From Chloranthus sessilifolius (Eukaryota > Streptophyta > Magnoliopsida > Chloranthales > Chloranthaceae), in the NCBI GenBank assembly GCA_021018995.1, contig CM037588.1, forward strand, positions 141,977,725 through 142,041,724: 64,000 nucleotides of DNA, read 5' to 3'. Positions 1-64,000 of the stretch are shown in pieces (positions within the stretch are counted from its first letter, which is position 1; each line of letters starts with the position of its first letter). A program made the translations under genes and the position numbers. The notes below the pieces were generated by a model that saw only the letters and a program-made list of their open reading frames with translations, was not told the origin of the DNA and ran no database searches.

Positions 1-343
1 CGATCACCCCCTCACGGAGCTATTTTATTCAGAATGAAACTTGAACATCAAACATCTACAATCATCTTGAGAAGCGAACATTTTTTCTCATATATTAGAC
101 TTTTGCAACTCGCTCCATCTCGGTTATGCCCAATAATGTCGCTAAGCGCTTGGGGACAAATGACCTTGAGGAACGAACGTTTTTCCCGACATACAAGGCT
201 TCCGTTTACTCACCATGTTACCCACCTGATATTTGAGGTTTATTCTAAATACAGCGGACCCGTTAGTATAGCCTTGGGCCTCTTCGGATATCTCTTGTCT
301 TTGGTATTCGATCATTAGTGATGGGATACCAAAGAGAGGCATC
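1..343. other. Unassigned flank, perhaps the 3' end of a Tat/Ogre internal region
   Basis: No convincing gene is seen. The purine-rich stretch at 331-339 (aaagagagg) directly precedes the likely LTR start and could be a polypurine tract. If so, this flank is the tail of another internal region and the LTR at 344 is shared by two units. Short open frames on both strands match nothing I recognise. Confidence 0.35.
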
Positions 344-739
344 TATAGACACCCAAATTTAGCCCAAGGCCTGATCGAAATATACTTCCAGGAGGGCACA
401 CCCTTGAGCTTTCGAAAGCATTCCCCAAACCCTTAGGAGTCATCCCAAAACTCATAGGAGTCATCTCAAAATCCTTAGGAATTATCCCGAACCCTTAGGA
501 ATCAACCCTAGCCTTCCCAGACCCATTAGAACCGATCCCGGGACAGTTTCGAACCCTCATAAGCAGTGTTTAAAGATAGCAGTGTTAAAATTTACACAGA
601 CCTCTACTATAGATGACTTATATACCATTGGAAATAGGACTTTCCCAGCTTTCCAACAAGTAAAAAATCACCTCAATCGAAGTTATATATCAAACGTTAT
701 GGCGATTTAAGAATCATAACGTTTTGCAGCATATTGCCC

Positions 740-896
740 GGCGCATGTAATACATGGGCCAAGCCATTTTCTCCCAGAAATGGCTTGACGCATGTAATAC
801 ATGCGCCAAGCATACATTTAACCACGCGAGAGCTGTGCGACGGGTTCTGAACATCACAGTACTATAGTAATGCTTGGCGCATGTAATACATGCGCT
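740..896. repeat. Three near-palindromes of GGCGCATGTA-ACATGCGCC type in the LTR
   Basis: Copies of a 21-bp near-perfect palindrome lie at 740-760, 787-807 and 876-896. They sit about 280-430 bp upstream of the LTR TATA box. Related copies recur inside the element at 2705-2822. They may be protein-binding sites or methylation targets; no function is proven. Confidence 0.8.
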
Positions 897-1172
897 AGGC
901 TTAACTACAGTGATCATGGGCTTTGCTCGAATTTCACTTTTAGGATTTGACTTATTGACCATCTCAATGTTTAGGGTGGTTTCATTAGGAGTGTTGCACC
1001 CCTGTTTACCCTATTTGCAACCCTTTAGTCATTTGAAACCCCACCCTATCATCTACCATTGAACCCATTCTCACATGTTTCCAAGCTCTAAAAATCCTAC
1101 GAAACCTTAGATTCCTATTACCTAATTGCTAACCCAATTAGCCCCTTTAGCGCCTCACTAATCCTCCCTTTC

Positions 1173-1182
1173 TCTATAAATA
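1173..1182 (+). promoter_or_regulatory. LTR TATA box
   Basis: ctataaatag in a C-rich context is a strong plant TATA box. It lies about 730 bp before the LTR end, which places U3 upstream and R-U5 downstream. No transcript evidence is available. Confidence 0.65.
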
Positions 1183-1621
1183 GAGAGCCACCCCTCTTGC
1201 TTAACGGGGTTGGAAAATTTTAAAAGAGAGAAAATTCTAGTGAGCACCCCTCCCATTTGCCTCCACTAAACCCATATAATTTTTTCACCTAGTTCATCCT
1301 TGACACCCCATTATCCATCATAAATCAGTGAGTTTAAGCTAGATTTAGCCCCTAGCCTTCTTCTCCTACCTCTTAGCTCCCTAGCCTTAGAGATCAAAAC
1401 GATTTGCTTTCGAAATCTCATCTGTCGCTCTTGCGCGAAGGACCACAGTGGTGCTACAAGGACCCGAGAGCTCTGGCTCTCCCCTCTATTCCTCTACCTT
1501 CTTTGCTTTTCCTCTATCCTAGAATTGAGCCGTTACGCTGTCCAAATTTCGGTAAACTAGAACGGCTCAATAGGATCAGTGTGTCTTTGGGCAAGGGAAA
1601 GTATCGCTCATTTTCTTTTCT

Positions 1622-1653
1622 TTATATATACATATATATATATATATACACAT
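1622..1653. repeat. AT microsatellite in the LTR
   Basis: Alternating TA and AT dinucleotides with small interruptions. It makes spurious Ile/Tyr-repeat frames on both strands. Confidence 0.9.
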
Positions 1654-1905
1654 CCAAACAGTCATAATCGAGACCGCTTACGAGTGGGTTGGTCGGGTGC
1701 CTAATACCTTTCCGATTGATAACCGAATCCCCTACCCAAGAGCCTTTGACATAGACTAGAATCAGAGTCATATTTGTGGCACTTCGGTGCTTATAAAATT
1801 GATCTAAGTTTCCCAAGACACCAAAAGCTCCGGGTGGCGACTCTATATTTTTAGTGAGAGTGCATCGTCACGACGGGATTGTCAAAAATTCCGCTGTTTC
1901 ACAGA

Positions 1906-1923
1906 TGGCGACTCTGCTGGGGA
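1906..1923 (+). promoter_or_regulatory. Primer-binding site, Tat/Ogre type
   Basis: TGGCGACTCTGCTGGGGA follows the LTR end by two bases. From memory this matches the site, often assigned to tRNA-Arg, in Ogre/Tat elements. It fixes the LTR end and the plus orientation. The exact tRNA was not checked. Confidence 0.65.
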
Positions 1924-3231
1924 GTAGCTAGTAGAGCTTCCCCTTGAATTTTTTTTTTTTTCTTTGATTTTACTACCGTTTTGCTGTTTTTTTGTTATTT
2001 TATTCACCGCTACGATTCGGTCTTGTTTCTACCTGCCACTACTTTTCTGTCATTTAAGTGCCTTAGCCGATTGGCAAGCCTACTTGTGCATCGTCTTTAC
2101 AATTCCTTTACTTTTTTGTCATTTACATGCCTTAGCCGATTGGTGGGCTTACGTGCGCTTTTACACACCTTAACCGTTTAGCGGGCCTATATGAGCATTT
2201 AATTTACTGCACTCATATACCAACAGTGGACACCGGCCCGTAGAGGCGGTAAGGGGCCATCACCACCCATTTTTGAACTTTCAAAAAATTCCCTTAAAAT
2301 CTAAAATTAAAATTGAACTAAGAAGGGGACTTAATTGAATTTTTATAGGTGTAAATTTTCAAGGGTTGGGAATTTTAGGCAAAGATATAAACGTCTGATT
2401 CTTAGTACGGCGGTAGGCCCTAGTGGTGATGATCCGGAAAAGTACCACCCCATCCAGTATCTGAGAAGGCACTTGCACTAACGGTATATAGGTTGGGGGA
2501 CCGATCCTGTTACAAAGCATAAAACCCTTAGGGAGAGCGTTAGTAGTCCCGAATCGACCTGATATCCCTAGGTTCGGTGAGGAGAGACTCGTTGCAACTA
2601 AGAGACCAGTCCCTGGAAGCATTGCTTCCAGGAAACCAATAGAAAAAGACCAATTTCAGGTTGCTATTCTGCTACCAAAAATATTTGGCCCCATTGTTTA
2701 TACCTGTCGCATGTAAAATATGCACCAAGCTTAGTTTTTCTCAGATTTACTTTGGCGCATGTAATATATGCTCCAAGCTTAATCTGACCTAATCTAGCCT
2801 GGCACATGTAATACACACGCCAAGTCTAGACAGAGTTTTGCAGCCCGAATCTGAGGCCTATCTCACCATCCTGAGTTCCCCGCTTAGTGGTTTAGCACCT
2901 TCAATAGGTCACACACTCTCCGACACCCAATACACCTCTGCCGATCAAAAGAGGGTAACCTCTTATTAACTCGCTCTAGGGGATCGAGTTGTTTGCGTTG
3001 ATTCCCGTGCCTTCAATAGATCTAGGGGCTCCCCTTTGATTCTTCTGAAACACATCGGGATCTCATCGTAGGATTTATTTAGGGTACGAACACCACCCAA
3101 AACAAAAATTCAAGGGCCCCGGAGTTGTTCATCATCAAAATCCATTCACAAAATTTCAAAAAAATTAAATAAACCAAAATCCGAAAAAGGAGGAACTTTG
3201 TAGTGCCGACACAACGGCATCGCCTTACCCT
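1924..3231 (+). mobile_element. 5' untranslated internal region of the Tat/Ogre-like element
   Basis: No gene is seen here. The stretch includes a T-rich leader, a run of short degenerate repeats around 2040-2190 that share the word cttagccgattgg, and three palindromes at 2705-2822 related to those in the LTR. It leads into the Pro/His-rich frame that starts near 3232. Confidence 0.5.
2705..2822. repeat. Internal copies of the LTR palindrome
   Basis: Three degenerate copies at about 2705-2726, 2754-2774 and 2801-2822 keep the GGCGCATGTAA core and the following word CAAGCTT or CAAGTCT, as in the LTR. They precede the only long frame of this element, at 3232 onward. Confidence 0.75.
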
Positions 3232-3819
3232 TTGTCAACTTGTAGGGGAAGGAGGAGGAAACTTAACGGGCCCCATCCGAGGCACCCGTACCCCACCCAT
3301 CACCGAGCCATGTCGTGGGCAGTGGATCCGGCATACATCGATCCCGACTCATCCCCACCACATTCTCCAACTCATTCCCATACGGAAGAGATGTTCACAT
3401 CCATCCCCCTCACCCAATCCCTGTTTACCGTCACCAGGCCATTTGGTGCACCCATCTTTCCATCCACAACCTCTCAGAACACCCAAAATTTGACACCCCA
3501 TTCCCCATCATTCTCCCAAACCATGCCCATTTCTCCCCCCATGCCCATACCCAATCCATCACACATTCCACTCACATTCATCCAAAACCTAACCCAATTC
3601 CCCACCTTCACCAATGTACCTCATTTTTCATCCACCCACATTTACCCATGCCACACCCAATTTCTCCGATCCACCCCATATCCCCCCATTTACCCAAGTC
3701 ATGCCCAAATTTACAAGGGCCATGCCCAATTTATCTCACACAACCACTTCATCCATACCCCACATTCCCTCAAATATGCCATCTCCATCCAATCCCTCTC
3801 CAATTGCCATGATGGATGA
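3232..3819 (+). CDS. Pro/Ser/His-rich 195-aa frame of the Tat/Ogre-like element
   Basis: This frame is not recognised by motif. It reads about 195 residues and is rich in Pro, Ser, His and Thr; the likelier start is the ATG at 3310, whose product begins MSWAVDPAYIDPD. Low-complexity text built on the word CCCAT keeps several frames open, so length alone is weak evidence. By position (after LTR, primer site and leader) it could be the N-terminal ORF or start of gag. No zinc knuckle, protease, RT or integrase motif follows before 4531, so the rest of the element is deleted or decayed. No membrane segment or signal peptide is evident. Confidence 0.3.
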   Translation: MSTCRGRRRKLNGPHPRHPYPTHHRAMSWAVDPAYIDPDSSPPHSPTHSHTEEMFTSIPLTQSLFTVTRPFGAPIFPSTTSQNTQNLTPHSPSFSQTMPISPPMPIPNPSHIPLTFIQNLTQFPTFTNVPHFSSTHIYPCHTQFLRSTPYPPIYPSHAQIYKGHAQFISHNHFIHTPHSLKYAISIQSLSNCHDG

Positions 3820-4530
3820 AATGGTCCGGGCTTACACAAGTTGGAAAGCCTCTTAAAATATTCCCCATCATTCTCACCACACATCTTCCAACCCATCAGA
3901 CATTCCCAAGCCTCCATGCCTCATTCTCCATCCAATCCCTCATTCTCACCACACATTCCCAAAACATTCCCCCTCATTCCCACTAAGGCCTAATAGCCCA
4001 AACCCCTATCATCCACACCCATCAAGGCCCAATGGGCCAGACCCATTAAGGCACAACGAACCAGACCCATCAAGGCCCAACAGGCCAGAACCATCAAGGC
4101 CCAACAAAACATACCCATCAAGGCCCAATGGGCCAAACCCACCAGCGCCCAACAGACCAAACCTAACAAAGCCTAATGGGTCAAATTTCCCAAGGCCTCA
4201 TGGCCCAAAACCCTCCATGTTCCTTACCCTATTCCGAAGCCCAGCAAGGCCCACACATTGCTTCCTCATACCCATACCCTCCATAATTCCCTCAATATCT
4301 CCTTCACACACAAACCTCCCACCCGACCCAAGGCGGGAGCCTGACACCTATCCTCCATCAACCCCAATTCGCCCATGTTCCACCACCCCCAAGCCATCTC
4401 CAAGCTTTCCCTCAAACATAGTGCCCCCATCAGGGTCCAACCCAAAGTCTAAATTCCACTCATCCTATCACTCCACAAAACTTCCCTCACCTCTAATGGT
4501 CCCACCCAACACCCATTCAGCCCAGCCAGC
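3820..4530 (+). other. C-rich decayed internal sequence
   Basis: No supported gene. The stretch is extremely pyrimidine-rich on the plus strand and holds the GGCCCA tandem repeat at 4015-4200. A 154-aa frame at 4217-4681 is Pro/Ser-rich low complexity and runs into the CACTA-like terminus, so I do not call it. Confidence 0.5.
4015..4200. repeat. Degenerate tandem repeat of CCCATCAAGGCCCAATGGGC type
   Basis: About seven imperfect units of 24-27 bp. Several contain the palindrome GGCCCAATGGGCC. GGCCCA/TGGGCC is a TCP-factor (site II) binding core in plants. It may be chance low complexity in a decayed element. Confidence 0.75.
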
Positions 4531-4666
4531 ACCAACAAAAACTGCTACTATTAATAAAAAACTGTCACTAATACCCTTGTCGCTAATAATCTTTAATAGT
4601 TTTTTGTTAATAGCAGCAGTTTTTCCCTCCAAAAATCTGTCGCTAATAATATATTTTTTTGTAGTG
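4531..4666. mobile_element. Small CACTA-like transposon remnant
   Basis: The right end, ttttttgtagtg at 4655-4666, is the reverse complement of the CACTACAAAAAA terminus of CACTA (En/Spm) elements. An inverted repeat pairs about 4537-4562 with about 4598-4625 (aaaaactgct core). The word gtcgctaataat appears at about 4579-4590 and 4639-4650. The left terminus is degenerate and no 3-bp target duplication could be confirmed. No transposase is present. Confidence 0.55.
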
Positions 4667-5838
4667 CTTCATGACTATTGACCTTAGTGGCTAGAATGTT
4701 GAGAAGTCAGGGCATGTGGGGAAGCGAGAGTGGTAACAAAGTATAGAAAAATTAAGCAATTTTAGGAAGTTGAGATCACATTTGCTGGACAAAGAAACTT
4801 CATTGGAACCAAACATGGACGTCTTAACTTAATAAAGACAGAGTGCAACAAAGGAAAAACAAACGGAGCATAGAAGGAATGGGATTGAGTTGGAACATGG
4901 GAGAGGAAAAAATGTAATGCAGGTGAATTGTGAGGGAAACAACAACAAAAGGAAGATTTTATCTTGAAACATAGTTTGAGGAAACTCCCAAGGACAATTT
5001 AACAAAGAGGGGATGAGTTGCAAAATGCTTAAAATTACTCTTGCACAATTGGGAGTTTTTTCTATCATTGATACCAAACTTTAGTTTTTTCGAGAACAAA
5101 TTTATATGGATAGGAAATAGATATGGATATCAATACAAATACGATGTTGCATGCGACACGTCACACAAAAGTTTTCAAGAACTTGGGTGCCTATACCTGC
5201 CACTAACCCAATTTGACATCAGGCTACCAGCCAGCTGTAGAAAACTAGAAGCCCTGCCAAATACTAATAATCACTTATCTTAGACTAGGGCATTCCCTCG
5301 AAGGGGCACATTGCAACAGAGCTTAATTATAGTGATGGACCTGGATTGAAAAATTTTCGACTATTGTTCTGTTATATTATGATAATTTCCCTGTAGGTGA
5401 ACTCCATAGACAGATGGACTGTGATTGATACATCAAGAAATGGAATCAAGAGTTCAAAAAATGGCACCAGCCGTTTAGTTTAATAATATAGAGTTGACAT
5501 CATTGTTGCATTTAAGCATTGTTAATCATGTTCTAGTTCTTAGCCTATAGAAGATTCAGTGATTGACTTCAACAATCAAAGTGCAAACATGCCCACATCC
5601 GGATTATACCAGATCATTTCAATCAGTTATCATACTATAATGATTTTGTTTGAGACTTAACCAAGGCCACAACTTAGCCTTAAACCATAAAAAAAGTACC
5701 CTAAACCACAGAACGAGCAAATAATCAAATATCTAAAAACAAGCACCTCAATCAACAACATCGCAATCGAATCAAATGTTAAACAAACAAAACAAAAATA
5801 GAGAGAAATAGATCCAAAGAAAGATTGAATTAAACTGA
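4667..5838. other. No gene recognised; perhaps intron 1 of the IDI fragment
   Basis: The minus strand is T-rich and lies downstream of the IDI-like exon, so part may be its first intron. I searched by eye for the second exon, which should encode the ILVDENDRVVGH-type region, and did not find it. The 82-aa and 80-aa frames here lack recognisable motifs. Confidence 0.4.
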
Positions 5839-5901
5839 CTCGTCTTCGAACATGAGGCGTCTCTAGACAGCATCCATGGTAGAATCAGCAGCTTCCGCCA
5901 T
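5839..5901 (-). pseudogene. IDI: Exon 1 fragment of isopentenyl-diphosphate delta-isomerase, with a premature stop
   Basis: On the minus strand, starting at 5901, the frame reads MAEAADSTMDAV, stop, RRLMFEDE. Plant IPP isomerases carry the highly conserved segment MDAVQRRLMFEDEC near the N-terminus of the mature protein. Here the Gln codon CAG has become TAG. IPP isomerase interconverts IPP and DMAPP in isoprenoid synthesis. The match stops after GAC GAG, close to where I expect an exon-intron junction, and the following bases are T-rich and intron-like. A CT-rich stretch (about 5979-5998) lies upstream like a plant 5' leader. Later exons were not found within 1.2 kb, so this is a gene relic or a captured fragment. 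Identity rests on about 12 conserved residues. Confidence 0.7.
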
Positions 5902-5978
5902 CTTAGATGGCACTACAATAGATTACGAGATGCGAGATCGAGAAGTCGAAGGGGAAAATGAGAGACAGCGAAAACGAC

Positions 5979-5998
5979 GAGAGAGAGAGAGAGAGAGA
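5979..5998. repeat. GA/CT microsatellite
   Basis: A run of (GA)n, which is CT-rich on the strand of the IDI-like exon. Such CT runs are common in plant 5' leaders. It generates a spurious Arg/Glu-repeat frame on the plus strand. Confidence 0.9.
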
Positions 5999-6061
5999 GG
6001 CAAATGTGAAGAGGTTTGTTGCTTCGACTTGTGGAACACTTTATTGTATGCTAAAATCCCC

Positions 6062-6093
6062 ATAGATCTGAAAATCTCAATTTTCAGATCTAT
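6062..6093. repeat. Perfect 13-bp inverted repeat
   Basis: Arms atagatctgaaaa (6062-6074) and its exact complement (6081-6093) flank a 6-nt loop, about 160 bp upstream of the IDI-like start codon. It may be the core of a small foldback element. No target duplication is evident. Confidence 0.8.
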
Positions 6094-6144
6094 AAATTTA
6101 AAAAAAAAAAAAGATTGAATAACTAAAAAAAGATTACCTTTCAA

Positions 6145-6540
6145 TGGGCAGCAACAATGGTGGTTGAAGCCGGCAGCAATGGAGCTATAGGGTTTTTATG
6201 TTTAGTGAGATGAGAGAGTGGGAGAGGAAGAGACAACCGGTAGCAATGGTAGTCAAAGCCGGCTATGATCGAAGCCGGCAACAATGGAGAATAGGGTTTC
6301 TTTTAGAGAGATGAAAGAGAAGGAGAGGAAGAGACAGCCGGCGGTAATGGAAAATAGGGTTTTTTTTTTAGAGAGATGAGAGAGAGGGAGAACAAGAGAC
6401 AGCCGGCAGCAATAGTGGTCGAATCCTGCAGTGGTCGAAGCCGGCGGCATTGGAAAATAGGGTTTTTGTTTTAAAAAAATATGAGAGAGAGGGGAAGAGG
6501 AAGAGCCAGACGGGATGAGAGAGAGGGAGAGCAAGCTATA
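6145..6540. repeat. Four degenerate tandem units with GAAGCCGGC and AATAGGGTTT
   Basis: Units of roughly 65-115 bp each run through GCAATGG, AAAATAGGGTTTT and GAGATGAGAGAGAGGGAGA to GAGACAGCCGG. Spacing varies. The A/G-rich strand makes spurious Ser/Leu-rich frames on the minus strand. The repeat could be subterminal to a decayed DNA transposon. Confidence 0.75.
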
Positions 6541-6774
6541 TAGAGAAGGTTTAATTTATTTGGGCGTTTATGTTAATAAAGTGAGGGGAGTTTTTTTAGA
6601 TGGGTATTGGGATAATAAGACGATATGTATAGTCTTAATTACCGTCATTAAATTTTATGTCATTTTTTAGTACGTGACCGTCCTATTAGTAAATTTAAGA
6701 TAGCTACTAACGGTTTTATTTAAAGACGAAAAAAAAAATAGTCTTATTTTATATATTTTTTAAGCTTTTTTGAC
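6541..6774. other. AT-rich non-coding stretch
   Basis: No gene seen. Words such as tagctactaacggttttatttaaagacg resemble subterminal sequence of DNA transposons in broad style only. It ends at the truncated LTR of element B. Confidence 0.4.
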
Positions 6775-6794
6775 GTGGTGGAATTAGAAGTCCG

Positions 6795-6799
6795 CTATC
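6795..6799. repeat. Target-site duplication of element A, left copy
   Basis: ctatc immediately precedes the TGTTAAG start of the A LTR and recurs exactly at 19090-19094 after its end. Confidence 0.9.
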
Positions 6800-7075
6800 T
6801 GTTAAGTAGTGAAAAATACCATTTTTCACCCCTAAACATGAGCTTTGAAAGACCCTTGAGAAGACTAAATAAGTGCTTTAGTGTGCATTTTACAGCTAAC
6901 CAATTAGACAGGTCCAAGTCCGAAAAGCATCCTAAAATGATCAAAAAGCTGACAACTCATGTCAAGCTCAAAGAGGGAGTGAAGAAATAGCCTCAGCAAT
7001 GGCTAAAAAGGTCCTAAAAGAGCAAGAAAAGACCTGAAGAAGAAGAAGGATCCATTCGCAAAGAAGAAATCAAGT

Positions 7076-7330
7076 TAAAAGTTCAAATCGCAAAGTAAAA
7101 AGTACTTTTCGAAAAGGTCAAAGTTCTTCAATTGATTCGAGTCAGAATGAACTACTCGAAAAGAACCATGTTCTGCTCAATAGTTGAAATTTCCTTTCGA
7201 ATAGAAGATCCGGGAGAAGTCCTTTGCGAAAAAGACTTTCGAAGCCAAATTGCTTTGCGAAAAGAACTTCGAGCCAAAACACTTTGCGAAAAGGCACTTA
7301 AACTCTCTGAAGGACATTCGGGAATTACGC
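7076..7330. repeat. Array of CTTTTCGAAAAG / TTTGCGAAAA words in the A LTR
   Basis: Includes the perfect 12-bp palindrome CTTTTCGAAAAG at 7105-7116 and many variants: ctactcgaaaag, tttcgaatag, ctttgcgaaaag, cttcgagcc. It lies about 300 bp upstream of the LTR TATA box. A related stretch recurs internally at 14130-14395 and in the 3' LTR at about 17570-17810. Confidence 0.8.
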
Positions 7331-7628
7331 TTGTTTAAAGGGCATTTCGGTAATCTTCGCGCCCCAATGCATTTAATGTAGTGACATTTAAGATTCCAAT
7401 CAAGATCCAAAAGCATATTCCAACCCATGTGAGCGCTCAAAGATGAAATCAATTGGCGTGAACTTCTAGAACTCAAAGATTTTTGAATTCCATAGCAATT
7501 GATGCTTCTAGCGCTGATTGGTGAACGGTCGAGCATTTTCATTGGCGAAACAGTCTGGATCCCGTGCTCAAATCGCCATTGGGCAATCGGATCGAACACT
7601 TGATTGGTCAATTCACATGCGATCAAGG

Positions 7629-7638
7629 AAATAAATAG
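7629..7638 (+). promoter_or_regulatory. TATA box of the A 5' LTR
   Basis: aaataaatag. The 3' LTR has the better gctataaata at 18131-18140 in the same place, which supports the assignment. Confidence 0.6.
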
Positions 7639-8568
7639 AAGACATTTGCCCAATTGTGGCATCCAGATTTTGAGTTCATTTCTATTTCGCTTTCCGGTCA
7701 GGATAGCTTGTCTGTTTGTATTTGCTTTGAGAGTTTCGAGAGCTATTTGTAACTCCAAGGAGATTGGATTCAAGATCGCAAGTCCGAGGGTCTAGCCGTG
7801 TTCGTAATTGTAAGATTGAATTTAAAAGGTTCTTTGTCAGAATGTGTTTCTCCATTGGATTCATGTCAAGGGTTCTTATTGATCACCTTAGTGCATTAGA
7901 CTCCTTTAGATTCACTACTTTGCATGCAATTTCCTTGATTCATTACTCTCATTTAATTAGCGTTGGTAACCTAGTTCGACAAAGACTTGCGATGATGTTC
8001 ATGTTCAATTGAGGATAGGTCAACAACTATTGGATGATCTGTGACCATTTAAGTGATGATCATAACCATAAGTCTAAACCCCTTCCTTAATTCAGATTTA
8101 TTTCTCTTACATCCGTGTTTGGTAGCCGATGAAGATTGAATCAACTCGCTTTAGTTGCATTCCATTAAAATTCAAAGCGAAATCACGTAAAGTTATTATT
8201 TCTCCATTTGATTTATTTTAATCACTTCCCCAACTTGGATCCGATCGCTTAGTTAGTTCTTTTCTTTATTTGCTTTTAGTTAAACGTGACAAAACCCAAC
8301 ACTCTCTTTTTATCTCGCTTTCTAGATAATTATAGAGCCAGATCTGGTATACAGATCCTGGAGGTCTATCTCATATTTCGCAAATTCTCGTGGGACGATC
8401 TTTAATACTTACTTTTAAAACTTGCTACAATTGGCCGATCTTGCGGTGCTATTGTTAGCCCTCAATGTCTTGATATCTCTTTCATAATTTAAAATTATGT
8501 AACTTAATATTCATTAATTTCATTCAAAACACACATAAAAAGGCACATGTGGAGTGACAACAAGTTTT

Positions 8569-8586
8569 TGGCGCCCAATTTGTTCG
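8569..8586 (+). promoter_or_regulatory. Degenerate primer-binding site of element A
   Basis: TTTTTGGCGCC follows the LTR end, as in Athila elements that use tRNA-Asp. Only the first seven bases of TGGCGCCGTTGCCGGGGA are kept; the rest has decayed. Confidence 0.6.
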
Positions 8587-8836
8587 AATTTGTTCTAAAA
8601 TAGATAGACCTATGTTTTATTCTCTTTATTTATTATTTATTAATTCATTTTTCTTTGTTATCTCTGCGAGTTACAAATACAAATGCAGAAGGAAAGGAAA
8701 GCACCTAATTCGGCAGTTTGTGGTACCAAATTCTCTCGTTGTATGTTTGGTAGGAGAACTCTCAACCGAGATTCTCCCTTTTAATTCAAGTTGAAAGACT
8801 CTAAGAAAGACATATACACCATGTAGTTACGCTACA

Positions 8837-10430
8837 ATGGGTGACGAACCTAGATTGTTAAGAGACTACTTTGCTCCCGGTGCCTATAATTCCCTTTCGC
8901 ATTCAATTTCCCACAGTGGAGGGAAATTATGAGATCAAATCATCAACCATCCAAATGCTGCCTTCATTTCATGGATTAAGTAAAGAAGATCCTTACAAGC
9001 ACATTGATGAATTTCGGCTTTGTGCACAACATTTAACATAGTTGGACTTGGTCCAGAGGCAACCAAGCGAGGCTCTTTCCTTTTTCATTAAAGGACAAAG
9101 CTAGAGCATGGTTATCTATGTTAGCACCAAACGACATCACATCATGGAATGATTTGCAATGTCAATTTTGTCAAAATATTTCCCAATGACTAAAACCAAT
9201 AACTAAGACAAAGCATCATCTCTTTCTCCCAAAACTCAATGAAACTTTCCATGAGGCATGGGAAAGATTCAAAGAATCATAAGACAATGCCCTCACCATC
9301 AAATTCCTAAATGGCGCTTGTTCAAAGCTTCTATCAAGGAATTGATCGGAAGCAAGAACATGGTGGATGCCTCTGTGGAGGTACCTACTTACAAAAGACA
9401 GTTGAAGAGGTTTGGGACCTCTTTGAGGTGATTGGAGAAAATTCAACCCTGAGAATCCCCGCCAAGAGACACCGAGAATCCATAGGGTGAATAATCCCAA
9501 TTCACAAGAGGAAAGTTTATGAAGTCAATGAGTTTGGAAAGGAAAGTGGATAATTTGACCACAAAATTTGATAAATGATGGACTCATTTAAAGCTCCAAA
9601 TGGGTCAAGAGTAGAGGAGGCATGTCGATATGCCGGTCCCTACTCATTCAATTGATCAATGTCCATACGCATCACAATTTAACTCATGATGGAACAAGCT
9701 CATGCACTCAGTCTTATGGATGCAATCCAATGACTACCCATGGAGATCTCATCCTAATCTCGGGTGGAATCGGGAAATTACCAACAAAGAATGAGCCCAA
9801 AAATCAAATACCTTTCAAACACCTCACCATATCAGAATTTTTACAATAAACAAAATTTTCAGCAACCTAACCCACGAACCCATGCAAAGATTCTACACCA
9901 GCCCTGCCCCTCCTAGGTCCTGTCATTTGAAGAGCAGGTCTTAAGTTCACTTGAATTTAGGAACTCTATCTCGGTGTGAACCTTCACAGTCGAGCATTAA
10001 AAAATTGAAGAAACTTTGGGCCACTCTCAATTCATTAGCTAAGAGAGAGGAGGCGACTACACACCTTTGAACAATCCTAAGGGATGAGTTCATGGTTGGA
10101 GAATCCTCAAATGGCCATGAGGAGATTAAAGGCTGTGACCACTTTGAGAAGTGGAAGAGTAATAAAAAACACAGGTAGTGAAGAGGAAAAGAAGAAGAAC
10201 AAGATGCGCAGAAGCACAAAGATGATGTAAACAATGAGGTGGTTGATTTACCTCAGAAAACCCAAAAAAATGAAAAGCAGAAAAATAAAAAAATTGTTGA
10301 AAAAGATGAGGAGGAGAGATTTGTTCCCCACCTCCCATTCCCTCATGCAATGAAGTCAGTTTCTCCTTTTGACAAAGGAAACACAAAAATTGAGGAAATG
10401 ATGGAGACATTCAAGCAAGTTAAAATTAAT
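8837..10430 (+). pseudogene. gag: gag of element A, degenerate
   Basis: The likely start is ATG at 8837, giving MGDEPRLLRDYFAPGAYNS, which resembles the start of Athila Gag. About 110 codons later a second segment reads LPSFHGLSKEDPYKHIDEF, a conserved Gag motif. Gag would coat the RNA genome in virus-like particles in the cytoplasm. The frame is broken repeatedly by stops and shifts, with an early stop about 25 codons in, so no product is expected. The C-terminal third is Lys/Glu-rich low complexity near 10250-10330. No zinc knuckle is readable. It lies about 250 bp after the primer site, as expected. Confidence 0.75.
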
Positions 10431-10599
10431 CTACCTCTGCTTGATGCAATCAAACAGTCCTGCATATGCTAAATTTACAAGGATGTGTGCACCCACAAAA
10501 GGCAATCTAGGATACATTTATCTAAGAAGGCCTTTCTTTGTGGAAAATCAACCAAGTACTATCCATTGCAACACCCCTAAAATGCAAGATCCTGAATCC

Positions 10600-10990
10600 C
10601 CACAATCCCCTGCATCATTGGGGAGCATACCATCGAGAAAGCTCGCTAGATCTGAGCTAGTGTCAACTGCTTCCTTATTCAGATTTGAGAAGCTAGGTTT
10701 GGGAGAATTGAAACCCACTCAAGTGGTGTTGCAACTAGTGATCAGATCCGAGAGAAAACGTGGGATTGATTGAAGATGTGCTAGTAGGAGTAGATAAATT
10801 CTTCTATCCTGCGATTTTCCGGTGTTGGACATGGAACCGACTAAAGCAAGACTTCCATCCTCATTTTAGGGAGACCATTCACAGCTCTGACAAATGCTTG
10901 TATTCAATGTCGGTATCATGGAAGTTTCTTTTGGTAATATGAAAGTCAAATTGAATGTTTATAATCATTAACCAACCTCAATTTGTCTTT
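10600..10990 (+). pseudogene. pro: Protease region of element A, degenerate
   Basis: The frame at 10441-10773 ends with text like TQVVLQLVIRSERKRG, and the next frame continues IEDVLVGVDKFFYPA. Athila protease domains carry a run of the type LQLADRS...G.IEDVLVKVDKF, so I place the aspartic protease here. The catalytic Asp triad is not legible because of the frameshift between the two frames near 10760. The following text (CFHVDIMDELVEESLQNF) is like the linker between protease and RT in Athila. Confidence 0.65.
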
Positions 10991-11649
10991 GAAGAGTGTT
11001 TTCATGTTGACATCATGGATGAACTTGTGGAGGAGTCTTTGCAAAATTTCGCAGGTGAAGACTCCACCACAGAAGAAAAAAATGATTGGGGATCCATTGG
11101 AAAAGACGGAAAAGGGAGATCAAATTCAAAGGGAGTCAACTTTGTGCAAGGCACTCACAAACAATCATCAAGTTCCCCTTCTTGGAAACCTGCTACTCTC
11201 CCTCTTCCACAAGTTACCAAGGTACCTTTGCTACCTTCTTTTCTCACCACGAATTAGAACTCAATGACTACCCAAAAATCTGAAATATATATTTTTGGGA
11301 GATCATCAAACATTACCTGTTATTATTTCTTCCTCCCTCACAAAGGATCAAGAAGAGGAACTGTTAGTAGTTCTAAAACAACACAAGAAAGCAATTGGTG
11401 GACCATTCTTGATTTGGGAGGAATAAACCCATTGTTTGCATGCATAAGATCCACCTTGAAGAGGATGCAAAGCCTTCTAGAGAAATGCAAAGAAGGTTGA
11501 ATCCTCACATGCAAGAGGTGGTTATGAAGGAAGTTGTAAAGTCATAGATCTTTGGGGTCATTTACCCCATTTGATTCTGCTTGGGTAGCACCCACAGGTG
11601 GTGCCTAAGAAATGCATCAACATTAGGTATTGAATCTGGTGAACTTATG

Positions 11650-12200
11650 TCCACCGGACAAACAACAGATGGAGGGTGCATAGACTACAGAAAATTGAAT
11701 ACCATGACAAGAAAAGACCATTTCCCCTCCCTTCATTGACCAAATCCTTGATAAGCTTGCGGTAAAGCTTACTCATCGCTTCCTTGATGGGTACTGTTAC
11801 AACTGGATCCTGTGTACCCACAGGACCAAGAAAAGACCACCTTCACCCCCTTTGGCACTTTTGCCTATAGGAGGATGCCCTTTGGTCTTTGCAATGCCCC
11901 TGCTACTTTTCAAAGATGCATGTATGCCATCTTTTACGACATGATTGATCAATTCATGGAGATCTTCATGGATGACTTTTCAATTTATGGAGCGACTTTT
12001 CCCAATGCTTACACCACCTCAAGTTGGTGTTGCAAAGATGTGAAGAAACCAATTTGGTTCTAAGTGGGAAAGAGTCATTTTATGGTCACCAAGGCATTGT
12101 CCTAGGACATGTGGTCTCCCATAAAGGCATAGAGGTGGACCAAGCAAAATTGATCTAATTGCACATTTGCCTCCTCCCAGGCTGTTAAGCAAATCGAAGT
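11650..12200 (+). pseudogene. RT: Reverse transcriptase of element A, degenerate
   Basis: Readable pieces are CIDYRKLN near 11680, then DQEKTTFTPFGTFAYRRMPFGLCNAPATF and FMDDFSIYG in the 83-aa frame at 11812-12063. FMDDFS is the catalytic YxDD-like box of Athila RT. The enzyme would copy element RNA into cDNA. Frameshifts near 11700-11810, a stop at 12061 and further shifts break it. The frame after 12063 continues with GHQGIVLGHVVSHKGIEVD-like text in pieces, the usual thumb/connection region. Confidence 0.88.
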
Positions 12201-12329
12201 TTCTTAGGGCATGCGAGGATTTTATGGGAGGTTATCAAAGATTTCAAAGAAAATTTCCAAGCCACTCTTCATTTCTTTGTGTCAAGATGTTCCTTTTGTG
12301 TTTACTAATGAATGCATGACACCTTTGAG

Positions 12330-12675
12330 GTCCTTAAGAAATGTCCGATTTCAGCTCCCATCTTGCGCCCCCCGACTATTCAAAGTGCCCTTTGAGCTGA
12401 TGTGTGATGCATCAGACTATGCCCTAGGAGCGTCCTAGGGCGTAGAGAAAGGATAAGCTTCCCATGTCATAGCTTATGCCAGATCCATGATAGATGCCCA
12501 GCTCAACTACACAACAACCGAGAAAGAGCTGCCGCCATTGTGTTTGCATTGGAAAAATTCAGTCTTATGTTTTAGGTTCACAAATTGTGGTGTTTATCGA
12601 CCACTCGCCCTAAAATACCTTTCCTCTAAGAAGGATACTAAGCCCAGACATCGGGTGGATCCTCCTATTACGTGA
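12330..12675 (+). pseudogene. RH: RNase H of element A, degenerate
   Basis: LMCDASDYALGAS ends the frame at 12211-12438; it holds the first catalytic Asp of Ty3/gypsy RNase H (CDASDYALG). The next frame from 12487 reads NYTTTEKELPPL, the usual Y.TTEKELLA box, followed by decayed text. RNase H removes the RNA strand during reverse transcription. A TAG within ALGAS*GVE and several shifts inactivate it. Confidence 0.82.
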
Positions 12676-12783
12676 GTTTGATCTACTGATTAAGGATAAG
12701 AAAGGAGTGGAAAATGTGGTGGTGATCACCTATCCGAATTCTCAATCCGAGGATGATAGCTTACCCATTAATGAATCATTTCG

Positions 12784-14030
12784 ATGAGCAACTTTTGCCA
12801 TCAATACCCACGATCCTTGGTTTGCAAACATAGTCAACTTCTTGGCTCATCGATGATTCCTCAACATTGGAATCGAATGGATAAAGATCTTTTCTTCTCA
12901 CGAGTTAAACATTTCATTTGGGAAGATCCTTATCTATTCAAGAATTGTGCGGAACCAAGTGATCGAAGATGTCCCCGACCATGAATTCTCCGGCATATTG
13001 TCAATGTGTCATGAACAGTGGTGGAGGTCATTTCGTGGTAACAACAGCAAAAAATTTCGCGTGGTTTTTATTGGCCCACAATCTTTAAAGATGCCTTCTG
13101 ACAAGATCAGAATCTGCCAGAATCGCCAAAATTGGGCAAGATTTCCAAAAGAAACTCAATGCCTCTGACCTATTCGTGGTTGAGTGGGGAATAGATTTTA
13201 TGGGCCCTTTCCTCCTTCTAATGGAAATAACTTCATTTTAGTAGCGGTGGACTATGTCTCCAAGTGGATTGAAGCCATAGCTACTAAATCAAATGATCAC
13301 AAAGTGGTTTTGAAATTTCTCAAGGACCACATTTTTCCAGTTTGGTTTTCCAGAGCCATCATCGGTGATGGGGAAGCCATTTTTGTAACAAAACAGGTTT
13401 GAAGCTCTATTGAAAAGTACTGTCACTCATAGAGTAGCCACTCCCTATCATCCACTAACCTGGACAAGTGGATTTCAATAGAGAAATCAAACACATTTTG
13501 GAAAAAACAAGAAGAAGGACAGAAAGGATGGTCCGCTTAATGATGCTTTGTGGGCATCTGAGCGCCTACAAAACTCCAATTGGAATGTCCCTTTAGATCG
13601 GTCTATGGCAAAGCATGTCATTTGCCAAGAGAGTTAGAATACAAAGCTCGGGCTATTAAAACATTTAATATGGATCTAACTTCTGGTAATCACAGGAAAC
13701 TTCAACTCACCGAATTGGAAGAGTCATGATGGATGCTTATACAAGCTCCAGTTGTATAAGGAGAAAGTCAAATCATTTCATGATAGGAGTTTAATGAGAA
13801 AAGAGTTCATACCGGGTCCAAGGTATGGTTATTCAACTCTAAACTTAAATTCTTCCGCAAATTGAGATCCAGATGGGAAGGGCCATACATCATCAAGGCC
13901 TCCCCTCGGAGCATGGATATTTCAGATCCCAAGGATGGAAGAATCCTTAAGGTAAATGGTCGAGGCTCAAGCCATGCATTGACAACACTCGAGAAGCTGT
14001 CTTTGCCCATCTGTCATCACGTCTCCAACA
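12784..14030 (+). pseudogene. INT: Integrase of element A, degenerate
   Basis: The core reads [27 protein letters not shown] at 13184 onward, which carries the first catalytic Asp region of Athila integrase, followed by AIIGDGEA where ISDGG is usual. The C-terminal part near 13840-13960 reads SRWEGPY, the GPY/F module that helps bind DNA, and ISDPKDGRILKVNG, typical of Athila. The N-terminal zinc domain is broken. Multiple stops and frame changes mean no active enzyme. Confidence 0.85.
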
Positions 14031-14129
14031 ATCGATGGTAGAAAATTGTATATTATGTTTGTACAACATAGTTTTTACCAATTTCTCTGCTTCTATTTCT
14101 TTTCTTGTTAGCATAGTTTAAATACACTT

Positions 14130-14395
14130 AAAAGTTCAAATCGCAAAGCAAAAACTACTTTTCAAAAGCCCAAAGTTCTATTCGAATAGATTCGAGTCTG
14201 ATGAATTGCTCGAAAAGAAAGATGTTCTTTCGAATAGTTAATTATGTTAACAGTTCCTTTTCGAATAGAAGGTCCGATGCTAAGTCCCTTGAAATAAACT
14301 TTCAAGCTATCTACTTGTCGAAGGCACTTTTGCCATTCAAATAGAAAAAAAAGGGCTCTTTTGGAATATTTCAAAACTTAAAGGTGCTTATGCGA
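14130..14395. repeat. Internal copy of the A LTR word array
   Basis: From aaagttcaaatcgcaaag onward the text parallels LTR positions 7076-7330: caaagttcta, gattcgagtc, gctcgaaaag, ttcgaatagtt, cttttcgaatagaaggtccg. It ends 13 bp before an internal TATA-like box. This is either a duplicated regulatory array or a relic of a related LTR; the neighbouring LTR parts are absent, which favours the array. Confidence 0.75.
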
Positions 14396-14407
14396 TTTTA
14401 GCTTCAA

Positions 14408-14417
14408 GTATATTTAG
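14408..14417 (+). promoter_or_regulatory. Internal TATA-like box of element A
   Basis: gtatatttag lies directly downstream of the internal array and about 300 bp upstream of the ATG at 14713. The stretch between reads like a leader (pyrimidine-rich, no ATG-rich text). It suggests a separate transcript for the 3' frames. Confidence 0.45.
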
Positions 14418-14712
14418 TCGTTTGAAGTTAGCTTTGTATTTGCAAACACTCTCTGTGAGCGACGCCCACTAAAACCATAGCTCACTCTCTTCTCACACAG
14501 CTCCACAAAGATATCACCGTTTGTTCCTAATTGTTTGAGCGTTTCCATTTTTCGAGATCACAGTGACCGCTGGGTTATCTTTACAAACAAAGCGACTCGG
14601 TTCAAGCACAAACCTTAGATCGTGGTATTTTTCTATCCATTCTCGCTCAATCTTTTAGAAAAATCTAAATCTGTTAGCCTGTGTGGGCTTTTGTTTTCCT
14701 CCATTTTAAATA

Positions 14713-15078
14713 TGGGAAAGACCGAGAAATCCTTAGTCGCCACTTTTCTAAAGGGCAATTTTTCAATGCCCCATGCTCATCCCGGAAGCAATGGGTGATG
14801 TGAGTGCCAAGATAAAGAAGAAAAGAAAATTGTCGGCCTCCCTTTGGAAGACTAATTACAGCCTCCTAAGAGCCAAGTTTGACATAGATAGGGAAGAGCC
14901 CTTTGAAGTCCTCACCCCCATAACTTTGGCAAGAAAGCACGGACCACAAGTCGCTATGTTGAGGAGAATGAGAGCAGCAGGAGATCCGGACATGCCCCTG
15001 CTCTTGCCCCCTGCCTCAACCCATTCTGCCAGAGCACTCAGCCAGCGCCTCTGCCTGCTAAGCCCGACAGGAACCTAG
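14713..15078 (+). pseudogene. Accessory ORF of element A, unrecognised
   Basis: The first ATG after the internal TATA box (14713) gives a 28-residue frame, MGKTEKSLVATFLKG and on. A +1 shift near 14773 continues as GDVSAKIKKKRKLSASLWKTNYSLLRAKFDIDREEPFEVL for about 100 residues. It has a basic KKKRK patch that could be a nuclear localisation signal. No transmembrane segment is visible, so I do not call it env. I do not recognise a domain. After 15078 the text is Pro/His-rich and broken. Its place, downstream of integrase with its own TATA box, matches the accessory ORFs of F and G. Confidence 0.4.
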
Positions 15079-15079
15079 C

Positions 15080-17293
15080 CTGCAAGTGTGGGTGGGCCTG
15101 AACAACCACCTATGGACCCCCGACATGAACTCGTGAGTGAACTAGCAGAGTCCAAGAGATACCCGCAGGTTTAAATGCTATGGAGCCTCCACCACCATGC
15201 ACCTCGGCCACCGCCATTTTACAAGAACCATTTCTGTGGTGACCCGGCTCTCATGCACCTGCTGCACCATTCTACCACCACTACACTGCACCCTATTCCC
15301 CACACCCTTCCACATTGGAGCTCATCCAAGCCCTAATCTGCACCACCCACCACCCACCCTCACTTCGCCTCCATGTTGCCTCACAAGCAACCCAAACAGA
15401 CCAAGTCCTAGTGCTTCCCCTCCACTACCACCCAGGCTACCCAAACCACACACAGACACAGTAGCCTTACCTCCCTTCCCGAGATAGCTACCCAAACCGA
15501 CCCTCTCTTACCCTCCCTCCCCAGTGCACCACTTTAGTCCCTACTTGAGAAAAAAGACAAAATAAACCCCTCACCCTTACTCCCTTTCCTCCCTCTTTTC
15601 CTTTTATTTTCACAAATTCTCGGTTCATGCAATTTGCTTTCGCAATTCCTTGCTATTATTTTTTCTCTTTTCCCTAATAAGCGTGACTATGCCACCACCT
15701 TTGAACCAAAGTGAGGACACGCTCCTCATAGGTTTGGGGTGTGTGGCATGTGTCCCAAGGAATAGTTAACCTAAGGACAAAGAATCACCTAAGTAATCAG
15801 AAATGAATTATTTTACTTAAGAATCATGACAATTAGGAAGTTTAAAATTTCTTTGCAAAATTTAGACATCATAAACCTTTCAATATTCTACATTTCCATG
15901 ATGTTAGCACCATGAAAACCCTCTTGGTATCGACATTTAGCAAGTCATGGGAAAGAAAAAGGTAAAGACATACTTAAAAGCTCAAGGAAAAACCATAACC
16001 AAGTGAGAATTGAGCCCATATATTTTCCATCTCTCATTGAAGAGTGGTGAGGCAATTTTTCGATTCAAAGGATTGGTGAGGCATTAGATCCACTAGAAGT
16101 TAGGAAACTCCAAATTAAAACAAGTAATGACACTCATGAAATCGAGGAAAAGATCAAGGCCTTCTTGGACGACTTGAACCTAGAACCAACCAAGAAAATT
16201 CTGCCCTGTTTGTACCCCATTTGAGTCAGAATCCTACAATTCTTCATCAAAAATACCCAAAAGTACTTTTTGAACCTATGGAACCAATTCAGCCTTCCCT
16301 CACTCGAGAATTCGAGGTAAAGGAGAAAGAATCAAGATGGACCATTTCAGGCAACATCAAGAAAATGAAGAGAAAATACCTCAAAAAAGCAGGCAATATG
16401 GTGACCGAGAAAGGAAGAGACAAACAATGTGAAAAAGTTGCAAGCAAAAAGGCAAAAAAGGGACCTTATGATGAAAAAATGCAAGATCAAAGAAAGAACC
16501 GATCATGTGAATGTGAGAATCTCGAAAAGAAAGAAGCTAAACTCAAAAGGTGGAGTCATGAACCATCTCCGCACTTCCCGAGTTCTCAAATTCAAACCCC
16601 TGTTCAAAGCGCCTTTCCTTGAAACTTCACTCCATAAGCCATACAAACAAACCTAGATTAAAAGCCCTTGTGATCCAAAGTTGAGTGAGTCATGTGGAGA
16701 TAAGAAGTGACCCAATCTATGGTGAGGAGATGTCAATGATGCCATTGCCTAAGAATCATGCCTATGCTCATGCTTACAGATCCATTTGGGAGATGTAACG
16801 CTCTTGAGCTTGAGTGAAAATGAACCCTCAACAAAAACATCATTGAGAGTATACCTGGTGAGTGTTTGGGTTGGAACTTGAATAAGTATGACTTACAACC
16901 TAATTTTTATTAGGATGATGAGCTCACTTCTTTGGCACATTTGTACAATTTTCTATGGTGCTCACGGATTGGAAATATTGAAACATTCATGAGGTTCTTA
17001 AAATGTTTAAATTCTGTGCAAACAATAATCAAATTTTACATTTCATCATTGATTCAAGAGTAACTAATCCTGCTCCTTGATTGCTCATTTGATAATTTTG
17101 CCGATGTTAACTGTTTCATGGAGAAGTTTGTAGGTACCTTCACCAAAACCTCGGAGACTTCACTCCTCCTCTAGGGACCACCTAGGGGTTGAAAAGGCTT
17201 GTTGCATATGCTAAATGCACATGCTTCCTACAAAAGTGGCTCTTTACTTTGTTTTTATGTTTCTTTGCTCGTGGACTAGCAAAGCTTAGGTTT
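15080..17293 (+). mobile_element. 3' untranslated part of element A
   Basis: A Pro-rich open stretch (15197-15487) and a Lys/Glu-rich 133-aa frame (16221-16622) are seen, neither with a recognisable motif. A phrase taggtttggggtgtgtgg at about 15729-15746 resembles a second polypurine-like tract. The rest shows no coding signal. The Lys-rich frame could be a decayed part of the accessory ORF. Confidence 0.45.
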
Positions 17294-17301
17294 GAGGGGT
17301 G
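17294..17301 (+). promoter_or_regulatory. Polypurine tract of element A
   Basis: gaggggtg abuts the TGTTAAG start of the 3' LTR; the preceding aggttt completes the aggtttgaggggtg form usual in Athila-like elements. Confidence 0.85.
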
Positions 17302-19089
17302 TGTTAAGTAGTGAAAAATACCATTTTCACCCCTAAACATGAGCTTTGAAAGACCCTTAAGAAGACTAAATAAGTGCTTTAGTGTGCATTTCTGACTAAC
17401 CAATTAGGCAGTCCAAGTCCTAAAAGCATCCTAAAATGATCAAAAGTCGACAACTCATGTCAAGCTCAAAGAGGAGTGAAGAAATAGCCTCAATGGCTAA
17501 AAAGGTCCTAAAAGAGCAAGAAAAGACACAAGAAGAAGAAGGATCCATTCGCAAAGAAGAAATCAAGTTAAAAGTTCAAATCGCAAAGTAAAAGTACTTT
17601 TCGAAAAGGTCAAAGTTCTGCTCAATTGATTCTCGAGTCAGAATGAACTACTCGAAAAGAACCATGTTCTGAATAGTTGAAATTCCTTTTCGAATAGAAG
17701 ATCCGGGAGAAGTCCTGCGAAAAAGACTTTCGAAGCCAAATTGCTTTGCGAAAAGAACTTGGAGCCAAAACACTTTGCGAAAAAGGCACTTAAACTCTCT
17801 GAAAGGACATTCGGGAATTACGACTTGTTTAAAGGGCATTTCAAGTAATCTCTTGCCGCGCCCCAATGCATTTAACACCGAGGACATTTAAGATTCCAAT
17901 CAAGATCCAAAAGCATATTCCAACCCATGTGCGCTCAAAGATGAAATCAATTGGCGTGAACTTCTAAAGCTCAACAGATTTTTGAATTCCATAACAATTG
18001 ATGCTTCTAGCGCTGATTGGTGAACGGATCGAGCATTTTCATTGGCGAAGATCCGGATCCCGTGCTCAATCGCCATTGGGCAATCCAGATCGAACACTTG
18101 ATTGGTCAATTCATGCGGGATCAAGGGAAAGCTATAAATAGAAGACATTTGCCCAATTGTGGCATCCAGATTTTGAGTTCATTTCTATTTCCCCGCTTTC
18201 GGTCGATAGCTTGTCTGCACTTCGTAATAGCTTCTTTTGTATTTGCTTTTGAGAGTTTACGAGAGCTATTTGTAACTCCAAGGAGATTGGATTCAAGACT
18301 GCAAGTCCGAGGGTCATCTAGCCGTGCTCAGTAATTGTAAGATTGAATTTAAAGGTTCTTTAACTGTGTTTCTCCATTGGATTCATGTCAAGGGTTCTTA
18401 TTGATCACCTTAGTGCATTAGACTCCTTTAGATTCACTACTTTGCATGCAATTTCCTTGATTCATTACTCTGTCTGAATTAGCGTTGGTAACCTAGTTCG
18501 ACACTTGCGATGATGTTCATGTTCGAATTGAGGATAGGTCAACAACTATTGGATGATCTCAGTGACCATTTAAGTGACGATCATAACCATAAGTCTAAAC
18601 CCTTCCTTAATTGATTTATTTCTCTTACATCTGTCTTTGGTAGCCGATGAAGATTGAATCAACTCTTAGTTGCGATTCTCCATTAAAATTCAAAGGCGAA
18701 ATCACAGAAAGTTATTATTTCTCCATTTGATTTATTTTAATCACTTCCCCAACTTGGATCTGGATCAGTTAGTTAGTTCTTTTCTTTATTTGCTTTTAGT
18801 TAAACGTGACAAAACCCAACACTCTCTTTTTATCTGCTTTCTAGATAATTATAGAGCCAGATCTGGTAGCACAGATCTGGAGGTCTATCTCATATTTCAG
18901 ACAAATTCTCTGTGGACGATCTTTAATATACTTACTTTTAAAACTTGCTACAATTGGCCCTGATCTTGCAGGCTATTGTTAGCCCTCAATGTGCTGATAT
19001 CTCTTTCATAATTTAAAATTATGTAACTTAATATTCATTAATTCGTCATTCAAAACACACATAAATCAGGCACATGTTAGGCAACAACA
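17302..19089 (+). mobile_element. 3' LTR of element A
   Basis: Matches 6800-8562 over its full length, starting TGTTAAG and ending ...GCAACAACA. It carries the same array (about 17570-17810) and TATA box (18131-18140). It is followed by the ctatc duplication at 19090-19094. Confidence 0.93.
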
Positions 19090-19094
19090 CTATC

Positions 19095-20021
19095 TTACGA
19101 TTTTGAGAAGATTGGCAAAAAAATCCTGAAGAAATCTGCTACTGAAAATAAGGAGAAAAGTGTTGCGTTTATTTGCCATCTAAAGCAAGGAAGATAGGAT
19201 TAGAAGTCTTGTTAACGTAGGAAGCTTTTATTTTTAGTAGTTTTCTTTTATTCGGATTTGAATAATGTAAACCGACCTCTTATGATCTATAAATAAGAGG
19301 CTCGACATAGAGGAAAAACTTATCGAAGGAATTCTCAGCATCAATTGACGACTAAGATTGGATTTCCTAACGATCACCTTAGTCTAGTGTAGTTTAGATA
19401 TCCAAGGTTTCTCGAGAGCAATTGATGGCTGTGATATGAGACTGAAAGATTAGAGTAGAGTATCCAAAGTTTCTCAGGAGCAATTGACGCCTGTGATTGA
19501 GCGATGAAAGATATTTTTATTGCTTTCTAGTTTAGATTTACTGCTTTTATTTATTGCTTTCTAAGCATCTGATAGTTCTTGATTTTAATTGACGCCTAAA
19601 GTCTTGAATTTGAAAGATTAGTTTAATGGTATTTTATTTTTCATTTTCAGTTTTCTAGTGTTTGATTGATGCCCAAATTCTTGAAAAGTTGCAAATTAGT
19701 ATAAATCTATATTGAGGAATTCTAGTTTTTAATTGACGCCCAAATTCTAGAAGACTTAGATATAGTGTAACGGTATTTTAATTTTCGTAAATATCTGAGA
19801 ACTAAAGGAAACTGATTGACAACCAGGATCTAGAAGTTTAAAGATTTAGATTTATTTTTCCCGCACTTTAGTTTAATTAAACCATTCTTTATTCTTTAAA
19901 GGAAAATAATAGTTTTTAAAATTTTCGACCTTCCTCGTGGAAATGATCCTATCGCTAGTGCTATGATTTCCATTGTGCGCTTTCAATAGGTTAAGACAGA
20001 ACGTAATTCATAGAGCTGTCA
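19095..20021 (+). mobile_element. LTR of element B, main part
   Basis: Continues the 6775-6794 fragment. TATA box ctataaataa at 19287-19296. R-U5 contains seven spaced copies of an AATTGACGCC-type word. The end ...GAGCTGTCA precedes the primer site. The LTR is homologous to the C LTR on the minus strand. Confidence 0.85.
19343..19830 (+). repeat. Seven spaced AATTGACG-type direct repeats in the B LTR
   Basis: Copies near 19343, 19419, 19481, 19581, 19661, 19731 and 19817 (for example caattgacgcctgtgat and taattgacgcccaaattc) are spaced about 60-100 bp, all downstream of the TATA box. The C LTR keeps the same series on the minus strand. Confidence 0.75.
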
Positions 20022-20028
20022 AAGTTTT

Positions 20029-20046
20029 TGGCGCCGCTGTCAGGGA
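20029..20046 (+). promoter_or_regulatory. Primer-binding site of element B
   Basis: TGGCGCCGCTGTCAGGGA differs at three positions from the tRNA-Asp-type site TGGCGCCGTTGCCGGGGA seen in element E. Confidence 0.8.
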
Positions 20047-20277
20047 AGCGAAAAAATTTTAAAACCAATATTTATCTTTCAAACCTCTTTTGTTTCTATT
20101 TTTATTTTCTTTGATCACTTCTTTATCTTTTGTATGTTTATTCAGAGCAGCTGATCAAAGGTTTCAAAACTTCTTCTTACAATAGAAGCTAGAGGCTCAG
20201 ATATATTTTTTCTCCCTGCTTTTTAAAATAAAAATCAAATAAAATTAAAAGCATAAAAATATATATTGTTCTGGTGT

Positions 20278-20551
20278 ATGCATCACACTCGATCTCAAAA
20301 TTTAGAATTCTTTGAGTGTGATCCAAAAATTGAAAGGACTCTCTTGCGTAATTTAGCATCGAGCCAATCTTCTGAAGGAGAATCATGAACAATGGCTAAT
20401 GATTGCCTATTCAAGCACATTTTAGCCCAGTCACTCTGACCGCACCCTCTTGCATTGTTGTACCAGAGGCAGCGTCTGGTTAAAGACACGATATCAAGCT
20501 TAATACACTTCAAGCTTTACCTACTTTTCATGGGCTTGATCGAGAAGATCC
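20278..20551 (+). pseudogene. gag: gag of element B, 5' piece
   Basis: ATG at 20278 gives MHHTRSQNLEFFECDPKIERTLLRN, which has the form of Athila Gag starts (a short TRSQ box, then IERT). A TGA stops the frame after 36 codons, and the same strand continues in another frame towards a TFHGLDREDP-type motif at about 20527-20551. It is then interrupted by solo LTR I, and the next Gag motif resumes after it. Gag would assemble virus-like particles. The start lies 230 bp after the primer site. The early stop and frame changes show decay. Confidence 0.75.
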
Positions 20552-22100
20552 TGATTAGGTGTGAAATATGATCATATTTCACACCCTAAAACCTATATTT
20601 AGCCACCCGATGAAAGCCATTTAATATATTTTGTATAATTTTAGTGATTTATAAGTCTGGAGATAAGTTAAGCATGAAATAGCCCAAGAGTGCATAAAAT
20701 AACGTCAAATTCGTACAACCTTGGATCATCTAGAACTTATCTCGGCTTGTAACTCAATTTTGACCTTCAAAATATGGGATTCGTGAAATTGCTAAATCAC
20801 CAAAGTTGTAAAGTTCATTGTCTTCTTTCCAATATCGTAAGCATCACATCAATCCAAGTTTAAAGTGAAAAGTTATGGCTAAAATACCGGGGCTGTGTTC
20901 GTTGAAGAGTTGGGCCGAGTTTCATGAAAATCTTGGAAAATCAATGGATCGAGTAAAAGACTCGATCAATTGATTTTGGGCTGAATCTTTATATTTTTAA
21001 AGCTCGAAATTAGTCAAAATTGGGAGGAAAAGTTGGGGTTTCAAAATTAGACCCTATTTAAGGGAAAATTAGAGTTAGGGTCAGGAGTCTCTCCTATTGG
21101 GGAGCTTCTTATTTTTTTCTAGCATTTTAGTTTTCTTTCCAATTTTTTATATCTTTCCAAGCATTATTTTTTCAATTTTTAGGTTTAGTTTTTAGATTAG
21201 TTTAATTTCTGCGTTCAAAAAAGGATTGTACTTGTTGGATTAAAGCTTCGTAGATTTTTATGGATCGTTTGTTACGATATTTTAATGTTATTCTCTATTT
21301 TCATTTCAATCATGCTTTTAGTTAACTTAATCATGTATAGCTAAATCTTTTTTAGGATGAAGATCTAATGAACTTCATCCGAGGTACTCATTTATTATAA
21401 TATAGATCTATGGTAGAGATATTATCTTATCATGGATGTCTGATTTTTAATTGCACTAATATCTAATTGCTATCTAAGATGTGGATGCTAATCACGCTCC
21501 ATGATCTTGGATCTGTAATGGTTATTTTACTCTAATCTTCTTCTATATTATTCTTGCCCATCCCAGGGTAAATTTTGATTTTCATCTAAGGTATGGATGT
21601 TGATCATACATTCATGGGGTTTTAATCATACATCACCACGACCTCAAATCTGTAATGTGGAATTTACCTGAGAATCAAATTCTGGTTGCCATCTAAGGTA
21701 TGGATGTTAATCATACATCTCCACGATCTTAGATCGGCAATGTGTGGGCTCAATACTTGCATGTAGCGCATCCTATGATAATCTCATATCTCAATCCATA
21801 GATCTGTATTGCATAAATGATAAACCTACAATGGGAGGATTTGGTATCCTAATCCTCGCCGTTTAATATTTGTTCAAATTTCATATTATTAATTAATTTT
21901 TTTTATCTTGTCCATCAAACTCTCAGAATCATAAACTAGTTTAAATATTGTGCTAAATCTGTGGTAGTTCCTTTAGTTGATTACTATTTCCTCCTTATAA
22001 TTTTCTGGCTAAGCTCTGTGGGAACGATCCCGTACTCCGCACCTATTAACTACAATTTGATTCGTGTGCTTGCGAGGAAAACTTATTTAAAATCATAAAA
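20552..22100 (+). mobile_element. Solo LTR I, related to the element E LTR
   Basis: Starts TGATTAGGTGTGAAATATGA, like the E start TGATGAGTAGTGAAATATGA, and ends near ...tttaaaatcataaaa. A 5-bp gatcc lies on both sides (20547-20551 and 22101-22105), and the gag of B resumes after it. It has a palindrome gatcgagt-actcgatc near 20950, a TATA-like ctatttaag at 21053-21061, and repeats at 21460-21760. There is no internal region, so it arose by LTR-LTR recombination. Confidence 0.85.
21460..21760 (+). repeat. Repeats of ATCTAAGGTATGGATGTTAATCATAC type in solo LTR I
   Basis: Three larger units begin atctaag(g/a)t(a/g)tggatg near 21472, 21586 and 21692, each followed by a catacat/ccatgatct and atctgtaatg text. 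They lie downstream of the TATA box. Confidence 0.7.
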
Positions 22101-23300
22101 GATCCCTATCAACATATAAGAGATTTTATAGAACTTTTCACCATGTTATAATTTTCAGCAACTAATGATGAGATCGTTAAATTACGGTTGTTTCCCTTTT
22201 CTCTCAAGGATAGACCGAAAGCGTGGCTGATCTCATTGCACGCTAAAAGTATTACCACTTGGGATGGATTACAGCCTAAATTCTTGGACGAGTACTTTCC
22301 GATTGGTAACACCAATCAAATTCTCTAGGCAATTCAAGACTTCAGGTAATTGCCTGGAAAATTATTTCATGACAGTTGGGAGTGCATGAAGGATTTATTG
22401 AAAAAATATCCTCATCATGACATGTCGAACTAATCTACTGCGCAAAATTTCTATCAAGGATTGGCTGAGACCAATCAGTCTACGGTTGATGCCTTAAGTG
22501 GAGGAGCCTTCATGGTCAAGAATGGCCAACAATCCTGGAATTTGCTTGAGAACTGGTCGACAATTCAAAGTAGAAACAGGCCTTACTTAGATCTGCTCCG
22601 GATGTCATTCGCCACACTCCTCTTGCTAGGGATGGCCTTTATGATGTTAGTAAAGATAAAGTAAAGAAGGAGGCTGACATTGATGTCAAGGTTGCAGCCC
22701 TGGAACAGAAAATTATAACATTAATGACTGCCAAACCTAGCACCCTGGAAAGACTTGTAGTAGTCTGCAATTTGCCAGAGCTTAACCCATGTTATACCTG
22801 AATGCCCAACTGCGCCATTTTACTCGGATGCAGTGGAAAAAGAACAAGTCATGGCATTTCAAAGGGAAGATTACGGCAATGCATATAACCCGTCGTGGAG
22901 GAATCACCCAGGATTTAATTATGGTTCCACGAGTGGAGCACAATCAGAACCATCGGTTATGCAGCCATGATATCCCCCTGCCAATGTGTTCCACTAGAGA
23001 CCACCAATGTAAACCGCGCAACCGGTGATTGGTCCACAGAGCAATGTACCTAATGCTACAATTGTCCAAATCCTTCGGGACCTACAACAGCAGTCGCATC
23101 AACATTCGAGAGACTTAACACAACTTACTCAATTTTCCAGAGTATTACATTCGCATACTCAGTCCATCACAAAGTTGGAGGGCCAGATTGGTTAATTAGT
23201 TTTGCATATGGCAAAGAGAGGAAGTGGCCAATTGCCTACACAACCTGTTAATAATTCGAGAGGAAAAGTATTTTTAGGAGAGACATCCGCTCCCACTAAT
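22101..23300 (+). pseudogene. gag: gag of element B, 3' piece
   Basis: After the gatcc duplication the frame reads DPYQHIRDFIELFT, then RLFPFSLKDRPKAWLISL and W.GLQPKFLDEYFP, all classic Athila Gag motifs. Further on a frame reads FYQGLAETNQSTVDALSGGAFMVK, the usual FY.GL..T.R..VD...GG box, and KLEGQIG near 23180. Stops (22327, 22432 and others) and shifts break it. The sequence stops resembling Athila at about 23300, before protease, so pol was deleted or never followed. Confidence 0.85.
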
Positions 23301-23926
23301 CTAAATTGAACTCCTCGAAGACCTGTCGAGCTACCAACTCATCCGTAGCACCCTTTGTAAAATATATAAATGATTTATTTTCTTGTTTCGAAACTTCTGG
23401 AAATACATTACAATTCAAAATCATAGTAAAATATGATTGTCGTAATGTATCTGCCATTGTATATTATTACGAGCGACCGCATGGATTTATGTGCGTCCGT
23501 AACCCTTATAGAAAGAAAATCATAGTGATTACAATTTGGTTTGTACGAGAGTTTGATTTATCGAGATTAAGGCCTACTTATTCGAGAGAGAATACCCTGA
23601 CCCCATTTTCGAACTCTCCAACTAACTTTCCTTCTTTTCTTCTTTTCAAACTCTCTAGCTAACTCTCCTTCTTTTCCCTCCATTTTCAAAACTTCCTTTT
23701 CCTCACCCAACCATTTTCTTTATTATACCTACCTTGTATTTTCCCCTCTCTCCGAGAAAACCTATCTATGTTCCATCTCCTATCTTAAGATTAGGGTTTG
23801 GGGATTCTCAACAAGCAAGGTAACGATTTTCATTCTCAATCAGATCGGTTTCCTTTAGCGATTTTGATTCATATTTTATGGAATATTGATTGATGTCCCT
23901 TTACTTTCGTAGGACACGAATAGAGC
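23301..23926 (+). other. Leader-like region upstream of accessory ORF H
   Basis: No gene seen in 23301-23700. A TATA-like tttattatac is at 23719-23728. A pyrimidine-rich leader follows, with a likely small intron at 23820-23912 (gcaag|gtaacg ... ttcgtag|gac, 93 bp). The 118-aa frame at 23306-23662 has no motif. I do not see a clear palindrome array here, unlike in F and G. Confidence 0.5.
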
Positions 23927-24057
23927 ATGCCGAGAAAAAAAATAGCAAGGAAAAGGAACGAAGAAGAAAATTAAGGTAACAATTCTGATCATACTCCACT
24001 CCTAAAGCACAACACACAGGCGACTGCCCTGATTGCTAAATCCCAAAGTGCACCGCC

Positions 24058-24089
<32 letters not shown>

Positions 24090-25133
24090 AAAAAAAAAAG
24101 AAATAAAAGTCTTCTAGGGTAGTTATCCGAGAACTACCCGAAGGGAGGCTGGAAATTGTGGAAGAAACCACGTTTGCCTCTGAAAAGGGCACATTAGCAG
24201 ACAAAGGCAAAAAGACTGCATCCTCCGATAAATCGTTAGATCAGCCCCCTTCCACAATGAAACACCATATTGTGGGGGCCAAGGTCACAGTGGATGTTGC
24301 CTTTTGGAAAAATGAGGATATCAGTGAAGCTGCCATCAAATACTTCAAAGAGGCCAGGCTTAATTATTTTCTAAAACCTGGAGTGACACCAGTCTACCCT
24401 AAACTAGGGAAGTTGTTCTATAGAAGGATGACCAATAATAGCAGCAAGGATCAATTCCCAATGCTCTCAACCATCATAGATGGTTTGACTATTCAATTGA
24501 CAAGGAGCATGATTGTTGGTGTTCTGACTACACCTCTCGAGAGACTAGAGTGGCTCACTAATAATCCGGAAGCCAATTTGTTAAGATTACCACCTCCGAG
24601 TCTCCCAGATTTTGCAAACATGGTGACAATACTGTTGGGTAAACCATCGAAAGACATTAAAATTTATGAGAAAAGATCTGGAGAATAGTAGCTTGTCACT
24701 CCATTTCTTGGATGTCTTGATCTATAAAACCATCCACTCTACTTGTCATAGAACGGAGAGAAGATTCCTTTTTTTAAAAGTCCTTTATCATATGGCTAGC
24801 CGAGTTTGGTTCAATGTACCCTCTTACTTCTTGGAGGAAATGGATGTTGTCAGAGCAAAGTTGAATAAATCAAAGTATGAGAAGTACAAGCTGGACCTTA
24901 CTTTTGGGGGCCTGATTACCAACATCCTCATGAATTTGGGGTACCAACTAGAATCATACAAAAAAGTCCTTAAAAAGCAAGAGGAGGACCTTACTATTGT
25001 ATCCTACAAAAGGACTTTGAATCCAACAACTAGAAAAAAGAGGGCTCCCACTCTTTCCACAGGCAGAGCATCTTCGCTAAATCCGCTCCTAAATTCGTCC
25101 TGCAATCCGAAGAACTTCTTATCTTCTTCTTAA
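23927..25133 (+). pseudogene. Accessory ORF H, diverged relative of the F/G accessory proteins
   Basis: A basic start MPRKKIARKRNEEEN is at 23927. After a C23/A10 homopolymer break, a 176-aa frame (24158-24688) and then a 155-aa frame (24666-25133) follow. The middle reads AAIKYFKEARLNYFLKPGVT, YPKLGKLFYRRM and TRSMIVGVLTTPLERLEW, which lines up with NYLNNAGLGNLLKPIRGS, YPRLVRLFYHGL and TRRHIHEVLKCYLDF of the F protein; the second frame (HMASRVWFNVPSYFLEEMD, GGLITNILMNLG) matches the YSAFCGRWFDAT and YACLISNMLECYS parts. This type is often labelled putative plant transposon protein. Function is unknown. It sits just before the truncated D LTR, so its parent element is uncertain. Confidence 0.6.
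24056..24088 (+). repeat. C23 run followed by A10
   Basis: Twenty-three C then ten A, another C and more A. It lies in the coding part of H and breaks its frame. Length may be unreliable in the assembly. Confidence 0.9.
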
Positions 25134-25539
25134 AAGCCTTCTTCGATTGGTTGTCACAGAAACGTGCTAATTTGGCACGATTTTGATCCGTACAAGCGAA
25201 AAGAACCCCCAAACGCTCTTTGTCCTTCACTTTGAAAATTCGTTGATTCGTCTCGATTCGTTGTCGCTACGTGAGAGAATCATGAAGAGTGTTGTGTGCT
25301 TTAGTCGATTCGAGCTCCGACATCATTGACTTGAGCTCTGGTTGATTGCAGAGGAAAAAAAAAGGGTTTTCAACTGTTCGACGAATGCGAAGTGTAATCC
25401 GATGGATACGATTGTCGATCTAAAGAGGTAATTATAGTCAGTTTTATGATGTGTGAAAAAATTGAAAATTTTGGAGGATTTGTGGTTCAAAAAGTGAGCA
25501 ACTGGGCTTTGAACAAAAAGAGATAAATGAACTGAGCTG

Positions 25540-25740
25540 AGCAGGCGAATTGTACCTCACCCTGACGAGTTTGCTTCAGAAAGCCTCGCCCGGGCGAGAT
25601 GCACACTCATTTTTAGGCCAAAATTTTATTGGCAGAACTCGCCTGGGCAAGTTGGTGTGTGTGGCATGACTCGCCTTGGCAACTTTGGTACTTGCCTAGG
25701 CGACCTTCTCAGATTGGGCAAGGTCTCATATTTGCAAAAT
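25540..25740. repeat. CTCGCCCGGGCGAG palindromes in the D LTR
   Basis: A perfect 14-bp palindrome lies at 25585-25598, with variants ctcgcctgggcaag, ctcgccttggcaa, ttgcctaggcgac and gggcaaggtc around it. They occupy the same place, just after the leader donor, as the TCGATTAATCGA array of F. Confidence 0.8.
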
Positions 25741-26079
25741 TTTGACTCATTTTTGGCCATCAGTTAGTAACACCATGTTTCTACCTTATGTTTGATAGAT
25801 TTGCGAGTCGGGAACGTTCACGAAGGGCTCCGCAAATTTCTTTTGCCTTCGCAAAGTTGTAAACCAACGGTGGGGAATATTAAATACTAATTGTCATTTT
25901 ATTTAAAATCATACATGCTTTGATTTGATTGTAAAGAACGTTCATCGTGTACTTGCAATTTATTCGAATTCATCGATTTTCTAATCTATTGCTAGTTGTG
26001 ATTCGAATCATGGATTTTGAAATTGGTACAAGTACAAAGAGATACTTTGAAATAGTTTTCAGTACTAGCATATTTGAAA

Positions 26080-26550
26080 CTAACCGTTTAGTTATAGATA
26101 ATTCAAACAATATTTAACTATATATATTATCCAAACAGCTTAACCATGTAGTATTCCGACTGTTTAGCTATATGATAATCACGGTATATTATTCTGATAG
26201 GCTAGCTATATGATAATCACTATGTCAGCATCAGGCATCAGTTATCAGCATTGTCAGTGATGAATAGTTTGCATCGTTATCTGCTCTTCAATTTAGCTAT
26301 AACGTATCCGCATTAATTATCTACATCAGTGATTCAAAGAATTCAGCATCCTAGTTATAATGTATCCACATTCAGTCAAGTAATCAGTCAATGGTCAATG
26401 CATTCAGTCATCAGCTATATATGATGCACAACTTAGCTATATATTATTCAGACAGCTTAGCTATATATTATTCAAACAATTTAGCTATATATTACTCAGA
26501 TAGCTTAGTTATACATTGTGCAGACAAGCTTAGCTATATATTATCAAATC
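26080..26550 (+). repeat. TTTAGCTATATATTATTCAGACA-type tandem repeats
   Basis: Clear units of about 24 bp run from 26430 to 26545 (cttagctatatattattcag); looser ones extend back to about 26090. All lie in the D LTR. Confidence 0.8.
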
Positions 26551-27086
26551 TTTGTAAAATGTATCGAACTATGTTTTGAAAAGTTTGTTTAAATTTTTTT
26601 TAAATTTCAGTCACTGAATCTATGCTTAGTGTTGATTGAATGTTAATTGATATTAAATATTTGCCACTAAGCTTCGACTGTTAGCTCACCCCGACTATAC
26701 TTCACAGGACTGCTTTTGATCATCAAGACGCAGAGTTAGACGTGGATCCTGAGTTTGTAGTGAATGAGGAGGACCTTTTGCCTAAGGATTTTTATCCCTA
26801 GTTTGGCATCCTGGTGAGAATTTTGATTGTTTAGTGGTTTAAGCTTGATACACCCACTAGTACAGTAATATATAGATAATTTGTGCCACTGCTTAGGTGA
26901 CGGTCAGCCATCATCGGTGGTTTTAAATTTTGTTTAGTCTTCTGTATAAATGAAGTCTCATTATGATTTGTGTTTATGCTTTGAGTTTTGAATTGTATGG
27001 ATGTGTTGAGTACCATGATAGTCTGGCTTTCCCCGAATTCCACATGCGTTTTCCTCGAGATCCATGCAGGAAACTCCTATTATAGT

Positions 27087-27100
27087 TGGTATCAAAGCCT
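27087..27100 (+). promoter_or_regulatory. Primer-binding site of element D
   Basis: TGGTATCAAAGCCT, close to the tRNA-Met site TGGTATCAGAGC used by chromoviruses. Confidence 0.85.
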
Positions 27101-27262
27101 CTCTAGATCCAATGCGAGTCAACCGTGCCACCCTGTGTCACAATTGATATCAGCAGTATGGCAGTAGACTCTATTAGAACATAAGTTCGGTTCATACGGG
27201 AACATTCCTGAACATGTGTGAACACTTCTTATGAAACTTTTGTTTCATCATAATAGGTTGAT

Positions 27263-28480
27263 ATGGCCCCACACGGTAGGCCAAAATTCGTATGTCACAG
27301 AGGCACCCCGAGTGGCGATGGAATGTCAGGTGGTGAAGGAATCACCACGGGAGCAAATAATATTCCCTTCGGTGGAACAATTAATATTCCCTTGGGAGGA
27401 GAAAACAACGACCAGCGGACGGGGCAGTTGTTAGAAACAATGGTCAATACAATGACTTAGCTTGTTGCTAGACGTCCACCTTGTAGATTTCAAGAATTCA
27501 GAAGACTGAATCCCCCAAGTTTCTACGGTCAGGCTGATCTGGTAGAAGCGGAAGAATGGTTAACCCAAGTCGAGAAGCTCCTGCATGTGCTTCGGTGTAC
27601 AAAAGAGGACAAGGTCAATTGGGCCTCTTTCCAGTTGGGAGAATTAGCAGGCGCGTGATTTAAATCAGCTGAGCGGACCAGGCTACAGGAGACTCTGAGT
27701 ATTCCACGGACCTGGGGTCGCTTTGTAGAGAAATTTAATGAGAAGTACATCCCGAAAGCAATTTGGAATCAGTGGGAATTGTAGTTTATATCGCTGGAAC
27801 AGGGCTAGATGTCTATGAACGAATACGAAGCTGAGTTCACGAGACTTTCTAAGTTCGCTCTGTAGCACCTTACGACGGAACTTATGAAGGCGAAAAAGTT
27901 TGAGCAAGGTTTGAAGCCTATGATACAAGAGAAGCTTTCCTTATTTTCGTTAGAAACCTATGTCGAGGTCATGAATATGGCCCTTATAGCTGAGAAGGAC
28001 ATTGAGAAAATGTACCATAGGAGAGAACTGCAGAATAGGGGTCAATTTACACGACCACATTCATATGCTTCAGATCAGTCTAGCAAGAGGCCAACGTTCT
28101 CAAGGCTAGTACTGTCTCAGCCTACCTAGTCTAGTTCTTTGAGACCGCCTGCTCAGACTAGATATTCACGACCGTTGACTCAGGCTGAATCCTCAAGGCC
28201 ACCTACATATGCACCTACAAAGTCTTTTCATTCGTTAAATCCCACTGATACACTTTAGTCACGAAGTCAGCCGACTTCGTGTGCCACATCATCTGTACCG
28301 AGAGAGTTGTGCTCGAGATGTGGGGAAGCCGCATAAAATAGAAGAATGTAGTTGGACAATAAGAGCATGCTTCCGATGTGGTAAGATGGGACATCGGATA
28401 AGTGACTGTCCCGAGAGAAGTAAAGAAGGAACGACGTCAGTGACACCAATATGCTCATGCATCCAACGAGGTCATTCAAG
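27263..28480 (+). pseudogene. gag: gag of element D, degenerate
   Basis: ATG at 27263 gives MAPHGRPKF, a typical short basic start. The capsid part reads LNPPSFYGQADLVEAEEWL, ETLSIPRTWGRFVEKFNEKYIP and KAKKFEQGLKP in one frame with several stops (near 27458, 27656, 27782, 27863). The zinc knuckle CFRCGKMGHRISDC (28371-28412) keeps the CX2CX4HX4C pattern for RNA binding, in a shifted frame. The last codons reach a conserved VIQ|G where the putative intron starts. Gag would package element RNA in the cytoplasm. Stops make it inactive. Confidence 0.88.
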
Positions 28481-28607
28481 GTATGCATTACCTTATGATT
28501 CAAAGATGGTCAATTCCTTTCAATATGAATATTCTTGGAATTTTCAATGGATTTAGATTGTTGCATGCTTGCGTGCTACATCATTGTGCCTTATTTATTA
28601 ATCATAG
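28481..28607 (+). other. Putative gag-protease intron of element D
   Basis: attcaag|gtatgc ... aatcatag|gtatc, 127 bp, T-rich with a ttattaat branch-point-like word near the 3' end. Splicing joins VIQ to G in phase 1 and leads into the protease frame. Reading through reaches a TAA within about 15 codons after the segment. Element F has an intron at the same codon. Confidence 0.7.
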
Positions 28608-29029
28608 GTATCTTACAGTTGTACCAAGAATGCGATGTCTGTCAACATAAGGCACGAGTCTTAGTCGATCCAGACTCTACTCATTCTTTCATAACTCCTC
28701 AATTCGCGCCAGAATTAAGTATTACCCCTGAAGCTTTAGACTTCATTCTCGTAGTGTCAGACCCTACGGGAAATACAGTGATTACTGACACGATTTGTCG
28801 ATCGGTTGTTGATCCAATTGACGATTTTGAAATGATAGTTGATCTCATTCTGTTGGACATGCAAGGATTCTATGTGATCCTTGGCATGGATTGGATATCC
28901 GCTTACCATGCAAGCGCTGATTGCCTTCAAAAAGTGATAGTTTTCTGCCCATCAAAAGGAAAATCCTTCCTATTTCACGATATTAAGTCCATTGTAGCAC
29001 CATTTATTTTTGTTGTCCGAGACGAATGA
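28608..29029 (+). pseudogene. pro: Protease of element D
   Basis: The frame reads ARVLVDPDSTHSFITPQFA and later LLDMQGFYVILGMDWISAY, the flap-to-end motifs of chromovirus aspartic protease, which cuts Gag-Pol. The catalytic triplet is DPD where DSG or DPG is usual, so the Gly is lost. About 30 residues of linker precede it, directly after the putative intron. The frame is open for 140 codons to 29029, then a TGA. It is followed by a connecting stretch VCEFSDVFPDEL near 29115. Confidence 0.8.
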
Positions 29030-29129
29030 CTGATGAGAAATGGTTGTAGTACTTATTCGCATTCATCCGAGAGCAACGGGAAGAGAAGAATAATAGTACT
29101 GGCATCCCCGTTGTGTGTGAGTTTTCGGA

Positions 29130-29990
29130 TGTGTTTCCTGACGAATTGTTAGGATCAAAGCAAAATTAGCACATACGTAACTGAACGAAGTACAATGATG
29201 AAACCGTGTCCAAAGCATCAGACGTATGGCTCCAGTAGAACTGAAAGAATTGAAAGAGCAATTGCAAGAACTGTTAGATAAAGGGTTTATCCGACCCAGT
29301 GTTTCTCCTTGGGGAGCACCGATTTTGTTTGTTAAGAAGAAGGATGGTTCGATGAGGTTATGCATCGACTATCGTCAATTGAATAAGCTGACTATTAAGA
29401 ACCGATATCCACTTCCAAGAATTGATAACCTTTTTTATCAATTGCAATGTGCGAAGTTCTTTTTGAAGATAGACCTAAGATCAGGCTACCATCAGTTGAA
29501 GTCGTCTCGAAAATAGCATTTCGGACCAGATACGGACATTATGAATTCTTAGTGATGCCCTTTAGTCTGACTAATGCTCCGACATCGTTCTTGGATCTCA
29601 TGAGCAGAGTATTCAAACCACACTTGGATACATGTGTAGTCGTCTTTGTGGATGATATTCTCATCTACTCGAAATCACGTGAAGAGCACGAGAAGCAGTT
29701 ACGAATCGCTCTGCAGACACTTTGCAATCTTTAATTTTTTGCAAAGTTGAGTAAGTGTGAGTTCTGATTGGAACAGGTAAGTTTCTTAGGACACGTGATC
29801 TTTGAAATTGGCATAGTAGTCGATCCGGCAAAGATCGAAGCCATTGTGCAATGGGAGCAACCAAAGACTGTGACTGAAATTCGTAGTTTCCTCGGTCTGG
29901 CTAGATATTATAGAAGATTTGTTGAAGGTTTCTCTAAGATTTAAGGGCCGCTTACATAACTCATGAAAAAGAATGCAAAGTTGGAGTAGA
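29130..29990 (+). pseudogene. RT: Reverse transcriptase of element D
   Basis: Frames at 29226-29516 and 29447-29734 give [49 protein letters not shown] and, after a shift near 29500, [24 protein letters not shown] and [19 protein letters not shown] is the catalytic box. A TAA at 29733 and a TGA inside CEF*LEQ break the thumb, which then reads VSFLGHVI and [16 protein letters not shown]. It converts RNA to cDNA in active relatives. Here frameshift and stops make it dead. Confidence 0.9.
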
Positions 29991-29999
29991 CTGAGCAGT

Positions 30000-30420
30000 G
30001 TGAAAGGAGCTTTCAGGAGCTCAAGGGCAAGCTTACCTCGGCACTAGTGCTTGCCATACCATCAGGCAGTGGTGAATTCATGGAGTTCAGTGACGCGTCA
30101 CACAGTGAATTAGGCTATGTGTTAAATCAAAATGAAAGGGTTATCACATACGGTTCGCAAGCAACAATTGAAGGACTAGGAGAAAAATTACCCAACCCAT
30201 GATCTCAAACTGGCAGTGGTAATTTTTTCTTTCAAAATTTGGCGGCATTATCTTTACGGAGAAATATTCAAAATCTTCACCGATCACAAAAGCCTTAAGT
30301 ACCTTTTTACTCAGAAGGACTTGAATATGAGGCAAAGAAGATGAATGGAATTCCTGAAAGACTGATTGCACCATCCAATACCACCCTAGTAAAGCGAACG
30401 TCGTAGCAGACATGTTGAGT
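30000..30420 (+). pseudogene. RH: RNase H of element D
   Basis: Readable pieces in changing frames are SGEFMEFSDASHSELGYVLNQ (first catalytic Asp) near 30070-30130, a HDL-like box near 30200 and TDHKSL-like text near 30280 with YHP..A near 30380 leading to a VADMLSRK-type end at 30400-30425. At least three shifts lie between. It lies between RT and integrase as in all Ty3/gypsy elements. Confidence 0.78.
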
Positions 30421-31558
30421 CGTAAGACATCAGCTCAAGTATCAAGTTTCGCTCTGAAGACTCATAGATGGAAATTGTTCGAAGGCATTGCCTTGTATAA
30501 TACGAAGATCGAGGCAATAGATTCAGGAGCCTTGATAGCTAACATTGTCATCAAGACAATGATTTTTTATAACATTGGCGAACTTCAAATGAAAGATACA
30601 GAGCTTGCAGGAATCAAGGAGGGTGTGATTGAGGACACTGAACCCGAGTTCTCCATCAGAGAAGATGAGGCCTTATTATTCAGAGGTCGTTTGTGTATTC
30701 CGAGAGATGACACTCTTCGACATACAATCCAGAAGAGGCTCATAAATTAAAGTACGCTATACATCTTGGTACTACCAAGATGTACCGGGTTCTGAGACAG
30801 AATTTTTGGTGGAGAGGTTTAAAGAAAGAAGTTGTCAAGTATGTGGCTAAGTGTTTGATCTGTCAGCAAGTGAAAGTAGATCATCAGAATCCATTGGGTT
30901 TATTACGACCTTCGCCAATACCCCAGTGAAAATGGGAATCGATATCCATGGACTTCATCCTTGGATTGCCAAAGGCAGTGAAAGGACACAATGTCATTTG
31001 GGTTGTTGTGGATTGCTTAATGAAATCAGATCACTTTCTGCCGTATTGCACAAGGTATACAGCGAACAAGCTTGCGAAGATATATCTTAAAGAGATTGTC
31101 CGAGTACATGATATTCCGACAAGTATCATTTCAGACAGAGATCCGTTGTATGCGTCACTGTTCTAGCAACGATTTCACGATGGAATGGGTTCCCGATTAG
31201 ATTTCAGTTCAACATTTCACCCATAGATAGATGGACAAACATAAAGGGTGAACCAGAAGACATGCCCTAGGATTGCATGTTAGATTTTTAAGGATCATGG
31301 GATGAACATTTACCCTTGATCGAATTCACGTATAACAACAGTTATCAAACAAGTATCGGCATGGCCCCCTATGAAGCATTATACGGTCGGAGATGTAAAT
31401 CTCCACTTAACTAGGAGGAAATTGGAGAAAAGTTAGTTTTGGGTCCTACGATCGTTGAGAACGTGAATAGAGCCATTGGACTGATTTGCGAAAGGTTAAA
31501 GATTGCTCAAAGTCGACCGAAGAGCTATGTTGATCTTAAAAGGATGACCGTTGAGTTT
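30412..31558 (+). pseudogene. INT: Integrase core of element D
   Basis: A 112-aa frame (30412-30750) holds the linker and LFRGRLCIPRDD. Then in shifted frames: the zinc region with a [11 protein letters not shown] box near 30855, MDFILGLPKAVKGHNVIWVVVD at 30948 with the first catalytic Asp, IISDRDPLYAS near 31125 with the second, and a degenerate GQT..VNQ-like segment at about 31230. A TAG at 31165 and others interrupt it. The ...RMTVEF end is followed by an 83-bp foreign insert (31559-31641). Confidence 0.85.
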
Positions 31559-31641
31559 TAGGTAAACTCGATCAAATCGTTCAATTAAATTTTCCGTCAT
31601 CGATATTATCAATAAACAATACTGATCCAATATGTTCATTT
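31559..31641 (+). repeat. 83-bp insertion in D integrase
   Basis: By comparison with F ([13 protein letters not shown]), D should run from VEF directly into Q.GDNVLIKV. Instead 83 bp of AT-rich text intervene between 31558 and 31642. No clear duplication flanks it. Confidence 0.65.
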
Positions 31642-31986
31642 CAAACTGGAGATAACGTCTTAATTAAAGTTTTGCCTACTAAGGATGCAATGCGATTCGA
31701 GAGACGTGGAAAGTTAAGTCCACGTCACATAGGACTGTTTGAAATATTGGGCAAAGTGGGAGAAGGTGCGTACCGCCTTGCTCTTCCACCGCCATTTCCT
31801 GATATGCACAACGTATTCCATGTATCTATGCTAAGAAGATACATCAAAGATCCGACTCATATTCTGGATTATCAACCGATCGAACTTCAAGAGGACCTGG
31901 CAGTAAAAGAAGAATTAGTTTCGAACCTCGATCAGAAAGAACAAGTCCTACGAACCAAGCGAATCCCATTGGTCCTCGTAAAATGA
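31642..31986 (+). pseudogene. INT: Integrase C-terminus and chromodomain-like tail of D, first part
   Basis: The frame reads RGKLSPRHIGLFEILGKVGEGAYRLALPP, the GPY/F-type module (here GLF), then MHNVFHVSMLRRY and EQVLRTKRIPLVLVK. A TGA at 31984-31986 replaces the Trp of the VKW motif at the start of the chromodomain-like tail of Tekay integrases. The tail continues K.NHSSEE up to the E insertion. After E, at 51566, it resumes with ATCERESDIRDAYPHLFE and ends at 51621. Such tails are thought to guide insertion to heterochromatin. Confidence 0.88.
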
Positions 31987-32003
31987 AAGAATCATTCATC
32001 AGA

Positions 32004-32008
32004 AGAAG
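32004..32008. repeat. Target-site duplication of element E, left copy
   Basis: agaag, repeated exactly at 51561-51565. Removing E and one copy restores the D reading frame. Confidence 0.92.
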
Positions 32009-32984
32009 TGATCGATTTTAAATGTAACCCTTGCAAGTGCACAAGATCTATTGCAGTATGGCAAGAACAAGGGTGTCGAACCCACAGGGAAATCTTGAAT
32101 TTTAATTAATTCTTTCAGAGATTTAAAAACGTCCCTAAGGAAGTACCAAAGGGCAGATTCAATTTTACCAAAATTTATCACACTTTTCCTAAATACAGAA
32201 AAATAAATTAATCTAAACAACTAATTACCGATGAATCTAAAATAATAATTAAATGAGATCAAGGAATATGCTACCCCAGATTTGTACCCCTTTTCTACCA
32301 TTAAAACCCACAGTTTCATTAAAGCATCATTCACACCATCATTCAGCTATAGAGATGATTCGTAATAAAATATGATCATCAATCCAGCATACCCTATCTA
32401 AAAACTATGACTCAAATTTATCATCATTGCGGTATGAGTCATATAAGAAGCATAAGCGTATCTCATGATGTTTAGATCACAACAAGAATACATAATCGCT
32501 TTGCCTAGATCACAGTCCGATCTAGCGATTATAGCCGTTGATACGCAATCAACTCATAACAAGCATTCAATATATTTTTAATAACACAAACTTTTAGCAA
32601 AACGATTCCATGATGACAATAAATCGACTATGGTATTAATCATAAATAAGGGTACTTATCTGGGGATCGCATCTTCCCCGATCTACTGATTTAGCCGCTC
32701 ATCTTTGGTGTATGATCTCCTTGTTCATTCAAAGTCATTCCTCTTTTTATTTCTTCCAAAGATCTTTGTTTATAATGCCTTTTCCTAAATACAATCTATG
32801 TTTTCATTAACGTAAAGGAAAAACAATACAAATCCTAGGTACAATCTACCCAGATGGAACCCTAGAAGAAGGAGAAAGAAGAACTCTTGAAAAGATGCCA
32901 AGAGGAGCCTAAAACCAAAAATAATAATAATGAATAATAATCTTCTAAAAAATTCTCTCCAAAAACTCTAAAAAAAGAAAAGCC

Positions 32985-33165
32985 AAAACTAACTCTCTAA
33001 TTATCTATCTCTAATTCCCATCTCTAATTATCTATCTCTAATTCCTATCTCTAATTATCTATCTCTAATTTCTTAGCTCTAATTTTTATCTCTCATCCCT
33101 CTTTCTAATTCTTTCCTCTAATTCCTATCTCTAATTTCTATCTCTAATTTTTATCTCTCATCCCT
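32985..33165. repeat. (TATCTCTAATT)n minisatellite in the E LTR
   Basis: Roughly a dozen 11-16 bp units such as tctaattatctatctctaattcc. The 5' LTR has a shorter version at 50915-51060, so copy number changed since insertion. Confidence 0.85.
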
Positions 33166-33242
33166 CCTTTTCGAAGTGTTTGATCCACTTTAAATAGAGT
33201 CAAAGTTTCCCAGCCACAGAGGTGTTTCAACTCGAAAATTTA

Positions 33243-33281
33243 GGGTCGATTAATTGACCCAATAGGGTCGATGCCTCGACC
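33243..33281. repeat. GGGTCGATTAATTGACCC palindromes in the E LTR
   Basis: An 18-bp near-perfect palindrome at 33243-33260 and ggtcgatgcctcgacc at 33266-33281. In the minus reading they lie about 50 bp upstream of the TATA-like box. The 5' LTR keeps them at about 51138-51177. Confidence 0.85.
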
Positions 33282-33666
33282 TCCCAGATTTTCGTGAATT
33301 TTCGCCGAACTTTGCATCAGACACTGCTTTGGTATTTTGGATATAACTCTCTATCCCGAACTCGGATTGAGGTGATTCTTGATCCGTTGAAAAGCTTATA
33401 AAAAGATCTACAACTTTAGTGTTTTAACAATTTCATAATTCGGCCGTCTTGAATATCTAAATTGAGCTACAAGTCGCACCAAGTTCTCGATGACCCAAAG
33501 TTGCAGTGCTTTAACATTATTTTCAGAATTCTTGGGCTGTTTTCTGCACTTGGCTTGTATTTACCTGAAACACTTCAAATCTAATAATTCTTATCAGATA
33601 GCCTTCATCGGATAGCTAAATATAGGTATTTAGGGGTGAAATATCATCATATTTCACTACTCATCA

Positions 33667-33678
33667 CACCCCAAACCT
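33667..33678 (-). promoter_or_regulatory. Polypurine tract of element E
   Basis: Complement reads aggtttggggtg, abutting the LTR start TGATGAG, the same form as in element A. Confidence 0.85.
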
Positions 33679-34585
33679 ACACTTTGCTAGTCCTCGAGCA
33701 AAGCAAACTAAAGAAAATAATGCCACTTTCGTAGGAAACACGATTGCACTTAGCGTGTGCAACAAGCCTTTAAACTCCTAGGTGATCCCTAGTGGAGGAG
33801 TTGTGTCTCCTGAGGGTTTACAGTGAAGTTACCTACAAACTTCCAAAAATTTCAAACCATCGGCAAAATTGAGTTTTCAAAACATGATTTTTATAACATA
33901 TATATTATTCAAAAATAAAAAAAACATTAATTGTTTCAATATGTGAATCATCAATCTTAAATATTAATGTGAGATCCTGGGTTTAGTCTCCACTGAGATC
34001 CTAAGATTCAACATTCAAAACAGTTCATCGATTTCTAAGTCTTAGCTTGGTATCAGTGTAAAAATTCTAGGCATGAATATCAAAATTATCCACAACATAT
34101 CACATTAAGCTTCATCATCTTAGATACAAGTAATCAGAATATGACATCAGTATTCTCAAAATTAAATTCACATGCATCATCAACTAAAGTTTGAAAACAA
34201 TCGTAAAATAATGTGCATGATGACTTCAAAATAAAAAAATTTCTTTTTTTTTTTTTTTTTTTTTTTGAAAATATAAGTGACGCAAAATAGATAACCATAC
34301 CCCCAAACCTAAAGATTACAATGTCCTCATTGATTGAAATAAGTAGCTCACCCCCAAACCTGTTGAAAAGTACCTCAACACAAAGATCAGGTGCAGAGAA
34401 TATGTGCATCAAATTGGAACATGACCAAAAATTTATTGAAGGGAATATGGTTACACTATTTTAGGGAATTAAAAACAACCTAAACTAAAAAAACTAATAT
34501 GCTAGAAATAAACATAAAAAAATAATAATAATAAAATAAAATAAAATAAAACCTAAATCCTAAACTAAACATGAATCCAACTCTG
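33679..34585 (-). mobile_element. 3' untranslated part of element E
   Basis: No gene. It contains a stretch homologous to the C internal region (tagtggaggag-tgt-gtctcctga at about 33790; cccccaaacct at about 34310 and 34360) and a T26-type homopolymer near 34241-34266. Confidence 0.6.
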
Positions 34586-34948
34586 TTAATCATTGTTAGG
34601 CGAATCCATCCACCTAGGTTCACTTAAATTTATGTTCTTAGGCATAGGGAATAATTTCTCCCAAAGATCAAGGGGAAATTGATGAGACACCGCCGATTGT
34701 ATGGATGGAGGAGGCGAGGCGAAAGTAGGAGATGGAGATGGGGGGGACGGTGACGGAACCACATCAATTATCTCGATATCAGTATCGATGCACAGTGTAG
34801 GAGATTTGGAACGTCTTACCTTCTTTCTAGATGGTTCTCCCCAGGAAGGAAGGATCATCGGATCGAGGTCGATGATTTCAACATTGCTAGGCGCAAAAGG
34901 GACCGTCCGATGAGAGCGGCGCTCCCGCTTTTTAGCAGTTTCCTCCAT
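34586..34948 (-). CDS. 120-aa accessory protein of element E with nuclear and SUMO-interaction-like motifs
   Basis: ATG at 34948 gives a 120-residue frame that is the only coherent one in E. It starts MEETAKKRERRSHR, a basic patch, then VEIIDLDP (about residues 23-30), a second basic patch RKKVRRSKSP, then IEIIDVVPSP (about 58-67) and a Pro/Ser-rich stretch, ending in LWEKLFPMPKNI. The two hydrophobic-acidic motifs match the general SUMO-interaction pattern, and the basic patches could be nuclear signals. No Gag or Pol motif is seen. Upstream on the same strand lie TATA-like text (35034-35043) and the palindrome array. It may be a remnant of a longer accessory protein. Family unknown. Confidence 0.5.
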   Translation of the reverse strand: MEETAKKRERRSHRTVPFAPSNVEIIDLDPMILPSWGEPSRKKVRRSKSPTLCIDTDIEIIDVVPSPSPPSPSPTFASPPPSIQSAVSHQFPLDLWEKLFPMPKNINLSEPRWMDSPNND

Positions 34949-35033
34949 CCTTGATAACCGAGCTCTGGTAAGATAGAATCAGCGGGCCATGAGAAATGTG
35001 TGTAAGAGTTAATGGAAAGTGAACCTAAGGGTG

Positions 35034-35043
35034 AATATAAAGG
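35034..35043 (-). promoter_or_regulatory. Putative promoter of the E accessory ORF
   Basis: Minus strand tttatattca, with ctataattttt close upstream, lies about 90 bp before the ATG at 34948 and about 170 bp after the palindrome array. Confidence 0.4.
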
Positions 35044-35211
35044 GAAAAATTATAGAGTTGGAGTAGGAGTGGAAAGAGGTGTCCCACAAAAAGAAGAAAC
35101 AATAAAAAGTGTGCTTTACACTAAAGGGATCCCAAGGACGAAAAAGTAAAACAATAAAAATAATATAAAAAAAACAAAGAAGAATCCAATAGGATTCTGT
35201 TCCGAAAAGTG

Positions 35212-35310
35212 GGGTCGATTAATCGACCCTGGGAAGTCGATGCATCGACCCTTGGGGGATCGATTAATCGACTATGGGGTCGATTAAAGCAAAAAATTTC
35301 AATCGATTGA
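35212..35310. repeat. Internal palindrome array of element E
   Basis: gggtcgattaatcgaccc (35212-35229, perfect), gtcgatgcatcgac (35236-35249, perfect), atcgattaatcgac (about 35259) and ggtcgatta further on. It is the same motif as in the E LTR, in a mostly non-coding AT-rich context. Confidence 0.88.
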
Positions 35311-35319
35311 CACAAGCGC

Positions 35320-35325
35320 ACAAAA

Positions 35326-35356
<31 letters not shown>

Positions 35357-36870
35357 TTAAATTTAATTTAAATTTTTTTTTTTTAAAATTAAAAATCGAA
35401 TTTAAAATATTAAAAAAAATATATTAAAATTCGAATTTAAAATAAAGATTTTTTTTTTTTTTTTTTTTAAATTCGAATTTTAAAAATAAAAATTAAATTC
35501 GAAAATTAAAATATAAAATTTAAATTTCAAAACCTAAAGACAATCCTACAAAATCCTATAAAATCTTACCTATAAGAGAAAAAGAAGGGAGAGAATAGAA
35601 AGATTCCTACAAAGCCTAAAGCAAGTAGTCCCACAAAAATTAATAACTAGATTTTAGAAAATCCTACAAAATATTTAAAAGAGGAAAATAAGGAAAATAA
35701 ACTCCTAAAAAAAATTTAAAATAAGAAAATCCTAAAAATCTAAACTTCCTAAAAGAACTCCATAAAAACTTACCTAAGAGAGAAAAATACAGGACAAAAT
35801 TTTTAATTTTTTTTTTAAATTAAAATTAAAATTCGAATTTAAATTAAATTTTAAATTTTATTATTATTATTTTTTTAAAATCTGAATTTTAAAAATTAAA
35901 ATTTTAAACCTAATGGCAATCCTACGAAATCTTATCTAAAAGAGAAAAATAAGGGAAAAAATAAAAGATTCTAAAATTTCCTAAAAATTTATACTTCCTA
36001 AAAAGACTCCTACAAAATCTAAAATGAAAAGCCTAAAAATCTCAACTTCCTAAAAGACTCCTAAAAAAAAATACTTACCTAAGAGAGAAAAATAAGGGAA
36101 AGAAGATTCTGCAAAGCAAAAATCCAAAAAATTGATTTTTTTTTTTTTTTTTAATTCGAATTTCAAAAATTAAAATAAAAAAATTAAATTTTAAACCTAA
36201 TGGCAATCCTACAAAATCTTATCTAAAAGAGAAAAATAAGGGAAAGAATAAAAGATTCCTAAATTTTCTAAGGAAGGTATCCTAAAAATTTATACTTCCT
36301 AAAAAGACTCCTACAAAATCTAAAATAAAAAGCCTAAAAATCTCAACTTCCTAAAAGACTCCTAAAAAAAAATACTTATCTAAGAGAGAAAAATAAGGGA
36401 AAGAAGATTCTGCAAAACAAAAATCTAAAAATTGATTTTTTTTTTTTTTAAATTCGAATTTCAAAAATTAAAATTAAAATTTCAAGATTAAAATTAGAAA
36501 TTAAAATTTTAAATCTAAGGGCAATCCTAAGAATCTTATCTAAAAGAGAAAAATAAGGGAAAGAATAAAAGATTCCTAAATTTCCTAAGGAAGGTATCCT
36601 AAATTTATAAACTTCCTAAAAAAAAAATTAATAACTAATTTTAGAAAATCCTAGAATATCTAAAAGAGGAAAATAAGGAAAAAGAATCCTACTAAAATAA
36701 GAAGTCCTAAAAACCTAAACTTCCTAAAAGAGTCCTACAAAAACTTACCTAAGAGAGAAAAATAAGGGAAAGAAGATTATACAAATCAAAAATCTAAATA
36801 TTAGAAATTTTTTTTTTTAATAAATCAAAACACAAAAATTCCTAACCGAATTAATCAAAATTTCGCCGAT
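35320..36870 (-). repeat. AT-rich tandem repeat region of element E
   Basis: About eight degenerate units of roughly 145-200 bp, each with cttacctaagagagaaaaataaggg (near 35565, 35770, 35929, 36072, 36216, 36376, 36535, 36745), oligo-T runs and aaattcgaattt palindromes. No gene seen. This takes the place where gag and pol would be. Confidence 0.8.
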
Positions 36871-36871
36871 C

Positions 36872-36889
36872 TCCCCGGCAACGGCGCCA
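36872..36889 (-). promoter_or_regulatory. Primer-binding site of element E
   Basis: Complement is TGGCGCCGTTGCCGGGGA, the full tRNA-Asp-type site of Athila/Tat elements. Confidence 0.92.
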
Positions 36890-36898
36890 AAAACTTGG

Positions 36899-37544
36899 TG
36901 TATTTTAAGTGTAACCCTTGCAAGTTCACAAGATCTATTGCAGTATGGCAAGAACAAGGGTGTCGAACCCACAGGGAAATCTTGAATTTTAATTAATTCT
37001 TTCAGAGATTTAAAAACATCCCTAAGGAAGTACCAAAGGGTAGATTCAATTTTACCAAAATTTATCATACTTTTCCTAAATGCAGAAAAATAAATTAATC
37101 TAAACAACTAATTACCGATGAATCTAAAATAATAATTAAATGTGATCAAGGAATATGCTATCCCAGATTTGTACCCCTTTTCTATCATTAAAACCCACAG
37201 TTTCATTAAAGCATTATTCACACCATCATTCAGCTATAGAGATGATTCGTAATAAAATATGATCATCAATCCGGCATACCATATCTAAAAACTATGACTC
37301 AGCCTATCATTGCGGTATGAGTCATGTAAGAAGCATAGCGTATCTCATAATGTTTAGATCACAACAGTAAACACATAATCGCTCTGCAGCCTAGATCAGT
37401 CTGTAGGTCCAGATCTAGCGATTATAGCCGTTGATACGCGCAATCAACGGTCATAACAAGCATTCAATATATTTTTAATAACACAAACTTTTAGCAAAAC
37501 GATTCCATGATGACAATAAATCGACTATGATATTAATCATAAAT
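36899..37544 (-). mobile_element. 5' LTR of element E, piece left of F
   Basis: Matches 32009-32650 of the other LTR. It is interrupted by F at taaat (37540-37544) and resumes at 50570. Confidence 0.92.
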
Positions 37545-37984
37545 TGTAATAGCCCGAAAAATCATGCTAAACTATGACCTCGAGATCCGTGCCCAATCGG
37601 TCACAAGTTTGACCAATTAGGAGTTCGATAGTTAGCGTAGAGTGTGATGAGTGAATGAGATGAGATGGTTTATGAAACCATGTCCTGTGTGTTGTGAATC
37701 TGAAGTCACATACACCTATTGAGGTGCATGTGCTCAACACACAAGCTGGGGGGGGATAAAAGGGTTTAATAATCCTAAAATCAATAGTTTGGTTGTTGAG
37801 AGAGAAGTAAAGAAGAGAGAGAGAGGAGTAAAGAGGGTGATTAAGCAAGAAGTTATTGTGGGTGATTGGAAGGGGGATTCAAGTATTAAAGAGGCCGATT
37901 CTGCACAAAGAATCCGTTCAAGCCAAAGCTGGAACCCTAGCCTTCCAACCATTTGATTTGAAATCAATTTGAAATTGATTCAAG

Positions 37985-39576
37985 GTAAATTTTTGTGAAT
38001 AAAATGCATAGATTGTAGAGGTTAGATTGTAGTTGAAAATGGTTTAAATCATAGGAAAATGGTTTAGAAAAATAGAGGAAAAAGTGTGGAAAAAGATGGA
38101 GAAGAATAGCCAAAAGGGGGCTGAATCTGACAATTTCGATTAATCGAAATTGGGTTTCGATTAATCGAAATTGGCCAAGAAGTTGAAAAGTCAGTGGACC
38201 CCGATTTCGATTAATCGAATTGGAGTTCGATTAATCGACTTTGGATTTCGATTAATCGATTTGGGTATCGATTAATCGACTGGGAACCTCCAGTGGACCC
38301 CAGGGGCTGGAGGAAATGACTTGTAGAAAATCGACTAATCGAAATGGGATTTCGATTAATCGATTTCAATTTTCGATTAATCGATTTGGGATCGATTAAT
38401 CAATTTTAGGAACTCGATTACTCGAATTGAGAATCGACTTGGCTGAACAGAGAATTTCGATTAATCGAATTAGGATTCGATTAATCGATTTGAGAATCGA
38501 TTAATCGATATTGACTTTCGATTAATCGATTTTGGAGTTCGATTAATCGACTGAGATAAATTATGTTAACTTTTGAGTTTGACTTTAAGATCCTTGGAGG
38601 GTCTTAGACCTTCTTTATTGCATCCTTAGTGATGTGTTTCACATGTTATGTGGTACCATAGGTGGTACGAGTGAGCTAGTGCACAAGGAGCCACGTGGGA
38701 CCTTGATGCGTTGATCAAACAAAGACTTGAGGTAGGGAACACCTTGAACATGTACTTTATTTTACAAGAGCATGTATGTAGTGATATAGAATTCAATTCA
38801 AATGTTTTATTGCTTAAGAATTGTGAAAAGAGTGTGTGTGTGTGACATCCATAAGAGTAATTATAATGAGCCATCCCCAGGGGATGATAAAGTGAAGAGA
38901 TAAGGGCATCAGGTGTGATGCAAGTAAATGGATACATCCCAGGGATGTATCCAAGATTGAATCATGTTTGATAGGGCCTAACTGATATAAGATAGCACAC
39001 TTACACGGTGAATAACTATATGTAAGGCACCGATATTTTTGTTATTTGAGGTTTGATAGGGTACCCCACCGACGTGGCGGGATATCCACGACTGACACGG
39101 CAGGATATCCGTGACCGATACGGCGGCGAAACCGTAAGCCAGTGCGGAGGCTTATCCGTACATAGTAAGCACACCCCAGGGGTGTTGATTTGAGACAAGT
39201 GAAACCCCGCCACCAATCCCCAGGGGAAAGGGGCTTGGGTACTATATGGTATTCCCAGGGAATACGTTAAAAGTGTCTATATAGATGACGATGAAGGGTA
39301 TCTCATCGGGGCTCGATGCTATATTGCTCGGGGATTACTTAAGTTGAAAGTTTAAGTTTTGCTTTAGGCCTTTTCAGCATCATTCATGAGTAAATAAAAG
39401 CCACGAGTAAACTACCAGTAAAATGTAATACTTTTTAACTGTTTTATCAGTAATTGCATAGACACATCATGCATGTCATATCATGGAATATATGCGAGTA
39501 ATAATTTATATGTTCAACTGTGTTTTGTTCCCTATTGAGCTAGGATGTAGCTCACCCTATAGACTATACGTCGCAG
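37985..39576 (+). other. Likely leader intron in the F LTR
   Basis: Donor attcaag|gtaaat and acceptor ctatacgtcgcag|gtcc. It contains the whole palindrome array and leaves the primer site in the exon. The homologous acceptor context occurs in D. Confidence 0.5.
38137..38555. repeat. TTCGATTAATCGAA array in the F 5' LTR
   Basis: About 16 copies of the palindrome CGATTAATCG with short variable spacers. The 3' LTR has about 17 (48714-49156), one extra unit having been gained or lost. Confidence 0.93.
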
Positions 39577-40038
39577 GTCCACTACTAGCAGCGGCCGAGG
39601 CTTCAGGAGACGCTGACCCCGGTGAGTCGGACCTTGCGGCCGGCGACGAGTTGGAGCCACCTCCTGAGGACTTCTTCTAGAGGACTCCGTTGTGCCACTT
39701 TGAGGGCTTTTTGAGAGAGATTTGTACGGCTTGGTATGTGAAGCCTTGTTTTTTTGTTTAAACCATGTACATATTGAGTTAGGATTATTCTTTTGGGACG
39801 AACCATCCGTGATGATTGCTATCATCGATGGTTCGGATCGGTTCTCCATTCATGCAGAGGCATGAGGGTAGAACTGTCTTTTGGAGAATTACTTAATATA
39901 AATTTAAATTTCGCAGCTCCTTTATTAATTCATTTTATGCTTGATATGCCAATGTTCCGTGCTTAGCTAAGGGGCACGGTCAAGATGATCATGCTAATGG
40001 CACGGGTTTCAGGGTGCCGAAATCCGGGCTGTCACAGT

Positions 40039-40052
40039 TGGTATCAAAGCCA
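40039..40052 (+). promoter_or_regulatory. Primer-binding site of element F
   Basis: TGGTATCAAAGCCA two bases after the LTR end; tRNA-Met type. Confidence 0.9.
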
Positions 40053-40140
40053 TTTTCTTTTAGCAATTCTGACAATCGTCCTTTTGGTCAGAACATAGGG
40101 GCTTCTGCTAACGAAACTTTAGTTTCAAATACAGCCGCAA

Positions 40141-41499
40141 ATGTCATCTAGAGGAAGAGGCCGACCAAGGGGAGGCCAATAGAGGAGTCTACGTAGTGGA
40201 GATGATTACATCTCTCCTACTAATAGAGTGCCTTTAGGAGGTACTGAGGCCCCAGGGGGCAGTAGTAGTAGACAGCATAATGAAGAGGATCAAGATCGGC
40301 AGGATCAAGATCTAAGAGAACAAGAGAGAGTGAGAGAACGACAAGAAGACAGAGAAGAGCGACAAAGGATGATGCACACTATGGAGACTATGGCAGCTGC
40401 CATGGCACAATAAGCCGCATCCTTTGCAGCTCATGCGTCAAGAGAACAGTAGCCACCTACACCACCAGGGACTCACGGCCTGTGCCCTCATCTTTTACAG
40501 AGTTTAGGAGGATGAGACCTCCTTCATTTTCTGGGCAGGCAGACACCATGGCCGCTAAGAACTGGCTGATGGAGATGGAGAAAGTCTTTAGCGTGCTAAC
40601 ATGCACGGAAGATGAGAGTGTGAGATGGGCAGCTTATATGTTGGATGGGGAGGCTGGGCCTTGGTGGAAGTCCGTGACTCTGACTCGAGGCTCAGACCTG
40701 AGTTGCCTTGGACTTGGGAGGAGTTTGTTGAGGAGTTCAACAAACAATATTTTCCGGAAGTGGTGAGGAACCAGCTTGAGATACAATTTTTACAGTTAGT
40801 GCAAGGGAGAATGACAGTGAGAGAATATGGGGTGGAGTTTCTACGACTTGCCCATTTTGCTCCGGATTACGTCGCTACTGAAGTGATGAAGTCCAAGAGG
40901 TTTCAGCAAGGTTTGAAGCCTGAGGTTAGGGGAGGCGTAGCTCCATTTCAGTTAAGGACCTATGAAGAGGTCATGAGTAAAGCACTAGTGGTTGAAGAGG
41001 AGAATACAAATAGATATAGACAGAGAGAGCAGCAGAGAGGAGGAAATGAACAAGGAAGGATGGGGGCCTACGAACCGGTGAACAAAAAGCCGAGGTTCGT
41101 AGCCCAAAATCAGAAACCACAGTTCCAAGGGGGTTTCGGAAGACCGGTGCAACAACAACACCAACAAAAGTTTCCATTACTTGCGTCAGGGAGACCTTTT
41201 CGCTATGAGAGCCCTGCCATGTTCATCGCCACTATCACACGTGGTTCTCGTCTTTTTTCTTCGCACCTCGGAGACTTGCGTAAGTGTGGCAAGCCTCATA
41301 GGATGGATTGTAGATTGGGAACTAGGGGCTGTTTCGATGTGGCAAGGTGGGCCACTTGATCAAGGATTACCCAGACGGATAAGAGAAAGACGGTTTGATT
41401 CTGGCATACCACCCATTCAAGCAAGGAAGCCGATCGTCCAGGGGAGAGCCTATGCAGTCACTGCTCAGGAAGCAGGGAACGTGCATGACGTCATCCAAG
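40141..41499 (+). pseudogene. gag: gag of element F, degenerate
   Basis: ATG at 40141 gives MSSRGRGRPRGGQ, then a TAG. The Arg/Glu/Gln-rich coil (REQERVRERQEDREERQRM) follows at 40228-40413. The capsid part is split between two frames: RRMRPPSFSGQADTMAAKNWLMEMEKVF, then PWTWEEFVEEFNKQYFPEVVRNQLEIQFLQL and RFQQGLKPEVR. The zinc knuckle is broken by a shift after GCF near 41330-41345. The last exon part reads RAYAVTAQEAGNVHDVIQ, a canonical Tekay end of Gag before protease. Two stops and at least two shifts prevent a full product. Confidence 0.9.
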
Positions 41500-41674
41500 G
41501 TGAGACTCGTTAAAAAAAAAAATTAAAGAAAATTTTCCATTTCATTAGAATTTTAGATAGAGAAGGAGCATGCATTAGGAATTGTATAGATTCTTTCTCA
41601 ATACAAAAAGCTGTATGTGAATTAAGAGTGTAAATTGATGTGTAAATTATTGTATGTATGTATGTATGTTATAG
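41500..41674 (+). other. Putative gag-protease intron of element F
   Basis: catccaag|gtgaga ... tgttatag|gtactt, 175 bp, T-rich 3' part. Splicing joins VIQ to G in phase 1 and continues TLNIYEKG into protease. Retention ends four codons later at TAA (about 41511), giving Gag alone. It is at the same codon as the D intron, though the lengths and sequences differ. Confidence 0.78.
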
Positions 41675-42000
41675 GTACTTTAAATATATATGAAAAAGGA
41701 TGCTTCGGTGGATATGACGCTCGAGTGTTGATAGACCCAGGGTCTATCCACTCATTCGTCACTCCACGTTTCGCCAAGAAGATGAAGATTGTTCCAGAGA
41801 CGTTGGATTTTGTCCTATCTGTGTCTATTCCGACTGGAGAGTTAGTAGACACGGAGTTAGCTTGCAAATCCATCATTGTAGCAGTTCGAGACTTAGAGGT
41901 GCATGAATTGGAAGCAAAGTTGATACTGTTAGACATGCAGGGGTTTGATGTGATCCTTGGCATGGACTGGTTGGCGACATTGTGCAAACCGATTGCAAGA
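41675..42000 (+). pseudogene. pro: Protease of element F
   Basis: Exon 2 reads GCFGGYDARVLIDPGSIHSFVTPRFAKKMKIVPETLDF and ends [22 protein letters not shown] is an accepted active-site variant in plant chromoviruses. About 100 residues, typical length. The frame then ends at 42009; a +1 frame (41957-43576) carries on as the link to RT, so one frameshift near 41980-42010 separates protease and RT. Confidence 0.88.
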
Positions 42001-43576
42001 ACAAGATAGTCATTTCGGACCCAAAACAAGAAGATCATTTCGGTTTCAAGGAGTGAGGTCGTCATCGTACCCGATCTCAGCAGTAAGGGCCGAGAAAATG
42101 ATCAGAAAGGGTTGCAGTGGATACTTAGCTTTCTTAAAGGAGGACAAGGAAGAAAAGAACGTCATTTCTGAGATAGCAGTTGTTCGAGACTTCGCCGACG
42201 TGTTTCCAGAAGAATTGCCTGGATTACCTCCAGAGAGAGAAGTAGAATTTGCCATTGACTTAGCACCAGGAACGGAGCCTATTTCGAAAGCACCTTATAG
42301 AATGGCTCCTGCTGAGTTAAAGGAGTTGAAGGAACAACTACAAGAACTTATGGACAAGGGGTTTGTTAGACCGAGCGTGTCTCCATGGGGAGCACCGGTT
42401 TTGTTTGTCAAGAAGAAAGATGGGTCAATGCGACTATGCATTGACTATCGACAATTGAACAAACTCACTGTGAAGAACCGTTACCCTTTGCCTAGAATCG
42501 ACGATCTATTCGACCAACTGCAAGGAGCAAGGTATTTTTCCAAGATCGACCTGAGATCTGGGTATCATCAGTTGCGAGTCAAGGCTGAGGACATTCAGAA
42601 GACAGCTTTCCGGACACGGTATGGACACTATGAATTCCTTGTGATGCCGTTTGGATTGACGAATGCTCCGGCGTCGTTTATGGATCTGATGAACCGAGTG
42701 TTTAAACCACACTTGGACTCCTGCGTCGTAGTGTTTGTTGATGATATATTGATATACTCCAAATCCAAGACGGAACACGAAGAACATTTGAGGATTGCTC
42801 TACAGACGCTACGTGAACACCAATTGTACGCCAAACTCAGCAAGTGTGAGTTTTGGTTGGAAGAAGTTAGCTTTTTGGGACATGTTGTCTCAAAACATGG
42901 TGTCACTGTAGATCCAGCGAAGATAGAAGCAGTGGTTAAATGGGAGCAACCAAAGACAGTGACCGATGTCCGAAGTTTTCTGGGTTTAGCAGGCTATTAT
43001 CGACGTTTCGTCGAGGGGTTTTCAAAGATATCGGGACCTCTCACAAAGCTGACACGAAAAGATTCAAGGTTTGAGTGGAGTGAGGCATGCGAGAAGAGTT
43101 TTCAAGAACTCAAAACGAGACTCACTTCGGCTCCAGTGCTAGCGATTCCTTCAGGCAGTGGAGGATGCGCCGTGTACAGCGACGCGTCATACAATGGCCT
43201 TGGTTGTATACTCAACCAACACAAGAAGGTGATAGCTTACGGATCAAGACAACTAAAAGAACACGAGAAAAATTACCCGACTCATGACTTGGAACTAGCA
43301 GCAGTCATTTTTGCGCTGAAGATTTGGAGACATTACTTGTATGGTGAGACTTTTGAAATTTTCACCGATCATAAGAGCCTCCGATACCTGTTTACACAGA
43401 AAGAGCTCAACATGAGACAACGCAGGTGGATGGAATTCCTCAAGGATTACGATTGCTCCATACAATACCATCCAGGCAAGGCGAATGTAGTAGCCGACGC
43501 ATTGAGTCGGAAATTTCAAAGGTTTGATTTTGGGTATGCACCGATGGAAATTATTGGAAGACCTGACATTCTATGA
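41957..43576 (+). CDS. RT: Reverse transcriptase-RNase H of element F
   Basis: One 539-codon frame. It has a linker [24 protein letters not shown], then RT with [73 protein letters not shown] and [13 protein letters not shown] (catalytic FVDD). The connection is [33 protein letters not shown]. RNase H has [47 protein letters not shown] and VADALSRK, so the acidic residues Asp, Glu and Asp are present. It is the most intact enzyme of the window and could fold. It is separated from integrase by a frameshift near 43530. It belongs to the Tekay (Del) clade by overall wording. Confidence 0.93.
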
Positions 43577-45071
43577 TGCGAACATTGAGTCAAAAGCCAC
43601 CGGATCCTTTTTGGCTAACATATCAGTAAAGCCAGTGATATTTGAGCATATCCACGATCTACAAATGAATGATCCGGCATTGACAAAGATTCATCAAGAC
43701 GTGAAGGAAGGCATTAGGTCGGACTTCTCGGTTAAAGAAGATGGTTCTTTATTATTCAAGGGCCGTCTATGCATTTCGGACAATGCCGATCTAAGACGAA
43801 CGATTCTTGATGAAGCCCATAAGTCAAATTATGCTATCCACCCTGGTAGCACCAAAATGTACCAAGATTTGAAAAAGAACTACTGGTGGAGAGGACTGAA
43901 GCAAGACGTGGCCGAGTACGTGTCACGGTGTTTAACTTGTCAGCAAGTAAAGGTTGATCATAGACATCCTGCTGGACTATTGCAACCTTTACCAATCCCA
44001 AAATGGAAGTGGGAATCGATCTCAATGGACTTCATTGTTGGATTACCCCGTACTGCCAAGAGACACAATGCCATTTGGGTCGTCGTAGACCGATTGACCA
44101 AATCGGCGCACTTTTTATCGTACAATACTACGTATACAGCAGGAAGACTGGCAGACTTATACATGAAAGAGATTGTAAGATTACATGGAATTCCAAGCAG
44201 CATAGTTTCATATCGTGATCCACTATATACATCCAAGTTTTGGAAGAAATTTCAAGAAGGAATGGGAACACGACTAGACTTTAGTTCAGCTTTCCATCCT
44301 CAAACTGATGGGCAGACAGAGCGAGTGAACCAAGTAATAGAAGACATGCTCAGAGCATGCATGCTTGATATGCAAGGATACTGGGATGAGTATCTACCGA
44401 TGTTCGAGTTCGCATACAACAACAGTTTCCAAACAAGCATTGGCATGGCACCGTATGAAGCTCTGTATGGACGACGATGCAAATCACCCCTCAATTGGGA
44501 GGAAACAGGTGAGAAATTTGTGTTAGGGCCAAAACTACTTGAAGACAACGCCACCGTTGTTCAAATTATCAGAGAAAGGCTGAAGTCAGCACAGAGTAGA
44601 CAGAAAAGTTACGCCGACATGAAGCGGACTAGTGTCGACTATAAGGTGGGCGAGCACGTGTTTGTGAAAGTGTCACCTATGAAAGGTGTAATGAGATTTG
44701 GCAAGAGAGGGAAGTTAAGTCCACGTTATGTTGGACCATTTGAAATTTTAGGACGCGTAGGTGAAGTTGCGTATCGCGTTGGTTTACCACCGCTGTTTGA
44801 TCGAGTACATAACGTGTTCCACATATCGATGCTCAGGAAGTACGTGAATGATCCGTCTCATGTATTAGGAAAGCAACCTATAGAGATGTGTGAGGACATG
44901 AGCATGATAGAGGAACTAGTGGAAATCTTGGATCGAAAGGAACAAGTACTGCGCACTAAAGTGATTCCCTTAGTGCTTGTTCGGTGGAACAATCATCCAA
45001 AAGAAGAGGCTACGTGGGAACGAGAGGCCGATGTGAAAGAACAATATCCAGCCGTGTTTCCAACGACGTGA
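43524..45071 (+). CDS. INT: Integrase with chromodomain-like tail of element F, active-site Asp changed
   Basis: A 515-codon frame. The zinc domain has H-H and CLTCQQ; the core has [23 protein letters not shown] (Asp 1), [16 protein letters not shown] and [13 protein letters not shown] (Glu). Relatives, including G and D, have SDRDP in the second position, so the catalytic Asp is Tyr here (gat to tat at 44210-44212). The C-terminal part has [29 protein letters not shown], a GPF module, then a chromodomain-like tail [22 protein letters not shown]. The integrase inserts cDNA into the genome; with Tyr at that position it should be inactive. The frame is otherwise full length and ends at TGA. Confidence 0.93.
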
Positions 45072-45282
45072 GAATTTAATGTAAACCACAAACGTGGTTG
45101 TGGAAATCTCCACGAGACTTGTAATTCAATGGAAGTTGTGATCAAAGTATGATATAACGCACAGATTTATATGTACATGATCAGGTGTATGCAATTCTAT
45201 GGAACTATGAACCACTTGATGTCATAAACTACCAAAAGAAATCAAAGAACCAAAGAACTAGAAAATCTGCGGAAATTGGGCA
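45072..45282 (+). other. Spacer after F integrase
   Basis: No gene. Text starts aaaccacaaacgtggttgtgg, a hairpin-like inverted repeat (accacaaacgtggttgtgg) at about 45084-45102, then runs into the palindrome array. Confidence 0.5.
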
Positions 45283-46070
45283 AAATCGATTAATCGAATT
45301 TCAAATCGATTAATCGATTTGGAATTTCGATTAATCGATTTTGTTCGATTAGTCGACTGGCATGTGCCAGTGACTGGAAAATTTGAATAAGAGTTAGAAT
45401 ATACATAGAATGAAATTTCGATTGATCGAGTTATAATTTCGATTAATCGATCTGGGATCGATTAATCGATTTTGGGAATTCGATTAATCGAATTGGGAAT
45501 TCGATTAATTGAACTGCAAGTTCGATTAATCGAACAAGCTGGAAATGTTAGAAGAATTGGGAGTAAATTAATGAAATTTTGATTAATCGAAGCAGTGTCG
45601 ATTAATCAATTTTGGATTTCGATTAATCAAACTGGACCTCGATTAATCGATTTACTAAAGGGACTTGGAAGAAATTGAAGTCAGATAGATGATTTTGATT
45701 AATCGAACTGAATTTCGATTAATCGATTTTGAAATTTCGATTAATCGAAATGGATTTCGATTAATCGAATAACTTAAGGAATTCTAGAAATTTAGAAGTT
45801 ACTGCACGATTTCGATTAATCGAAGTGAAATTCGATTAATCGATTTTGGAATTTCGATTAATCGAAATGGATTTCGATTAATCGACTGGCTCGCGCCAGT
45901 GAGCTCAAAAACTTAAATTTTTAAACGGATACAATTTTGATTAATCGAAATGTTTTCGATTAATCGAATTTAACTTTCGATTGATCGATTTGGGAAATCG
46001 ATTAATCGATTTTGCGCGGCTTAACCTAGTTTTGAATCTCGATTAATCGATTCTGAATTTCGATTAATCG
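45283..46070. repeat. Internal TCGATTAATCGA array of element F
   Basis: About 26 copies of CGATTAATCG or one-base variants in roughly 790 bp, with short spacers. It ends 11 bp before the TATA box of the accessory ORF. Same motif as the LTR array. Confidence 0.95.
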
Positions 46071-46080
46071 AGCCGGGGCC

Positions 46081-46090
46081 TATATATAAA
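46081..46090 (+). promoter_or_regulatory. TATA box of the F accessory ORF
   Basis: tatatataaa, followed by a 215-bp pyrimidine-rich leader with a splice-donor-like ccacg|gtaaaccct at about 46231. G has the same layout, with tatatatatata in place. Confidence 0.75.
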
Positions 46091-46305
46091 AATTTGAGGA
46101 TTTCATTTCCCATTCGAAATCATTTTTGCTTGGGATTTTGGGTGCTTCATCTTCTTCTTCTTCTCCGACCATCCGGCGCTCTAGGGTTGGGTTTTGCCGT
46201 CGATTCGCTTCCGCAATCGCATCCAAAACCACGGTAAACCCTAAATTTGTGTTTTTCCCTTCAATTTGAGTTAGAGAAACCCTAGTTTAAGCTTATTTCA
46301 CCACC

Positions 46306-47762
46306 ATGCCGCCCAAAACCCGGTTGTCTTCGAAGAAGGCAACCTCTAAGTTGCCGGTCAGGCGTAAGAACGCCGCACCACCACCACCTACCCCATCGCC
46401 GGTGAGGACTCCGTCACCGTCGACATCGGAGACCACCTCCGGTTCGACGAGCGCATCTATGCGTGAGTCTTCCCGCAAGTCCACACCGATGCCCCCACCA
46501 CCCACTAATGTGATACAACCAAATGAATGGTGGAACGCAAAGACCTTTGAGGTCGAATACATTATCGACCCTACCCTATTCACCAATCCCGATGTGCTGG
46601 GCGAGACCCAATGGGCTCGAAACTACCTCAATAACGCCGGTCTCGGCAACCTTCTCAAACCAATCCGGGGTTCTTATTACCCTAGATTGGTGAGATTATT
46701 CTACCATGGGCTTGTGAACGGCCCGACCGACGATGTGATCAAGACCACTATTGAGGGTCGCGACTACACGATCACTCGTCGTCACATACACGAGGTGCTT
46801 AAATGCTACCTCGATTTTACCCCAGAGACCACCCTATTCCCACCCTTTGAGGAGGAACCTCGCTTTGAGGAGGTCATGACTCGCATGACCAACGGCAAGA
46901 AGGGGTCGGGATCCTCCATAAAGAGGGTTGACCTTCCCCACTATATGTGGATGCTTGACTTGGTGGTCAAGTGCAACCTCTACCTTATGCGCCACGATAC
47001 CGAGCGCGTGGAGAAAGTGCAGCAGGCACTTTACTCGGCCTTCTGTGGCCGGTGGTTTGACGCCACCATGCTCATCCTGTAGGGGATGAGGTACATAAAG
47101 GGGAAACTAATGAAGGGCAACCTGCGGCTCAAGGAGAAGATGCCCTATGCTTGCCTTATATCGAACATGCTGGAGTGCTACTCCGACGACCCATCCTACA
47201 CCGTCTCTCCTCACGAGATGAGGGCTACGGACTGTGTGAAGACATTCTCTAGGTCTTCATGGGCCCATAGCTATAACCTACTAAAGTGAACCCTACTGCT
47301 CGGTTCGCCTCAGTAGGCAGTGCAGTAGCACCGCCACCACCCCCACCACCACAGCAGGACCCACCCGTGGGTGGGGCACACCCTGTCCCCTCTGAGCCAT
47401 CCGTGGAGAGGGCTCCCTCTCATACCGCAGCCTCACCGACGCCACCTGCCCACTCCGCGCCCGCGACACCCACCTCGTCCTACCGCCGGCGCGCCGCATC
47501 ATCTGGGCCTACCATAGAGGAGGTGTTGGCCCGTATGGAGGCCAACAACGAAAGGATGAACTGGAGGATGGACTTCCTTCTCTTTCACAAACTCCGCCAC
47601 ATCTACCCGACCGACTACCGCCGCTACCTCGCCCAGGAGGAGTGGACAGCCGGGCGCATAGCCTTCCACAGAGGACCCGTCTTCCATCCTACCACAGCCA
47701 CTACAGACGCGGCTCCTTCCACATCTGCCTCCGCTCCGCCGACTGAGACGCTTCCACCATAG
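46306..47762 (+). pseudogene. Accessory ORF of element F, interrupted by TAG
   Basis: ATG at 46306 gives MPPKTRLSSKKATSK, a basic start, then a Pro/Ser/Thr-rich linker. From about residue 69 follows a folded-looking domain: EWWNAKTFEVEYIIDPTLF, ARNYLNNAGLGNLLKPIRGS, YPRLVRLFYHGLVNG, DYTITRRHIHEVLKC, ALYSAFCGRWFDAT. A TAG at 47080-47082 replaces a codon that is Glu in G; the same frame continues GMRYIKGKLMKGN to a TGA at 47287. A shifted frame then encodes a Pro/Ala-rich stretch and MEANNERMNWRMDFLLFHKLRHIYPTDYRRYL. It resembles the plant domain labelled putative plant transposon protein. No env or transmembrane feature. It has its own TATA box. Confidence 0.8.
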
Positions 47763-48110
47763 TCGCCACCACCGCAGCCAGCCAGCCCCGGCTCGGCCAC
47801 CCATGACCAGAGTGCCGTCACCTCGAGATGGAGCAATGAGTTTTATCTTTCTTTTATATGAGTCATGATTGTATAGATGTATATTTTGTACGCCAACTCA
47901 TGTGGCGCTTTGTATAAATTTTCTGATCTTAATAGAAATCCAAAAAAAAAATTTGTGTACATTGTTCAAATTCGTCAAATTTAAATTCTATGCTAGTATG
48001 TGTAACTAATTTAATGCGTTTGAGTCAACTGGACCGCCTCACCTGAGAGTGTGGGGGGGAGAGACCCACACCGATGAGCCTTGGGTTATTTTCGAGGACG
48101 AAAATTCCCA
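47763..48110 (+). other. 3' untranslated region of the F accessory transcript
   Basis: No gene. Contains gtcatgattgtatagatg and aatagaaatccaaaaaaaa near 47930, a plausible polyadenylation zone, then ggttattttcgaggacgaaaattccc, which is conserved before the 3' LTR in D and G. Confidence 0.5.
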
Positions 48111-48122
48111 AGGTGGGGAGGA
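48111..48122 (+). promoter_or_regulatory. Polypurine tract of element F
   Basis: aggtggggagga directly before TGTAATAGCCC. Confidence 0.92.
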
Positions 48123-50564
48123 TGTAATAGCCCAAAAAATCACGCTAAACTATGACCTCGGGATCCGTGCCCGATCGGTCACAGGTTTGACCAATTAGGA
48201 GTTCGATAGTTAGCGTAGAGTGTGATGAGTGAATGAGATGAGATGGTTTGTGAAACCATGTGGTGTGTGTTGTGAATCTGAAGTCACATACACCTATTGA
48301 GGTGCATGTGCTCAACACACAAGCTGGGGGGGGGGATAAAAGGGTTTAATAACCCTAAAATCAATAGTTTGGTTGTTGAGAGAGAAGTAAAGAAGAGAGA
48401 GAGAGGAGTAAAGAGGGTGATTAAGCAAGAAGTTATTGTGGGTGATTGGAAGGGGGATTCAAGTATTAAAGAGGCCGATTCTGCGCAAAGAATCCGTTCA
48501 AGCCAAAGCTGGAACCCTAGCCTTCCAACCATTTGATTTGAAATCAATTTGAAATTGATTCAAGGTAAATTTTTGTGAATAAAATGCATAGATTGTAGAG
48601 GTTAGATTGTAGTTGAAAATGGTTTAAATCATAGGAAAATGGTTTAGAAAAATAGAGGAAAAAGTGTGGAAAAAGATTGAGAAGAACAGCCAAAAGGGGG
48701 CTGAATCTGACAATTTCGATTAATCGAAATTGGGTTTCGATTAATCGAAATTGGCCAAGAAGTTGAAAAGTCAGTGGACCCCGATTTCGATTAATCGAAT
48801 TGGAGTTCGATTAATCGACTTTGGATTTCGATTAATCGATTTGGGTATCGATTAATCGACTGGGAACCTCCAGTGGACCCCAGGGGCTGGAGGAAATGAC
48901 TTGTAGAAAATCGACTAATCGAAATGGGATTTCGATTAATCGATTTCAATTTTCGATTAATCGATTTGGGATCGATTAATCGATTTTAGGAACTCGATTA
49001 CTCGAATTGAGAATCGACTTGGCTGAACAGAGAATTTCGATTAATCGAATTAGGATTCGATTAATCGAATGAAAATCTCGATTAATCGATTTGAGAATCG
49101 ATTAATCGATATTGACTTTCGATTAATCGATTTTGGAGTTTGATTAATTGACTGAGATAAATTATGTTAACTTTTGAGTTTGACTTTAAGATCCTTGGAG
49201 GGTCTTGGGCCTTCTTTATTGCATCCTTAGTGATGTGTTTCACATGTTATGTGGTACCATAGGTGGTACGAGTGAGCTAGTGCACAAGGAGCCACGTGGG
49301 ACCTTGATGCGTTGATCAAACAAAGACTTGAGGTAGGGAACACCTTGAACATGTACTTTATTTTACAAGAGCATGTATGTAGTGATATAGAATTCAATTC
49401 AAATGTTTTATTGCTTAAGAATTATGAAAAGAGTGTGTGTGTGTGTGACATCCATAAGAGTAATTATAATGAGCCATCCCCAGGGGATGATAAAGTGAAG
49501 AGATAAGGGCATCAGGTGTGATGCAAGTGAATGGATACATCCCAGGGATGTATCCAAGATTGAATCATGTTTGATAGGGCCTAACTGATATAAGATAGCA
49601 CACTTACACGGTGAATAACTATATGTAAGGCACCGATATTTTTGTTATTTGAGGTTTGACAGGGTACCCCACCGACGTGGCGGAATATCCACGACTGACA
49701 ATGGCGAGGATATCCATTGAACACCCGAGTGTTGATTTGAGACAAGTGAAACCCCGCCACCAATCCCCAGGGGAAAGGGGCTTGGGTACTATATGGTATT
49801 CCCAAGGAATACGTTAAAAGTGTCTATATAGATGACGATGAAGGGTATCTCATCGGGGCTCGATGCTATATTGCTCGGGGATTACTTAAGTTGAAAGTTT
49901 AAGTTTTGCTTTAGGCCTTTTCAGCATCATTCATGAGTAAATAAAAGCCACGAGTAAACTACCAATAAAATGTAATACTTTTTAACTGTTTTATCAGTAA
50001 TTGCATAGACACATCATGCATGTCATATCATGGAATATATGTGAGTAATAATTTATATGTTCAACTGTGTTTTGTTCCCTATTGAGCTAGGATGTAGCTC
50101 ACCCTATAGACTATACGTCGCAGGTCCACTACTAGCAGCGGCCGAGGCTTCAGGAGACGCTGACCCCGGTGAGTCGGACCTTGGCCACCTCCTGAGGACT
50201 TCTTCTAGAGGACTCCGTTGTGCCACTTTGAGGGCTTTTTGAGAGAGATTTGTACGGCTTGGTATGTCAAGCCTTGTTTTTTTGTTTAAACCATGTACAT
50301 ATTGAGTTGGGATTATTCTTTTGGGACGAACCATCCGTGATGATTGCTATCATCGATGGTTCGGATCGGTTCTCCATTCATGCAGAGGCATGAGGGTAGA
50401 ACTGTCTTTTGGAGAATTACTTAATATAGATTTAAATTCTGCAGCTCCTTTATTAATTCATTTTATGCTTGATATGCCAATGTTCCGTGCTTAGCTAAGG
50501 GGCACGGTCAAGATGATCGTGCTGATGGCACGGGTTTCGGGGTGTCGAAATCCGGGCTGTCACA
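48123..50564 (+). mobile_element. 3' LTR of element F
   Basis: Matches 37545-40036. Differences are concentrated in GC-rich spots: about 70 bp are missing near 49690-49730 (compare 39090-39180) and about 20 bp near 50180 (compare 39629-39655); one array unit is added near 49070. Confidence 0.95.
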
Positions 50565-51560
50565 TAAATAAGGGTACTTATCTGGGGATCGCATCTTTCC
50601 CGATCTACTGATTTAGCCGCTCATCTTTGGTGTATGATCTCCTTGTTCATTCAAAGTCATTCCTCTTTTTATTTCTTCCAAAGATCTTTATTTACAATGC
50701 CTTTTCCTAAATACAATCTATGCTTTCATTAACGTAAAGGAAAAACAATACAAATCCTAAGTACAATCTACCCAGATGGAACCCTAGAAGAAGGAGAAAG
50801 AAGAACTCTTGAAAAGATGCCAAGAGGAGCCTAAAACCAAAAATAATAATAATGAATAATAATCTTCTAAAAAATTCTCTCCAAAAACTCTAAAAAAAGA
50901 AAAGGCAAAACTAACTCTCTAATTATCTATCTCTAATTCCCATCTCTAATTATCTATCTCTAATTCCTATCTCTAATTATCTATCTCTAATTTTTATCTC
51001 TCATCCCTCTTTCTAATTCTTTCCTCTAATTCCTATCTCTAATTTTATCTCTCATCCCTCCTTTTCAAAGTGTTTGATCCGCTTTAAATAGAGCCGAAGT
51101 TTTCCAGCCATAGAGGTGTTCCAACTCGAAAATTTAGGGTCGATTAATTGACCCAATAGGGTCGATGCCTCGACCTCCCAGATTTTCGTGAATTCCCGCC
51201 GAACTTTGCATCAGACACTGCTTTGGTATTTTAGCCATAACTCTCTGTCCCGAAGTCGGATTGAGGCGATTCGTGATCCTTGAGAAAGCTGACAACAAGA
51301 TATACAACTTTTGTGTTTTAACAATTTCATAATTCGGCCATGTTGAATGTCCAAATTGAGCTACAAGTCACACCAAGTTCTCGATGACCCAAAGTTGCAG
51401 TGCTTTGATATTATTTTCAGAATTCTTGGGCTGTTTTCTGCACTTGGCTTGTATTTACCTGAAACACTTCAAATCTAATAATTCTTATCAGATAGCCTTC
51501 ATCGGATAGCTAAATATAGGTATCTAGGGGTGAAATATCATCATATTTCACTACTCATCA
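50565..51560 (-). mobile_element. 5' LTR of element E, piece right of F
   Basis: Starts with the taaat duplication of F and matches 32640-33666 of the 3' LTR, with a shorter tatctctaatt minisatellite (50915-51060) and the palindromes (51138-51177). Ends tactcatca before agaag. Confidence 0.92.
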
Positions 51561-51621
51561 AGAAGCCACCTGCGAACGAGAGTCAGATATACGTGATGCA
51601 TATCCACATCTTTTTGAGTGA
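51561..51621 (+). pseudogene. INT: Last codons of D pol (chromodomain-like tail)
   Basis: After the agaag duplication the frame resumes with ATCERESDIRDAYPHLFE and a TGA at 51619-51621, matching [19 protein letters not shown] of F. This proves that the sequences on both sides of the 19.5-kb insert belong to one element. Confidence 0.92.
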
Positions 51622-51768
51622 TTAAGATTGTATGTACATACGCTTTCAATGGTGTGAATGACTGACTATGTTTTCTTCATTGTTCTTCATCGTCCAATTG
51701 CTTACTTTGTTGTTAAAGAGTCACATCGTCAATTTTTGAGGACGAAAATTTTATTAAGTAGGGGAGGA
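51622..51768 (+). other. D 3' spacer and polypurine tract
   Basis: No accessory ORF lies here, unlike in F and G. It ends ttgaggacgaaaattttattaagtaggggagga, with the polypurine tract aggggagga at 51760-51768. Confidence 0.8.
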
Positions 51769-52071
51769 TGTAATGACCCAAAATTTAGAACCCAAAAATT
51801 TTGACACTTCAAGCAACAACGGTTACGAGATTTAAAATTTGAAACTAATTGGGCGTGATTTGGACTCCATTTGAGCCATTTGGGTAAGTTTGTACACAAG
51901 GATTGGGGTGTACTCTCTTTGTGCCAAGGTTAAGTGCACTTGGGGATAAACTTGTAAATAAGAATGAACACGTTAATACGGCGTGTTTGCTTAACACACA
52001 CACTAATCTTGTGGATAAGTGAATAGGAATGAGTATTTTAGTTTGGTGTGTGTGCTTGTGACTTACTACTT
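51769..52071 (+). mobile_element. 3' LTR of element D, first part
   Basis: Starts TGTAATGACCCAAAATTTAG. The text gcttaacacacacactaatcttgtggataag at about 51990-52020 parallels the F LTR (gctcaacacacaagctgg...gataaaag). It stops where element C begins; the rest lies beyond the window. Confidence 0.85.
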
Positions 52072-53504
52072 TGTATGTATCTAATTAAGTCTTAACCTAT
52101 TGCAAGCGCACAATGGAAATTGTAATACTAGCATAGGATCATTCCTACGAAGAAGTGATTTATCTATTTAATTAATTTTTAAAAAACTTATATTTAACTT
52201 TAAGATGCTAAACTACTTGAGAAATATGAATAAAAGAATAACTTCTTAAACTAAGTTGCAGAAAATAAATCTTAAATCCTCCTCCTTCCAGATTACAGTC
52301 GCCAATCACAATCCTTCAGTTCTCGGATATTTACAAACTTAAAGTACTGTTACACTATATATCAAGCCTCCTAGCATTGGTCGTCAATCAAAACTAGAAT
52401 TCTATCAATACAGATTTAATCTAATCAACAATCTCCTAAAACATGGGCGTCAATCAAATCCGAGAAAATTGAAGATGGAAAAGTAAAATTATTATACTAA
52501 TCTGTAAATCTCAACCTAAGTCGTCAATTCAAATCAAAACTTAGAGATATTTATAAAGTAATAAATTATAATAAAAATAAATCTAAACTAGAAAGTAAAG
52601 TAAAATATATCTTTCGCCCCTCAGCCGCAAGCGTCAATTGCTTCTGAGAAACTATGGATATCTATACTAACCTTTTAGCTCCCAATCCTAGTCGTCAATT
52701 GTGATCGAAGAACCTTAGATATCTAAACTAAACTACTCTAAATTTTTTATTAGAAGAAAACTCAACCTCAGTCGTTAATTGATGATGAGAATTTCTTCGA
52801 TGATTGATTCCTATACCGGGCTCTCTTATTTATAGATCATGAGGAGTCGATTTACATTGATCTAATTCTAATTAAAGAAACTACTAGAAATAAGAGTATC
52901 CTAATATAACTCTAATTCTAATCTTATCTTTCATTGCTTTTAACAGTCGATGTTCTTCTAGATTTTCTCCTTCATTTTAGCAACAAAGTCCTTTAGGAGT
53001 CTTCCTTCGTCAATCTTCTCAGATCCGTGATTCACCAAACTTCTAATTCAAGAGTTCTTCTAAATTTGACACAGGGCAATGTAAATTTTCACGTGATGAG
53101 CAGCTTCAGAAAGCTTCATTTGTAAAATCGTAAATCACGATTTTATAGCTTTCAATGGAACGATTCTTTGATTTATGATCGATCATCTTCACTATTGTAT
53201 TGCACTTCTGCTTTTGAACATTTTTTGTGAAGAATTCTAAATTATGATTTCTTACTTTCTTCCTTTACAGCATTCCGCTCAATCACAAAGTACGATTTTT
53301 CATCTTTCAGTAGGTGATAATTTGTCTTTTTCGTTCAATCGTTTTTCTTACTGCTTTATGAGTTCATTTTGATGAAGATTAACACTTTGGCTCTCTTTTG
53401 CTATTTTTCCTTAATATCTGCACATCATTAACTTGTTAGCTGCAGACTAAGGTTAAGCATTACTAAGTTAAGGGTGATAAAATAATATATTCTATGACTG
53501 ATCA
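52072..53504 (-). mobile_element. 3' LTR of element C (Athila-like)
   Basis: In the minus reading it starts TGATCAGTCATAG at 53504 and ends near atacataca at 52072. It is homologous to the B LTR (TATA at 52835-52825, AATTGACG-type repeats, cattgtgcgcttgcaatagg). It adds a U3 of about 450 bp that B lacks, including palindromes at 53124-53144. The left end is placed by TG and is approximate. Confidence 0.8.
53124..53144. repeat. AAAATCGT...ACGATTTT palindrome in the C LTR
   Basis: Perfect 8-bp arms with a 5-base centre. Related words (acgatttttcatc, gatttatgatcgatcatc, taaattatgattt) cluster between 53085 and 53350. Confidence 0.75.
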
Positions 53505-55669
53505 CACTCTTAAACTTACGCTTTGCTAGTCCCTAGCAAACAAGGAAAGAAATACTAATCTAAAATTTAAATGTCACTTTCGTAGGGAGCACGATTACAT
53601 TTAGCAGATGCAACAAGCCTTTAAATCCCTAGGTGATCCCTAGTGGAGGAATTGTAGTCTCCTGAAGGTTTTCAGTGAAGTTACTTACAAACTTCAGAAT
53701 ATTTTTGGATTTTTCAATTTTTCAAAACTAAACAAAGGAAATTTAAAAATCTAAGCTAATTCTGTACACTGATTATTTAATCATCATATGGTTGTTATAA
53801 TTTTCAAAGATAGGATTCCTCCAACCACTACTTTCCATCCTAATAGTTATCCTTGATCAGAACTCAGTAATTTCAATTCTATAAAGCGTGGAGTGTGTGC
53901 GTACCCGTGAAAAGTTTATTCTTCATAATTTTTTCTAAAATGCAGATTTAGAAAATATTTTTATTTAAAACTCTCACTATTGACATACTCTCAAAAAGAT
54001 ATAAAAAAATTTAGGTTCTCTTAATATGATATATATGATAAATTCAAAGAATAATTGAAATAAATTGAATCTCATGGAAAAGATAATCTATTCTATTTAT
54101 ATGATTCCTTGTGCAATCCATAGTATCTATTATTCACATCTCTACTAGGATTATTCTTTTGCAACTCATAAATTAAAAAGGTTTTTCCTTCAACTTATAA
54201 TAGAGCTTTGGGTTAAAAAAGTTTCAAAGAAAGGTAGATAGGATTCAAAGGTTTCTAAGAGTTTAGTTCTTCCTTCTCTATTTTCTTTTCTTCTCTTCTT
54301 TTCTACTTCAGTAAGTATCTAAAAAGTTGGATAACTTCTTCCCATTTATTAATTCTTATTGTTAAAATCTCATTTCTTTTCTCAGACTTATAGAATCGTG
54401 TTTTATAATTTTTCTTTCCTTTTATTCCTTTGATTGCTTCTTTGTATAAAATCGTGTGTTACGATTTTTGGCACTTTTCTCTTTTCTTTTCTTCAATAAT
54501 TTCTTCTCAGTTCTACCCTTTTTCAGCAGGTCCCTTATCTATTGTCTGTTTACTCCTTTCACTCCCTCTTCTTCCCTTCTTTTTATTTTAAACTCTAAGA
54601 AAATGTAAGGTTCAAAGGTTGAAAGCTTTGGGTGGTACATATGGTTAAGAGTTTATAAAATTTTGGTACAAAGAAATTCGATTTAGGCTTCTAATATGAG
54701 TTCAAAGGATAAAATATTTATGAGATTTTAACTTTTTGGTTCTAATTTAAATAAAAGATGGCCTTTAATCATCTTTACGATTTATTAGTATAAATATCTT
54801 ATTGTTTTGATGTTTCTAGTAGACAGTTTTAGAAAAAAAAAAAAAAAAAAGGTTATCTTAATCATTGAATATTTTGATTCTAAGTTTAGCAATATGAGAT
54901 TTTTCATACAAACACAGTAGAGAAGTTCAAATGAATTTTAAGCTTGAATAGATAACAGTCTCTCTCTCAAAGAAAGGAAAAGTTAGTCTCTAATGCTCAC
55001 TGGTTATAATTTTTGAAACTATAGTATAAATTTTGCAATTCAGATCAATCTATTATTTCAAACATTCATTCTGATACAGTGTTCAAAGAGCTAAAACATG
55101 AATTCTAACTGATCTATTTCTGATTGTTAAACTTCTACTACGATGGATCAGTATTTAATTTGGAATCATATTCTTGTTTCTATCATATTTTCAATGTGAT
55201 GTTTAAATATTAAAAATTCTTAAAAAAAATTCTAAAACTAAAAAAAATACTAGAAACTAAAATAGAAAGGAAAATTTCTCTACAAAAATTCTAAAAGTTA
55301 TGCAAAAATAAAGTGTTATTTATAAAATTAACTAATATATACACTAGATGTATATTCCCCCAAACTTAAACTAGACAATGCCCTCATTGGCACAAAAGTA
55401 GGGGATACAGTCAAAATTTTACCAGAAATTACTTAAGATTGATGATATTGCGCCACGTGAAAAAAATCTTGTCATCAGAATTTCCCCCAAACTTGAGGAA
55501 AGACACATCTGGGTTAATCTTATATCATAAGTAACAAAAATGAAAAAGAAAATTAGAAACAATAATTATATTAAAAAGTTACTCAAAGAAAAATTTCATA
55601 TATTCATGGAATATTTACAATGATATGAAGGGAAACTAAAGATAGAAAGTATTAAAACTAATTACATCA
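53505..55669 (-). mobile_element. 3' internal part of element C, before G
   Basis: No protein motif found. The polypurine complement cactcttaaacttacg starts at 53505. Stretches at 53510-53700 are homologous to E (33667-33850), and cccccaaacttaaactagacaatgccctcattgg near 55358 is the usual Athila text after pol. A palindrome pair lies at 54393-54468. It stops at 55669, where G is inserted; the rest lies beyond the window. Confidence 0.65.
54448..54468. repeat. AAAATCGT...ACGATTTT palindrome inside element C
   Basis: The same 8-bp arms as in the C LTR (53124-53144) with a different 5-base centre, plus a half-site agaatcgtgttttat at about 54393. Confidence 0.75.
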
Positions 55670-58371
55670 TGTGACAGCCCGGATTTCGGCACCCCGAAAC
55701 CCGTGCCATCAGCACGATCATCTTGACCGTGCCCCTTAGCTAAGCACGGAACACTGGTATATCAAGCATTGCAATAAAATAATAAACGAAATTGCGGAAT
55801 TTGAATCTATATTAATTAACTCTCAGAAAGACAGTTCTACCCTCATGCCTCTGCATGAATGGAGAACCGATCCGGACCATCGATGATAGCAATCATCACG
55901 GATGGTTCGTCCCAAAAGAATAATCCAAAACCCCATATACATGGTTTTAAACAAGATCAAGGCTTGACATACCAAGCCGTACAAAATCTCTCCAAGAACT
56001 CTCAAAGTGGCACAACGGAGTCCTCTGGAGGTGGCTCCAACTCTTCGCCGGCCGCAAGGTCCGATTCATGGGATCGGCGTCTCCACGAAGCCATGACAAG
56101 CTGCTAGTAGTGGACCTGCGACGTATAGTCTATAGGGTGAGCTACATCCTAGCTCAATAGGGAACAAACACAGTTTGAACATATAAATTATAACTCACAT
56201 GTATTCCATGATATGCCATGCATGATGTATCTATCGATTGTTAATGAAAGCAGTTAAAAGCATTTCGTTTCTTGTTGATTACTTATAGTTTCATTTACTC
56301 ATGAATGATCTTTGAAAAGGCCTAAAGCAAAACTTAAACTTTCAACTTAAGTAATCCCCGAGCAATATAGCATCGAGCCCCGATGAGATACCCTTCATCG
56401 TCATCTATATAGACAGTTTCAATGTATTCCCTGGGAATACCATATAGTACCCAAGCCCCTTTCCCCTGGGGATTGGTGGCGGGGTTTCACTTGTCTCAAT
56501 CAACACCCCTGGGGTGTGCTTACTATGTACGGATAAGCCTCCGCACTGGCCTACGGTTTCGCCGCCGTATCGGTCACGGATATCCTGCCGTGTCAGTCGT
56601 GGATATCCCGCCACGTCGGTGGGGTAACCTATCAAACCTCAAATAACAAAAATATCGGTGCCTTACATATAGTTATTCACCGTGTAAGTGTGGTATCTTA
56701 TATCAGTTAGGCCCTATCAAACATGATTCAATCTTTGGATACATCCACAGGATGTATCCATTTACTACATCACACGATGCTCTTATCTCTTACTTCTTCA
56801 TCCCACAGGGATGGCTCATTAGTTACTCTGATGAATATCACACACTCACTTTTCACAATTTCTTAAGCAGTAAAAATATTTGAATGGAAATTTATATCAC
56901 TACATACATGCTCTTGTAAAATAAGGTACATGTTCAAGGTGTTCCCTACCTCAAGTCTTCACTTGATCAATGCATCAAGGTCCCACGTGACTCCTTGTGC
57001 ACCAGTCCACACGTACCACCTATGGTACCACATAACAATTAAAACACATAAGGATGCAATAAGGAAGGCATAAGATCCCCAAGAATCTTAAAGTCAAACC
57101 AAAAGTCAACATAGTTTACTACGATTCGATTAATGAATTCCAAAATCGATTAATCGAATGTCGATTAATCGATTTCCAAAATCGATTAATGAAGTCAATA
57201 TCGATTAATCGAAGCAATTTGATTAATCGAAATTCTCCTTCCATAAAGTCCATTCTCGATTCGAGCGATTCGAGTTTTCATTAGATTAATGAATCCAATT
57301 TGATTAATCGAAATTCCTCTTCGCCAAAGCAAAATTCTTTTATTGAGCGATTCGAGTTTTCATTCGATTAATCGAATCTAATTTGATTAATCGAAATCCT
57401 TCTTCATAAAGCAAATTTCTTTGTTGAGCGATCGAGTTTTCATTCGATTAATGAATCCAATTTGATTAATCGAAATCCTTCTTCGCATAAAGTAGACCCA
57501 TTGAATAATCGAATTTCACAAGGTGATTAATCGATTCCAAATCGATTAATCGAAACAAATCGATTAATCGAAATCCCATTTCGATTAGTCGATTTTCCTT
57601 AAGTCATTCCTCCAACCACAGGGTCCTTTGGAGAGTTCTCGATCGATTCGATTCCCAAATCGATTAATCGAAATCAAAAAATCGATTAATCAATCCAGAT
57701 TCGATTAATCGGAAATCGAACTCTCATCGTTCAACTTCCTGGCCAATTTCGATTAATCGAAACCCTATTTCGATTAATCGAAATTGTCAGATTCAGCCCC
57801 TTTCGAGCTGTTCTTCCCAATCTTTTTTCCATACCTTTTTCCTCTATTTTTCTAAGCCATTATTCTATGATTTAACCCACATTTAACTGCAACTTAACCC
57901 TATAATCTATGCATCTTATTTACAAAATTTTACCTTGAATAGATCTCAAGTTGATTTCAAATCTAGGGTTGGAAGGCTAGGGTTCGACTTTGGTTTCTAA
58001 GTTCCTTGCGTTGAATCAGCCTCTTTAATGCTTGAATCCTTCTTCCAATCACCCACAATAACTCTTGCTTGATCACCCTCTTTACTCCTCTCTCTCTCTT
58101 CTTTACTCCTCTCTCAACAACTCAAAACTCTTGATTTTAGGGTTATTAACTCTTTTTATCCTCTTCCTCACTTGTGTGTTGAGCACATACACCGCGGTAG
58201 GTGTATGCGACTATACCTTCACCACACACATCACATAGGCATTCTATTTATCACATCTCATCCGTTCATCACACTACTTACTAACTGTTGGACTTCCATT
58301 TGGTCAAACCTATGACCGATCGGGCACGGATCCCGAGGTCATAGTTTAGTGTGATTTTTCGGGTTATTACA
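55670..58371 (-). mobile_element. 3' LTR of element G
   Basis: Complement begins TGTAATAACCCG (58371) and ends CGGGCTGTCACA (55670). It includes a TCGATTAATCGA array at about 57120-57785, with larger, partly regular units (attcgattaatgaatccaatttgattaatcg) at 57240-57480. About 2.7 kb, slightly longer than in F because of the array. Confidence 0.93.
57120..57785. repeat. TCGATTAATCGA array in the G LTR
   Basis: More than twenty copies, several with the central cg lost (ttaatgaa). A higher-order unit of about 75-80 bp, starting with gagcgattcgagtttt, repeats near 57260, 57340 and 57420. Confidence 0.9.
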
Positions 58372-58384
58372 TCCTCCCCACCTT
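58372..58384 (-). promoter_or_regulatory. Polypurine tract of element G
   Basis: Complement aaggtggggagga before TGTAATAA, as in F. Confidence 0.9.
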
Positions 58385-58682
58385 GGGAATTTTTGTCCTC
58401 GAAAATAACCCAAGGTTTGGCTATCGGGGTCTCTCTCTCTCTCTCTCTCTCCCACACTCTCAGGTGAGGTGGTCCAATTAACTCAGACATATTTAAGTAT
58501 TCATACACTCACACATATAAGCATGGAAGTAAGAGTTAACGAAAATGAACAATTACACAAAAAGTTTGATTTGTATTAAGGATTCAATATTTGGTTACAA
58601 TGCCAATAAGTTGGCGTCTGAAAATCTCTGGTATACAATCGAACTCAAAATAAATACAAGACTCAAGCATCCCTCGCCAGGT
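58385..58682 (-). other. 3' untranslated region of the G accessory transcript
   Basis: No gene. Contains a (CT)n microsatellite at about 58430-58452 and the conserved cgaaaataaccc stretch near 58400. Confidence 0.6.
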
Positions 58683-60177
58683 GGTCAAATCTTGGTAGTG
58701 GGTCTGCTTGGGGCTGGCTCACAGGCTGCGGTGGGGCGCAGTGCTGGTTCGGCGTCTCGATCTGAGCGAGATGTGGAAATGGAAGGAGCAGCGTGCGTGG
58801 TGGGATGGAAGACGGGTCCTCTATGGAAGGCGATCGTCCGGTCCACTCCTCCTCTGGCGAGGTAGCGGTGGTAGTCCGTCGGGTAAATGTAGCGGAGGGT
58901 GTGGAACATCAAGAAGTCCATCCTCGGTTCATCCTCTCGTTGTTGGCTTCCATCTGAGCCAACACGTCCTCGATGGTAGGACGGATGGAGGCCGCCGGCG
59001 TAGGTTGAGGTGGGTGTCGCGGGCGCGGAGTGTGCAGGTGGTGTCGGTGAGGCTATGGTGTGGGAGGGAACCCTCTCCGCGGATGGCTCTACTGCGGCAG
59101 GGTGTGCCCCACCCACTCGTGGGTCATCTTTGAGTGGTGGGGGTGGTGGCGGTGCTCTGCTGCGCCTCTTTGGCGGGGCCGGGACCCGGGCTGGTAGGGT
59201 CGCTTTAGGAGGTTATAGCTACGGGTCCATGAAGACTTTGTAAACGTCTTCACGCGATCCGTAGCCCTCACCTCGTGAGGCGAGATGGTGTAGGATGGCT
59301 CGTTGGAGTAGCACTCCAACATGCTCGATATAAGACGAGCATAGGGCATCTTCTCCTTGGGCCGCATGTTGCCCTTCATTAATTTGCCCTTGATGTACCT
59401 CATCCCTTCTAGGATGACCTTGGTAGCATCAAACCATCGGCCACAGAAGGCCGCGTAAAGTGCATGTTGCACTTTGTCGACGCGCTCAGTGTCGTGGCGC
59501 ATCGGGTAAAGGTTGCATTTGATTATGGAGTCGAGCATCCACATGTAGGGTGGAAGATCAACCCTCTTGATGGAAGTGCCCGACCCCTTCTTCCCGTTTG
59601 TCATGCGGGTCATGACTTCCTCAAATCGAGGGTCCTCCTCGAAGGGTGGAAATAGGGTAGTCTCGGGGGTGAACTCGAGGTAGCACTCGAGCACCTCGTG
59701 GATGTGGTGGCGGGTGATCGTATAAAGACGACCCTCGATCTTGGTTATGATAGAGTCGTCGGTAGGGCCATTGGTTAGCCCTTGGTAGAATAATCTCACC
59801 AATCTAGGGTAGTAGGAACCCCGGATTGGTTTGAGTAGGTTGCCGAGGCCGGCATTGTTTATGTAGTTTTGAGCCCATTGGGTCTCGCCCGGTACATCGG
59901 GATCGGTGAAAAGGGTAGGGTCGATGGTATATTCGACCTCAAAGGTCTTGGCAGCCCACCACTCGTTTGGTTGCTCCACGTTGGTGGGTGGTGGTGGCAT
60001 GGGGGTTGATTCTGGAAGACTCACAGCGTGAGCCTTTCGTCGAACGGAGGTGGTCTCCGATTCCGACGGTGATGGAGTCCTCACCAACGATGGGGTAGGT
60101 GGTGGTGGGTGCGGCGTTCTTCGCCTAACCTTAACGAGGTTGCCTTCTTTGAAGACAATCGGGTTTTGGGCGGCATA
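58683..60177 (-). pseudogene. Accessory ORF of element G
   Basis: The homologous start is ATG at 60177 (MPPKTRLSSK), but a small indel then shifts the frame; the open frame 60225-59089 runs through the whole domain without the TAG seen in F. Motifs: EWWAAKTFEVEYTIDPTLF, YINNAGLGNLLKPIRGS, YPRLVRLFYQGL, YTITRHHIHEVLECYLEF, MLDSIIKCNLYPMRHDTERVD, ALYAAFCGRWFDATKVILEGMRYIKGKLMKGN, ISSMLECYSNEPSY. A second frame (59116-58685) holds the Pro/Ala-rich part and RMDFLMFHTLRYIYPTDYHRYL. About 480 codons in all. A TATA box lies at 60404-60392, and a splice-donor-like aag|gtaaaccc lies near 60240. Function unknown; the conserved domain and own promoter suggest a real product in relatives. Confidence 0.8.
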
Positions 60178-60391
60178 TTGGGAAAATCTAGGGTTTTCTA
60201 ATTCAAATTGGAGGAAAAAGTACAAATCTAGGGTTTACCTTAGGTTCCAATCCGAAATGAGGCGATCTCGGTCGGAGATCGGTGGAGAATGCGCAAAAAC
60301 CCTAGCACGGATGGTCGGAGAGGAAGAAGAAGATGAAGCGCCAAAAACCCCGAAGCAAGAAAATTTCGAATGGGGAATAAAATCCCCAATC

Positions 60392-60404
60392 CTATATATA
60401 TATA
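60392..60404 (-). promoter_or_regulatory. TATA box of the G accessory ORF
   Basis: ctatatatatata on the minus strand, nine bases after the end of the palindrome array and about 215 bp before the ATG, the same spacing as in F. Confidence 0.75.
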
Positions 60405-60412
60405 GCCCGCGG

Positions 60413-61075
60413 CTCGATTAATCGAAATTCTGTTTCGATTAATCGAAATTTAAAACTAGGTTAAACCGCGTAAAATCGATTAATCGATTTCCAAAATCGA
60501 TTAATCGAAAGTCAAATTCGATTAATCGAAACAATTTCGATTAATCGAAATAAATCTATCTGTTTAAAATTTTAAAATTTTGAGCTCACTGGCGCGAGCC
60601 AGTCGATTAATCGAAATCCATTTCGATTAATCGAAATTCCAAAATCGATTAATCGAATTTAGTTTCGATTAATCGAAATCGGGCTATAACTTCTAAATTT
60701 CCAGAATTTCTTAAATTTTTCGAGTAATCGAATCCATTTCGATTAATCGAAATTTCAAAATCGATTAATCGAAATCCACTTCGATTAATCGAAATCATCC
60801 ATCTGATTTCAAATTTTTGTAAGTCCCTTTAGTAAATAGATTAATCGAAATATAATTCGATTAATCAAATTTTCAAAATCGATTAGTCGATTCCAAATCG
60901 ATTAATCGAGATTCCAATTCGATCAATCGAAATTGGTCTTCTATGTATAATCTCACTCTCCTTTCAATTTCCAGTCACTGACACATGTCAGTCGACTAAT
61001 CGAACAAAATCGATTAATCGAAATTCCAAATCGATTAATCGATTTGAAATTCGATTAATCGGTTTTGCCCAGTTT
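60413..61075. repeat. Internal TCGATTAATCGA array of element G
   Basis: About 23 copies of CGATTAATCG and close variants. Several spacers match those of F in order (for example the gagctcactggcgcgagccagtcg region near 60590), showing common descent. Confidence 0.95.
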
Positions 61076-61203
61076 CTACAGAATTTCAATCTCTTTCTTT
61101 CTTTTACTATTTTGACAATTATGACAGATTGGATTCAAAATTTCCATTGAATTTCAAGCATAGTGGAGATTTCGCAAACATGTTTGTGATTTACATTGAA
61201 TTT

Positions 61204-62602
61204 TCACGTCGTTGGAAACAAGGCTGGATATTGTTCTCTCACATCGGCCTCTCGTTCCCAAGTAGCCTCTTCTTTTGGATGATTGTTCCACCGAACAAGC
61301 ACTAAGGGAATTACTTTAGTGCGCAGTACTTGTTCTTTTCGATCCAATATCTCCACAGGTTCCTCTATCATGCTCATGTCCTCACACATCTCTATAGGTT
61401 GCTTTCCTAACACATGAGACGGATCATTCACATACTTTCTGAGCATCGATATGTGGAAAACATTATGTACTCGATCAAATAGCGGTGGTAAACCAATGCG
61501 ATATGCAACTTCACCTACGCGTCCCAAAATTTCAAATGGTCCAACATAACGTGGACTTAACTTCCCTCTCTTGCCAAATCACATTACACCTTTCATAGGT
61601 GACACTTTTACAAACACGTGCTCACCCACTTTGTAGTCAATACTAGTTCGCTTCATGTCGGCGTAACTTTTCTGTCTACTCTGTGCTGTCTCCAACCTTT
61701 CTCTAATTATTCGAACGACGGTAGCGTTATCTTCAAGTAGTTTCGGTCCTAATACAAAATTTTCACCTGTTTCCTCCCAATTGAGGGGTGACTTGCATCG
61801 TCGTCCATACAGAGCTTCATACGGTGCCATACCAATACTCGTTTGAAAACTGTTATTATATGCAAACTCGAGCATCGGTAGATACTCATCCCAGTATCCT
61901 TGCATATCAAGCATGCACGCTCTGAGCATGTCTTCTATCACTTGGTTTACTCGCTCTGTCTGTCCATCAGTTTGAGGATGGAAAGTTGAACTAAAGTCTA
62001 GTCGTGTTCCCATTCCTTCTTGAAATTTCTTCCAAAACTTGGACGTATATAGTGGGTCACGATCCGAAACTATGCTGCTTGGAATACCATGTAATCTCAC
62101 AATCTCCTTCATGTATAACTCTGCCAATCTTCCTACTGTATACGTAGTATTGTACGGTAAAAGTCGCTTGATTTGGTCAATCGGTGATTGACCCAAATGG
62201 CATTGTGTCTCTTAGCGATGCAGGGTAATCCAACAATGAAATCCATTGAGATCGATTCCCACTTCCATTACGGTATCGGTAAAGGTTGCAATAGTCCGGG
62301 GATGTCTATGATCAACCTTCACTTATCGACAAGTCAAACATCGTGACACATACTTCGTCTTGTTTCAGTCCTCTCCACCAGTAGTTCTTTTTCAAATCTT
62401 GGTACATTTTGGTGCTACCAGGGTGGATAGCGTAATTTGACTTATGAGCTTCATCAAGAATCGTTCGTCTTAGGTCGACATTGTCCGGAATGCATAGGCG
62501 GCCCTTAAACAATAAGGAACCATCTTCTTTCAATGAGAAGTCCGACCTGATGCCTTCACTCACGTCTTGATGAATCTTTGTTAATGCCGGATCTTTCATC
62601 AT
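61204..62602 (-). pseudogene. INT: Integrase with chromodomain-like tail of element G
   Basis: Three frames cover it. The first (62602-62312) has [42 protein letters not shown] with the His pair; the second (62196-61579) has [18 protein letters not shown], so the second catalytic Asp is present, and [22 protein letters not shown]; the third (61527-61204) has [24 protein letters not shown] and the tail [26 protein letters not shown] (about 61578) replaces an Arg codon of F, and a few bases are missing near the CLTC zinc box and near MDFI (62200-62340). Inactive unless these are sequence errors. Confidence 0.9.
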
Positions 62603-62639
62603 AGATCGTGGATATGCTCAAATATCAACGGCTTTTGAT

Positions 62640-64000
62640 ATATTGTAGCCAAAAGGATCCGGTGTCCTTTGACTCAATGTTACATCATAGAATGCGGGTC
62701 TTCAATAATTTCCATCGTGCATACCCAAAATCAAAGAAGCTGAAATTTGAACCTTTTCGACTCAATGCATCGGCTACTACATTCGCCTTGCACGGATGGT
62801 ATTGTATAGAGCAATCGTAGTCCTTGAGAATTCCATCCATCTGCTATTTGTCTCATATTGAGCTCTTTCGTAAAGATATCGGAGCTCTTATGATCGGTGA
62901 AAATTTGAAGGTCTCACCATACAAGTAATGTCTCCAAATCTTTAGCGCAAAAATAGTAGCGCGGTTCCAAGTCATGAGTCGGGTAATTCTTCTCGTGTTC
63001 TTTCAAGCTGTCTTGATCCGTAGCTATCACCTTCTTGTGTTGGTTGAGTACACAACCAAGGCCATTGTATGACGCGTCATTTGACACGGCGTATCCTCCA
63101 TTTCTGAAGGAATCGCTATATCTTTGGAGCGAAGTGAGTCTCGTTTGAGTTCTTGAAAACTCTTCTCACATGCCTCACTCCACTCAAACCTTGAATCTTT
63201 TCGTGTCAGCTTTGTGAGAGGTCCCGATATCTTTGAAAACCCCTCAACGAAACGTCGATAATAGCCTGCTAAGCCCAGAAAACTTCGAACATCGGTCACT
63301 GTCTTTGGCTGCTCCCATTTGACTACTGCTTCAATCTTTGCTGGATCTACAGTGACACCGTGCTTCGAGACGACATGTCCCAAAAAGCTAACTTCCTCCA
63401 ACCAAAACTCACACTTGCTGAGTTTGGCGTACAGTTGGTGTTCACGTAGCGTCTGTAGAGCAATACTCAAATATTCTTCGTGTTCCGTCTTGGATTTGGA
63501 GTATATTAGTATGTCATCAACAAACACTACAACGCAGGAGTCCAAGTGTGGTTTAAACACTCGGTTCATCAGATCCATAAATGACGCTGGAGCATTCGTT
63601 AATCCAAACGGCATCACAAGGAATTCATAGTGTCCATACCGTGTCCGGAAAGCTGTCTTCTGTATGTCCTCAGCTTTAACTCGCAACTGATGATACCCAG
63701 ATCTCAGGTCGATCTTAGAAAAATACCTTGCTCCTTGCAGTTGGTCGAATAGATCGTCTATTCTAGGCAAAGGGTAGCGGTTCTTCACAGTGAGTTTGTT
63801 CAATTGCCGATAGTCAATGCATAGCCGCATTGACCCATCTTTCTTCTTGACAAACAAGACTGGTGCTCCCCATGGAGACACGCTCGATCTAACAAACCCC
63901 TTGTCCATTAGTTCTTGTAGTTGTTCCTTCAACTCCTTTAACTTTCGGAGCCATTCTATAAGGTGCTTTCGAAATAGGCTCCGTTCCTGGTGCTAAGTCA
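62640..64000 (-). pseudogene. RT: Reverse transcriptase-RNase H of element G, cut by the window end
   Basis: The frame 63932-63027 carries [62 protein letters not shown] and the connection to [20 protein letters not shown]. RNase H follows in shifted frames: [13 protein letters not shown] text near 63060, PTHDLE near 62980 and LSRK-like text near 62760. A small loss near 63950 ([10 protein letters not shown]) also breaks the frame upstream. The N-terminal part of pol and gag are outside the window. It is the same clade as F with only scattered differences. Confidence 0.9.

What the first reader, a model, noticed from the sequence alone, without database searches (positions are those of the whole stretch)
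37545..50564. Matching palindrome arrays in the F LTRs and directly upstream of an internal promoter and accessory ORF
In F the palindrome CGATTAATCG occurs about 16-17 times in each LTR and about 26 times at 45283-46070. The internal array ends 11 bp before a TATA box that leads into an ORF not needed for retrotransposition. G repeats this layout on the other strand. Two promoters of one element sharing a dense symmetric motif suggests a dimeric DNA-binding factor, possibly the accessory protein, that regulates both. The known parallel is VANDAL DNA transposons, whose VANC proteins bind short motifs in the element and counter silencing. For a Ty3/gypsy element I know of no described equivalent, but I could not search the literature.
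Basis: partly seen in the sequence, partly recalled or inferred. Interest (0 to 1): 0.88.

Follow-up and report, generated by a model that had tools for sequence, protein, structure and literature searches.

The report
Matched palindrome arrays in plant retrotransposons
A family of plant jumping genes carries dense copies of one short mirror-symmetric DNA word both in its end repeats and right in front of the promoter of an extra gene, and a sister family in the same genome does the same with a different word and a strongly diverged extra protein, which suggests a private switch in which each family makes a protein that reads its own word.

Summary
The unit is the 12-bp palindrome TCGATTAATCGA; F has 16 copies in each LTR and 28 internally, and G repeats the layout. 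One correction: the internal array ends 9 bp before a TATA box, but the LTR array lies about 380 bp downstream of the best LTR TATA word, past a conserved splice-donor-like site.

New evidence from the rest of the genome: a sister chromovirus clade (E'; RT 79-83% identical to F over its main stretches) has the same layout with another palindrome (CTCGCGCGAG) and an accessory protein only 29-36% identical. Nine E' elements carry their word in both LTR and accessory promoter, and none of these sites has the F word. Of 14 F-type LTRs, 14 have the F word and none the E' unit; three F-type promoters have 14-17 F words and 0-1 E' units. A third accessory gene has a third palindrome, again 9 bp before its TATA.

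Best explanation: clade-specific operator arrays read by a dimeric factor, probably the accessory protein, which is under purifying selection. Binding is untested. The layout is already described for Ty1/copia Sireviruses, and motif/protein co-divergence for VANC: a new Ty3/gypsy variant of a known kind.

The parts
37545..40036 (+). F 5' LTR
   Evidence: 94.6% identical to 48123-50564; TSD TAAAT on both sides of F
37754..37761 (+). conserved LTR TATA-like GGATAAAA, offset 210
   Evidence: present in F5, F3 and G, 380-382 bp before the array
37786..37984 (+). putative ATG-free leader exon (199 nt) ending at a CAAG|GTAAA donor-like site
   Evidence: 0 ATG in F5, F3 and G; donor-like site in all three; F-G identity 0.92-0.98 in windows at offsets 238-296. 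Transcription start and splicing are inferred
38137..38549 (.). palindrome array in F 5' LTR, 16 copies
43536..45071 (+). F integrase with chromodomain (Ty3/gypsy chromovirus)
   Evidence: Pfam H2C2, SH3_Tf2-1; Chromo E 4.1e-5 at 23.8 bits, just under the curated cut-off of 25.1
45287..46070 (.). internal palindrome array of F, 28 copies
45886..45901 (+). second shared box CTGG-N6-CCAGTG (exact also at 45357-45372, LTR copies 38280-38295 and 48860-48875, and G 60587-60602 on -)
   Evidence: five places, 10 matches with <=1 mismatch on both strands, shuffle mean 1.78, 0 of 100 shuffles reach 10
46081..46089 (+). internal TATA box (TATATATAA), 9 bp after the last 12-mer
46306..47082 (+). accessory ORF of F, first open part (premature TAG at its end)
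   Evidence: Pfam Transposase_32 PF20167 E 1.7e-6, 28.5 bits, below the cut-off of 45
47286..47762 (+). open part in the C-terminal region of the F accessory gene
   Evidence: resemblance to the G C-terminal pieces seen by eye
48123..50564 (+). F 3' LTR
48717..49129 (.). palindrome array in F 3' LTR, 16 copies
55670..58371 (-). G LTR (the one in the window)
   Evidence: 78-87% identical to F LTR in the aligned pieces
57147..57780 (.). palindrome array in G LTR, 17 copies, with unit-scale expansions relative to F
59089..60000 (-). accessory ORF of G, open part
   Evidence: Transposase_32 E 8.7e-10, 39.2 bits (cut-off 45); dN/dS against F 0.127
60415..61061 (.). internal palindrome array of G, 23 copies, ending 9 bp before TATATATA
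35215..35271 (-). three palindromes (two TCGATTAATCGA, one TCGATGCATCGA; starts 22 and 23 bp apart) in element D, which has an Athila/Tat-type PBS by recall; 174 bp before a TATA-like word and upstream of a 120-aa ORF (34589-34948, -) without a Pfam match
51561..52060 (+). element E: pol end, linker and first ~280 bp of LTR (bounds by eye), no accessory ORF and no array
24158..25130 (+). diverged relative of the accessory protein (29%, E 9e-7) with no palindrome array in the 858 bp upstream

Best explanation
The arrays are operator clusters of a family-private regulatory circuit in a chromovirus (Ty3/gypsy). Each clade has its own palindrome, placed at two sites: (i) immediately upstream of the TATA box of an accessory gene between pol and the 3' LTR, with the last copy ending 8-9 bp before the TATA, and (ii) in the LTR, just past a leader splice-donor-like site and, in the F family, about 380 bp downstream of the LTR TATA word. 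A sequence-specific, probably homodimeric factor reads the palindrome at both sites. The likeliest factor is the element's own accessory protein (Transposase_32-like), which would regulate its own promoter and act on the LTRs of its family, either as transcription factor or as VANC-like anti-silencing factor. Shown: the arrays, their geometry, clade-specific matching of the two sites, signs of selection on motif and ORF. Inferred: protein binding, dimerisation, direction and chromatin effect.
For: (1) Density and specificity; genome-wide 56,855 matches of CGATTAATCG-N11-CGATTAATCG against 0 for the pattern read backwards.

(2) Constraint on the word: F-G identity in motif 97% (230 sites) against spacer 86% (413 sites) in the internal array, 3 of 783 circular shifts reach it; LTR 85-93% against 71-72%.

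(3) Clade matching: 14 of 14 F-type LTRs (three of the window and 11 fetched because they hold the array, some partial) have 8-19 F words and 0 E' units; three F-type accessory promoters have 14-17 F words and 0-1 E' units; 25 of 25 E'-clade accessory promoters have 2-4 E' units (<=3 mismatches in 13) and 1 of 25 has a single F word. E' LTRs: 2 of 2 of the first element (5 and 7 units) and 8 of 8 of further elements, fetched at the place predicted from their accessory gene (3-7 units), with 0 F words; in 17 control pieces the most was 1, 3 in all.

(4) Proteins, F to E': RT 79% and 83% over its two long stretches (50% over a short one), integrase 72% over residues 56-508 (56% over 1-62), accessory 36% and 29%.

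(5) Geometry: gap from last palindrome to TATA 9 bp in F, G, L009 and the T locus and 8-9 bp in 21 of 25 E' promoters.

(6) A third accessory gene (T, 29%) has TCAATCGATTGA: 11 copies with <=1 mismatch; in the unguided test its best 8-bp palindrome (TCAATTGA, one mismatch allowed) counts 13, and 0 of 100 shuffles reach that.

(7) Accessory dN/dS 0.127, bootstrap 0.08-0.18, against 0.25 for the integrase frame (blocks overlap slightly).

(8) 0 of 33 deviant copies among 90 carry a compensatory double change, as expected for a DNA site rather than a hairpin.
Against: No binding data, and no confident fold of the accessory protein (pLDDT 36 and 37), so a DNA-binding domain is not shown. There are only two well-sampled clades plus one or two single loci, and copies within a clade are related by descent, not independent events. 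The LTR array is not adjacent to the LTR TATA word. One F-family copy (C1 18961-30044) has LTR arrays and an accessory ORF 87% identical but no internal array. Small arrays of the F word lie before TATA-like words in element D (ORF without Pfam match) and in L022 (no accessory relative found in that stretch). A diverged accessory-like ORF in the window (24158-25130) has no array upstream. L023 has a mixed set of words, with its TATA-like word farther away. For the E' promoter of L011 alone the unguided palindrome test is weak (6 of 100 shuffles reach it), and for the E' 3' LTR L026 it finds nothing; the E' case rests on the 13-bp unit, which I defined from the first E' element. The CpG-decay test for protection from methylation was inconclusive (p = 0.23).
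Confidence: 0.55

Rival explanations
1. The arrays bind host transcription factors (for example homeodomain- or GARP-like dimers, recalled and untested) that each clade has recruited for its LTR and accessory promoter; the accessory protein has another role.
For: TCGATTAATCGA copies also occur in element D, which has another type of PBS, upstream of a TATA-like word and an ORF without Pfam match. Small arrays lie outside F-type LTRs in L022 and L023, and in L022 no accessory relative was found. Bousios et al. 2010 discuss nuclear factors for the Sirevirus motifs (section 19).
Against: F and E' live in the same nucleus with the same host factors, yet both sites differ together between them, in step with the accessory protein. 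The L023 element, which ends in a D-like LTR, also has its own accessory relative, so D-type arrays are not clearly free of an accessory gene.
Confidence: 0.3
2. The arrays act as RNA: in the genomic transcript the palindromes fold into hairpins that serve packaging or translation, or are merely siRNA hot-spots.
For: Strong predicted RNA folding: z -11.4 for the LTR array (0 of 100 shuffles) and -14.4 for the internal array (0 of 20). Palindrome clusters of maize Sirevirus LTRs attract small RNAs (passages).
Against: Any dense palindrome folds. 0 of 33 deviant copies show a compensatory change, and the five flanking pairs tested are not complementary beyond chance. The tight 8-9 bp gap to TATA is a DNA geometry.
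Confidence: 0.08
3. Neutral tandem-repeat turnover: short palindromic minisatellites spread by slippage and gene conversion between LTR and internal region, without function.
For: Unit-scale indels between the two F LTRs and expansions in G; arrays differ in copy number between copies.
Against: Motif better conserved than spacers; with the motif masked no significant spacer similarity remains between LTR and internal array (best E 4.1); near-constant distance to TATA across three palindromes; accessory ORF conserved.
Confidence: 0.07

Closest known systems
Repeated motifs (RM) of Sireviruses, Ty1/copia (Bousios et al. 2010, PMC2829016; passages, sections 9, 10, 19)
   Same: Element-specific palindromes in high copy number in the LTR and again upstream of an extra gene (ENV); the four listed elements without ENV lack the internal copies; CpG-rich clusters.
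   Different: Other superfamily (copia). Core CGG-CCG in all but one listed element, not TCGATTAATCGA. There the TATA box follows the LTR CpG island by 37 bp on average; here the LTR array is about 380 bp downstream of the TATA word. Extra gene is ENV, here Transposase_32-like. No matched divergence of motif and protein between sister clades is reported in what I read.
VANC / VANDAL anti-silencing (PMC5735166, PMC10398659; passages)
   Same: TE-encoded protein with family-specific short motif accumulated in non-coding repeats of its own family; related proteins have different motifs; turnover by tandem repeats.
   Different: VANDAL DNA transposons; motif YAGTATTAY is arrayed in one orientation and is not a palindrome; binding and demethylation are shown there, nothing is shown here.
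Plastic 5' CpG islands in Del LTRs (PMC4029996; passages)
   Same: Variable CpG-rich stretch in the 5' half of a long LTR of Ty3/gypsy Del elements.
   Different: In the passages it is described by composition, without palindromes or accessory gene; they say that the no-island pattern was predominant in the cluster that holds all eudicot elements.
Accessory genes of plant LTR elements: Grande gene23 with its own promoter (PMC7264820; passages, section 8), Transposase_32 ORF of sunflower Athila (PMC11728184; passages), TRP28 of Retand (PMC11963269; passages)
   Same: Extra ORF between pol and 3' LTR; own promoter (Grande); nuclear or DNA-binding role suspected; tandem repeats nearby in Retand.
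   Different: Grande and Retand ORFs are antisense; no palindrome shared between LTR and ORF promoter in the passages read.

Membership tests
Ty3/gypsy chromovirus | RT before integrase and chromodomain at the integrase C-terminus | tested here: met
   RT 41957-43576, integrase 43536-45071, Chromo domain E 4.1e-5 (23.8 bits, cut-off 25.1)
Ty3/gypsy chromovirus | Assignment to the Tekay/Del lineage | not tested
   inferred only from LTRs of about 2.5 kb
Sirevirus RM system | Ty1/copia Sirevirus backbone | tested here: not met
   gypsy domain order
Sirevirus RM system | high-copy palindrome in LTR plus copies upstream of an extra gene | tested here: met
Sirevirus RM system | CGG-CCG core | tested here: not met
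   TCGATTAATCGA, CTCGCGCGAG, TCAATCGATTGA
Sirevirus RM system | LTR cluster a short distance upstream of the LTR TATA | tested here: not met
   380-382 bp downstream of TATA1, or 693-733 bp upstream of a second TATA-like word
Sirevirus RM system | clusters form CpG islands | tested here: inconclusive
   CpG o/e 2.39-3.41 in arrays against 0.42-0.82 elsewhere, but G+C only 0.30-0.37
VANC-type anti-silencing | TE-encoded protein related to VANC | tested here: inconclusive
   Pfam finds Transposase_32 as the best match, below its curated cut-off; no VANC reference sequence was compared
VANC-type anti-silencing | family-specific motif accumulated in non-coding regions, differing between related families with related proteins | tested here: met
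VANC-type anti-silencing | protein binds the motif | not testable with these tools
   needs EMSA or DAP-seq
VANC-type anti-silencing | loss of DNA methylation on its targets | not testable with these tools
   CpG decay between F LTRs, an indirect sign, was inconclusive: array 3 of 34, rest 10 of 53 changed, p 0.23

The most novel reading that the evidence does not exclude
Plant chromoviruses encode a family of sequence-specific regulators (Transposase_32-like accessory proteins), each bound to a private palindrome that it shares between its own promoter and the LTRs of its family. When the protein diverges, both arrays are rewritten. This would be a VANC-like self-activating or anti-silencing circuit in LTR retrotransposons, explaining what one class of plant additional ORFs is for and how one family came to leave tens of thousands of paired words in one genome.
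Probability: 0.42. Interest if true: 0.88.

Novelty: new variant of a known kind. Interest (0 to 1): 0.74.

Why it matters
[quoted passage not shown] Here two sister clades in one genome give a natural swap experiment: related pol, different accessory protein, different palindrome, same two positions. That makes the question directly testable with two proteins and two oligonucleotides.

Tried and rejected
Helical phasing of the whole array: rejected, long spacings are not in phase. LTR array as a plain copy of the internal array: no significant spacer similarity left after masking the motif, though a second box CTGG-N6-CCAGTG is shared. Hairpin selection: no compensatory changes. Methylation footprint by CpG decay: inconclusive. 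Structure prediction of the accessory protein: two jobs, pLDDT 36 and 37, not used for fold searches. Protein database: the G accessory protein found none of 361 candidates at E <= 1e-3, the F+G alignment none of 7,993 at E <= 1, although plant pol proteins are there. Viral contigs: no relative; one chance pattern match, L001. PDB sequences: best E 0.39, not meaningful. Rfam: none at gathering score in 37000-64000. The sigma-70 scan is not meaningful for a plant. Literature searches; the 10-base word is in five papers whose titles have nothing to do with retrotransposons (listing only). T-clade LTR: not found in L027 or L028; T words also cluster in L016 and L017 outside the promoter, unassigned. 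I had taken element E as a control for 'no accessory, no array'; only about 280 bp of its LTR is visible, so this is unresolved, and a genome search for it did not complete.


Full report
OBSERVATION. The palindrome is there as described. CGATTAATCG occurs 75 times in the window where a Markov-1 model gives 0.15 on average. It is confined to five dense arrays in F and G plus a pair in element D. With one mismatch allowed, F has 16 copies in each LTR and 28 between pol and the accessory ORF; G has 17 in its LTR and 23 in the internal array; F gag-pol and the F accessory region have none. Aligning the copies shows that the unit is 12 bp, TCGATTAATCGA. Of 86 consecutive spacings, 59 are 19-22 bp; the 20 long ones are not in helical phase. 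The arrays are CpG-rich: o/e 2.39-3.41 against 0.42-0.82 in other parts of F and in the window as a whole, though their G+C is only 0.30-0.37.

ANATOMY. F is a chromovirus: RT, then integrase with a chromodomain. Its LTRs differ at 44 of 2,417 aligned sites and it is flanked by the duplication TAAAT. Between pol and the 3' LTR come the internal array, a TATA box 9 bp after the last 12-mer, and the accessory ORF, which matches Pfam Transposase_32 weakly (F E 1.7e-6, G E 8.7e-10, both below the curated cut-off). Both copies in the window are broken: F has a premature stop at 47080, and the G frame is broken near its N-terminus. Between the two copies the sequence nevertheless shows purifying selection: dN/dS 0.127 over 265 codons (bootstrap 0.08-0.18) against 0.25 for the integrase frame. 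In the LTR, F5, F3 and G share a GGATAAAA word, an ATG-free stretch of 196-199 nt and a CAAG|GTAAA site, and the array begins 380-382 bp after the TATA word. In 11 further F-type LTRs from contig C1 a TATA word of this kind is recognised in 7, 358-385 bp before the array, and the donor-like site in 10, 129-154 bp before it. A second TATA-like word lies 693-733 bp after the array. Transcription start and splicing are inferred from sequence.

CONSTRAINT. Between F and G the motif is 97% identical (230 sites) and the spacer 86% (413 sites) in the internal array; in the LTR arrays 85-93% against 71-72%. Moving the motif annotation around the array reaches the observed value in 3 of 783, 3 of 646, 4 of 412, 3 of 412 and 3 of 633 circular shifts. 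Aligners favour repeated words, so this is supportive, not decisive. Among 90 copies, 33 deviate and none has a complementary double change, which speaks for a DNA site rather than a hairpin, although the arrays as RNA would fold strongly. LTR and internal arrays share a second box, CTGG-N6-CCAGTG, but no other significant spacer similarity.

THE REST OF THE GENOME. The window lies in a 2.17-Gb genome. Two words 21 bp apart occur 56,855 times, the pattern read backwards 0 times. I fetched 20 stretches of 10 kb around the first matches on C1, so this sample was chosen by the array and covers most but not all of the listed places. The stretches hold 18 clusters of at least two words (one mismatch): 14 of the 15 clusters with eight or more copies lie in F-type LTRs, one lies in an accessory promoter, and three small clusters lie elsewhere. 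The G accessory protein has 49,893 first-look candidates in the genome, of which only the best 130 were scored (85-100% identical); rows with and without inner stops occur.

THE NATURAL SWAP. One element in the sample (E', C1 232199 to the 3' LTR at 244512; LTRs 88.6% identical over 1.8 kb) has RT 79% and 83% identical to F over its two long stretches (50% over a short one) and integrase 72% over residues 56-508 (56% over 1-62), but its accessory protein is only 36% and 29% identical over two stretches. It has no F word in its LTRs or accessory promoter. Before its accessory TATA, and in both LTRs just past a splice-donor-like AAGGTAAG, it carries CTCGCGCGAG-type palindromes (unit TCGCTCGCGCGAG). 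A DNA search with its accessory promoter gave 40 places; 25 were read: 5 loci from that call, the query's own among them, and 20 of the other 35, mostly the longer matches. 25 of 25 have two to four units with <=3 mismatches, 21 of 25 with the last unit ending 8-9 bp from the TATA, and 1 of 25 has one F word. For eight of these elements I predicted where the 3' LTR array should be and fetched that place: 8 of 8 match the E' LTR and have 3-7 units and no F word; 17 control pieces of the window have at most 1 and 3 in all. Conversely 14 of 14 F-type LTRs have 8-19 F words and no E' unit, and the F, G and L009 accessory promoters have 14-17 F words and 0-1 E' units. Nine E' elements and three F-type elements therefore show the same palindrome at both sites. 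The unit was defined from the first E' element, and the copies within a clade are related by descent.

FURTHER CLADES. A third accessory relative (T, in L017, 29% identical to G) has 11 copies of TCAATCGATTGA with <=1 mismatch, the last 9 bp before a TATA. A fourth (L023, 35-44% identical to T) has a mixed set of TCGATCGATCGA, TCGATTGATCGA and TCAATCGATTGA; its TATA-like word is farther away and the LTR start that follows resembles that of element D. For T and L023 the LTR match is not established. Against a strict link: a relative at window 24158-25130 has no array, small arrays in element D and L022 precede TATA-like words without a detected accessory relative, and one F-type copy has the ORF but no internal array.

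MECHANISM. What the data show is a two-site, clade-specific sequence code that differs at both sites together and in step with the accessory protein, in one nucleus. A host factor would have to be swapped at both sites in each clade; an element-encoded reader explains it more simply. In the LTR the array lies within the transcribed leader if the first TATA word is used, where it could act as an intronic enhancer or as an anti-silencing site; VANC target repeats also lie in introns (passages of PMC5735166). Which of these applies is open. No usable fold of the protein was obtained.

KNOWN PARALLELS. Bousios et al. 2010 described for Ty1/copia Sireviruses element-specific palindromes in the LTR and, in the nine elements with ENV, again in the linker with ENV, almost all upstream of it; four without ENV lack them (section 9). 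They could not name a common binding factor (section 19). Del LTRs can have variable CpG islands (passages). Grande gene23 has its own promoter. A Transposase_32 ORF is known in a sunflower Athila element (passages). VANC proteins show motif-protein co-divergence in DNA transposons (passages). The layout itself is therefore not new; a Ty3/gypsy case with matched switching of both arrays and of the accessory protein was not in the listings or passages I saw (searches; subscription papers are mostly missing from that library, and Bousios et al. 2016 was not held).

VERDICT. Observation confirmed and strengthened; interpretation partly supported; a new variant of a known kind with a clean experimental test.

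Noticed in passing
window 33667-36895 (-), with LTRs about 32009-33666 and 36896-37544/50565-51560: Element D, with an Athila/Tat-type primer binding site (recalled; bounds by eye), holds three TCGATNNATCGA palindromes 22-23 bp apart upstream of a TATA-like word and a 120-aa ORF rich in basic residues; F is inserted in its 5' LTR.
   Followed up: partly
window 29226-32006 and 51561-52060: Element E, a chromovirus about 69% identical to F in pol DNA, is split by D; it goes from pol to PPT and LTR with no accessory ORF.
   Followed up: partly
window 39548-39681 (F 5' LTR): Near a GCAGGT acceptor-like site found in F5, F3 and G the LTR has a short open stretch ending in EPPPEDFF-stop (read by eye); together with the upstream donor-like site this suggests a leader intron containing the palindrome array.
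   Followed up: no
window 47942-47951: A run of ten A follows the F accessory region, reminiscent of a poly(A) remnant; G lacks it at the corresponding place.
   Followed up: no
G000:C1:18961-30044 (L006, L007): A shorter F-type copy in which integrase matches only to residue 271 and is followed within about 140 bp by the accessory ORF, without internal array: looks like a deletion derivative.
   Followed up: no
window 38930-39349 (F LTR) and the corresponding part of the G LTR: In 60-bp windows F5 and G are 95-100% identical over about 400 bp, against 88% over the LTR outside the array, suggesting gene conversion or an unknown conserved function.
   Followed up: no
L016 and L017 (C1 2519001-2539000): TCAATCGATTGA copies, many in pairs 22 bp apart, occur in several clusters outside the T accessory promoter; they may mark the LTRs of that family.
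   Followed up: partly
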